From contig DATIKU010000013.1 of NCBI GenBank assembly GCA_035477215.1, positions 1-37,426 on the forward strand: DNA of 37,426 nucleotides. The letters run 5' to 3'. This stretch comes from Spirochaetota bacterium (GTDB taxonomy: Bacteria > Spirochaetota > UBA4802 > UBA5368). The first letter of the stretch is position 1. Each line of letters begins with the position of its first letter. Made by a program: the position numbers and the translations under genes. A model generated the notes under the pieces. The model did not search any database. It was not told the origin of the DNA and was given only the letters and a program-made list of their open reading frames with translations. Below are positions 1 to 37,426 of this stretch, piece by piece.

Positions 1-176
1 TAGGGTGTGACAAGTGCTGTTTGTCGACGAAAAGCATTCAGATTCAGGTAAAAATGCACTTGTAGGTTTTAAAAGATCTAACGCAACGAATTTCAGAAAA
101 TATTTTGAGCAGTATACCCTGGTTTTTCAGGAAACTGCTAAGGCATACATGCCAAAACAGGCACAGGGGTGCCGGG
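1..176. other. Upstream flank with no recognised gene
   Basis: This stretch is more AT-rich than the rest of the window and holds no open frame with recognisable protein features. Frames that cross it read through the palindromic repeat at 177-349 and look like chance. I see no RNA gene, terminator or mobile element in it. It may be the far end of the intergenic space before the regulator gene. Confidence 0.5.
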
Positions 177-349
177 GGGTGTGAATTAAATTTCGGGGAA
201 TAGTCTGTCATTGCGAGTCCCGGCCTTATCGGGGCGTGGCAATCTCTTTTACTACAAAGCTTTTTTGATAAACCTCCTGCCTTTTGAGATCGCCGCGTCG
301 CTGCGCTCCTTGCGATGACAGTTTTCACCCCGAAAATTAATTCACTCCC
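177..349 (+). repeat. Dispersed palindromic element, copy 1
   Basis: The ends form a long imperfect inverted repeat: GTGAATTAA at 181-189 faces TTAATTCAC at 337-345, and TGTCATTGCGAG at 206-217 faces CTTGCGATGACA at 309-320. Between the arms are the phrases GGGGCGTGGCAATCTC and GCCTTTTGAGATCGC. The same core recurs at 9759-9780 (same strand) and 30716-30737 (opposite strand). It encodes no protein and looks like a small non-autonomous, intergenic repeat. Similar 'GATTGCCACGCC...GCAATGACAG' elements are familiar from several environmental bacterial genomes, but I cannot name the family. Confidence 0.8.
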
Positions 350-381
350 TGCCGGGGAATATTCCTCGCACGATATTTTCC

Positions 382-443
382 TTGACAAAAATAAAGTTAT
401 ATATATGTGTACTCGTGTATATGACTTACAATGAAAGTATAAT
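382..443 (+). promoter_or_regulatory. Putative promoter and operator region of the GntR-family gene
   Basis: A perfect TATAAT lies at 438-443, about 30 bases before the regulator start codon, but it lacks a good -35 at the usual distance. A perfect TTGACA lies at 382-387, followed by an AT-rich tract. Between them, around 398-423, is a repeated GTGTA motif (GTGTAC...GTGTAT) flanked by ATATA on both sides, which could be an operator for the regulator itself. The operator idea is inference. Confidence 0.4.
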
Positions 444-473
444 GCATGAGGGCTCGAGCCCGGGAAAACCGCC

Positions 474-1226
474 ATGACGAAACTCGCGTATTTAACGCCA
501 ATCGACGGGCCGCCAGTGCCCGCTTACTACCGGCTTCAGGAAGCCCTGCGCAAAAAGATCGAGGAGATGCAGTGGCGTCCGGGCGAGATGATTCCATCCG
601 AGCGGCTGATCGCCCAGGAGTACGGCCTGAGCGTCGGCACGGTGAAAAAGGCCCTGGGCAACCTCGTCTACGAGGGCTACCTGTTCAGGATACAGGGGAA
701 GGGGACCTTCGTGTCGGGGACAACGCTTCGTCGCGGCAGCCTGCGGTATTACCGCATGATGGAATCGTTCGCGGGCGAGGAGGCCGATCTGAGCGTATCG
801 CTTCTCGGAATTTCTCGGATCGACGGGTTCGAGCCGGCGTGTTCGCTCCTCGGCCTTACCGTAAAAAAGCGCCTCTTCGTGTTGCGAAGGCTCTTTCTCT
901 CCGGCGACATCCCTATGGTGTACAGTGTGTCATATATGCCCGAGTCGCTTTTAAAGGGACTGGACGCCTTCCCGGCGGCGCTCTTCGAGAAGGGAACGCT
1001 GTACGAGGCGATAGAGAAGCATTACGGACTGCCCTGCATCTACAACCGCGAGCTGCTTGCGGCCGCGCAGGCGACAGGGGATGTCGCGGAAGTATTGAAG
1101 CTGGAGCCGAAGGTTCCGCTTATCTCGATAGAAATGATCGCATACACCTACAGGGACATGCCCTATGAGTATCGCCTTAGCTGGTGCGCGACGAACCGGC
1201 GGCGCATTTACCGCGAGATAGACTGA
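474..1226 (+). CDS. GntR-family (HutC subfamily) transcriptional regulator
   Basis: This 250-residue protein has an N-terminal winged helix (about residues 12-85) with the GntR signature SERLIAQEYGLSVGTVKKAL and the wing GKGTFVSG. The C-terminal half fits a UTRA ligand-binding domain, so it should be a repressor or activator that responds to a small molecule. The start chosen is the ATG at 474. A longer overlapping frame from 446 is a shadow. It ends 13 bases before the AprA-like flavoprotein gene and is probably the local regulator of the operon behind it, with the inducer likely to be a substrate of that pathway. The family assignment is firm; the ligand is unknown. Confidence 0.9.
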   Translation: MTKLAYLTPIDGPPVPAYYRLQEALRKKIEEMQWRPGEMIPSERLIAQEYGLSVGTVKKALGNLVYEGYLFRIQGKGTFVSGTTLRRGSLRYYRMMESFAGEEADLSVSLLGISRIDGFEPACSLLGLTVKKRLFVLRRLFLSGDIPMVYSVSYMPESLLKGLDAFPAALFEKGTLYEAIEKHYGLPCIYNRELLAAAQATGDVAEVLKLEPKVPLISIEMIAYTYRDMPYEYRLSWCATNRRRIYREID

Positions 1227-1239
1227 AGGGGCATTCCGA

Positions 1240-2907
1240 ATGGGCGCATCGGCGAATACTCCATATCCGGTCATGCACTGCGACGTGCTCGTTATCGGTG
1301 GCGGTAGCGCGGGCGCGATGGCGGCCATCCGCGCCAGGGAGCTCGATCCCTCGTGCAAGGTCGTGGTGCTCGAGAAGGGCGACATGAAGTATTCGGGCTG
1401 CATCGCCCGGGGAATGGACGCGCTGAACATCGTGGCCGTTCCCGGCGTTTCCACACCCGAGCTCTATGTCGAGGCAAACCGTATGGCCTGCGAAGGCATC
1501 ATGGACGAACCGCCGAATTACGAGATGGCACGGCGCAGCTGGGACCTCATGAAAAAGCTCGAGGCCTGGGGCGTGTGCTTTCCCGTTGACGACAACGGCG
1601 CCTACGAAGTGCTCCAGGTGCATCCGAAGGGGCGCTTCTGTGTGACGATGAAGGAGCCCGAGCTTAAAACGATGCTCGCGGCGCGGGCGAAGACGCTGGG
1701 AGTGCGTGTCGTGAACCGCTCGATGGCGGTGGAGTTGATTGTCGAAGATGGACGCGTTACCGGCGCGGTGGCCATGAACGTGCGGACCGGCGAGATATTC
1801 GTCGTCTCCGCCGGCGCGGTAATTCTCTGCGCGGGGGGTACGGCGCGTTTCGGGCTTCCGAACAACGGCTACCTTTACGGCGTGTACGATTATCCCGGAA
1901 ATACCGGGGATGGTTACTGTCTCGCGTACCGCTCGGGCGCGGAGCTCGGCGGTTTCGAATACACACTTATTTATTATATAGTAAAGGACATCAACGCGCC
2001 GCTTCTCTACATCACCCTCACCAGGGGCGCGAAGCTCCTGAACGCCTTTGGCTTCGACAAAAGCAGTGAGCACCCATCGATCAAATCGATGCTGGTGGAC
2101 CACCATCGCGAGGGGAGCGGCCCCATGCGGATCGTCATGAGCCACCTTCCGGAGGAGCGCATCCGCGGCATAGAGGAGATCCTTTTTACGACCGAGCGCC
2201 CGGTGCAGGAGCGTTTTTACCGGGGCAGGGGCGTGGATTTCCGCACGGGCGAGATCGAGCTGTGGCCGACCGAATGCTTTCTCTGCGGCGGGCACGGGCT
2301 GACGGGCGTTCGGGTGAACGAGCGCGCCGAGACCTCCGTGCCCGGTCTTTACGCCGCGGGCGACACCTCGCTTGTCGCGCGTGGGCATTTAAGCGGCGCC
2401 TTCGTCTTCGGGGAGATCGCCGCGGAGAACGCGCTGGAATTCGCCCGAAAGACCGGCAGGGGAACGCCCGATTTCTCCACGGCCGAGAGGGTGAACACGC
2501 ACCGCGCACGACGCCTCTCGCAGTCCGCGAACAAAATTCCGATCGAGGAATTCGAGTACAAGGTGCGCCGCATCATCAACGATTACATCGTGCCGCCCAA
2601 GAACGAATACAAGCTTGACCGGGCCCTCTGGTGGATGGACCGCTTCCGCGCGGAGCTTTCCGACGTCGTACGCGTGAGCACGGTCCACGACCTCTTCAAG
2701 TCGTTCGAGATAGAGAACATCATTCAATGCGCCGCCATGAGCGCGCACGCGTCGAAGGCGCGAAAGGAGAGCCGCTGGGGCATGTGGCATTTCCGCACGG
2801 ATTTTCCCGAGCGAAACGACGATGACTGGATGAAGCACATCGTCCTTTGCATGGGCGATGCCCCCGAGGACGTGAGGGTCGTCGAAAAGAATATAATCCG
2901 GATGTGA
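1240..2907 (+). CDS. AprA-like FAD-dependent oxidoreductase (fumarate reductase/APS reductase flavoprotein family)
   Basis: The 555-residue protein opens with a dinucleotide-binding motif, VIGGGSAGAMAA, then YSGCIARGMDALN, which parallels the 'SGAVAQG..AIN' segment of adenylylsulfate reductase alpha subunits. A second FAD contact, VPGLYAAGD, lies about two thirds along, and a basic helical C-terminal domain follows as in AprA and SdhA. It lacks the long capping insertions expected of a true dissimilatory AprA, and no aprB, sat or qmo genes are near, so sulfate reduction is unlikely. AAGGGG sits just before the ATG. The stop codon shares a base with the next gene's start, so the two are probably co-translated and may form one enzyme complex. 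The substrate is unknown. Confidence 0.85.
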   Translation: MGASANTPYPVMHCDVLVIGGGSAGAMAAIRARELDPSCKVVVLEKGDMKYSGCIARGMDALNIVAVPGVSTPELYVEANRMACEGIMDEPPNYEMARRSWDLMKKLEAWGVCFPVDDNGAYEVLQVHPKGRFCVTMKEPELKTMLAARAKTLGVRVVNRSMAVELIVEDGRVTGAVAMNVRTGEIFVVSAGAVILCAGGTARFGLPNNGYLYGVYDYPGNTGDGYCLAYRSGAELGGFEYTLIYYIVKDINAPLLYITLTRGAKLLNAFGFDKSSEHPSIKSMLVDHHREGSGPMRIVMSHLPEERIRGIEEILFTTERPVQERFYRGRGVDFRTGEIELWPTECFLCGGHGLTGVRVNERAETSVPGLYAAGDTSLVARGHLSGAFVFGEIAAENALEFARKTGRGTPDFSTAERVNTHRARRLSQSANKIPIEEFEYKVRRIINDYIVPPKNEYKLDRALWWMDRFRAELSDVVRVSTVHDLFKSFEIENIIQCAAMSAHASKARKESRWGMWHFRTDFPERNDDDWMKHIVLCMGDAPEDVRVVEKNIIRM

Positions 2908-4508
2908 TGACAGGCATGAAACACGGGATGGCCGGTAATCTGCTCGAGGCGCTCAGCGACAACATCGTGGTCGATCGCGACAAATGCATGGGATGCGGCG
3001 TATGCGTCGAGCGATGTCCGATGGACAATCTGCGGCTTAAAAGCGCGCCGTGCACGGCGGCCTGTCCGCTCGGTGTGAACGCGCAGGGCTATGTGCGGCT
3101 CATCGCGCTCGGCGATGAGGAAGAAGCGTACCGGATATTAAAAGAGACGCTTCCTTTCCCGGGAATTCTGGGCAGGATCTGTTCGAGGCCGTGCGAAATG
3201 GCCTGCGCGCATAATGAACATGCAAGCCCCCGGATCGCCATCAGGGCGCTCAAGCGTTACCTTGCCGACCGGTTCGCCGATCACGCCGAACCCGCCACGT
3301 TTTCGTCTCCATCCGGTAAGAGCGTGGCGATAATCGGTTCGGGACCGGCGGGACTGATGGCGGCGCACGACCTTCGACTGCACGGTCACGAGGTGGTCGT
3401 GCTCGAGGCCGAAAGCGCCCCCGGCGGCATGCTCCGCTGGGCGATCCCCGTGTTCAGACTGCCGCGCGAGGTGCTCGAAAAAGAAATCTCCCGGTTGACT
3501 GAAATGGGAGTGCGGTTCGGACTCGGCGAACGGATCGACGCGGAGGGACGCACGCGACTGCTCGATGAATTCGACGCGGTGCTCGTCGCGTCCGGAGGCG
3601 GGCCTATTCGCCGTCTCGGGGTCCCCGGGGAGGGCCTCTCCGGCGTCCGCCATGCGCTTTCATTTTTACGTGCGGCTCGTACGGGATCGCTTCCCGGCGT
3701 CGGCGAAAGGGCGGTCGTGATCGGGGGCGGGAACGCCGCCCTCGACGCCGCGCAGACGGCGCTGCGCTGTGGTGCGAAGGAGGTCTCGATCGTATGCCTG
3801 GAGGCCCGCTGCGAAATGCCGGCGTTTCCGTGGGCGCTCGACGAAGCGCTCTCCGAAGGGGTCCGGCTTGTGGACGCGTGGGGGCCGATACGTTTTATCG
3901 GAGAGGAAGGAAAGCTGACCGGCATAGTGCTTCAGCGCTGTACGGGGCTATTCGACGATACCGGCGACTTCTCGCCGCGCATGGATGCCTGCCAGACGAT
4001 GACCTTCGAGGCGGACACGGTGATAATCGCCGCGGGACAGGAAATGAATGATATGAACATTGGCGGCGGGGTCGATCCGCTGACGCTCCAGGTGAACGGC
4101 TCGTCCCTGTTTATAGCGGGAGACGCGGCGACCGGCCCGTCCTCGGTGGTGCATGCTATGGCGTCGGGCCGCCGGGCCGCGGAGTCGATCCATCGCCTGC
4201 TTGCCGGGGAACCGCTGGGCCTCGGGCGCACGGTGCCCACGGACGAAGGTGTCGACGCTCCGGTGCGCCCGCCCACCCGGATCGATACCAATGCAAGGCG
4301 CCCCCGGATGCGTTCGTTTAAGGGGAAGGGTGATTGCGGTGAGGTCGAATCGGCTTTCGACGCGGACATGGCGCGCGCCGAGGCGTCGCGCTGCCTTTCG
4401 TGCGGCGTGGCGTTCGGGAGATACCGCACCTGCTGGTTCTGCCTTCCCTGCGAGATCGAGTGTCCGCAAAAGGCGATCAATGTGGAGATACCGTATCTGC
4501 TGCGCTGA
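2907..4508 (+). CDS. Fe-S/FAD NAD(P)H oxidoreductase, GltD-like
   Basis: About 533 residues from the ATG at 2907, which overlaps the previous stop by one base; an alternative start is 2916. Domains in order: one [4Fe-4S] ferredoxin-like motif (CMGCGVCVERCP), a Fer4_20/dihydropyrimidine dehydrogenase domain II segment (CTAACPLGVNAQGY; CSRPCEMAC), an FAD fold (VAIIGSGPAGLMAA), an NAD(P)H fold (VVIGGGNAALDAAQ), and a C-terminal cysteine-rich tail (CLSCG, CWFCLPCEIECP) that could hold another cluster. The glutamate synthase small subunit has the same core. No gltB-like subunit is next to it, so glutamate synthesis is unlikely. I infer that it passes electrons between NAD(P)H or ferredoxin and the AprA-like flavoprotein. 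Confidence 0.85.
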   Translation: MTGMKHGMAGNLLEALSDNIVVDRDKCMGCGVCVERCPMDNLRLKSAPCTAACPLGVNAQGYVRLIALGDEEEAYRILKETLPFPGILGRICSRPCEMACAHNEHASPRIAIRALKRYLADRFADHAEPATFSSPSGKSVAIIGSGPAGLMAAHDLRLHGHEVVVLEAESAPGGMLRWAIPVFRLPREVLEKEISRLTEMGVRFGLGERIDAEGRTRLLDEFDAVLVASGGGPIRRLGVPGEGLSGVRHALSFLRAARTGSLPGVGERAVVIGGGNAALDAAQTALRCGAKEVSIVCLEARCEMPAFPWALDEALSEGVRLVDAWGPIRFIGEEGKLTGIVLQRCTGLFDDTGDFSPRMDACQTMTFEADTVIIAAGQEMNDMNIGGGVDPLTLQVNGSSLFIAGDAATGPSSVVHAMASGRRAAESIHRLLAGEPLGLGRTVPTDEGVDAPVRPPTRIDTNARRPRMRSFKGKGDCGEVESAFDADMARAEASRCLSCGVAFGRYRTCWFCLPCEIECPQKAINVEIPYLLR

Positions 4509-4564
4509 AATATGGTACGCGCATTGATGCTCTATCGTATGATTCAGTCTAAAAGGAGACGGTC

Positions 4565-6259
4565 ATGGTACAGCCAATAATCGAAGCGGCGGTCGACACC
4601 CTCATCGACAGCGGAGTGGAATATACCTTCGGCGTGCCCGGCGGCGGCGCGCTTTTCCTGTACGGTCCGCTGTATGAAAAACGGGACCGGATCACCAGCA
4701 TCCTCGCGCGCCAGGAGGGGGCGGCGGCCTGCATGGCCGACGCGTACGGCCGGATTACGGGCAAACCCGCGGCGCTGATCGCGCAGGGGGCCTGGGCGGG
4801 CTCGAACGCGGCTTTCGGCATACTCGAGGCATACATGGCCGGTTCGCCGATGGTCATCATCGCCGACACCAGCGATTACGGCGGCCTTGCGCAATACGGG
4901 CCCTGGCAGAACGGGACCGGGGAATACGGGGGATTCGATCTTCCGGCCATGATGCGCTCCATGACAAAGTATACGACCGTGGCAACTACCCCCGACGAGC
5001 TTCTGCACGGAATCCAGCTTGCCGCGCGCCATTCGGTCACCGGAAGGCCCGGCCCGGCCTGTGTGCTCGCGCGCATGAACCTGTTCGGCATGAGCGTGGA
5101 CATGGAAAAAACGACACCGCGCCTGTATCCGGCCTCGCTGCGGGCCCGTGCGGGCGCACCGTGCCTCGGTGAAGAGGACGCGCACCGTATCGCGGCGATG
5201 CTTGCCGGGGCCGCGTGCCCGGTCATGATAGTGGGGCGGGGTGTGCACTCCTCGAAGGCATACGATGAGGTGCGCGCCATCGCACAGTTGCTTGCCATGC
5301 CGGTCGCGACGAGCTACATGGGAAAGAGCGCGATCGCCGAAACGCACGATCTGGCCCTGGGCACCATGGGAGGGATAGGCCAGGCCGCGGCCAACGAGTA
5401 TATCTCGAAGGCCGATTGCATCCTTGCCGTGGGAACCGGCCTCTCGCCGGAGAACACGCGCATGCTCGCGCAGGGCTTCATCGACCCCGAAAGACAAAAA
5501 TTAATCCATATTGATATAGAAGCGCTGAACGCGGGCTGGACGTATCCCGTGGCGATCGCCGCGGCCTCGGACGCGAAGACCGGGCTTGCCAGGATTACCG
5601 GTGTTTTACGAAGCATGGAGCCCTCGTTCGACCGGAGCGCGCGGCTTGCGGCCATCGGCGAGGCGAAAAAGCGCACCTGCTTCTTCGCCTGCGACGCGTA
5701 CTGCTCGGACGCCGCGCCCATAGCGCCGGAGCGCGTGGTGAAGGAACTCAACGACGCAGCCGACGAAAATACCGTCATCTGTCTCGATGCCGGCAATAAC
5801 CGGCAGTGGTTCGCCAGGCACTTCATGTCGAAGGCGCCGGGGCAGGTCCAAGCGCCGGGCGGCGCCGGGGGTGTGGGCTGGGCCCCGCCGGCCGCGCTCG
5901 CGGTGCAGATGCTCCTGTGCGATAAAAAGGTCGTAGGGGTGTGCGGCGATGGCGGCATGGTCATGATGCTGCACTGTCTCGAGACCGCCGCGCAGTACCG
6001 CCTTCCGGTCACCTACGTGGTGCTGAACAACTCCGTGCTCGGCAACATCCGCGATTTCCAGGGCCAGGAATGCCGCTTCTGCACCGAATACCAGACGCCG
6101 GACCTCGCCGCGCACGCCCGGGCCTCCGGGCTTCGCGCCTTCAAGGTGACCGATCCCGCAAAGATCTCCGGGGCGCTTCGCGAGGCGCTGGATTGCGGTG
6201 AACCTTCGTTGGTCGATATTATCACCGCGCCCGAGGCCCATTTCAAACTGATGTGCTGA
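4565..6259 (+). CDS. Thiamine diphosphate-dependent enzyme (acetolactate synthase-like superfamily)
   Basis: The 564-residue protein has the three-domain layout of the acetolactate synthase/benzoylformate decarboxylase superfamily. The catalytic glutamate is E51 in ARQEGAAACMADAYGR. The cofactor motif runs from GDG at 461-463 to NN at 488-489. The central domain holds the usual non-catalytic Rossmann-like fold (around VMIVGRGVHSSKAYDE). AAGGAG precedes the ATG. Enzymes of this family decarboxylate 2-oxo acids or join or cleave carbon-carbon bonds; members include acetolactate synthase, sulfoacetaldehyde acetyltransferase and oxalyl-CoA decarboxylase. There is no small regulatory subunit nearby, so a role in branched-chain amino acid synthesis is unlikely. 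The substrate is unassigned. It follows the oxidoreductase gene by 56 bases in the same operon. Confidence 0.88.
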   Translation: MVQPIIEAAVDTLIDSGVEYTFGVPGGGALFLYGPLYEKRDRITSILARQEGAAACMADAYGRITGKPAALIAQGAWAGSNAAFGILEAYMAGSPMVIIADTSDYGGLAQYGPWQNGTGEYGGFDLPAMMRSMTKYTTVATTPDELLHGIQLAARHSVTGRPGPACVLARMNLFGMSVDMEKTTPRLYPASLRARAGAPCLGEEDAHRIAAMLAGAACPVMIVGRGVHSSKAYDEVRAIAQLLAMPVATSYMGKSAIAETHDLALGTMGGIGQAAANEYISKADCILAVGTGLSPENTRMLAQGFIDPERQKLIHIDIEALNAGWTYPVAIAAASDAKTGLARITGVLRSMEPSFDRSARLAAIGEAKKRTCFFACDAYCSDAAPIAPERVVKELNDAADENTVICLDAGNNRQWFARHFMSKAPGQVQAPGGAGGVGWAPPAALAVQMLLCDKKVVGVCGDGGMVMMLHCLETAAQYRLPVTYVVLNNSVLGNIRDFQGQECRFCTEYQTPDLAAHARASGLRAFKVTDPAKISGALREALDCGEPSLVDIITAPEAHFKLMC

Positions 6260-6342
6260 CAGGATCAGCCCCCGGGCGATCGTCTCATGCCGGTTTTTAC
6301 CGCGAAGCCCGGATACGTAAATACACGGCAAGGAGAGGAAGC

Positions 6343-7518
6343 ATGAAACTCGTGATACTTTCGCTGTTCCTGCTTGTATGTCCCGCCCTGATTATCCATC
6401 TGTGCCGGAGGTGGTCCGCGCTCGAAAAGCTCGGCCCGGCTCTTTTATGCTACGGTCTGGGAATGCTCATCGCAAATATAGGGGTGCTTCCGGAGGGCTC
6501 GGGACCGGTCCAGACCATGTTCATGAATATCAGCGTTCCGCTTGCGCTCCCGTTGCTGCTGTTCTCGCTCGATCTCAAACGATGGTCGAAACTCGCCGGA
6601 CGCGCGTTCCTCTCGTTCGCGCTGGTGGTGGTATCGGTGCTCGTGGCGACCACGTTGTCCTATTTCTTCTATCATGATCGCGTGGAGGAGTCGTGGAAGG
6701 TCGCCGGCATGCTCATCGGCGTGTACACGGGAGGCAGCATCAATCTAAACGCCATCGGCCTCGCGCTCAAGGCGAAGGAGCACGTGCTCGTTCTCACCAA
6801 CACGGCCGACATGCTGGTGTGCACCCCGTATTTCCTATTCATTCTCTCCTACGCGCAGAGGGTGCTGGGTAAAATCCTTCCTCCGTTCCGCTATCCGGAA
6901 AAAGGCGGTGAGACCTCGCAGACGGTCGGTGACTGTGCCGGGAGCGGCATTAAGGATTTCAATGATTACTCGGGAATCTTCAGGCCGGCCGTGGCGCTTC
7001 CGCTTGCGGGCGCAACGCTCGCGTCGATCGCCATCTTCGGGATATCGTATGCCGTTTACGGTTTCGTACCGGTGGAATTCAACATGGCGGCGCTGATGAT
7101 CAGCATTACCACGCTCGGGCTGCTCGGTTCGTTTGTTCCGAAGATCAGGGCCATCCCGATGACGTTTCAGTTCGGGCAGTACATCATCATGATTTTCTGT
7201 CTCGTCGTCGGCTCCCTGGCGGACCTCGGCCAGGTGGTGATGGGCGCCCCGACGATATTCATATTCACCGCGATCGTGGTGTACGGCTCCATGCTGCTGC
7301 ATGTGGTGCTCGCGGCGATTTTCCGCGTGGACGCGGACACCATGATCATCACCTCGGTGGCGGCGGTATTCTCGCCGCCCTTCGTGCCGGTGGTGGCCGC
7401 CGCTTTGAAAAATAAGGACGTCATCATCTCCGGCATCGCCACCGGCATACTCGGCTGGGTGATCGGCAATTACCTGGGGATATCGTACGCCTATCTGCTC
7501 AGGGGGCTGTTCGGCTGA
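6343..7518 (+). CDS. DUF819 (YjcL-like) integral membrane protein
   Basis: About 391 residues with 10 or more hydrophobic segments. It has the features I associate with DUF819: LPLLLFSLDLKRW after the second helix pair and AGMLIGVYTGGSINLNAIG in the middle. I chose the ATG at 6343, which has AGGAGAGG just upstream; the frame opens earlier at 6253, but that extension is hydrophilic. Function is not established for the family; transport or export of an organic acid is a reasonable guess. It closes the operon that starts with the GntR-type regulator, and it faces the next gene tail to tail with a gap of six bases. Confidence 0.85.
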   Translation: MKLVILSLFLLVCPALIIHLCRRWSALEKLGPALLCYGLGMLIANIGVLPEGSGPVQTMFMNISVPLALPLLLFSLDLKRWSKLAGRAFLSFALVVVSVLVATTLSYFFYHDRVEESWKVAGMLIGVYTGGSINLNAIGLALKAKEHVLVLTNTADMLVCTPYFLFILSYAQRVLGKILPPFRYPEKGGETSQTVGDCAGSGIKDFNDYSGIFRPAVALPLAGATLASIAIFGISYAVYGFVPVEFNMAALMISITTLGLLGSFVPKIRAIPMTFQFGQYIIMIFCLVVGSLADLGQVVMGAPTIFIFTAIVVYGSMLLHVVLAAIFRVDADTMIITSVAAVFSPPFVPVVAAALKNKDVIISGIATGILGWVIGNYLGISYAYLLRGLFG

Positions 7519-7524
7519 ACCCGT

Positions 7525-9627
7525 CTATTTTTTTCGGCCGGGAGCTTTTTTCCCCGCGTCTTTTTTTCCAGAGTCTTGCCCTGTCTCTCCGGTTGCGGGT
7601 GGATCGGGGATTTCACTGATGACGCCGAAGACCCTGTTCGTGGCCCGGTTGTATTCGGCCAGGGAATGGATTGTGAGTATGGCGCCGTCCGTGGCCCGTC
7701 GTATTTTAAAAGTCACATCGTATTTTTCGTTGCGATTGACCAGGCCGGCGAGTGCGTCGTCGAGCATGGCACGATATTCCGGAAGCGGGAGAATCTGAAT
7801 GTCGGCGATCGTCAGCTTGCCGTCCCCAAATCCGTAGATACGCCGGGACGCGGGGGATACGGTGGCGGACCCCTGCGTCAGGTCGAGTTCCCAGTAGCCG
7901 AGCCCCGCCACGCGTAAAGCCCGTTCCAACAGGCGCTGATTATCTTTTAACTCATCCTGCGCTCTTCGTATGTCGGTTATATCGGTGAAGGTTGCGAACA
8001 CACGGTAAGGCCGATGTTCGCCTTCCGTAAACTGGGGAACCGCGTTCACCGAGATCCACCGGTGAGTTTCTTCGATGGAGTGGTGAAAACCCATTATAAA
8101 ATTTTCGACCGGTTCCCCGGTTCGCATCGCCTCCCTGTCGGGGTACTCCTCTCCGCGAAGGCCGGTGCCGTCCTCGCGGATGGCCCGCCGCCGCAGATCA
8201 ATGGAAGTAAAACTCATCAACTGGTCCATGCTGAGTCCCAACAGGCGCGCGGCGGCGGGATTCGCGTCGATTATCGCGCCCGACGCGTCGTGATAAATGA
8301 CACCCTGGGCCATGGTTTCGAAGAGCAGACGGAATTTTTTCTCCGATTCGCGCAGCTTGCTTTCGAACAACTTTCTTTCCGTAACGTCATTGAACAGCAC
8401 GGCAAACTGCCCTTTTTCCGGACTGAAGGCGGTCACCTCGAAATGCCGTCTGACCCCGCCGTGATAGTTTTCGAAGCTGACGGGCTCCATGGTAAGCGCG
8501 ACGGCGCCGTAGCGGTCGATCCATTCGCGCTCCGTTCCCGGAAGGACCTCGAGCACGGATTTGCCGGTGATGTCGGCCGCCCTGAGGCCGGTAAGCCGCT
8601 CGAACGCGGGATTGACGCGCAGAAACCGGTAATCCACGGGAACGCCCTTCTCGTCGCAGATGATCTCGTGCAGGGCGAAGCCGTTGAGCATCGATTCGAA
8701 GAGCATGCGGTAGTCGTTTTCACTGCGGGAGAGGGTTTCGAGCGTTTTATGAAGCTCTTCGTTGACCACCTCGAACTCTTCATTCGCGGCTTCAAGCTCC
8801 TCCATCGCCGCCTGGAGTTCCTCGTTAGCGGCGGTCAGTTCCTGGTTGGCGCGCAGCAGGGCCTCTTCGGCCTTTTTACTCTCGGTGATGTCTTCGCCGA
8901 TACTGCTCGTCGCGTACGGCGAGCCGTTCATAGCGTAAAGAGCGGTGTTGTTCCACCGGACCAGCCGCGATTCGCCGGATTTAGTCAGCAGCGTCCCCTC
9001 ATAATGCAAAGGAACCTTGTCGAGCTCGAGCATCTTTTGATGTGCCCGCCTATTTTCGTCGGCTGATTTACCTTGTTCGAAAATGCCGAACCAGTTGCCG
9101 CCTATCAATTCATCCTGGGTATAGCCGGTCAGATTGAGCAGGAAATCATTGCAGAAAAGGATTGTACCATTCGCGTCGAGTTGAACCGCGATAAGGCGCG
9201 CGTTTGCGAGCGCGTCGCGAAACCGTCGCTCGCTCTCCCGGAGTTTTATTACGGTTCGGTGTTTGACCCGCGCGGATTCGATGTTCGAATACAGGTCGCG
9301 CTCGTGTATGGGCTTGTTGAGATAGGCGTACGGCTGGGTGTCGCTCGCCCGGTCGACGGTCGCCTTGTCGGCGTTTGCCGTAATGTAGATGATCGGGATA
9401 TCGTTGGCCCTGCGTATCGCACGGGCGGCCTCGATACCGTCCATGCTCCCGGCAAGCAGGATATCCATCAGGATGATGTCCGGTTTGAGCGAGGCGGCCT
9501 TTTCGACGGCAGCCTCTCCCGTGGCGGCAATGTCCGCGACCTCGTAGCCGAGTTCTTTGAGAATGCCCTTGACGTCAAGGGCGATGATGGTTTCGTCTTC
9601 GACAATCAAAACGCGGATCTTTCTCAT
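7525..9627 (-). CDS. Response-regulator receiver protein with four PAS domains and no output domain
   Basis: About 700 residues from the ATG at 9627, with GAGG upstream; the longer frame from 9669 lacks this site. Residues 1-125 are a CheY-like receiver (VLIVEDE, phosphoacceptor Asp in DIILMDIL, and the conserved Lys in YLNKP). Four PAS-like segments follow, with a coiled coil of repeated AANEELQAAMEELEAANEE type after the first. The last PAS is followed only by a lysine-rich tail. No histidine kinase, GGDEF, EAL or DNA-binding domain is visible, although such chains usually end in a kinase. It may act as a phosphorylated adaptor or partner for the PAS-HisKA_2 kinase at 14428. It is divergent from the methyltransferase genes and shares their upstream region. 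Confidence 0.88.
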   Translation of the reverse strand: MRKIRVLIVEDETIIALDVKGILKELGYEVADIAATGEAAVEKAASLKPDIILMDILLAGSMDGIEAARAIRRANDIPIIYITANADKATVDRASDTQPYAYLNKPIHERDLYSNIESARVKHRTVIKLRESERRFRDALANARLIAVQLDANGTILFCNDFLLNLTGYTQDELIGGNWFGIFEQGKSADENRRAHQKMLELDKVPLHYEGTLLTKSGESRLVRWNNTALYAMNGSPYATSSIGEDITESKKAEEALLRANQELTAANEELQAAMEELEAANEEFEVVNEELHKTLETLSRSENDYRMLFESMLNGFALHEIICDEKGVPVDYRFLRVNPAFERLTGLRAADITGKSVLEVLPGTEREWIDRYGAVALTMEPVSFENYHGGVRRHFEVTAFSPEKGQFAVLFNDVTERKLFESKLRESEKKFRLLFETMAQGVIYHDASGAIIDANPAAARLLGLSMDQLMSFTSIDLRRRAIREDGTGLRGEEYPDREAMRTGEPVENFIMGFHHSIEETHRWISVNAVPQFTEGEHRPYRVFATFTDITDIRRAQDELKDNQRLLERALRVAGLGYWELDLTQGSATVSPASRRIYGFGDGKLTIADIQILPLPEYRAMLDDALAGLVNRNEKYDVTFKIRRATDGAILTIHSLAEYNRATNRVFGVISEIPDPPATGETGQDSGKKDAGKKAPGRKK

Positions 9628-9716
9628 GTTTCCTCGCCGGGATGATACTATGTAAGGAATATAACGCAATGAGCGATGAATGCAAGCAGAATTACCGGAA
9701 AGCCCCGGGGTTTTAT

Positions 9717-9830
9717 GGGGTGAGAATTATAATAAGGGATTAAATTACAACAACTTTTGCCTTTTGAGATCGCTGCGTCGCCGCGCTCCTCGCGATGATG
9801 CTCTGTTCAGCCCGGATTTTAATTCACGCC
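9717..9830 (+). repeat. Dispersed palindromic element, copy 2 (shortened)
   Basis: It holds the core GCCTTTTGAGATCGCTGCGTCG at 9759-9780, the ends GGGGTGAGAATT (9717-9728) and AATTCACGCC (9821-9830), and the intervening CGCGCTCCTCGCGATGA. Compared with copy 1 it has lost most of the left half, including the TGGCAATCTC segment. It lies between two divergent genes. Confidence 0.75.
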
Positions 9831-9836
9831 GGTTTT

Positions 9837-9888
9837 AAATGTCAAATAATGACTTTTGGGTGCCGCCAGTAAATCATTATTGACATTT
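9837..9888. promoter_or_regulatory. Long inverted repeat overlapping a -35 box, likely operator of the methyltransferase genes
   Basis: The left arm AAATGTCAAATAATGA (9837-9852) and right arm TCATTATTGACATTT (9874-9888) match as inverted repeats apart from one extra A. A 21-base spacer separates them. The right arm contains TTGACA at 9880-9885, a good -35, although the -10 near 9902-9908 is weak. Each arm also holds a smaller palindrome (GTCA...TGAC and TCA...TGA). This looks like a two-site regulator target for the + strand genes and possibly the divergent receiver-PAS gene. The binding protein is unknown. The region 9628-9961 otherwise holds only repeat copy 2. Confidence 0.6.
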
Positions 9889-9961
9889 TACTCGTTTTGT
9901 CATTCACTTGATGAAAACATTTTACGCAAACTGCACCCGCTTTGCGCCACGGAGACCGACC

Positions 9962-11425
9962 ATGAAGAGCAGCCGTTTCAAGGTTTTGAGCGACGCCGAA
10001 ATAAAAACCATACAGCAGCACACCCTCGAGATCCTCGAGACCGTCGGCATCAAGGTCGAGGTGAAGAAGATGCGGCGGATGCTCGCCGACCTCGGCTGCA
10101 GGGTGGATGAGGCGAAAAAAATCGTGTATTACAAGCCCTCGGTCGTCGAATCGCTTCTGAAAAAAGCCCCGCGCGAATATATCCTCTGCGGCGCCGATTC
10201 GAGTAAACAATGGCCGATCAATCCGGATACCCGGGTCTTCGGCGGTCTGGGAACGGCCATCAACTTTTATGATCTTGAGACGGGCGACTACCGCCCCACC
10301 ACCCTGAAAGACCAGACCGACCATATCATCCTGTTCGATGGGCTCGACAATATCGTCTCCAACCAGATGGATATCTGGCCCAACGATATCCCCATGCAGT
10401 GCATCCACGTGGAGGCCATCCGCTCGTGGGCGAAGCATTGCACCAAGTCCTTTGGAATGGGCGCGTACGGCGTCCTCGCGACGAAAGACATGATGGAGAT
10501 GACCTCGATCGTGATGGGCGGAAAGGACAACATCAGGGACCGCCACCCGTTCATCACCATCGTGAGCATCCAGAGCCCGCTCTCCACGGCGCAGATACAA
10601 CTCGAGGGCCTCATGATTCTCGCCGAATGGGGCCAACCGGCCCTGGTGTCGCCCGAGGCGATGGCGGGTACCACCGCACCGGTAACGCTCGCGGGGCTTC
10701 TTCTTCAGCAGAACGCCGAGGTGGTCGCGCATATCGTTATGGCGCAGGCGGTAAATCCCGGCACGCCGGTCATGTACGGCACCGTGTCGACGATAGCCGA
10801 GATGCGCCGCGGGACGGTGGCGCTGGGCTCGATCGAGACGGGCATGATAAGCGCGGGAGCGGCGCAACTCGCCCATTCCTACGGCATTCCGTGCAGGGCG
10901 GTGGCGGGCGCAACCGAATCCAAGACCATTGACATTCAGTGCGGGGTCGAGCGTTTCCAGTCCATGCTGCTCGCCGCGCTCGGCGGGGCGAACTACATCA
11001 CCTGCGTGGGGACGCTCGAATCGACGACGGCCGGGGCGCACGAGCTCGCCGTAATAGACAACGAGCTTATCGGGATGGTCGAGCGCGCCATCCGCGGGGT
11101 GGAGGTGAGCGACATCTCGCTCGCCGTGGACGTACTGCGGCGCGTCGGTCCGGACGGCAACTATCTGATGGAGGAGCACACCCAGCGCCATTTCCGCGGC
11201 GAGCACTTCATCCCGAAACTTGCCGACCGAGACAAGCGGGACATCTGGGAAAAGGCGGGCAAAAAAGAGATGCTCGAGCGCTCGCGCGACGAGGCGAAGA
11301 AGATACTGTCGAAGCACAGAGAGCGCGAGCTCGATCCGGGGGTAGCGAAAGCGCTGGACGATTACGTGGCGATGGTCGCCGGGCGCGGCCTTGACGAATT
11401 CCTTGCGGCTGAATGGGAGGCCTGA
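9962..11425 (+). CDS. MttB-family (COG5598) corrinoid-dependent methyltransferase, non-pyrrolysine type
   Basis: About 487 residues from the ATG at 9962, which has GGAG upstream; the frame also opens at a TTG at 9908. The sequence matches the trimethylamine methyltransferase superfamily: an N-terminal segment beginning LSDAEIKTIQQHTLEILE, a long TIM-barrel body with glycine-rich strands, and a C-terminal arginine/lysine-rich helix. The frame is uninterrupted, so there is no amber codon for pyrrolysine. Non-pyrrolysine members include methyltransferases for glycine betaine, proline betaine, carnitine and gamma-butyrobetaine. It should move a methyl group from a quaternary amine or similar compound to the Co(I) corrinoid protein encoded next. 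The actual substrate cannot be read from sequence. Confidence 0.88.
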   Translation: MKSSRFKVLSDAEIKTIQQHTLEILETVGIKVEVKKMRRMLADLGCRVDEAKKIVYYKPSVVESLLKKAPREYILCGADSSKQWPINPDTRVFGGLGTAINFYDLETGDYRPTTLKDQTDHIILFDGLDNIVSNQMDIWPNDIPMQCIHVEAIRSWAKHCTKSFGMGAYGVLATKDMMEMTSIVMGGKDNIRDRHPFITIVSIQSPLSTAQIQLEGLMILAEWGQPALVSPEAMAGTTAPVTLAGLLLQQNAEVVAHIVMAQAVNPGTPVMYGTVSTIAEMRRGTVALGSIETGMISAGAAQLAHSYGIPCRAVAGATESKTIDIQCGVERFQSMLLAALGGANYITCVGTLESTTAGAHELAVIDNELIGMVERAIRGVEVSDISLAVDVLRRVGPDGNYLMEEHTQRHFRGEHFIPKLADRDKRDIWEKAGKKEMLERSRDEAKKILSKHRERELDPGVAKALDDYVAMVAGRGLDEFLAAEWEA

Positions 11426-11426
11426 C

Positions 11427-12068
11427 ATGTCCGCTGAACTACTGAATGAACTGCGAACGGCAATAGTGGAGATGCGTTTCGACGACACCGAGGGCCTGGC
11501 CAGGCGTGCGCTCGAGGCGGGAGTAAAGGCGGTTGACGTGCTTAACGGCGCCTGTCTTCCGGCGCTCGACGAGGTGGGCGTCCTTTTCCGTGAAGGGGAC
11601 TACTTCCTGCCCGACGTGCTCATGTCGGTGAGGGCCTATAACAGCGCCTACCGGCTGCTGCTGCCCGGGCTGAAGGAGGGCGCGTACGAATCGCGGGGCA
11701 GGGTGATGCTCGGCACCGTGGAGGGAGACATCCACGAGATCGGCAAGAACATCCTCCATGCCTTACTTCAGGGTAACGGTTTCGACGTGGTGGACCTGGG
11801 GGTCAACGTAAGCCCGGCGGTCTTTTTGGAAAAGGCGAAGGAGCACAAACCCGACATAATCGGCATGTCGGCGCTCCTCACCACCACGATGCCGGTCATG
11901 AAGGAAACGATCGAGCTCTTCGAGAAGGAGGGGTTAAAGGATTCGTTCCGCTTCATCGTCGGCGGCTCGCCGCTCAACCAGCGTTTCTCGGACGAGATCG
12001 GCGCCGACGGTTACGGCGAGGACGCCCAGTCGGGCGTGGAGCTCGTGCGGCGGCTGCTCGCCTCCTGA
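11427..12068 (+). CDS. Corrinoid (methyl-carrier) protein, MtbC/MtaC family
   Basis: The 213-residue protein has an N-terminal four-helix cap (about 1-88) and a C-terminal Rossmann-like cobalamin domain. The motif GDIHEIGKN places D101, H103 and G106, with H103 the expected lower axial cobalt ligand. SALLTTT and GGSPLN fit the other cobalamin contacts. GGAGG precedes the ATG, one base after the methyltransferase stop, so the pair is translationally linked. It should carry the methyl group from the MttB-family protein to an acceptor enzyme. A longer frame from 11391 overlaps the previous gene and is less likely. Confidence 0.93.
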   Translation: MSAELLNELRTAIVEMRFDDTEGLARRALEAGVKAVDVLNGACLPALDEVGVLFREGDYFLPDVLMSVRAYNSAYRLLLPGLKEGAYESRGRVMLGTVEGDIHEIGKNILHALLQGNGFDVVDLGVNVSPAVFLEKAKEHKPDIIGMSALLTTTMPVMKETIELFEKEGLKDSFRFIVGGSPLNQRFSDEIGADGYGEDAQSGVELVRRLLAS

Positions 12069-12188
12069 TGTCAGTGAACCGTGCATCGGCCCGGCGCGTT
12101 CATCATGCGGGATTTTATTCAGTACCCACGGGGCTGCGACTTCCGCGCGGTGCGCGTGGCAGCCATCTTCGACCGGACGGAGGAGTGT

Positions 12189-13541
12189 ATGAATAACGGC
12201 GGACCGCTGCGGCAGCCTGCGGGCAAACCTCTCACCATGGGCGAAATCATACTCTATAATCTGGCGGGCCTCACGTTCAACCTGTTCGATACCGTCCTCT
12301 ACGCGTGGCTGCCGTATTTCTACATTCCGCCGGCGGGGTCGAACCACACGCAGTACATTCCGCTCGCGGCGCTCGGCATTATCCTTGCCGGGGGGCGCAT
12401 ACTCGACGCGGTCACCGACCCGCTTATGGGCTACCTCAGCGACCACACCCGCTCGCGGTGGGGACGGCGAAAGCCCTACATCTTCATCTCGAATCCCATA
12501 CTCTTTCTCGCGTTCATACTCGTCTGGACGCCCCCGGTGCAGGGAGAGAGCCTGGCCAACGCGATTTTCCTCGGGGCCGTGCTCTTTTTCTATTATATTT
12601 CGTATACGGGGATGCTCATTCCGTGGTTCGCCGTTCTGCCCGAGATGAGCGCGAAGAACGATGAGCGCGTAAAAATCGCCTCGGTCGGGGTGGCAATCGG
12701 GGTGCTCGGAGCGCTTATCGGCGGCGGCCTCTCCGGGCCGCTCATGGGCGCGTTCGGCGTGCTCAGGATGGCGGTCATGCTCGGTATCATAGGGCTTGTC
12801 GCCGGACAGCTCTCGCTTCTGGGCATACACGAGCGTCACCGGCCGCATCCCTACGAGGAGACCCCGCCGTTTTTCACCGTGATGCGCGAGATGTTCGCCG
12901 ACCGGCAGGTGCTTTCGTTCGCGGTCATGATCATGTTCGTACAGCTCACCTATCAGCTCATGCTGATGAACGTACCCTATCTGACCACGCTCATCCTGGG
13001 GCGAAGCGAGGGGGACGCCTCGATACTCATGGGAGAGGTGATACTCTCGACCGCGGCCTCGGTGCCGCTCTGGTACCGGCTGCTCGGAAAATATCCCAAG
13101 CGTTCGCTCTTCAGGGCCATCATCGTATGGATGGCGGCGGGCTTCGGCCTGAGCTTCTTCATCGGAAGGCTGCCGTGGTTTTCGCCGTTCGTGCAGGCGA
13201 TGATCGTTTTTCCGCTTGTTGCGATTCCGATCGGCGGAATGTTCATAACGGTGCTCGGCCTAATCGCCGACATAACCGACTACGACGAGCTGAAATCAGG
13301 GCGCAGACGAGAGGCGATGTATTACGGCATTTACGGTATCGTGCGGAAAACGGGCTGGGCGCTGTGCTCGCTCATCCTGGTGGGGGTCTATTCGGCGTTC
13401 GGGTACAGTACCGAAAATCCAACCGGCGTGCGCGTGGTCTGGCTGGTCTGCGGACTTTCATGTCTCGTGGGGCTTGTCGCCTTCATGCCATTTCGCCTGG
13501 GCGACAGTAAAGACGAAACGAAAGCGATTATGGGGCTGTAA
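12189..13541 (+). CDS. MFS transporter, GPH (MelB-like) family
   Basis: About 450 residues with 12 likely membrane segments, starting at the ATG at 12189 with GGAGG upstream. The cytoplasmic loop after helix 2 reads DAVTDPLMGYLSDHTRSRWG, followed by RRKPY; this is the hallmark of the glycoside-pentoside-hexuronide:cation symporter group. Relatives occur with sugars, but many near catabolic methyltransferase genes have no proven sugar substrate. Its place between the corrinoid protein and the homocysteine methyltransferase suggests it imports the methylated compound used by this locus. The substrate is inferred from position only. Confidence 0.85.
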   Translation: MNNGGPLRQPAGKPLTMGEIILYNLAGLTFNLFDTVLYAWLPYFYIPPAGSNHTQYIPLAALGIILAGGRILDAVTDPLMGYLSDHTRSRWGRRKPYIFISNPILFLAFILVWTPPVQGESLANAIFLGAVLFFYYISYTGMLIPWFAVLPEMSAKNDERVKIASVGVAIGVLGALIGGGLSGPLMGAFGVLRMAVMLGIIGLVAGQLSLLGIHERHRPHPYEETPPFFTVMREMFADRQVLSFAVMIMFVQLTYQLMLMNVPYLTTLILGRSEGDASILMGEVILSTAASVPLWYRLLGKYPKRSLFRAIIVWMAAGFGLSFFIGRLPWFSPFVQAMIVFPLVAIPIGGMFITVLGLIADITDYDELKSGRRREAMYYGIYGIVRKTGWALCSLILVGVYSAFGYSTENPTGVRVVWLVCGLSCLVGLVAFMPFRLGDSKDETKAIMGL

Positions 13542-13565
13542 TATACGGGAAAGCGAGGAAACGCC

Positions 13566-14444
13566 ATGCACGCGCTGATAGAGTCGTTGTTGAAAGAATC
13601 CCCGGTCGTCACCGACGGTTCGTGGGGCACACAGCTTCAGAAGAGTGGGCTCGCGCGCGGCGAATGTCCGGACACATGGAACTTGTCAAATCCCGACAGG
13701 GTGCGGGAGGTGGCGGCACTGTATGTAAATGCCGGCAGCCGGATAATCCTCACCAATACCTTCGGCGCGAACCGGTTCGTGCTGGGAAAGTTCGGGATGG
13801 CCGAAAAGGCGTCCGAGATAAACGGGGCCGGGGTCAAAATCTCGAAGGAAGCGGCCGCCGGACGCGCCCTTGTATTCGCGTCGATCGGGCCGAGCGGTAA
13901 AATGCTCGTGTCGGGCGATGTCACCGAAGCCGCGCTCGCCGAGGCATTCGCGGAGCAGGCGGCGGCGCTCGCTGAAGCCGGGGCGGACGGACTGGTGGTC
14001 GAGACGATGATGGATATCAACGAGGCCGTAATCGCCGTACGCGCGGCGAAGACCACCGGCTTGCCGGTAATCGCCAGCATGGTCTATGATTCGGGTAAGT
14101 CCAAAGACCGCACCATGATGGGGAACACCACGGAACAGTGCGCCGAGGCGCTTGCCGCCGCGGGCGCCGAAGGCATCGGCGCCAACTGCGGACAGGGCAT
14201 AGAGGGATTCGTCCCCATTTGTAAAAAGCTCTACGCCGCGACGGGCCTCCCGCTCTGGATGAAGCCGAACGCCGGACTTCCGGAGATGGTGAACGGGGAA
14301 GTAGTGTACCGGACGGGCGCGGAAGAGTTCGCGCGGCATGTGCCGGCGCTCGTTGAAAACGGCGCCCGCTTTATCGGTGGGTGCTGCGGCACCGGCGTGG
14401 AATTCATAATGGAGATCAGGCACGCGGTTGAAGGAAAAAAGTAG
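13566..14444 (+). CDS. Zinc-dependent homocysteine S-methyltransferase family protein
   Basis: The 292-residue protein matches the homocysteine methyltransferase barrel as in BhmT, MmuM and the N-terminal module of MetH. The N-terminal TDGSWGTQLQ and LTNTFGANR are family signatures. The expected zinc ligands are C208 (GANCGQG) and the pair C273-C274 (IGGCCGT). The start is the ATG at 13566, 24 bases after the transporter. It lacks cobalamin and folate domains, so it resembles a free MetH N-terminal module. With a corrinoid protein upstream, it could accept the methyl group and make methionine. It could instead demethylate another donor. Confidence 0.88.
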   Translation: MHALIESLLKESPVVTDGSWGTQLQKSGLARGECPDTWNLSNPDRVREVAALYVNAGSRIILTNTFGANRFVLGKFGMAEKASEINGAGVKISKEAAAGRALVFASIGPSGKMLVSGDVTEAALAEAFAEQAAALAEAGADGLVVETMMDINEAVIAVRAAKTTGLPVIASMVYDSGKSKDRTMMGNTTEQCAEALAAAGAEGIGANCGQGIEGFVPICKKLYAATGLPLWMKPNAGLPEMVNGEVVYRTGAEEFARHVPALVENGARFIGGCCGTGVEFIMEIRHAVEGKK

Positions 14445-15939
14445 GTTCGACGAAAGCGGTGAGCGCTATCGTCTCATCTTTCGCAACGCTCCGCTTGGAA
14501 TCGTTCATTTCGATGACGCCGGCGTTGTAACCGATTGCAACGACGTATTTGTGAATATCATCGGCTCGTCACGAAACGCGCTGGTCGGGCTAAATATGCT
14601 CGGCCTTCCCGATGAACGGATCGTCGCTGTGGTGAAAAAGGTCCTTGTCGGAGAGATGGGCCTTTTCGAGGGCGATTACCACTCGGTGACCGGCGGCAAG
14701 ACAAGCACGGTCCGCCTTATCTTTTCGCCGATAAAGGACCCGGACGGACGGCTGACAGGCGGATTCGGTATCGTGGAAGACATCACGGAACGGGTGCGCG
14801 CGCGCGAGGCCCTCGAAGTTCAAAACGCTCAGTTTGAACGGGCCAACGAGAAGTTGCAGATCACGCTGGAAGAGCTGGAGCGAATGAACGAGGAGCTCAT
14901 ACTCGCCCAGGACGAGCTGATCAGGGCCAACGAGGGGCTGTATGAAAACGAACAGAAATACCGCGCGCTGTTCGAGAATTCGCCGGACGCGATATTTTTT
15001 ATGGACGAGCGGTTCATCGACTGCAACAACCAGGCATGCCGAATTTTCGCCGTTTCCCGCGATGAGCTTATCGGGAGATTTCCATACGAATTCTCGCCGG
15101 AGTTGCAGCCCGACGGGCGCCTGTCCCGTGACGCCGTCGAGGAATACGTCGAGGCGGCGCTTTCCGGAACGCCCCTGAGTTTTCAGTGGCGGCATGTGCG
15201 CGGCGACGGAATGCAGATCGACACCGAGGTCTCGCTCGCCCGGATGCTAATTCGGGGGGAAAAACGGCTGACCGCAACGGTACGGGACGTCACCGGGAAC
15301 GTCGAGGCGAAACGACGTATTGAAAAATCGCTCGCCGAAAAGGAGATTCTCCTTAAAGAGGTACACCACCGGGTAAAAAACAATCTGCAGGTGATCTCGA
15401 GCCTGCTGAGCCTGCAGTCCCGGTTTGTTCGCGACCCCGTTGATCTCGCGATTTTCGCCGAAAGCCAGAACCGCGTGCGCAGCATGGCGCTCATCCACGA
15501 AAAGCTGTACCAGTCGGGGGACTTCTCCCGTATCGATTTTTCCGGCTATATCGAAAGCATGGTGGCCGAACTGCGCCGGTCATACGGGAATGTTGCCGGG
15601 CATGTCGCCTTCAGGATCGACGTGCAAAATGTTCACCTTTCAATCAAGAAGGCGATTCCCTGCGGACTCATCATCACCGAGCTGGTTTCCAATGCAATCA
15701 AATACGCTTTTCCGGCCGGCAGCAGTGGTGAGGTCAGGATAGCAATGCACTCGACAGGTCCGTTGACCGTCCTTGTCGTCGCCGACAATGGAGTCGGTTT
15801 TCCGCCCGGCCTCGACTGGCGAAAAGCCTCCACGCTTGGACTTCAGCTCGTAATAAGCCTTGCCAACCAAATTGGCGGTGCCGTCGAGTGTGAATTCGAA
15901 AACGGCACCTCGTTCCGGATCGAATTCCCGGGAAAATAG
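14428..15939 (+). CDS. PAS-PAS sensor histidine kinase, HisKA_2 type
   Basis: The 503-residue soluble protein has two PAS domains (about 10-125 and 168-300) joined by a coiled coil, then a HisKA_2 dimerisation segment with EVHHRVKNNLQ, where H314 is the probable phosphoacceptor. A HATPase domain follows, with ELVSNAIKYAF and DNGVGFP. There are no membrane segments, so it senses a cytoplasmic signal. The only plausible starts are non-ATG; I chose the TTG at 14428, which overlaps the end of the homocysteine methyltransferase gene by 17 bases and suggests coupled translation. No response regulator follows. The receiver-PAS protein at 7525-9627 is the closest candidate partner. Confidence 0.85.
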   Translation: MKEKSRFDESGERYRLIFRNAPLGIVHFDDAGVVTDCNDVFVNIIGSSRNALVGLNMLGLPDERIVAVVKKVLVGEMGLFEGDYHSVTGGKTSTVRLIFSPIKDPDGRLTGGFGIVEDITERVRAREALEVQNAQFERANEKLQITLEELERMNEELILAQDELIRANEGLYENEQKYRALFENSPDAIFFMDERFIDCNNQACRIFAVSRDELIGRFPYEFSPELQPDGRLSRDAVEEYVEAALSGTPLSFQWRHVRGDGMQIDTEVSLARMLIRGEKRLTATVRDVTGNVEAKRRIEKSLAEKEILLKEVHHRVKNNLQVISSLLSLQSRFVRDPVDLAIFAESQNRVRSMALIHEKLYQSGDFSRIDFSGYIESMVAELRRSYGNVAGHVAFRIDVQNVHLSIKKAIPCGLIITELVSNAIKYAFPAGSSGEVRIAMHSTGPLTVLVVADNGVGFPPGLDWRKASTLGLQLVISLANQIGGAVECEFENGTSFRIEFPGK

Positions 15940-16072
15940 CCACGATCCGCCGGCAAAAGCCCCGCCTTCAGCCCGGGGATATCGATTGCGACGGGCATGA
16001 TCGAGGATATAACCCGGACATAGTATCAAAATGTAATACTTTTCCGGGTCAACCGTGGACGGGAATTCAGCA
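15940..16072. other. Intergenic stretch with an interrupted hairpin at 16012-16049
   Basis: There is no gene. The inverted repeat ACCCGGA (16012-16018) / TCCGGGT (16043-16049) encloses a second one, AGTAT (16022-16026) / ATACT (16036-16040). No run of T follows, so it is a weak terminator at best. It could be a protein-binding site or an RNA processing structure after the kinase gene. Confidence 0.4.
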
Positions 16073-16101
16073 TTGACAATGAAAAAATTTTTTAAAAATT
16101 G
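16073..16101 (+). promoter_or_regulatory. Putative promoter of the candidate small RNA
   Basis: TTGACA lies at 16073-16078, followed at about 17 bases by an AT-rich tract (TTTAAAAAT, 16091-16099) that could serve as -10, though it is not a clean match. The AT-rich run stands out against the GC-rich surroundings. Confidence 0.4.
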
Positions 16102-16104
16102 CCG

Positions 16105-16286
16105 TTTTCCTTGTTTTCCCCTGAAAGCTTAGTTAAATTCACTTAGAGATGTAGGGTGTAGAAGGTCAGAGAGGGTCGGTAAAGAGTAGATGGATCAACA
16201 GAGTGGTCCCCCGCAGGCGAGGGGGGGTGTACCGCGGAGGGCTTATAATCCGGAACCGGAAAGATTATAAGCCCTTCGTCTTTTTT
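16105..16286 (+). ncRNA. Candidate small non-coding RNA or attenuated leader
   Basis: This roughly 180-base segment has a promoter-like sequence before it and a strong intrinsic terminator at its end. It holds no credible reading frame. A GC-rich hairpin around 16207-16228 (CCCCC facing GGGGG) lies shortly before the terminator. I cannot match it to 6S RNA, tmRNA, SRP RNA or a riboswitch class. It may be a free sRNA, or an attenuator for the lipoprotein gene 160 bases on. Confidence 0.4.
16239..16286 (+). terminator. Intrinsic (Rho-independent) terminator
   Basis: A perfect 11-base stem, GGGCTTATAAT (16239-16249) against ATTATAAGCCC (16264-16274), with a 14-base loop is followed by TTCGTCTTTTTT. 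It is the clearest terminator in the window. Confidence 0.85.
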
Positions 16287-16447
16287 GAAAACAGAAAAAA
16301 CAGCGGATCATTATTTCCGTCCGAGCGCAGGGTGCGCTCCTTTCCCGGGAGCGTTAAACTGCCCGAAATGACTTGACTGGGCTCATTACACGCCGGTAAA
16401 CTTACGTGGCCGGCAGAGGCGGATAGGATCCCGGAGACGATCGCGCA

Positions 16448-16975
16448 ATGAAAACGAAGCCATGGTTCCCAATGACGCTTGCAATCCTCGGCGTCGCGGC
16501 GTTTTTCTCCTCGTGCACAATCTGGAACGCGCGCCAGTGGGAGGATCTCGACAACAGGTCTTTTCATTTCCAGAAGTTCACCTATTATTTGAAGGGAACC
16601 GACCGCCGCACCGCCTTCGAATTCATGCGCGACTTCCCGATCGATGACGTGCTTCGCGTCGTCTCCGGGAAGCATTCGATCGTGATCGACTCGGCCGAAT
16701 TCAGGGCGTTCATGGAAAATCCCGACAACGAACGACGCCTTAAGGTCTTCGGGATCATCCTGAGCGAGCGATTCTCGTGGGAAGCCGCCGCACGTCATGC
16801 CAATACGATAGAGTTCGAATACGCGAACGAGTTCGTGGGCGAGTCGACAGACACACAGCGACGCTATTCACTCATCATCAAGACGGACGGCAAGGTGCGC
16901 GCAGTGTACGGCGATACCGTCGAAAAGCGCGAAGACACAGTCGACAGCCTTTCGAGGCTGGTACAACGCAGGTAG
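16448..16975 (+). CDS. Small predicted lipoprotein of unknown function
   Basis: The 175-residue protein has a signal peptide of about 21 residues ending in the lipobox-like FFSSC, so it should be lipid-anchored facing the periplasm. The rest is soluble with mixed helices and strands and no motif that I recognise. An alternative reading of the same DNA in another frame is a shadow. It lies 11 bases before the alpha/beta hydrolase start, so the two are probably co-transcribed. Confidence 0.75.
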   Translation: MKTKPWFPMTLAILGVAAFFSSCTIWNARQWEDLDNRSFHFQKFTYYLKGTDRRTAFEFMRDFPIDDVLRVVSGKHSIVIDSAEFRAFMENPDNERRLKVFGIILSERFSWEAAARHANTIEFEYANEFVGESTDTQRRYSLIIKTDGKVRAVYGDTVEKREDTVDSLSRLVQRR

Positions 16976-16986
16976 GGGGCCGTGTT

Positions 16987-17793
16987 ATGAAGGACGTCCC
17001 TGGGGCCGATTATTCCCGTTTCGACCGTCCGGAGATACTGTTGTATCTTTTCCATCCGCGGGCCGAATCCGGTCCAGGGAAGGGAGACGGGAGCTTCGAG
17101 GAACTTTCCATTCCCGTCGAGGGTGGGGAGCGTATCGGCGGACGTCTGTACGCCGCGGGCGTTTCGTCCCCGACTCTGTTGTTCTTTCACGGCAACGGCG
17201 AGATCGTCGAGGATTACCACGACCTGGGGGCCCTCTATACGCGCCTGGGCCTCAATTTCATGCCCGTGGATTACCGTGGATATGGACGGTCGACGGGGTC
17301 TCCAACGGTATCGGCCATGATGCGCGACTGCCATACCGTGTTCAAATACGCGTGCGAACGCCTTGCAGCCGCAGAACAAAGCGGTCCGCTCATCGTCATG
17401 GGCCGGTCGCTCGGCACCGCCCCGGCCATCGAGCTCGCCTTTGCTTACCCCGATCGCGTGCGGGGCCTTATCGTCGAAAGTGGTTTCGCACGGGTGATAC
17501 CCCTTTTGCGATTGCTCGGCATTGACGCGACGCGCTACGGTATCACCGAGGAGGCCGTCTTCGACAACCCCCGCAAGATCGCCGCGTACACGGGGCCGAC
17601 GCTCATCATTCACGCGGAACACGACCACATCATTCCCTTGGAAGACGGCGTTATGCTCTATTCGATGTGCCGATCGATGAACAAGCGTATGCTCGAAATT
17701 AAAAAGGCCGATCACAATTCGGTTTTCCAGTACGGTCTCAAGGACTATATGGAGGCGGTGGCGAGCCTGTCCGCGGACGCCGCGAAGGTATAG
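16987..17793 (+). CDS. Alpha/beta hydrolase
   Basis: About 268 residues from the ATG at 16987; the frame opens much earlier but would overlap the lipoprotein gene. The oxyanion region FFHGNGE and the nucleophile elbow GRSLG place the catalytic serine at S141. D213 (AEHDHIIP) and H243 (KADHNS) complete the triad. The sequence resembles the BEM46/FrsA-like serine hydrolases, which are often annotated as peptidases or esterases. No signal peptide is seen, so it should be cytoplasmic. The substrate is unknown. Confidence 0.88.
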   Translation: MKDVPGADYSRFDRPEILLYLFHPRAESGPGKGDGSFEELSIPVEGGERIGGRLYAAGVSSPTLLFFHGNGEIVEDYHDLGALYTRLGLNFMPVDYRGYGRSTGSPTVSAMMRDCHTVFKYACERLAAAEQSGPLIVMGRSLGTAPAIELAFAYPDRVRGLIVESGFARVIPLLRLLGIDATRYGITEEAVFDNPRKIAAYTGPTLIIHAEHDHIIPLEDGVMLYSMCRSMNKRMLEIKKADHNSVFQYGLKDYMEAVASLSADAAKV

Positions 17794-17972
17794 CTTCGGT
17801 CACGAAAGGCGACGGAGATCCTCCCGCGCGCCTTAATAACATACGGCAAACCGTTTCGTAAAGAAAATGATTGACTGTTGCCCGCCTGCGGAGTGTCATT
17901 TGTCTTCATGCGCCAGCGGAGCGTACGGGGCGCTTTCGCCCGGCCCGACAACAACGGAACACTGAATCCTGA

Positions 17973-18668
17973 ATGGACCTTATCGTAAACGGAATCAAGG
18001 AGGCCTTCCGCCTCATCGTCACGCTCGATGCCGAGGTGATGAGCGTGACGCTTCTGTCGCTTCAGATATCCGGCAGCGCCACCCTGATCAGCCTGGTCAT
18101 AGGAGTGAGTGCCGGAACAGCCGTCGCGCTCTCGGAGTTTCCCGGCAAACGACTGGTCGCGAGCGTCATCAACACCGGCATGGGGCTGCCCCCGGTGGTG
18201 GTGGGGCTGTTCGTCACGATTTTCATCTGGCGCAGCGGCCCGTTCGGATTTCTCGGCATACTGTACACGCCCGCGGCGATGGTGCTGGCACAGACGATCA
18301 TCGCCACTCCGATCATAACAGGAATCAGCTTCGCCGCCATCCAGCACCTTCCCGAAAAGCTCAGGCTGCAGATACTCGCCCTCGGGGCGACCCGCACGCA
18401 GATGGTTTGGATGCTCATGCGCGAGGCGCGGCTTCCGCTCCTCGCGGCGGTGATGGCCGGTTTCGGCGGCGTGATATCGGAGATCGGCGCGTCGATGATG
18501 GTGGGGGGCAATATAAAGGGATACACGCGGGTGCTCACCACCGCCACCGTGATGGAAACCAGCCGGGGCAATTTCGACATCGCCATCGCCCTTGGAATCA
18601 TACTGCTCATGCTCGCGTTCGCGATCAACTATATTCTCACCTCCATACAGCAGAAGGGCGGGCGATGA
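17973..18668 (+). CDS. tupB: ABC transporter permease, tungstate TupB-like
   Basis: The 231-residue protein has five or six membrane segments and a typical binding-protein-dependent permease loop, ALGATRTQMVWMLMREARLP. The segments GMGLPPVVVGLF and GAVISEIG-type text (here GGVISEIGASMMVGGNIKG) are close to TupB/WtpB-like oxyanion permeases. Its stop overlaps the ATPase start as ATGA. The proposed ATG at 17973 has no clear ribosome-binding site. Tungstate is favoured over molybdate on overall sequence, but sulfate or molybdate cannot be excluded. The binding protein TupA that normally precedes it is absent from the window. Confidence 0.75.
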   Translation: MDLIVNGIKEAFRLIVTLDAEVMSVTLLSLQISGSATLISLVIGVSAGTAVALSEFPGKRLVASVINTGMGLPPVVVGLFVTIFIWRSGPFGFLGILYTPAAMVLAQTIIATPIITGISFAAIQHLPEKLRLQILALGATRTQMVWMLMREARLPLLAAVMAGFGGVISEIGASMMVGGNIKGYTRVLTTATVMETSRGNFDIAIALGIILLMLAFAINYILTSIQQKGGR

Positions 18669-19762
18669 AGAGGCATGAATATCCCGTGCTCGAAGTGCGC
18701 GATCTGCGCGTCGTGCGCGGCGGCGCCGCCATCCTCGACGTGCCGGGGTTTACCCTCGCGGCCGGAGAGGTCGTCGCGGTGATCGGACCAAACGGCGCGG
18801 GGAAGACCACCCTGCTTTCGGCGGTTCTGGGCCTCCAGAAATCCTCCGGGGACGGCATGGTGGCGAGAGGCTCGCTGAGGTTTCCCGGGACGCCGCCCCA
18901 CGTTTATCGCCGCGGTTTTTCCATGGTGTTCCAGGATCCCCTGCTTTTCAACACCACGGTATATGATAACGTCGCCTCGGGCCTGAGGTTCCGCGGCGCC
19001 TCGAGGCGCGATATCGACCGTATCGTCTCGGGGCAGCTCGAACGCTTCGGGATCGCCTCCCTTCGCGGTCGAAAGGCCCGTTCGCTTTCGGGCGGAGAGG
19101 CCCGCCGCGTGAGCCTCGCACGCGCCTTCGCGACCGATCCGGAAATCCTTCTGCTTGACGAGCCCTTCGCCTCGCTCGACGCCCCCGCGCGCGAGTCCAT
19201 CCTCGAAGACCTTGAAAAAGCCCTGGCCGGCTCGCGCACGGCGGCACTGCTCGTCACCCACGACCGCGTAGAGGCGCTTCGTCTCGCCGATTCGATCATT
19301 GCGCTCGATAAGGGCAGGATCCTCCAGAGCGGCGCGACAATCGACGTACTGCGACGGCCGGCAAGCGAGTTCGTGGCCTCGTTCGCCGGAACCGAGACCG
19401 TGGTGGAGGGCCGTGTCGTGCGAAGCGGCGGCGGGATCGTTGTTGTTTCCGCCTCGGGCGTGGAAATCGAGGCCGCGGGCGAGGCGCACGGGGGGCAGCG
19501 GGTGGCGCTCTGCATCAGGCCCGAGAACATCGTCATTGCCACGGTGAATCGCGCCAGGACGAGCGCGCGCAATGCCTTCACCGGGCGCGTCGTGCGCCTG
19601 ATCCCGATGCCGCATTATCACAAGGTGGTTATCGATTGCGGATTTACCCTTGTGGCATATATCACCCATCATTCGATCGAAGAGATGGGGCTTTGCGAGG
19701 GCGGCCGGATTAACGCCTCGTTCAAGGCTACCGCGGTGCACCTGATTAAAAAGGAGCGCTGA
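18665..19762 (+). CDS. tupC: ABC transporter ATP-binding protein, TupC/ModC-like
   Basis: About 365 residues from the ATG at 18665; it overlaps the permease stop by four bases. Walker A is GPNGAGKTT, the signature is LSGGEARRVSLARA, Walker B is ILLLDEPFASLD and the switch histidine is in LLVTHD. The roughly 110 residues after the ATPase domain fit a regulatory TOBE-like oxyanion-binding region, as in ModC and the related tungstate ATPases. It powers the permease encoded just upstream. The longer frame from 18407 runs inside the permease gene and is not a real start. Confidence 0.85.
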   Translation: MKRHEYPVLEVRDLRVVRGGAAILDVPGFTLAAGEVVAVIGPNGAGKTTLLSAVLGLQKSSGDGMVARGSLRFPGTPPHVYRRGFSMVFQDPLLFNTTVYDNVASGLRFRGASRRDIDRIVSGQLERFGIASLRGRKARSLSGGEARRVSLARAFATDPEILLLDEPFASLDAPARESILEDLEKALAGSRTAALLVTHDRVEALRLADSIIALDKGRILQSGATIDVLRRPASEFVASFAGTETVVEGRVVRSGGGIVVVSASGVEIEAAGEAHGGQRVALCIRPENIVIATVNRARTSARNAFTGRVVRLIPMPHYHKVVIDCGFTLVAYITHHSIEEMGLCEGGRINASFKATAVHLIKKER

Positions 19763-19766
19763 CTGC

Positions 19767-20621
19767 ATGATCGATCTCCACACCCATACCAGCGCTTCGG
19801 ACGGCCTGCTTGCGCCCGCACGGCTTGTCGAACTCGCCGTCAGATACGGCGTGCGGGTCCTCTCCGTTACCGATCACGACACCGTGAGCGGGATCGACGA
19901 GGCGATAGAGGCCGCGAAAGACCTTCCCCTGCGGCTCATTCCCGGAATCGAGTTCAGCGTCGATTTTCCGCGAGGATCGTTCCATCTGCTCGGGCTGTTT
20001 ATCGATCATACGAACCGCGAGCTAACGGCCGCGATCAGCCGGCTTAAAAATATACGCGACGCAAGGGGCGAGCTGATAATAGCCGGGCTGAAGGGGGCGG
20101 GGATCGATATTCCCCTGCACGAGGTGATTTCCGAGGCGGCCGGCGGGTCGCTCGGCAAGCCGCACTTCGCCCGCGTCATGGTACGCCACGGATACGCGCG
20201 GAGCGTTGAGGAGGTCTTCGAGCGGTACCTCGTCAACGGCAGACCGGGGGATGTGCCGAAGGAAAAGATTGCCCCGGCGGAGGCTATAAGGCTGGTCCGC
20301 ACCGCGGGAGGCCTGCCGATACTGGCGCATCCCTCCTCCCTTGAAACGCCATCGGCCGGGGCATTCGAGGAACTGCTCGATGAACTCGTGTCGATGGGAT
20401 TGATGGGCATCGAGGCTTATGCCTCCCTGCACTCCGAAGAAGAAGTTCGGCGCCACGAAGCTATCGCGCGGCGCAGGGGACTTTTAGTTTCCGGAGGGAG
20501 CGATTTCCACGGCGATCACGATGAACGCATGGGCTGTTACGCGGAGAACGCGCCCATCCCGGAGGGGCTCATCGATGAAATCGACCGCCGGCTCAAGGGT
20601 ATCTCCGCCGATCGATCTTGA
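19767..20621 (+). CDS. PHP-domain phosphoesterase (YciV/RNase AM-like)
   Basis: The 284-residue protein starts with the PHP metal motif DLHTHTSASDG, then TDHDT, a central GIEFSV, a histidine in LPILAHP, and the C-terminal metal motif GSDFHGDH. This order is typical of the YciV/TrpH group, whose characterised members are 3',5'-nucleoside bisphosphate phosphatases or 5'-3' exonucleases on short RNA. The start is four bases after the ATPase stop. A link to oxyanion transport is not obvious; 3',5'-bisphosphates are by-products of sulfur assimilation, which is only a suggestive connection. Confidence 0.88.
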   Translation: MIDLHTHTSASDGLLAPARLVELAVRYGVRVLSVTDHDTVSGIDEAIEAAKDLPLRLIPGIEFSVDFPRGSFHLLGLFIDHTNRELTAAISRLKNIRDARGELIIAGLKGAGIDIPLHEVISEAAGGSLGKPHFARVMVRHGYARSVEEVFERYLVNGRPGDVPKEKIAPAEAIRLVRTAGGLPILAHPSSLETPSAGAFEELLDELVSMGLMGIEAYASLHSEEEVRRHEAIARRRGLLVSGGSDFHGDHDERMGCYAENAPIPEGLIDEIDRRLKGISADRS

Positions 20622-20701
20622 GAAAGGATGGCCGGCCTGACTTGCCGTAAGAGAATCCGCACCCGGAGAGGGTCCGAACCGGACCGGCGGGCCGTTGGAT
20701 T

Positions 20702-21748
20702 CTAAGGATAAAACGGCATCGCCGACAGCCCCGCCGTTTCCTCGAAGCCGAGCATTAGGTTGGCGTTTTGCACGGCGTTTCCCGACTGTCCCTTGATTAA
20801 ATTGTCGATCACCGATGTAATGAAGAGCTTGCCGGTGCGCTCGTCCACCATCGTGCGGATCTCGCAGCGGTTGGAACCGCGAACGTCGGTGGTGTTGGGT
20901 GAACTGTCGGTGATGTAGACGAAGGGCTTCCCCTTGTAATATTCGCGGTACATAGCCTGAACGTCGGCCGTTGTGAGGCCTTTGGCGCAGTCCGCGTAAA
21001 TGGTCGTCAGGATGCCGCGGTTGAGCGGCACGATCTGCGGTACGAAGAAGATGTTGTGCCGGCGGCCACCGCGCGCGTTGAGCACATTCTCCACCTCGAC
21101 GATGTGCTGATGCCGGCCCTCTCGGTAGGTGTTGACGTTTTCGTAGCGCTGCGGGTAGAAGTTCGACTCGCCGGGATTTTTGCCGGCGCCGGATACGCCG
21201 GTCTTCCCGTCGCAGACGATCGATGCGCCCTCGACCAGGCCTTTTTCCACGGCGGGGAGTAGTCCCAGAATCATTGACACCGCGAAACAGCCGGGGTTTC
21301 CCACAATCCGGGCTTCTTTTATCTTTTCCGCATTGATTTCCGGCAGTCCGTATACCGCCTCCTGAAGCGTTTTGGCGGCGAGGTGGGCGGTTTCCATCCC
21401 CTTGTTCGCCGCGTAGACGGCGTAATCGTTTTCGCTGCCGAACCGGAAGTCCCCGCTGAAGTCGATGACCGGAATTTTGTGTCGGAGGAACTCCTTAATA
21501 AGCGTCATCCCCGCCCGGTCTGGTGTGGAAAAAAAAGAGATATCGATGTCGCCGTAATCGATGTTTTCAGGCGTATCAACGAGCATATCGCAGTATCCTT
21601 TAAGATGAGGGAACACCCTGCTGACCGGGACACCGGCGTCTTTGCGGGCGATGAGTTGTTTTATCCTGATGCCGGGATGACGAAGGAGAATTTCGATGAG
21701 GCCGAGTCCCCCGAAACCAGTTGCTCCCACGATCAGCGCCTTCTTCAT
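20702..21748 (-). CDS. argC: N-acetyl-gamma-glutamyl-phosphate reductase
   Basis: About 348 residues from the ATG at 21748, which has GGAG eight bases upstream; the frame extends to 21796 without support. It has the NADP-binding start VGATGFGGLGLIEIL, the catalytic cysteine C154 in VGNPGCFAVS, and a histidine-rich active-site stretch GRHQHIVEVEN. The enzyme reduces N-acetylglutamyl phosphate to the semialdehyde in arginine synthesis. No other arg gene is next to it. The PHP gene converges on it with an 80-base gap and no clear terminator. Confidence 0.92.
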   Translation of the reverse strand: MKKALIVGATGFGGLGLIEILLRHPGIRIKQLIARKDAGVPVSRVFPHLKGYCDMLVDTPENIDYGDIDISFFSTPDRAGMTLIKEFLRHKIPVIDFSGDFRFGSENDYAVYAANKGMETAHLAAKTLQEAVYGLPEINAEKIKEARIVGNPGCFAVSMILGLLPAVEKGLVEGASIVCDGKTGVSGAGKNPGESNFYPQRYENVNTYREGRHQHIVEVENVLNARGGRRHNIFFVPQIVPLNRGILTTIYADCAKGLTTADVQAMYREYYKGKPFVYITDSSPNTTDVRGSNRCEIRTMVDERTGKLFITSVIDNLIKGQSGNAVQNANLMLGFEETAGLSAMPFYP

Positions 21749-21808
21749 TTCAGTTTCTCCATGCGATAATGGACGCCAGCGTAGCGGCGCGGGCATGATT
21801 TGTAAATA

Positions 21809-21827
21809 AGTATCTTTAAGAGATACT
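21809..21827. promoter_or_regulatory. Short inverted repeat upstream of argC
   Basis: AGTATCT (21809-21815) and AGATACT (21821-21827) form a perfect seven-base inverted repeat about 60 bases before the argC start. It could be an operator for arginine control or a weak hairpin. It does not resemble the enterobacterial ARG box. Confidence 0.35.
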
Positions 21828-21882
21828 GCGCCCGCGCGCTTTCAGCCCGCTGATTACGGCGTCGGGGCCCGGGGCGGCCAGC

Positions 21883-22293
21883 CTACTTGTAGACGGACCC
21901 TATTGAGGCCAGCGCCTTCTGAACAACCGGATTATCGGGATACAGCATAAGGAGGTTGGTCAGCTCCGCGTCACGCTGTTCGGCCGTGCGGGTCAGGTTG
22001 TCTACAAGTTTTTTCAATTCCAGGGGAAGGGAGTCGGGATTTTGAAGTTCGGGATACTTTTTTTCAAGCTCCTCGTAACGGGGACCGAGCTTTTTCATTT
22101 CCGTCCCAAACGCGGTGAGCGCGTCTGCGGCCTCCTTCGGGGTTTTGGCCTGTTTAACGTTCGCCACAAACCGTCCGCGCACCTCGATTATATCGCACAT
22201 GACGCTCTTGATGTCCGTGTACTTGCCCGTACCGCAGCCGTTGGGGAGTGCAAGCGCCGTAATGAAAAGTAAACCCGCGATTTTCTGGTACAT
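21883..22293 (-). CDS. Small predicted lipoprotein of unknown function
   Basis: About 136 residues starting at the ATG at 22293, which has GGAGGG upstream; an ATG at 22305 is possible but lies inside that site. A signal peptide leads to the lipobox-like LPNGC. The mature part is helical and charged, with a coiled-coil look around EMKKLGPRYEELEKKYPEL. I do not recognise the family. It has its own promoter at 22323-22351. Confidence 0.72.
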   Translation of the reverse strand: MYQKIAGLLFITALALPNGCGTGKYTDIKSVMCDIIEVRGRFVANVKQAKTPKEAADALTAFGTEMKKLGPRYEELEKKYPELQNPDSLPLELKKLVDNLTRTAEQRDAELTNLLMLYPDNPVVQKALASIGSVYK

Positions 22294-22322
22294 GCGGCCC
22301 TCCATGGTGTATTCTGGATATG

Positions 22323-22351
22323 TCTATATACGCAGGGAGGACCGTTGTCAA
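22323..22351 (-). promoter_or_regulatory. Strong sigma-70 type promoter for the small lipoprotein
   Basis: On the minus strand TTGACA (22351-22346) is followed after 17 bases by TATAGA (22328-22323). The start codon at 22293 lies about 30 bases further. This is the best consensus-like promoter in the window. Confidence 0.65.
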
Positions 22352-22363
22352 ACAGAAATGACG

Positions 22364-24043
22364 TCAATATCGCTGGCTGGTGAAGCGCACCGACCGGACA
22401 AGCTCGATGTGCCCATCGGGGACCGTAAACGTCACGGGAAGGTAGACAAAAAAGGGATTGATCCCTATTCGGGCATGATAATATCCAATATACTCACCGC
22501 TGTCGGGCCTGCCGTTTGCAGGATTGTTGTCGAGGATGCCGAACAGGTAGATGTCGCGGAGCTCGAATGGATCGCCCACAATCGTGCTCTCCGTCGCCGG
22601 ATCGCAGTAGAGCGCGGGGAAGATATTCATGGTGTGTCGAACGGTGAAATCCAGCGGCAGGTTCGCCATTCCCACGATATAGTCCATATCGGTAATCTGC
22701 ATCCGTAGCAGATTGAAGCCGTTTATATGAACGGCGACCAGTATCGCCCTGTCGCCGTCGCCGTACCCGGGAAGTCCGCCGGGATTCAGCACGAACGACA
22801 CCGAAGCGTCGTGGTCGAACACCTTACGTTTAAGCGCGAAGCTCCAGCCCCCGCTTTCAGGCTGTATGGTTGTAACCCCCTGTCGAAGGGCAACCGTGTT
22901 CCTCAACTCGTCGTTGTTCTGGTAAAAGCCGGCGTAATCGCCCGCCGTGGAGTCGGGAAAACCGGCGGCGTAATCCCGGTCCCAGAGCGCCAGCACCATC
23001 ACCTCATCGCCCGGGGAAAGGCCCGTTTTTGAAAGGTCGAGGTCGAACGAGCTCTCCCCGCGCGGCAGTTTACGAAAGTATCGGATGGCGGAGAGCGGAT
23101 CGTCGAAGACGCTGTTGGGATCGTCGGCGCCGGCGATGATGATGAATACCGGGGGCGCGTCTACGCCGTATCCGGCGGGCGGGGTGAGGCTCCCCGCGAC
23201 GGACATCGCCTTACCCGAAGGCGAGGGAATTTCGAGCCGCTCGACGATGTCGAGCCCCGTGTGCCTTCCGCGCCCGATCGTTACCAGTGTGGGTATGCCC
23301 GACGGGTGCGTCGAATAATAGCCGATGCCATCGCCGGCATCGGGAACGCCGTTGCCGTTGCGGTCGAAGAGCGCCAGGAGGTAAACGTTGGAAACGGGCG
23401 CATCGAAACCGTACGGGAGTATCTTCATTGTGTATTCGGAGGGGAAGTCGTTCCTTTCGATCCGCCGGTAGCCGATAACGGCATTGAAATCGAGCGAGGA
23501 GAAATCAAGCGAATCGATATCACCGGCATACGCTATCAGTACGCAGTCGGAGGGGCCGTTCGCAACGAGCGCGCCGGAGACCGTCGCCTCAAAATCGTAG
23601 ACACGGCGGTTGATGGTGATGTGTATGCCGTCATTGGCCCCTTCCGAGAGGCGATAGCCCGTGGTGAAGCGGGCGCTGTCTACGTACAGCCCGACGTAAT
23701 CGCCCCGTGTCGGATAGGGAATACCGACGCGGTAGTCGGAATCGGCGAAGGCTATGATCGCGATCTCGTCGCCCGCCCGGAGGGACGACCGCGAAAGGTC
23801 TATATGGAAGCTGCGATCATTCCCGTCGACGTTGATGACCTCCGCGATAGCGGACAGCGGAACGCGCTCGATCTCCGCGAGGTCGGTCGTATTGGAGAGG
23901 ACGACAAAGAACGGCCCCCCGATGTCCACAGGATCGACCTGCAGGGTCCCCGACAGGGAAAGCCGCGGATCCCCGTCCGCGCCGCATGAGGCGAGGCTAA
24001 GCGCCGCGATAAGCAGCACCGGGAATGTCGCCTCAGAGCGCAT
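22364..24043 (-). CDS. Large lipoprotein with duplicated A-B domains
   Basis: The 559-residue protein has a signal peptide with the lipobox LASC. The rest seems to be a tandem duplication of two domains. In the A units, GDYVGLYVDSARF and GDYAGFYQNNDEL correspond, as do RRVYDFEATVSG and RKVFDHDASVSF. In the B units, DRNGNGVPDAGDGIGYY and DNNPANGRPDSGEYIGYY correspond; these resemble calcium-binding Asp-rich loops. Its start overlaps the end of the outer-membrane barrel gene by 11 bases, so they are probably translated together and may form a complex at the outer membrane. The family is unknown to me. Confidence 0.75.
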   Translation of the reverse strand: MRSEATFPVLLIAALSLASCGADGDPRLSLSGTLQVDPVDIGGPFFVVLSNTTDLAEIERVPLSAIAEVINVDGNDRSFHIDLSRSSLRAGDEIAIIAFADSDYRVGIPYPTRGDYVGLYVDSARFTTGYRLSEGANDGIHITINRRVYDFEATVSGALVANGPSDCVLIAYAGDIDSLDFSSLDFNAVIGYRRIERNDFPSEYTMKILPYGFDAPVSNVYLLALFDRNGNGVPDAGDGIGYYSTHPSGIPTLVTIGRGRHTGLDIVERLEIPSPSGKAMSVAGSLTPPAGYGVDAPPVFIIIAGADDPNSVFDDPLSAIRYFRKLPRGESSFDLDLSKTGLSPGDEVMVLALWDRDYAAGFPDSTAGDYAGFYQNNDELRNTVALRQGVTTIQPESGGWSFALKRKVFDHDASVSFVLNPGGLPGYGDGDRAILVAVHINGFNLLRMQITDMDYIVGMANLPLDFTVRHTMNIFPALYCDPATESTIVGDPFELRDIYLFGILDNNPANGRPDSGEYIGYYHARIGINPFFVYLPVTFTVPDGHIELVRSVRFTSQRY

Positions 24044-25547
24044 AGCGCACCCTCGCGGTGATGATGTCGTTGTCGTTGTAAAAGCTGAAGATGGAGCGCT
24101 CGGTACCGCTTCTCGCCGAAATTGAAACGTACGCGATCTCTACGCTCAGTCCGTTCAGGAAATCCCATCCCAGCGACGGCCACAGCACCATGGCCCCGGT
24201 ATGCGCGTCCCACAGAAGGGTGAAGGTCGTTTTCATCCTTCCGCCGAGGAATTCATCCTGAAGGCGTACGGCAAGTACATCGGTGATGAGCGGTGGCATA
24301 ATGCCGTCGTCGAAATAGCGCGACTGGTTCCACTCGACGGTCAGCACGGTTTCGCCCTCGTGGCCTTCGAGGAGGAGGCCAAGCGGAATGAAATAATTGA
24401 AGCCCGCGGAGTAAGACACGAAGTGGCCCGTACGCACCTCGAAGGGGAAGCGTACCTGGGGCGTGTAGACCTGGCCGACGACACCCGCCTTGTCGGGCGA
24501 GTAGACCGCCTCCGCCTGCACTACGACCCGGTCGAAATTCAGGGAGAAATCGACGCCGGCCATGGTAACCGAGTGGTATTCGGGGCGTACAAGGATGGTG
24601 ACCGGCTCGTTCGGGGCGATGAGCGTACGCATGGGCCGGAAGACCGGTTCGCGGTCGGGGCCGCGGTAAACGCTTGCGGCGAAATCGACGCCGGCGACGC
24701 TTGCGGCGTAGCGGGCGCCGGCGGCGGCGTTTGCAAAGGTTGCGGGAAGGCCCCCGGGCTCCTCGATGCTGACGGGGAACGGGCCCTCGCGATACCTGAT
24801 CTCCCAGAAGTTTCCCACAGGGGCGAGCAGCATGGGAATATGCACCGGCACCACCACGACCTCGAGTGTGGCGTCACCGATGAAAAACATGCCGCTGAGC
24901 GAGGGGACCCCCGCCTTCAGCTCGTCGTCGGCGCGAAAGAGCGCCTCCCTGAGGTCGAAGGGATTGAAATAGGAGGTGGGATTGAACACATCGGCGGTAC
25001 CCCATCCGTAAATCTGGTTGCCGGCGCGCAGGCGAATGTTCCCGAAACTCTTGTTTACATAGAGCTCCCTGAAGGAGGCCTCCGCACTCCGGTCCGAGAC
25101 CGCCAGGTTGCGCCGCACGCGGGCGTTTTCGGCGAATGCGTATTCCGCATCGAGCGAATCGGCCGCAAGGCCGGCGTTTCCGTACACGTTGCCGGTCGCC
25201 CTCAGATACAGGTCGTCGGGGCCGTATTTTACATCGAAATTTAATCGAAGTTCGCGCTTCTTCACCGCGTCCGGGGCCTCCTGCTCCGTGATCGCGTGCA
25301 CGAGCGTTCGGAGTTCGGCGAATCCCTTGAAATCGCAGGGGATGCCCAAAGCCTCTCCCCGGCCGGTTTCGTCAGCGCCGCGCGGGTTTTCTTCCGGAGC
25401 CGAATCCGGATTCGATGTAACCGCGAAAAGCTCCAGGGATGTGAGGCCGCACGCGAAGGGCGACGCGAGCACCAGCCCCGTAACGATCAGCGCCGATTTG
25501 GCGCGAAACCGCCAGAGAATTTCCGGGTGATACCGGCGGCGTTTCAT
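24033..25547 (-). CDS. Predicted outer-membrane beta-barrel protein, DUF1302-like
   Basis: The 504-residue protein has an N-terminal hydrophobic signal segment (about residues 17-36) and then mostly amphipathic strands ending in an alternating pattern (NDIITARVRYAL). The motif YGWGTADVFNPTSYFNPFD matches the 'WG..D..NP...NP.D' pattern of DUF1302-type outer-membrane proteins. It overlaps the TetR stop by four bases and the following lipoprotein gene by 11. Family relatives are found near lipid or hydrocarbon metabolism genes; here that role is only inferred. Confidence 0.72.
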   Translation of the reverse strand: MKRRRYHPEILWRFRAKSALIVTGLVLASPFACGLTSLELFAVTSNPDSAPEENPRGADETGRGEALGIPCDFKGFAELRTLVHAITEQEAPDAVKKRELRLNFDVKYGPDDLYLRATGNVYGNAGLAADSLDAEYAFAENARVRRNLAVSDRSAEASFRELYVNKSFGNIRLRAGNQIYGWGTADVFNPTSYFNPFDLREALFRADDELKAGVPSLSGMFFIGDATLEVVVVPVHIPMLLAPVGNFWEIRYREGPFPVSIEEPGGLPATFANAAAGARYAASVAGVDFAASVYRGPDREPVFRPMRTLIAPNEPVTILVRPEYHSVTMAGVDFSLNFDRVVVQAEAVYSPDKAGVVGQVYTPQVRFPFEVRTGHFVSYSAGFNYFIPLGLLLEGHEGETVLTVEWNQSRYFDDGIMPPLITDVLAVRLQDEFLGGRMKTTFTLLWDAHTGAMVLWPSLGWDFLNGLSVEIAYVSISARSGTERSIFSFYNDNDIITARVRYAL

Positions 25548-26122
25548 CGGCGAATACCGGTAAGGATAAATCCGGACAGCATCTTAGCCACCTCCTCGTC
25601 GCTGTAGCGATCGATCTTCAGCGACGGCAGTATATGCGAACTGGCGAAAAACGACATGGAGGATATGATGAACAGCTTGATGAAGAACTCGTAATCGAGA
25701 TCCTTGAGCTTCCCGGTGCGACTCTTGCTTTCGAGCTGGCGGGAGAACCTCTCTTTCCCCGTCCCGATGAAATAGCGCATCATCCTGTCGGTGTGCCTGC
25801 CTTCGAACTCGCTCAGGTCGATGAAGATGAGCTTGAAGAGATCGCGGTTGGAATCGACCGATTTTTTTACGGCGAGTATGAGCCGGTCTATATTAAAAGG
25901 GAAGTCCTCGGTGATTTCCCGGAAGGTGCCCGATAGGGTTTCGATGAGGGCCTTCGGGTCGAGCAGCTCCTCGAAAAGCTCGTCCTTGTTGCGGAAGTGG
26001 TTGTAAATGTTTCCGAGCGACACTCCGGCCTTTTCGGCGATCTGCCGCAGGCCGGTGGCGGAAAAGCCCTGTCGCGAAAACAGTGTCCGCGCGGAATTGA
26101 CGATCTTTTGTCTGTGTGTCAT
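25544..26122 (-). CDS. TetR/AcrR-family transcriptional regulator
   Basis: The 192-residue protein has a typical TetR helix-turn-helix (residues 5-50) with ATGLRQIAEKAGVSLGNIYNHF. The C-terminal domain is helical and not specific enough to predict a ligand. Its start lies 21 bases from the palindromic site at 26143-26158. Its stop overlaps the next gene's start, so it is the first gene of the operon with the barrel protein and lipoprotein and probably represses itself and them. Confidence 0.92.
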   Translation of the reverse strand: MTHRQKIVNSARTLFSRQGFSATGLRQIAEKAGVSLGNIYNHFRNKDELFEELLDPKALIETLSGTFREITEDFPFNIDRLILAVKKSVDSNRDLFKLIFIDLSEFEGRHTDRMMRYFIGTGKERFSRQLESKSRTGKLKDLDYEFFIKLFIISSMSFFASSHILPSLKIDRYSDEEVAKMLSGFILTGIRR

Positions 26123-26142
26123 CCCATCACCCTAAAATGAAC

Positions 26143-26158
26143 AAACGTTCGTTCGTTT
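26143..26158. promoter_or_regulatory. Putative TetR operator
   Basis: AAACG (26143-26147) and CGTTT (26154-26158) form a perfect inverted repeat around TTCGTT, in the form common for TetR-family targets. It sits immediately upstream of the regulator gene and before asd. The remaining space to 26421 holds no gene. Confidence 0.6.
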
Positions 26159-26227
26159 ACGGTCTAAAACATCACCCGCCGGATGTCAACAAAATTCTGA
26201 ATTTTTATTGTATCCGAATGAATATCC

Positions 26228-26257
26228 TTGACAAACCCCAAGGCGCGCCATTGCTAT
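26228..26257 (+). promoter_or_regulatory. Possible promoter for asd
   Basis: TTGACA at 26228-26233 is followed after 18 bases by TGCTAT (26252-26257), a weak -10. The asd start codon is 165 bases further on, leaving a long untranslated leader. Confidence 0.35.
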
Positions 26258-26421
26258 TCATCCTACATGAATTTGTGAAGATTAAACACTATACACCGAC
26301 TGTTGTTTAAGGCACGTATCGGAGGGGGTTCTTTCCATCAAAAGGAGAGGGCCCTCTCGCTACAAAACTGTTTTTCGACAACCGCCGAATAGTGTTGATA
26401 TAGACGAGAGGGGGTCGGCCG

Positions 26422-27438
26422 ATGAAAAAGTACAACGTGGTGATTCTCGGGGCGACCGGCGCCGTGGGTATCGAGTTTCGAAAGATACTGCTCGAGCGGA
26501 AATTCCCCATTGACAGTATCCGCTTCCTCGGGTCTTCCACCGTGGGTAAACAGATCGAGTTCGGCGGTCGCACGGTTACGGTCGAGGCGGTCGGCGACGA
26601 TTCCTTCAAGGGATACGATATCGGGCTCTTCTCCGCGGGCGCTTCGATCAGCGTTCAGGTGGCCCGCAAAGCCGCTGAATCGGGATGTGTGGTCATCGAC
26701 AACAGCTCGGCATGGCGCATGGAGCCGGACGTTCCGCTGGTGGTGCCCGAGGTGAACCCGGACGACGTGGATTGGAACAAGGGAATCATCGCCAACCCCA
26801 ACTGCTCGACGATCCAGATGGTCGTGGCGCTCAAACCGATCCACGACTATGCGAGGATAAAGCGCATCGTGGTCAGCACGTATCAGGCGGTATCGGGGAC
26901 GGGGCTAAAGGCCATCAAGGAACTCGAAATACAGGTGAAGGACATCGTACAGGAGAGGCCGATCTCCCAGCGGAAGGTATACGCCCACCAGATCGCGTTC
27001 AACGCCATTCCGCACATCGACGTGTTCCTGCCGAACGGTTATACCAAAGAAGAGATGAAGATGGTAAATGAAACCCGGAAGATCATGGGAGACGACTCCA
27101 TCGGCGTAACGGCGACCACTGTCCGTGTGCCGGTATATCACGGCCACTCCGAAAGCGTTAACATTGAAACCGAAAAGAAGCTATCGGCGGAGAAGGCGCG
27201 AGAGCTTCTGAAAAGCGCCCCGGGGGTGATCGTCGAGGACGATCCCGCACGGAACCTGTACCCCCTCGCCATAAACGCGGCGGGCAGGGACGAGGTGTTT
27301 GTCGGCAGGATCCGCGACGACGAATCGATCCCAAACGGCATCAACATGTGGATCGTTTCGGACAACATTCGCAAGGGCGCCGCGCTGAACGCGGTGCAGA
27401 TCGCCGAGCTCCTTATAAAAAAGGGGATGGTGAAATAG
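26422..27438 (+). CDS. asd: Aspartate-semialdehyde dehydrogenase
   Basis: The 338-residue protein starts with the NADP-binding motif VVILGATGAVG. The catalytic cysteine is C128 in ANPNCSTIQ, and the active-site histidine region reads RVPVYHGHSE. It makes aspartate semialdehyde for lysine, threonine, methionine and diaminopimelate synthesis. Its length is normal. A purine-rich AGAGGGGGT precedes the ATG. It ends 11 bases from the HD-GYP gene, which converges on it. Confidence 0.95.
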   Translation: MKKYNVVILGATGAVGIEFRKILLERKFPIDSIRFLGSSTVGKQIEFGGRTVTVEAVGDDSFKGYDIGLFSAGASISVQVARKAAESGCVVIDNSSAWRMEPDVPLVVPEVNPDDVDWNKGIIANPNCSTIQMVVALKPIHDYARIKRIVVSTYQAVSGTGLKAIKELEIQVKDIVQERPISQRKVYAHQIAFNAIPHIDVFLPNGYTKEEMKMVNETRKIMGDDSIGVTATTVRVPVYHGHSESVNIETEKKLSAEKARELLKSAPGVIVEDDPARNLYPLAINAAGRDEVFVGRIRDDESIPNGINMWIVSDNIRKGAALNAVQIAELLIKKGMVK

Positions 27439-27449
27439 GCTTAGCGTCG

Positions 27450-28679
27450 TCAATCCGGTTCGGGGTAGCGCTGCCTGATCGAACGGATAAAATCGAGGTT
27501 TTCGAAAAAGACATCGATAAGCTCCGGGTCGAACTTTCGGCCCGAGAGCTTTTTAATTTCATCGAGCACCGAATCCTCCTCCCACGGCTCCTTGTACACG
27601 CGGCGCGACGAGAGCGCGTCGTAAACGTCGGCGAGCGCGACAATGCGCCCGTAAATGGGAATCTCCTCGCCTTTGATCGGTTCGGCCTTTTCCCCGACAT
27701 TCCCTTCGACCGGTTCACAGGTATTCCCGTCCACGCGTCCGGGGTAGCCCGTGCCGTCCCAGTTTTCATGGTGGGTGAGGGCGACGACCGCGGCGACCTC
27801 GTCAAACTCGGACTGCCGCTCGCGGAAAAGGCGGGCGCCGAGATAGGTATGCCGCTTCATGATCTCGAATTCCTCGTCGGTGAACTTAGCGGGCTTCTTT
27901 AAAATAAGGTCCGATATGGCGACTTTGCCCACATCGTGCAGCATCGCAGCCATGCGCAAAATATCCCTGTTCCGGTCGATTGTCGGGCGGGGAACGCCGC
28001 GGCGCTGGGCCCAGCGCTCGTACAATTCGACCGAATACGAGGCAACGCGGTTGACGTGCGCCCCGGTTTCCTTGGGATCCCGAAGCTCGGCCATGCTGAT
28101 CATTCGAAGAAGGAGCGTGCGGGTCATCTGCGCGCGCTGGAGGACCATGCTCGCGATTCCGGCGAAATGAAGCACGTAGGGCTCCAGTGCGCTGTCGAAT
28201 GGGACAAACCCGCCCGAATCGTCCATGGCGTTGATGATCTGTAAAACACCTACGATGTGGTCGCGGCTTGTCTTGAGGGGGACGGTAAGGACCGAGGTGC
28301 TCCGGTACTGTGAAATTTGATCGTATGTCGAATCGAAATGATAGGATGCCTCCGGAGGGATATTGTATACGTCGGGCGTATTGAGTATCTCTCCGGTCGA
28401 GGCGACATAGCCCGAAAGGGACTTTCGGTTGATGGGCAGTCTGAATGTCGTGTATATCAGCTTCTGGCCGTGCGGAAGTTTTTTCCGCAAAGTGTCGTTC
28501 TGAGAGTGGCTGAATACGAGAAAATCGCCGTCGCGGATGTAGATCGATCCGGCATCGGCGTTGACGACCTTCCTCGCCTCGGAGAGGATTCTTTCGAGCA
28601 GGATATCGAGGTCCTGGATATCGTTGAGGTCGGACCCGATTCTCATAATGTCATTCAGTCTGCCGGTGTCTTTGTTCAT
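27450..28679 (-). CDS. GAF and HD-GYP domain protein, likely cyclic-di-GMP phosphodiesterase
   Basis: About 409 residues from the ATG at 28679, which has AGAGGT upstream; the frame extends to 28763 without support. Residues 20-180 form a GAF-like sensor domain (ADAGSIYIRDG; PLKTSRDHIVGVLQ). The C-terminal half is an HD-GYP domain with MLHDVGKV and HHENWDGTGYPG, then DVYDALSS. These are the metal and substrate motifs, so it is expected to be active on cyclic di-GMP. There are no membrane segments. It is divergent from the DUF342 gene at 28904. Confidence 0.92.
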   Translation of the reverse strand: MNKDTGRLNDIMRIGSDLNDIQDLDILLERILSEARKVVNADAGSIYIRDGDFLVFSHSQNDTLRKKLPHGQKLIYTTFRLPINRKSLSGYVASTGEILNTPDVYNIPPEASYHFDSTYDQISQYRSTSVLTVPLKTSRDHIVGVLQIINAMDDSGGFVPFDSALEPYVLHFAGIASMVLQRAQMTRTLLLRMISMAELRDPKETGAHVNRVASYSVELYERWAQRRGVPRPTIDRNRDILRMAAMLHDVGKVAISDLILKKPAKFTDEEFEIMKRHTYLGARLFRERQSEFDEVAAVVALTHHENWDGTGYPGRVDGNTCEPVEGNVGEKAEPIKGEEIPIYGRIVALADVYDALSSRRVYKEPWEEDSVLDEIKKLSGRKFDPELIDVFFENLDFIRSIRQRYPEPD

Positions 28680-28847
28680 TTTACCTCTGTGCCGCGTATC
28701 GACCCTGTCTTGATTATCGGTTATCGTGCAATTGAAAATAAGCGGGCCCGGGGCAAAAATCAAGGTGATTGGGCCGGGAATAATATTAAATGAATATTTT
28801 CGGTGACGGATACGAAAATAATACTATACCGCGAAACAGCAGTTTGA

Positions 28848-28853
28848 TATACT
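28848..28853 (+). promoter_or_regulatory. Possible -10 box for the DUF342 gene
   Basis: TATACT at 28848-28853 lies about 50 bases before the start codon at 28904. No good -35 is visible at the right distance. Confidence 0.25.
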
Positions 28854-28903
28854 ATGCATGGCCTGTGCGGCGGCCCAAGACCGATGGCGCTCTATGAGGT
28901 TTC

Positions 28904-30634
28904 ATGAAGCTCGCATTATGTTACTTTGACACTGCAGTCTCCAGAATGTTTGTGGAGAAGACCGACGAGAAGGGAGAGAAAGCGGTCACGCTCTCTTCCC
29001 CGCATAACTTTGTTTATCGGGATGAAATAGTCGCCAAAGTGGTCAGTGTCGAAGACCCCGCCGACGCCGAACTTGAAATAGACAAGGGGTACTCATTCCA
29101 TGTTATTGAAAAGAACCCTTCATTCAAACCGGGAGAGGGAATTTACCAGGACCAGTTTTCATCGACTTACAAGGCCTCCGAATACGGATTCGTAATACTC
29201 GATCGGAATACCCAGAGGCTGCGGCTTATTACGCCCATTCAGATATCCAAGGACAAGGTGAGGGCATATTTCGTCATATTTCCCACCAAATTCATGAAGG
29301 TGCCGGCGTATGTCGACATCGAAAAAGCGCTGCAGCAAAGAAAGATACTCGCCATTCTCGACAAGGAATCGATCGAGGAGCAACTCTCCAAGATCGACCT
29401 CGCGCAGCCCGTGGTCAATCGCGTACTGGTCGCAAGGGGGAAAGAGCCGGTTACCGGATACGACGAGTATTTCATTCCGCTCATCAAACTCGAAAAGAAG
29501 GTCGGCAAGGTCCTCGAAGACGGGCGTATGGATTTCAAGGAGGTCGACTCCATAATCGAGATCAGGCGCGGTCAGGAAGTCTTGAAGAAGATTCCGGGGG
29601 TAAAGTCCGAAGACGGCATGGACATTTACGGCGAGAAAGTGGACGCCGCTTTCGAGGCCAAAGATGGATTCAGCAGGGGGGGGCATGTCGTTGAGTCCAT
29701 GGGAGACGGATCGGTCTTCGTATCGGACATCGATGGCTGCCTCAGTCTGGAGGGCAAAAAGATCTCAGTATCGCCGTTCGCCATCATCAAGGGCAACGTG
29801 GATTATGATTCGGGCAATATCGATTTCAACGGTTCGGTTCATGTGCTCGGTTCGGTACTGCCGGGCTTTTCGGTAAAGGCGAGGGGAGACATCATCGTCG
29901 ACAAGAACGTGGACGACGCCTACCTTGAGGCCGATGGAGATGTTACCGTCAAACATGGTATTTCCGGGAAAGGGACGATGAAGATCATCGCCGGCGGCAG
30001 GGTTCGCTCGAAATATATCCTGAATTCAACGGTTGAGGCGGTGAAGGACATCGAAGTGGAGGACTCCATTATCAACAGCAAGGTATTCTCGAACGACCGC
30101 ATATCGGTCACCGCGCGAAACGGAAAAATCATAGGCGGCGAGATCATTGCGCGTCACGAGATAGTGGTGAATGTGGCAGGCGTGTCAAGGGAGAACATCA
30201 CGAAGCTCACCGTGGGGGAGAGCCTGTTCGTGGAGAGGGAGCTAATAGAAATACGCCGGGAGGCCGACTCGGTTAAAACGGTGGTTCAGGAGATAATGCG
30301 GAAAATAAAGGCCAGTTTCGGCGAGGGCCTTTTCGAGGACCCCAAAAAGTTTCTGGCGATACTGCCGCCCGTTAAGAAGAAGAACTGCCTGCTCATGCTC
30401 CAGGAGCTCACGGCGCACAACAGGGAGCTCGGCGAAATCAATAAAAAGCGCATCGAGGTGGAGGCGAAGCTCAAGCTGGAGCGCGACCCGGTGGTCATCG
30501 TCACCGAGGAGGTGTTCCCCGGAACGGTGATAAGCATCAAGAAACGCAAGCGCCGGATAGAGGAAAAGCTCGTCAACGTGAAATTCTACGAGGATCCCTC
30601 CGACAAGGAGATCCGCTACACGGCCGCGGTGTAG
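28904..30634 (+). CDS. DUF342 (FapA-like) protein
   Basis: The 576-residue protein carries the repetitive beta-helix core of the DUF342/FapA family (about 185-440), with GVKSEDGMDIYGEKV, SGNIDFNGSVHVLGSV and GKGTMKIIAGGRVRSKYI. A coiled coil follows (about 445-540). The first 180 residues are less typical and may be a separate N-terminal domain. Relatives are linked to polar or surface assembly and to flagellar or cell-surface functions, but their activity is not settled. The gene is divergent from the HD-GYP gene, so a shared second-messenger context is possible. Confidence 0.85.
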   Translation: MKLALCYFDTAVSRMFVEKTDEKGEKAVTLSSPHNFVYRDEIVAKVVSVEDPADAELEIDKGYSFHVIEKNPSFKPGEGIYQDQFSSTYKASEYGFVILDRNTQRLRLITPIQISKDKVRAYFVIFPTKFMKVPAYVDIEKALQQRKILAILDKESIEEQLSKIDLAQPVVNRVLVARGKEPVTGYDEYFIPLIKLEKKVGKVLEDGRMDFKEVDSIIEIRRGQEVLKKIPGVKSEDGMDIYGEKVDAAFEAKDGFSRGGHVVESMGDGSVFVSDIDGCLSLEGKKISVSPFAIIKGNVDYDSGNIDFNGSVHVLGSVLPGFSVKARGDIIVDKNVDDAYLEADGDVTVKHGISGKGTMKIIAGGRVRSKYILNSTVEAVKDIEVEDSIINSKVFSNDRISVTARNGKIIGGEIIARHEIVVNVAGVSRENITKLTVGESLFVERELIEIRREADSVKTVVQEIMRKIKASFGEGLFEDPKKFLAILPPVKKKNCLLMLQELTAHNRELGEINKKRIEVEAKLKLERDPVVIVTEEVFPGTVISIKKRKRRIEEKLVNVKFYEDPSDKEIRYTAAV

Positions 30635-30665
30635 ACTCACTGGTTTCATATGGGCCGACTTGAAG

Positions 30666-30818
30666 AGTGAGAATTGAAATCCCGGGTGAACATGGTGTTA
30701 TCGCGAGGAGCGCGGCGACGCGGCGATCTCAAAAGGCGGGAAGTTATTCGATAAAGCCCGGCATGAAAAGAGATTGCCACGCCCCGGAGAGACCGGGGCC
30801 TACAATGACAGACTATTC
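30666..30818 (-). repeat. Dispersed palindromic element, copy 3 (opposite orientation)
   Basis: Read on the minus strand it repeats copy 1: GAATAGTCTGTCATTG at the start, then the GGGGCGTGGCAATCTC phrase, then the core GCCTTTTGAGATCGCCGCGTCG (30737-30716) and CGCGCTCCTCGCGATAACACC. The outer flank CCGGGATTTCAATTCTCAC also matches copy 2. It fills most of the 354-base gap between the DUF342 and tatA genes. Confidence 0.8.
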
Positions 30819-30871
30819 GACGTAATGCGTATCACGCCTTCACGGAAGCATTCCCCGAAGAATTTATTAAT

Positions 30872-30899
30872 TTGACAAAACCGCGCTCTCATATATGAC
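30872..30899 (+). promoter_or_regulatory. Putative promoter for tatA-fdhE
   Basis: TTGACA at 30872-30877 is followed after 16 bases by TATGAC (30894-30899), with TATATG overlapping it. The tatA start codon is 90 bases downstream. Confidence 0.45.
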
Positions 30900-30988
30900 G
30901 GAGCTTGGTTTTCGGACTTTTCGAAAATTCCGGGCAAGAGCGGTCTTTCCCGGTGCTCAACAACTCTACCACTTCTCCGGAGGTCGCC

Positions 30989-31153
30989 ATGGGAATGCCT
31001 GGCATTTGGGAGCTGGTTATAATCTTCCTGATCGTGCTGCTTGTTTTCGGCGCCGGTAAAATACCGAAAATCGCCAAGGACGTTGGCAGCGGCATACGCG
31101 AATTCAAGAAATCGATTACCGGCGAAGACGAAAGCGCGGATAAAAAAAAGTAG
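30989..31153 (+). CDS. tatA: Sec-independent translocase subunit TatA/TatE
   Basis: The 54-residue protein starts at the ATG at 30989, with GGAGG upstream; a longer frame from 30905 adds a hydrophilic head and is unlikely. It has one transmembrane helix (about 5-22) with an N-terminal Glu (WELV), the hinge FGAGKIPKIAKD, the amphipathic helix GSGIREFKKS and a charged tail. This is the TatA/TatE fold. It forms the protein-conducting part of the Tat system, which exports folded proteins. No tatB or tatC is nearby. fdhE follows by six bases. Confidence 0.92.
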   Translation: MGMPGIWELVIIFLIVLLVFGAGKIPKIAKDVGSGIREFKKSITGEDESADKKK

Positions 31154-31159
31154 GCACGA

Positions 31160-32008
31160 ATGCGAAGTCATCGCGAATATCTCGATAAGGCGTTACAGCA
31201 CGCCGTGAGGGATGGACATTTGGGGCGGGATTCGGTCGAATTCTTCCGTTTCGTCTACTCGTACCAGGCTGAATGCATCGACGCGTACACCGGCATTGCG
31301 TTCGATGGTGACTGGGTTCGCCCCGGCGAAATGCCGATCGTCAACGGCGATTTATTCGCGATCGCACAGGGAGAAGACACCCTGCTTCGCGAAGGGATGG
31401 GCATGCTGCTTTCGAAAATCTCGGAGCTTCACTGCGGGATGGACTTCGACCCTCTGCGGGACTTTTTTTCAGTCGGTACGGATCCGATGAACCGGGCCGC
31501 CCGGGCGCTCCTTACGCGGGATTTCGGCGCCTTATCAGCTCAATCGCAGGCATGCAGTCTCGGCATCGAAGAGTATATCTTTGTGCTGGTTAACTGGCTC
31601 AAGCCTTTTTTCGCGGCCCTGGCGGAAAAGTTCGGTGCCGGTGTGCGGCAGGACGAATGGATGGGGCCGCACTGCCCGGTATGCGGGTTTTATCCAGACA
31701 TGGCCAAGATCGTCGGCGCCAAAGACGGAAGGCGCTTTCTGCACTGTGCGCTGTGCGAGTATGAATGGCATTTTAAACGCATCGCTTGCACGGTATGCGA
31801 TAACGAAGACACGGAAAAACTCGGCTATTTCGCCGGGGAAGGGGAAACCGCTTACCGGATCGATTTTTGCGACGAATGCAAGGGGTATATAAAGACGGTC
31901 CAGCTTGGAAAATTCCGGGAACCGGAAAACTGCGATCTGACCGTCGAAAACATTCTCACTCCGGACCTGGATGCCGCGGCGATGAAAAAAGGATACGCGC
32001 GACCGTAA
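31160..32008 (+). CDS. fdhE: Formate dehydrogenase accessory protein FdhE
   Basis: The 282-residue protein has four CxxC motifs in the C-terminal half: CPVCG, CALCE, CTVCD and CDECK. This is the rubredoxin-like metal arrangement of FdhE, which is needed to mature Tat-exported formate dehydrogenases. The N-terminal half is helical, as expected. It directly follows tatA. The formate dehydrogenase genes themselves are not in this window. Confidence 0.9.
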   Translation: MRSHREYLDKALQHAVRDGHLGRDSVEFFRFVYSYQAECIDAYTGIAFDGDWVRPGEMPIVNGDLFAIAQGEDTLLREGMGMLLSKISELHCGMDFDPLRDFFSVGTDPMNRAARALLTRDFGALSAQSQACSLGIEEYIFVLVNWLKPFFAALAEKFGAGVRQDEWMGPHCPVCGFYPDMAKIVGAKDGRRFLHCALCEYEWHFKRIACTVCDNEDTEKLGYFAGEGETAYRIDFCDECKGYIKTVQLGKFREPENCDLTVENILTPDLDAAAMKKGYARP

Positions 32009-32046
32009 TTTTTTTTGCGCCATCGGTAACATGAATTTTATATTTG

Positions 32047-32196
32047 TACTATGCGACACATACGAAAAGCGCCGGTTCGGCTACCACGCGCGTGTGACCA
32101 GGCAACCGTCTTTCGGTGGGCGGAGAGATTCGATCCAGGGTACACCAATGGGAAACACTGAGCGCGATCGTCGCCTGTGTTGAAAATGGTGAAAAA
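32047..32196 (+). promoter_or_regulatory. Possible structured leader of the ECF transporter operon
   Basis: TACTAT at 32047-32052 is a candidate -10. The following roughly 140 bases hold several short hairpins: GCCG-GTT-CGGC near 32070-32082, CACGCGCGTG near 32085-32094, and ACCG-TCTTT-CGGT near 32105-32118. The stretch GTGACCAGGCAACCG recalls part of the SAM-I riboswitch consensus, but other consensus segments are missing. A riboswitch is possible but not shown. Confidence 0.35.
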
Positions 32197-32757
32197 ATGC
32201 ACGACCGTATCGATATAAGCAACCTCATCATCGCCGTGATCTTCAGTGCGCTGGCGATCGCCGTTCCGGTCATCTTTCACGCCATCGGTCTGGGATCCAT
32301 GTTCATGCCCATGTATCTTCCGCTCGCTATCGGCGCGTTTTTGATGACCCGCGTCAACGCGGCGATGGCCGGTTTTTTTACGCCGCTTATCTCCGCGCTC
32401 GTTACCGGTATGCCGCCGTTTTATCCCCCGGTTGCGTTCGTCATGATGCTGCAACTTGCCGTATTCTGCTTTACCATCTCGCTTATGACGCACCGCTTTA
32501 AATTCGGTGTTATTGTCTCATTGGCGGTTGCCGTCCTTCTCGACCGTTTTCTGCTAATGGCGCTCTTTTATCTGGTGTATCCGCTCTTTTCCATCGATTC
32601 GCGCATAATAACGCTGTATGATCTGCTGAAGTCACTGCCCGGTATTGCGCTGTTGTTCATCGTCGTGCCGCTTGCCGTTTTGCGCTGTGGCGCGATACTG
32701 CGGAAGAATTCCCTTCATCTTTTTGAACACCGCCACGGAGAGAACCATGAGCACTGA
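32197..32757 (+). CDS. ECF transporter S component (substrate-binding membrane protein)
   Basis: About 186 residues from the ATG at 32197. It has six likely membrane helices and the start pattern LIIAVIFSALAIAVPVIFHA, typical of small S components. The segment GFFTPLISALVTGMPPFYPP also fits that family. Its substrate cannot be read from sequence. The next gene overlaps its end by 11 bases. The T component and ATPase lie downstream of the methyltransferase gene, so the four genes appear to form one transport unit. Confidence 0.72.
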   Translation: MHDRIDISNLIIAVIFSALAIAVPVIFHAIGLGSMFMPMYLPLAIGAFLMTRVNAAMAGFFTPLISALVTGMPPFYPPVAFVMMLQLAVFCFTISLMTHRFKFGVIVSLAVAVLLDRFLLMALFYLVYPLFSIDSRIITLYDLLKSLPGIALLFIVVPLAVLRCGAILRKNSLHLFEHRHGENHEH

Positions 32758-33364
32758 AGCGCGTCGCGTAAAAGCCGATTATTTCCATGAGCTCGCACCG
32801 GGATGGGACGAGAAGGTGGGAAACAACGCCGGCCGGAAAGAAAAACTGCGAAGGGTTTTCGACATGATCGAAATCCGCAAGGGCGCCAGGGTACTCGATG
32901 TCGGGTGCGGTTCGGGTGTTCTTTTCCGGTTCATCGAGGAAAAAACCGGCCCGGACGGAACCATCCTGGCCGTGGACCCCGCCGAGGGCATGATCGATCG
33001 GGCGAAGGAGCTTCATCGTGATTTCGACAACATCCAATACAGCGTGGGGTTCATCGAAGATTCCGGACTTCCGCACGGGGAATTCGACGTGGCGCTGTGC
33101 TACGCGGTTCTTCCGCACATTGAAGACATCCCACGGTCGCTGAAGGTGCTGTACCGGGCGCTTGTATCCGGAGGCCGGGTCTATATTTTTCACCCGGACG
33201 ATACACGGGCGCTGAATGAATTCCATGCCGCCCTGAACGGCCCGATACAAAAAGACGTGCTGCCGGCCGAGGACGAACTGCGCGTGCTCCTCGCCGATGC
33301 AGGCTTCAGGGTGCTCAGCTATATCGACGAGCCCGGCCTTAATTTCGTCGAGTGCGAAAAATGA
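32747..33364 (+). CDS. Class I SAM-dependent methyltransferase
   Basis: About 205 residues from the ATG at 32747, with GGAG upstream; a longer frame from 32645 is not supported. The SAM-binding motif I is VLDVGCGSGVLF, followed by ILAVDPAEGMIDRAKE (motif II). The region CYAVLPHIEDIPRSLK fits the later motifs. It resembles the UbiE/Methyltransf_11 type. It sits between the ECF S and T components and overlaps both, so its product probably acts on the transported compound or a linked metabolite. Confidence 0.87.
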   Translation: MSTEARRVKADYFHELAPGWDEKVGNNAGRKEKLRRVFDMIEIRKGARVLDVGCGSGVLFRFIEEKTGPDGTILAVDPAEGMIDRAKELHRDFDNIQYSVGFIEDSGLPHGEFDVALCYAVLPHIEDIPRSLKVLYRALVSGGRVYIFHPDDTRALNEFHAALNGPIQKDVLPAEDELRVLLADAGFRVLSYIDEPGLNFVECEK

Positions 33365-34035
33365 CCTCGCTGATCAGGCCGATTCTTGTCCTCGCCGTGC
33401 TAATGTCCCTGGCCGTATTCCCGCTCTCTTTGCCCGTGATTGCGACGACGCTCGTGATGTACGCGCTCATCGTTCCGGCGGTGCGCGTAATGCCGGCGGA
33501 ACTGCTTGCAAGAAACATTTTTATCGCGCTGTCTGCGGTCTTCTTTATGCTAATGGCCGCGGTCTCGTCCCTGCTTCGCGGCGACATGGTGAATATGCAT
33601 GTTCCCGAGCTGGGGGCCAGGATAGTCCTTATCTTCAATGCGATATTCCTCGGAGGACGATGGATCGGCAATGCCGGGGTCCTCAGGCTTGTCGATTCCC
33701 TTCCATCGGAACGTCTCAGGCTCTTCATGCTTCTGATCATTAAACAGGCCCATTCTCTTCTCGCCGCCAACCGTGTGGTCATCAACCAGCTCAGATGTCG
33801 TCTCGATATGACGAAACGGGACAGGCTGCTCGTCGCGCGCTTCTATGTTCAGAACATGGTCTACGGCGAGCTAAGGTCGTACCGGCACCTGCAGGCCGCG
33901 CTGTACACGCGGCTTCCGGAAAGGTTATGGGTTTACCATCGTCCGGAAACTTTCGGGGCGATGGACGCGCTCATCGCCGCTGTCGCGATACTCTGCGCCG
34001 CCGCCGCGGTCCTGGCGCAGTGGGGCGGAAAGTGA
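33361..34035 (+). CDS. Probable ECF transporter T component (divergent)
   Basis: About 224 residues starting at the ATG at 33361 that overlaps the methyltransferase stop as ATGA. It has several membrane segments in the first half, a long cytoplasmic helical region with basic residues (RLRLFMLLIIKQAHSLLAAN; LQAALYTRLPERLW), and a final helix near the C-terminus. This layout fits EcfT/CbiQ, and it lies directly before an ECF-type ATPase. The usual paired Ala-Arg-Gly motifs are not clear, so it is a divergent member. Confidence 0.65.
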   Translation: MTSLIRPILVLAVLMSLAVFPLSLPVIATTLVMYALIVPAVRVMPAELLARNIFIALSAVFFMLMAAVSSLLRGDMVNMHVPELGARIVLIFNAIFLGGRWIGNAGVLRLVDSLPSERLRLFMLLIIKQAHSLLAANRVVINQLRCRLDMTKRDRLLVARFYVQNMVYGELRSYRHLQAALYTRLPERLWVYHRPETFGAMDALIAAVAILCAAAAVLAQWGGK

Positions 34036-34057
34036 TCGTAGCGGGAGGAGAGATGTC

Positions 34058-34756
34058 ATGATGAAAACGCTGATTGTGCGAAACCTCAGCTACCGCTATC
34101 CCGACGGGCGGAGGGCGCTCGACGGCGTAAATATCGAGGTCGATGAGGGAATGCGTGTCTGTCTGGCGGGAAAAAACGGCAGCGGTAAAACGACGCTTTT
34201 TCTGAACATTGACGGCCTGCTTGACGGCGACGGGTTTATTTCGGTGATGGGGATAGAGCGGAGCGCGGGGACCATGGCGCGCATACGCAGAAGCATCGGG
34301 TTCCTTTTCAGCCAGGTCGAGCACCAGTTCATCATGACCGATCTCCTGAACGATGTCATCCTGAGCGTCGGCGACGAGGCGCCGGATATCGGAGCCAAAA
34401 GGAAGGCGGCGATGGAATGGCTCGAGCGCTTCGACCTTTCGCGCTACGCGGACCGTAACCCGCTGGAGCTTTCGGCCGGCGAGATGAAGCGTGCGGCGCT
34501 TGCCGGGGTGCTCGCCCGGCGGCCCGGCCTCCTGCTCCTCGACGAGGCATTGGGCGGGCTTGACCGCGAAAACGGCGAAAAGCTCGCGGCGATTCTCCGC
34601 TCGCTTTCCACCACCATGCTCATCGCGACGCACCGGCGCTTCATGGTGGAGGAGGTCGCCACGCATGTGGCGGTGATGGAGGAAGGTGCAATTACCGGTA
34701 TCTATGAGAAGAAGAAGGCGTTGAAAATGAGGACCGTTCAGAAGTTTTTGTTCTGA
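34058..34756 (+). CDS. ECF/CbiO-type ABC ATPase
   Basis: The 232-residue protein has Walker A GKNGSGKTT, the Q-loop region FLFSQVEHQFIMTDLLNDV typical of energy-coupling factor ATPases, the signature LSAGEMKRAALAG, and the switch histidine in IATHRR. Walker B reads LLLLDEALGGLD, where the proline usual after the Glu is Ala. GGAGGAG precedes the ATG pair at 34058. Only one ATPase gene is present, so a homodimer is expected unless a partner lies elsewhere. Confidence 0.87.
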   Translation: MMKTLIVRNLSYRYPDGRRALDGVNIEVDEGMRVCLAGKNGSGKTTLFLNIDGLLDGDGFISVMGIERSAGTMARIRRSIGFLFSQVEHQFIMTDLLNDVILSVGDEAPDIGAKRKAAMEWLERFDLSRYADRNPLELSAGEMKRAALAGVLARRPGLLLLDEALGGLDRENGEKLAAILRSLSTTMLIATHRRFMVEEVATHVAVMEEGAITGIYEKKKALKMRTVQKFLF

Positions 34757-34816
34757 TGCGCGATGTTCAACGTATATTGAAAAGATGCCCTGCATCAGTA
34801 GAACATTGATTGTTAT

Positions 34817-34924
34817 CGGCATGTCCCGTCTTCCCCGCTTCGGCGCCTCGGATTTACCTCCGTGTAAGCCTCGGCGCAGGCGACATCCGTGTCGCCTCCT
34901 ACGCGGTGAAGCCGGGACATGCCG
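34817..34924. repeat. Inverted repeat A between converging genes
   Basis: CGGCATGTCCCG (34817-34828) and CGGGACATGCCG (34913-34924) are perfect 12-base inverted repeats. A second perfect hairpin lies inside, GGCGACA-TCCG-TGTCGCC (34879-34896). No T run follows, so it is not a typical terminator. Region 34757-35067 has no gene. Confidence 0.7.
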
Positions 34925-34945
34925 CAACCATTACCTGAGCGGTGT

Positions 34946-35033
34946 CGTGGGGAAAAGAGCGGAGAAGCCGAGGACTGTCCGAGTCTTCCCCGCGTTATCC
35001 GAGTTCCGCAGGCTTCGCAGCCTTTTCCCCACG
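34946..35033. repeat. Inverted repeat B between converging genes
   Basis: CGTGGGGAAAAG (34946-34957) and CTTTTCCCCACG (35022-35033) are perfect 12-base inverted repeats. Further pairing is possible inside (GCGGAGAAGCC with GGCTTCGCAGC). TCTTCCCCGC occurs in both repeats A and B, so they may be related elements, perhaps REP-like or acting as bidirectional terminators. Confidence 0.65.
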
Positions 35034-35067
35034 ATGCCGCATATTTGACATGGTTTATCCGGTGAGG

Positions 35068-37002
35068 CTACAGCGTGACCGAAAGTCCTCCCATAGCGGT
35101 AAAACCGGGCATCGGATAATATCCCTGGTTTGCTACAGCGCTGGAACCACCATAGTACGTCGAATAGTCCTTGTCCGTAATGTTGTTCAAATTCACGAAG
35201 GCGCGATAGCGCTCCATGAAGGTGTACGCGAGCTTGGCGTTGAGCACCAGGTAGTTCGAAAGGTCGATGGTACCGGCCGCGTCGTGCCAGATGCCATACA
35301 CGTATTCGGCATCGAGCCCGGCGTAAATGCCGTAGCCGTCGAACGAAACGCCGCCAAGCAGCTTGTGCTTCGGCACGTAGGTAAGCTTGGCCTTGCGGTA
35401 CTCGTTATCAATATAGGAGTAGCCGGTGCGCAGGCCCACCATGTTCATAATGGTATACTTCGCCGTGGCCTCAAGGCCGTTGTAGTTGAACTCATCGGCG
35501 TTCGTCCATTGACCAGCTGATGCTATTATCTTGTCATCCGCAATGATATGGTAACCTGTTATATCAAAAATTATGTCTTTTATTGGGGTGAGTTCAATTC
35601 CAGCATCGTATGAAAGATACGTTTCTGGGTCGAGGTTCTCGTTTGGGCTGGGGCCCATATTTCTTATATACAATTGGCGTACATCGGGTAGTTTAAACCC
35701 TTTCGCGACGCTGCTATGAATTTTAAAGTATTCCGTCGGATTGACGATGAGCCCCCCCTGCCAGGCGGTAAAGCCGCCGAATTTTGAGTCGTCGGTATAG
35801 CGCGCGCCGCCGGAAAGCGTTACGGCGTCGAAAAAGCGCTGCTCGACAAGGCCGAAAGCCGAGGTGTCGGTAAGATATTTATCCTTGACGTAATACACAT
35901 CGGTTACGAGGTTTTTCGACGTCCCGCCCCATTTGCGCACGTCCATGCCGACCGTGATCCTGTTGCCTTTGAAGAGCTTCGCCGATTCGATCACACGCGC
36001 GCCGTAAAGCGTGTCGTCGTGCTCATAGGAATCGACATCATTGGGATACTGCTCCGCCTCGTGATGGCCGTTGTTATAGAAGACATGGATCATCCCCTCG
36101 AGTTTTTCATAGGTATTCAACACGTTCAGGGACGCGCCTTTGCGGAGAATGTCAAAGTATTCCAATGCATCGTAGGGTTTACCCTCGGCGCCGGGATCGT
36201 GAATCTCCTGTTTCATCATGAAGGCGTTCACCCCGGCATACCAGTTCTTTCCGAGCTCGAAACCGAAACGGGCCGTGCCGTTGTGGTTCATGTATTCGGA
36301 GTCCACTTCCTTTCCGTTCGGCGCGGTCTGTTCGCGGTGGCCGTCGGTCCGCTGAAAGTTGTACGAGACGCCGTAGTCGAAGATCCCCATCTTGCCCTGA
36401 TGAGTGATGTAATCGTCGGTTGAATTGTAGCTTCCGTAAGAACCGGAAAGCTCGGTGCTATAACCGTCGTGCTCCTGGCGCTTCGTGATGACATTCACGA
36501 CGCCGCCCAGGGCCCCCGAGCCGTACAGCACCGGCTGCGGGCCGTGCAAGACCTCGACACGGTCGATGTTCTTCATCGCGAAGAGGTCGGCGATTGGATG
36601 CCCCATGATCGACGTGGTGGTGTCGAGCCCGTTGATGAGAAAGGGGACGCCGGTGGTGGGCCCCCAGCCCGATTTGCCCACGCCGCGGATGGACATGACC
36701 GCCGCGCCGCTGGATGAGACGCCGAAGCCCATCACCCGGTTGTTGCCGGTATAGAAACTCGGCACGTTCTGGCTGATGACGTTGACGAGGTTGGTTTTGG
36801 TTGAGTTTTTGACCTCTTTGTCAGTGATGATCGAGACCACGCCGGGCTGTTCTTTTTTGTCCTTGACGATGATCTCTTTGGACATGAAGACCTTGTCCTC
36901 ATCGGTTTTGGTCGTTTCGGTTGCGCCTTCGGGCGTGGCCTTCTGCGCGTGCAGTGCCGTCGCGATGAAGAGCATAATGACCGCGAGTCTGGTGTATTTC
37001 AT
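35068..37002 (-). CDS. TonB-dependent outer-membrane receptor
   Basis: The 644-residue protein has a signal peptide of about 19 residues (cut after LHA), a plug domain (about 45-165) with FLINGLD, IDRVEVLHGPQPVLYGSGAL and GGVVNVITKR, then a 22-strand type barrel. The barrel contains AKGFKLPDVRQLY and FVNLNNITDKDY, common in BtuB- and siderophore-type receptors. GGAGG lies before the ATG. The ligand is unknown. Region 37003-37288 upstream is AT-rich at 37141-37200 with no gene; I found no B12 box there. Confidence 0.92.
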   Translation of the reverse strand: MKYTRLAVIMLFIATALHAQKATPEGATETTKTDEDKVFMSKEIIVKDKKEQPGVVSIITDKEVKNSTKTNLVNVISQNVPSFYTGNNRVMGFGVSSSGAAVMSIRGVGKSGWGPTTGVPFLINGLDTTTSIMGHPIADLFAMKNIDRVEVLHGPQPVLYGSGALGGVVNVITKRQEHDGYSTELSGSYGSYNSTDDYITHQGKMGIFDYGVSYNFQRTDGHREQTAPNGKEVDSEYMNHNGTARFGFELGKNWYAGVNAFMMKQEIHDPGAEGKPYDALEYFDILRKGASLNVLNTYEKLEGMIHVFYNNGHHEAEQYPNDVDSYEHDDTLYGARVIESAKLFKGNRITVGMDVRKWGGTSKNLVTDVYYVKDKYLTDTSAFGLVEQRFFDAVTLSGGARYTDDSKFGGFTAWQGGLIVNPTEYFKIHSSVAKGFKLPDVRQLYIRNMGPSPNENLDPETYLSYDAGIELTPIKDIIFDITGYHIIADDKIIASAGQWTNADEFNYNGLEATAKYTIMNMVGLRTGYSYIDNEYRKAKLTYVPKHKLLGGVSFDGYGIYAGLDAEYVYGIWHDAAGTIDLSNYLVLNAKLAYTFMERYRAFVNLNNITDKDYSTYYGGSSAVANQGYYPMPGFTAMGGLSVTL

Positions 37003-37227
37003 GCGATGATGCCTCCGGAACTGTGTTATGGTGTAGGCCGGCGATATTCAGGAACACCGGGCTGACGCAGCGGCCACATGACGGTACGGCGGTGCGTGAG
37101 AGTACTGGCTCCTGATAGCGTCGGTATAATAATTGATAGCACGAAAATATAAATAGTAGCACACGTCAATTAAAAAAAATATTTTTATATACACGTAAAA
37201 ATATGGCACGCGGCAGGGAAAAAGTGG

Positions 37228-37257
37228 TTGTAACGCCGTCCCGGCGTATAGTATACA
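37228..37257 (+). promoter_or_regulatory. Possible promoter for rlmN
   Basis: TTGTAA (37228-37233) and TATACA (37252-37257) are 18 bases apart and lie about 30 bases before the start codon. The match is moderate. Confidence 0.4.
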
Positions 37258-37288
37258 CAATGTCTTCATCGTGCCGCCGTGAAACGAT

Positions 37289-37426
37289 ATGCCGGAAATG
37301 AACAAAACATCCATCAAGAATCTCGCGATCGACGCCGTCGAACAGGTGTTCGCCTCGCTTGGAGAAAAGCCCTACCGCGCCAAACAGCTCTTCAACTGGC
37401 TGTACGAGAAGAACGTGGAGTCGTTC
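37289..37426 (+). CDS. rlmN: 23S rRNA (adenine2503-C2)-methyltransferase, N-terminal fragment
   Basis: Only the first 46 codons are in the window. The sequence SLGEKPYRAKQLFNWLYEK, followed by NVESF, matches the N-terminal helical domain of RlmN/Cfr radical SAM enzymes (the 'YRA.QLF.W.Y..' pattern). The radical SAM cysteines lie beyond the window edge. The ATG at 37289 is used; a second ATG at 37298 is also possible. Confidence 0.75.
   Translation, partial: MPEMNKTSIKNLAIDAVEQVFASLGEKPYRAKQLFNWLYEKNVESF

Follow-up and report, generated by a model that had tools for sequence, protein, structure and literature searches.

What becomes of the methyl group taken up by a non-pyrrolysine MttB-family methyltransferase when the only acceptor candidate encoded beside it is a zinc-dependent homocysteine methyltransferase (HMT)? 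The MttB family is large and mostly uncharacterised, and the initial annotation of a locus in a Spirochaetota genome had suggested that methyl groups from a methylated amine may there be sent to homocysteine by a split route ending in methionine. The window (the whole stretch of DNA analysed, 37,426 nucleotides) is the whole of contig C13, and linkage is visible within that contig only. The five genes are all found on the plus strand between positions 9962 and 15939 in the order originally read, namely MttB, corrinoid protein, GPH transporter, HMT, and kinase, and all five products matched their families well over the Pfam cut-offs in a profile search (Table 1). Given that the same order was found again in other genera and in another phylum, we take the arrangement not to be a product of chance. 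Our reading, to which we assign a probability of roughly 0.7, is that three of the encoded proteins form a folate-independent methyl:homocysteine methyltransferase, for which the cluster also supplies a dedicated importer.

Table 1 Features of the MttB-HMT locus in the window
Feature	Position	Strand	Evidence
Conserved upstream element AAATCATTATTGACATTT	9871..9888	+	Conservation in relatives
MttB-family (COG5598/PF06253) non-pyrrolysine corrinoid methyltransferase	9962..11425	+	PF06253 MTTB, 331 bits across residues 17-488
Free-standing MttC/MtgC-type corrinoid protein	11427..12068	+	PF02607 (64 bits) and PF02310 (99 bits)
GPH/MFS_2 transporter	12189..13541	+	PF13347 MFS_2/GPH, 215 bits
HMT, MetH homocysteine-domain type	13566..14444	+	PF02574 S-methyl_trans, 218 bits
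PAS/HisKA_2 sensor kinase	14428..15939	+	Pfam HisKA_2, HATPase, and PAS; overlaps the end of the HMT gene

The methyltransferase belongs to the MttB superfamily by its PF06253 match and is the sole MttB of its genome. Its open frame reaches upstream to a TTG at 9908, and the previously chosen ATG at 9962 is the best placement of the start since the sequence shared with relatives begins there, after a GGAG-type site. The frame has no in-frame stop, amber included, and Ala or Thr occupies the pyrrolysine column; the enzyme is accordingly a non-pyrrolysine MttB, as first proposed. The nearest solved structures are those of glycine betaine methyltransferase (9yce/2qne, 272 bits), and the protein clusters with MtgB in a 72-row tree (SH-aLRT 89). 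The residues predicted by docking to bind glycine betaine in MtgB are Y94, N199, R309, H345, and F/Y353 (PMC6855144); the corresponding columns of the window MttB hold G, S, R, T, and T, R309 alone being retained. Glycine betaine as a substrate on the grounds of MtgB orthology was rejected on this four-of-five difference, and the methylated amine of the initial annotation needs qualifying. In the corrinoid protein, the open frame of which begins at a TTG at 11391, the cobalamin motif DxHxxG is found at D113-G118 as DIHEIG; its nearest structures are 1y80 and MttC (7xcn_M), and its match to TIGR02370 (182 bits) is under the curated cut-off of 215.

The MttB-corrinoid-GPH-HMT order was found in the window genome and in G024/L025, G022/L026, G019/L036, G020/L029, G027/L038, and the deltaproteobacterial MAG G296/L028, a set that includes spirochaetes of further genera. 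Linkage to a corrinoid protein and an HMT is seen as well for a second and distant clade of MttBs (about 28% identity), from two spirochaetes (L044, L045) and a Lokiarchaeota MAG (L035), and a single-clade origin of the HMT-linked MttBs was rejected (AU p = 6.8e-5). A conserved pairing without MtqA, put forward at the outset as a check on the proposal, is thus present in 10 genomes and two unrelated MttB clades. An association by presence and absence was rejected, as genomes that lack MttB can have stand-alone PF02574 proteins too, and the argument consequently rests on physical linkage rather than co-occurrence. A Cys/Met PLP enzyme gene divergently adjoins MttB in three of the genomes (G019, G020, G027) and is upstream of it in L028; the window's own locus has none. 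This enzyme is nearest to methionine gamma-lyases, yet it falls under the cut-offs, and Gly replaces the cysteine of the Y-G-C-T motif of a solved methionine gamma-lyase; a classic methionine gamma-lyase was rejected on both counts, and the enzyme may be either a lyase or a sulfhydrylase. In L036 its gene spans 11458-12678.

Domain PF00809 was found in the window genome (95% complete) only in dihydropteroate synthase (DHPS) and inside MetH. The MtqA-like gene elsewhere that had been named as evidence against transfer to homocysteine was therefore not among the PF00809 proteins, and neither was the free-standing methyltransferase of the MtqA/MtgA-type three-component systems; a missed MtqA is possible because of the 95% completeness. 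No methyl-folate module of the MetH kind is linked to the cluster or free-standing, and an MttB is present instead. The pterin-binding domains of the other bacterial HMT-linked genomes are likewise confined to DHPS and MetH, and a free-standing MtqA-type pterin methyltransferase occurs in 10 of 13 other MttB genomes versus no bacterial HMT-linked genome. These calls are based on PF00809 searches and not on a purpose-built pterin HMM (one or two sequences). The MetH of the window genome, which holds its own pterin and corrinoid domains, is 806 aa long and ends past the B12 domain without an activation domain; its presence would render the module dispensable for ordinary methionine synthesis, and in principle it could swap methyl groups with the window corrinoid protein. 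One might accordingly suppose that MetH, acting in trans through its pterin domain, passes the corrinoid methyl group to tetrahydrofolate and that the HMT works for a conventional methionine synthase, either split or second, given that this is the only non-DHPS pterin domain in the genome and that the pterin subunit MtgD of Ruegeria pomeroyi works in both directions (PMC12478193). That domain is, however, fused to MetH's own corrinoid domain, and in 10 genomes the module carries an HMT and never a pterin gene, which leaves this an unlikely account.

The linked HMT (292 aa) bears C208, C273, and C274, as initially read, in GANCG and GGCCGT motifs, and these predicted zinc ligands align with the three cysteines of the Thermotoga maritima MetH homocysteine domain. 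Both BHMT and MmuM fall within PF02574, and NCBIfam PRK07534 ('betaine--homocysteine') matches the HMT with 193 bits, below its cut-off of 338, so a stand-alone enzyme of the BHMT/MmuM kind that passes a soluble donor's methyl group directly to homocysteine without the corrinoid protein was considered. It is improbable in view of the best match among solved structures, which is T. maritima MetH (154 bits), ahead of BHMT (64 bits) and 5dml ('Homocysteine S-methyltransferase', 55 bits); of the position of the HMT gene, in every case beside either a corrinoid gene or the carrier gene next in line; and of the recasting of the Sinorhizobium Bhmt as the split-MetH subunit MtgE (PMC12478193). By sequence comparison, the HMT is thus of the MetH type and not of the BHMT type, and it groups separately from the MetH proteins of the same genomes.

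A second corrinoid system with an MtaA/MtbA-like methyltransferase is encoded on contig C8, and this UroD protein could serve the window module in trans. Were it the true acceptor enzyme, with a thiol (coenzyme M or homocysteine, for example) as its substrate, the HMT would be an accessory. Its matches to methylcobalamin:CoM (136 bits) and MtaA/CmuA (119 bits) models, both below cut-offs (L011, 8579-9664), and its H-N-C motif speak for this; it belongs, however, to a UroD-corrinoid-UroD trio that has its own cognate corrinoid protein and is unlinked to MttB, and we regard the proposal as very unlikely. Equally remote is an HMT acting on a thiol other than homocysteine with a product other than methionine, since, even if sequence cannot prove the substrate residues and the genome already has a MetH, the HMT shares the DG.WGT, ET..D, NC, and GGCCGT motifs with MetH domains and a Cys/Met PLP gene lies close to the module in four genomes.

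For the three-protein methyl:homocysteine methyltransferase that we favour, comparative data suggest the subunit contacts, methyl flow, and substrate as follows. The GPH carrier would import the methylated substrate, which is probably a quaternary amine; MttB, as expected of its family, would move one methyl group to the corrinoid protein in its cob(I) state; and the fold, zinc site, and linkage of the HMT point to transfer from the methylcorrinoid to zinc-bound homocysteine, yielding methionine. The cluster would in effect be a split methionine synthase with an MttB subunit in place of the methyl-folate (pterin) module, the flux of which is limited by methionine use if homocysteine is the sole sink. 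The initial annotation had seen no corrinoid activase, which holds for the window but not for the genome, where one RACo/RamA-like gene is found on contig C44; its product would reduce accidental cob(II) and probably also serve the MetH that lacks an activation domain. Searches for RACo in G296 and G297 found none, and in L044 and L045 a PF02965 MetH-activation-like protein (42.5 and 49.2 bits, cut-off 25; nearest structure 1j6r) is encoded between MttB and the corrinoid gene.

The closest known system is MtgBCDE of R. pomeroyi DSS-3 (PNAS 2025), in which a corrinoid protein is shared by glycine betaine demethylation and methionine synthesis, a pterin subunit included, so that one corrinoid pool joins methylated-amine demethylation to methionine (PMC12478193). 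Both systems have an MttB-family enzyme, a free corrinoid protein, and a PF02574 homocysteine subunit, here in one cluster, with a RamA-like activase elsewhere in the genome. In MtgBCDE both functions depend on the pterin subunit MtgD, and most MtgBCD genomes lack MetH (PMC12478193); the window genome, by contrast, has no free-standing pterin subunit and keeps a fused MetH, and its HMT shares one operon with MttB and a GPH carrier. The split route to methionine gains support from the conserved pairing and the missing MtqA, but a link between MttB and methionine is not wholly new. The MtgB-MtgC-MtgA and MtpB-MtqC-MtqA systems of Desulfitobacterium and Eubacterium also pair an MttB-family enzyme with a cognate corrinoid protein, but pass the methyl group to tetrahydrofolate via MtgA or MtqA, which are absent from the window genome, and differ in the glycine betaine pocket residues. 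The split methionine synthase of Phaeobacter inhibens likewise has separate PF02574 and corrinoid proteins and a RamA-like (DUF4445) activase, together with a separate PF00809 pterin protein (PMC5764234), the place of which is taken here by MttB. The core folate-independent methionine synthases MesA, MesB, and MesC are thought to transfer methyl groups directly from a methyl-corrinoid to homocysteine without folate, but they are MetE-related and supplied by MtrA or CoFeSP (PMC7857596), whereas the window HMT is a MetH-type PF02574 protein with a donor that would be fed by an MttB enzyme.

No published account of an MttB-HMT operon lacking a pterin subunit turned up in literature searches. We see about an even chance that MttB enzymes replaced the folate module of methionine synthase at least twice, in the window clade and in the Loki/f4-spirochaete clade. 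Methylated-compound:corrinoid:homocysteine methyltransferases would then form a class of enzymes that is spread over Spirochaetota, one deltaproteobacterial lineage, and Asgard archaea and makes methionine without methyl-folate. If so, the MttB family, with tetrahydrofolate and coenzyme M as its other two direct end points, would have a third in homocysteine; cells could draw on methylated compounds from the environment to make methionine and SAM with no folate-bound carbon spent; and the donor module of methionine synthase would be exchangeable. A concrete reconstitution from three proteins would also be within reach.

The transporter (open frame from a GTG at 12081), presumed to import the methylated substrate, is kept between the corrinoid protein and the HMT in all window-clade loci; the paralogous MttB of L039 likewise has its own GPH. 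The kinase was found in the same-genus loci L025 and L026, and a search downstream of the HMT in L028, L036, and L038 gave no hit; it was rejected as a part of the module and appears to be a genus-level accessory outside it. Riboswitch control was rejected after an Rfam search of the window and relatives returned no match. The conserved element upstream of MttB is probably a promoter (with a -35 like TTGACA/T) or an operator, and AAATCATTATTGACWTTT is also found 5' of MttB in L025, L026, and L027, with weaker variants in L036, L037, and L028.

Five plus-strand genes, separated by short gaps or overlapping, make up the MttB cluster of the window, which is the entire contig C13 (37,426 bases) of a 95%-complete, 3.57-Mb genome in 62 contigs whose nearest relatives are spirochaete MAGs. 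The corrinoid protein was nearest to the methylamine and MtgC types (182 and 177 bits; NCBIfam, both below curated cut-offs), and the MetH-type homocysteine methyltransferase (HMT) was nearest to PRK08645 (255 bits) and PRK07534 (193 bits) versus 100 bits for PRK09485 (NCBIfam, all below cut-offs). The HMT cysteines C208, C273, and C274 lie exactly where the initial annotation had put them and align with Thermotoga maritima MetH. The MttB frame is free of in-frame stops, and its pyrrolysine column holds Ala or Thr, varying with the alignment.

Features of the window, of contig C8 of the same genome, and of related loci (L-numbers)
Feature	Location	Strand	Match or content
MttB cluster	window 9962-15939	+	five genes, in the order of the next five rows
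MttB		+	Pfam MTTB, 331 bits
Corrinoid protein		+	Pfam B12-binding_2 and B12-binding
GPH carrier		+	Pfam MFS_2
HMT	window 13566-14444	+	Pfam S-methyl_trans, 218 bits
Kinase		+	Pfam PAS/HisKA_2/HATPase
Upstream operon	window 474-7518		UTRA-GntR regulator, fumarate reductase-like flavoprotein, FeS/NAD(P)H GltD-like protein, acetolactate-synthase-like TPP enzyme, DUF819 membrane protein
Receiver-PAS protein	window 7525-9669	-	response regulator receiver, then several PAS domains
Element upstream of MttB	window 9871-9888		AAATCATTATTGACWTTT
Inverted copy, imperfect	window 9845-9855		pairs with 9871-9881, ahead of the element
ABC transporter	window 17973-19762		TupB-like permease and WtpC-like ATPase, tungstate/molybdate type
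ECF S-component-like protein	window 32116-32757
ABC ATPase	window 34058-34756
TonB-dependent receptor	window 35068-37002	-	best NCBIfam match vitamin B12 receptor TIGR01779, 117 bits (below cut-off)
UroD-corrinoid-UroD trio	C8:149.8-152.7 kb (L011 6791-9664)		UroD-family protein, corrinoid protein (C8:150.9 kb), MtaA/MtbA-like UroD protein with H-N-C motif
Genes upstream of the L028 module	L028 520-5388		FCD-GntR regulator, class V aminotransferase, FAD_oxidored protein, second GPH carrier
PF02574 locus, Lokiarchaeota MAG	L035 8382-11407		PF02574 protein between corrinoid and MttB genes
Paralogous MttB locus, G027	L039 9206-12143		MttB of 60% identity with a GPH carrier of its own; corrinoid and HMT genes absent

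The pairing of MttB with HMT, for which conservation across genomes had been proposed as a check, is repeated elsewhere. When related loci were compared with the window genes by tblastn, the first four genes of the cluster (MttB to HMT) were found in unchanged order and orientation, at 57-96% identity, in G024 (L025), G022 (L026), G019 (L036), G020 (L029/L037), G027 (L038), and the deltaproteobacterial MAG G296 (L028). The pairing itself is secure, given that it is seen in ten genomes; these genomes are mostly MAGs, and L028 or L035 may include contig-level contamination. The MttB-linked HMT is separate from the MetH gene in these genomes and forms its own group in the tree. The L028 MetH lies apart from spirochaete MetHs while the four module proteins are close to their spirochaete counterparts, which suggests that the module was transferred as a unit. 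The arrangement at L039 suggests a carrier that goes with the substrate and a shared methyl-handling core, located at the other G027 locus.

The cluster most likely works by importing a substrate through the GPH carrier, after which MttB would demethylate it, loading the methyl group onto cob(I), and the resulting methylcob(III) would pass it to homocysteine held by the zinc of the HMT. Import and demethylation are proposed from family knowledge, and the last step from gene linkage, the zinc site, and the resemblance of the HMT sequence to MetH. Among solved structures, glycine betaine methyltransferases are nearest to the window MttB. Of the residues proposed for glycine betaine binding, Y94, N199, R309, H345, and F353 (PMC6855144), R309 alone is kept, the others being G, S, T, and T, as read from the fourth letter of each five-residue stretch with chain numbering offset by one; same-genus relatives carry identical letters, and R309 is kept throughout the clade. 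Upstream of the L028 module, the aminotransferase is near aspartate-glyoxylate and AEP aminotransferases, and these genes may hint at an amino-acid-like substrate.

An MtqA-like gene elsewhere would have spoken against the proposed route, and none was found: the genome-wide PF00809 search of the 95%-complete draft returned two matches, DHPS (C58) and the pterin domain of MetH (C8), in keeping with a route without MtqA. That MtqA was missed in the draft is unlikely, though possible. Every bacterial HMT-linked genome likewise yielded DHPS and MetH only, with no free-standing pterin methyltransferase among its PF00809 matches, and in the Lokiarchaeota MAG the search matched a DHPS-like protein and, weakly, a 524-aa frame. 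One or more free-standing pterin methyltransferase-like proteins, in frames of 265-326 aa, occur in 10 of the 13 spirochaete genomes that have an MttB not linked to an HMT (G001, G048, G060, G071, G081, G085, G088, G094, G100, and G106). On C8, two UroD-family proteins flank the one other stand-alone corrinoid protein of the window genome, and this trio looks like a separate, second corrinoid methyltransferase system.

Corrinoid and HMT genes also adjoin the MttBs of L044 and L045, from another family of the order, and of L035, from the Lokiarchaeota MAG, whose identity to that of the window is only about 28%. In a tree of 72 MttBs these three grouped with Chloroflexota sequences, far from the window clade, and a single clade of all HMT-linked MttBs was rejected when forced (p-AU 6.8e-5); two origins of the pairing and one very old origin with losses both fit. 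The MttB and corrinoid genes of L044 and L045 flank a third gene, which scores 42.5 and 49.2 bits (cut-off 25) against PF02965, the MetH activation domain. The solved structure closest to it is 1j6r, a free-standing chain of 214 residues named 'methionine synthase'; judged by domain content, all methionine synthase modules but the folate one are present. The L035 PF02574 protein is the sole one found in its MAG and is worth checking as a candidate methionine synthase.

In Ruegeria pomeroyi, an MttB-family enzyme is already combined with a free-standing corrinoid protein and a homocysteine subunit (PF02574) in MtgBCDE; loss of its pterin subunit MtgD abolished both methionine synthesis and glycine betaine growth, and MetH is missing from most MtgBCD genomes (PMC12478193). 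The window module shares the first three components, whereas MtgD has no free-standing counterpart in the window genome. Folate-free methylation straight from corrinoid proteins has been proposed for the core synthases MesA-C (PMC7857596); the transfer would be alike, but MesA-C are MetE-like and the window HMT is MetH-type. Since MtgBCDE needs MtgD and MesA-C are MetE-like, the window module would act like a mix of the two while belonging to neither as defined. Among the open-licence papers searched, none was found to describe an MttB-HMT operon that lacks a pterin subunit.

The window lacks a corrinoid activase, as initially annotated, but a RACo/AcsV-like gene does exist on C44; RACo was searched for and not found in G296 and G297. 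The window-genome MetH (806 aa) ends after the B12 domain and thus probably relies on RACo, a dependence suggested by genetics in Desulfovibrio and Phaeobacter (PMC5764234). The TonB-dependent receptor and the nearby ECF and ABC genes, which share the contig with the MttB cluster, are candidates for cobamide uptake.

In G019, G020, and G027, a PLP enzyme of Cys/Met metabolism divergently adjoins MttB, and at L028 it lies further upstream; the gene is absent from the window's own locus. Methionine gamma-lyases are its nearest family, at 358-372 bits (short of the curated cut-off), and because Gly replaces the characteristic cysteine, it may rather be a sulfhydrylase that forms homocysteine; either enzyme should handle methionine or its precursors.

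The upstream operon is partly kept at L026 and L025, again upstream of the module. The receiver-PAS protein, which adjoins the kinase-bearing operon and is kept in the genus, had no kinase or DNA-binding output domain by Pfam. The element upstream of MttB, probably a promoter element, is kept in four species of the genus, and TTGACT-containing variants occur at L036, L037, and L028.
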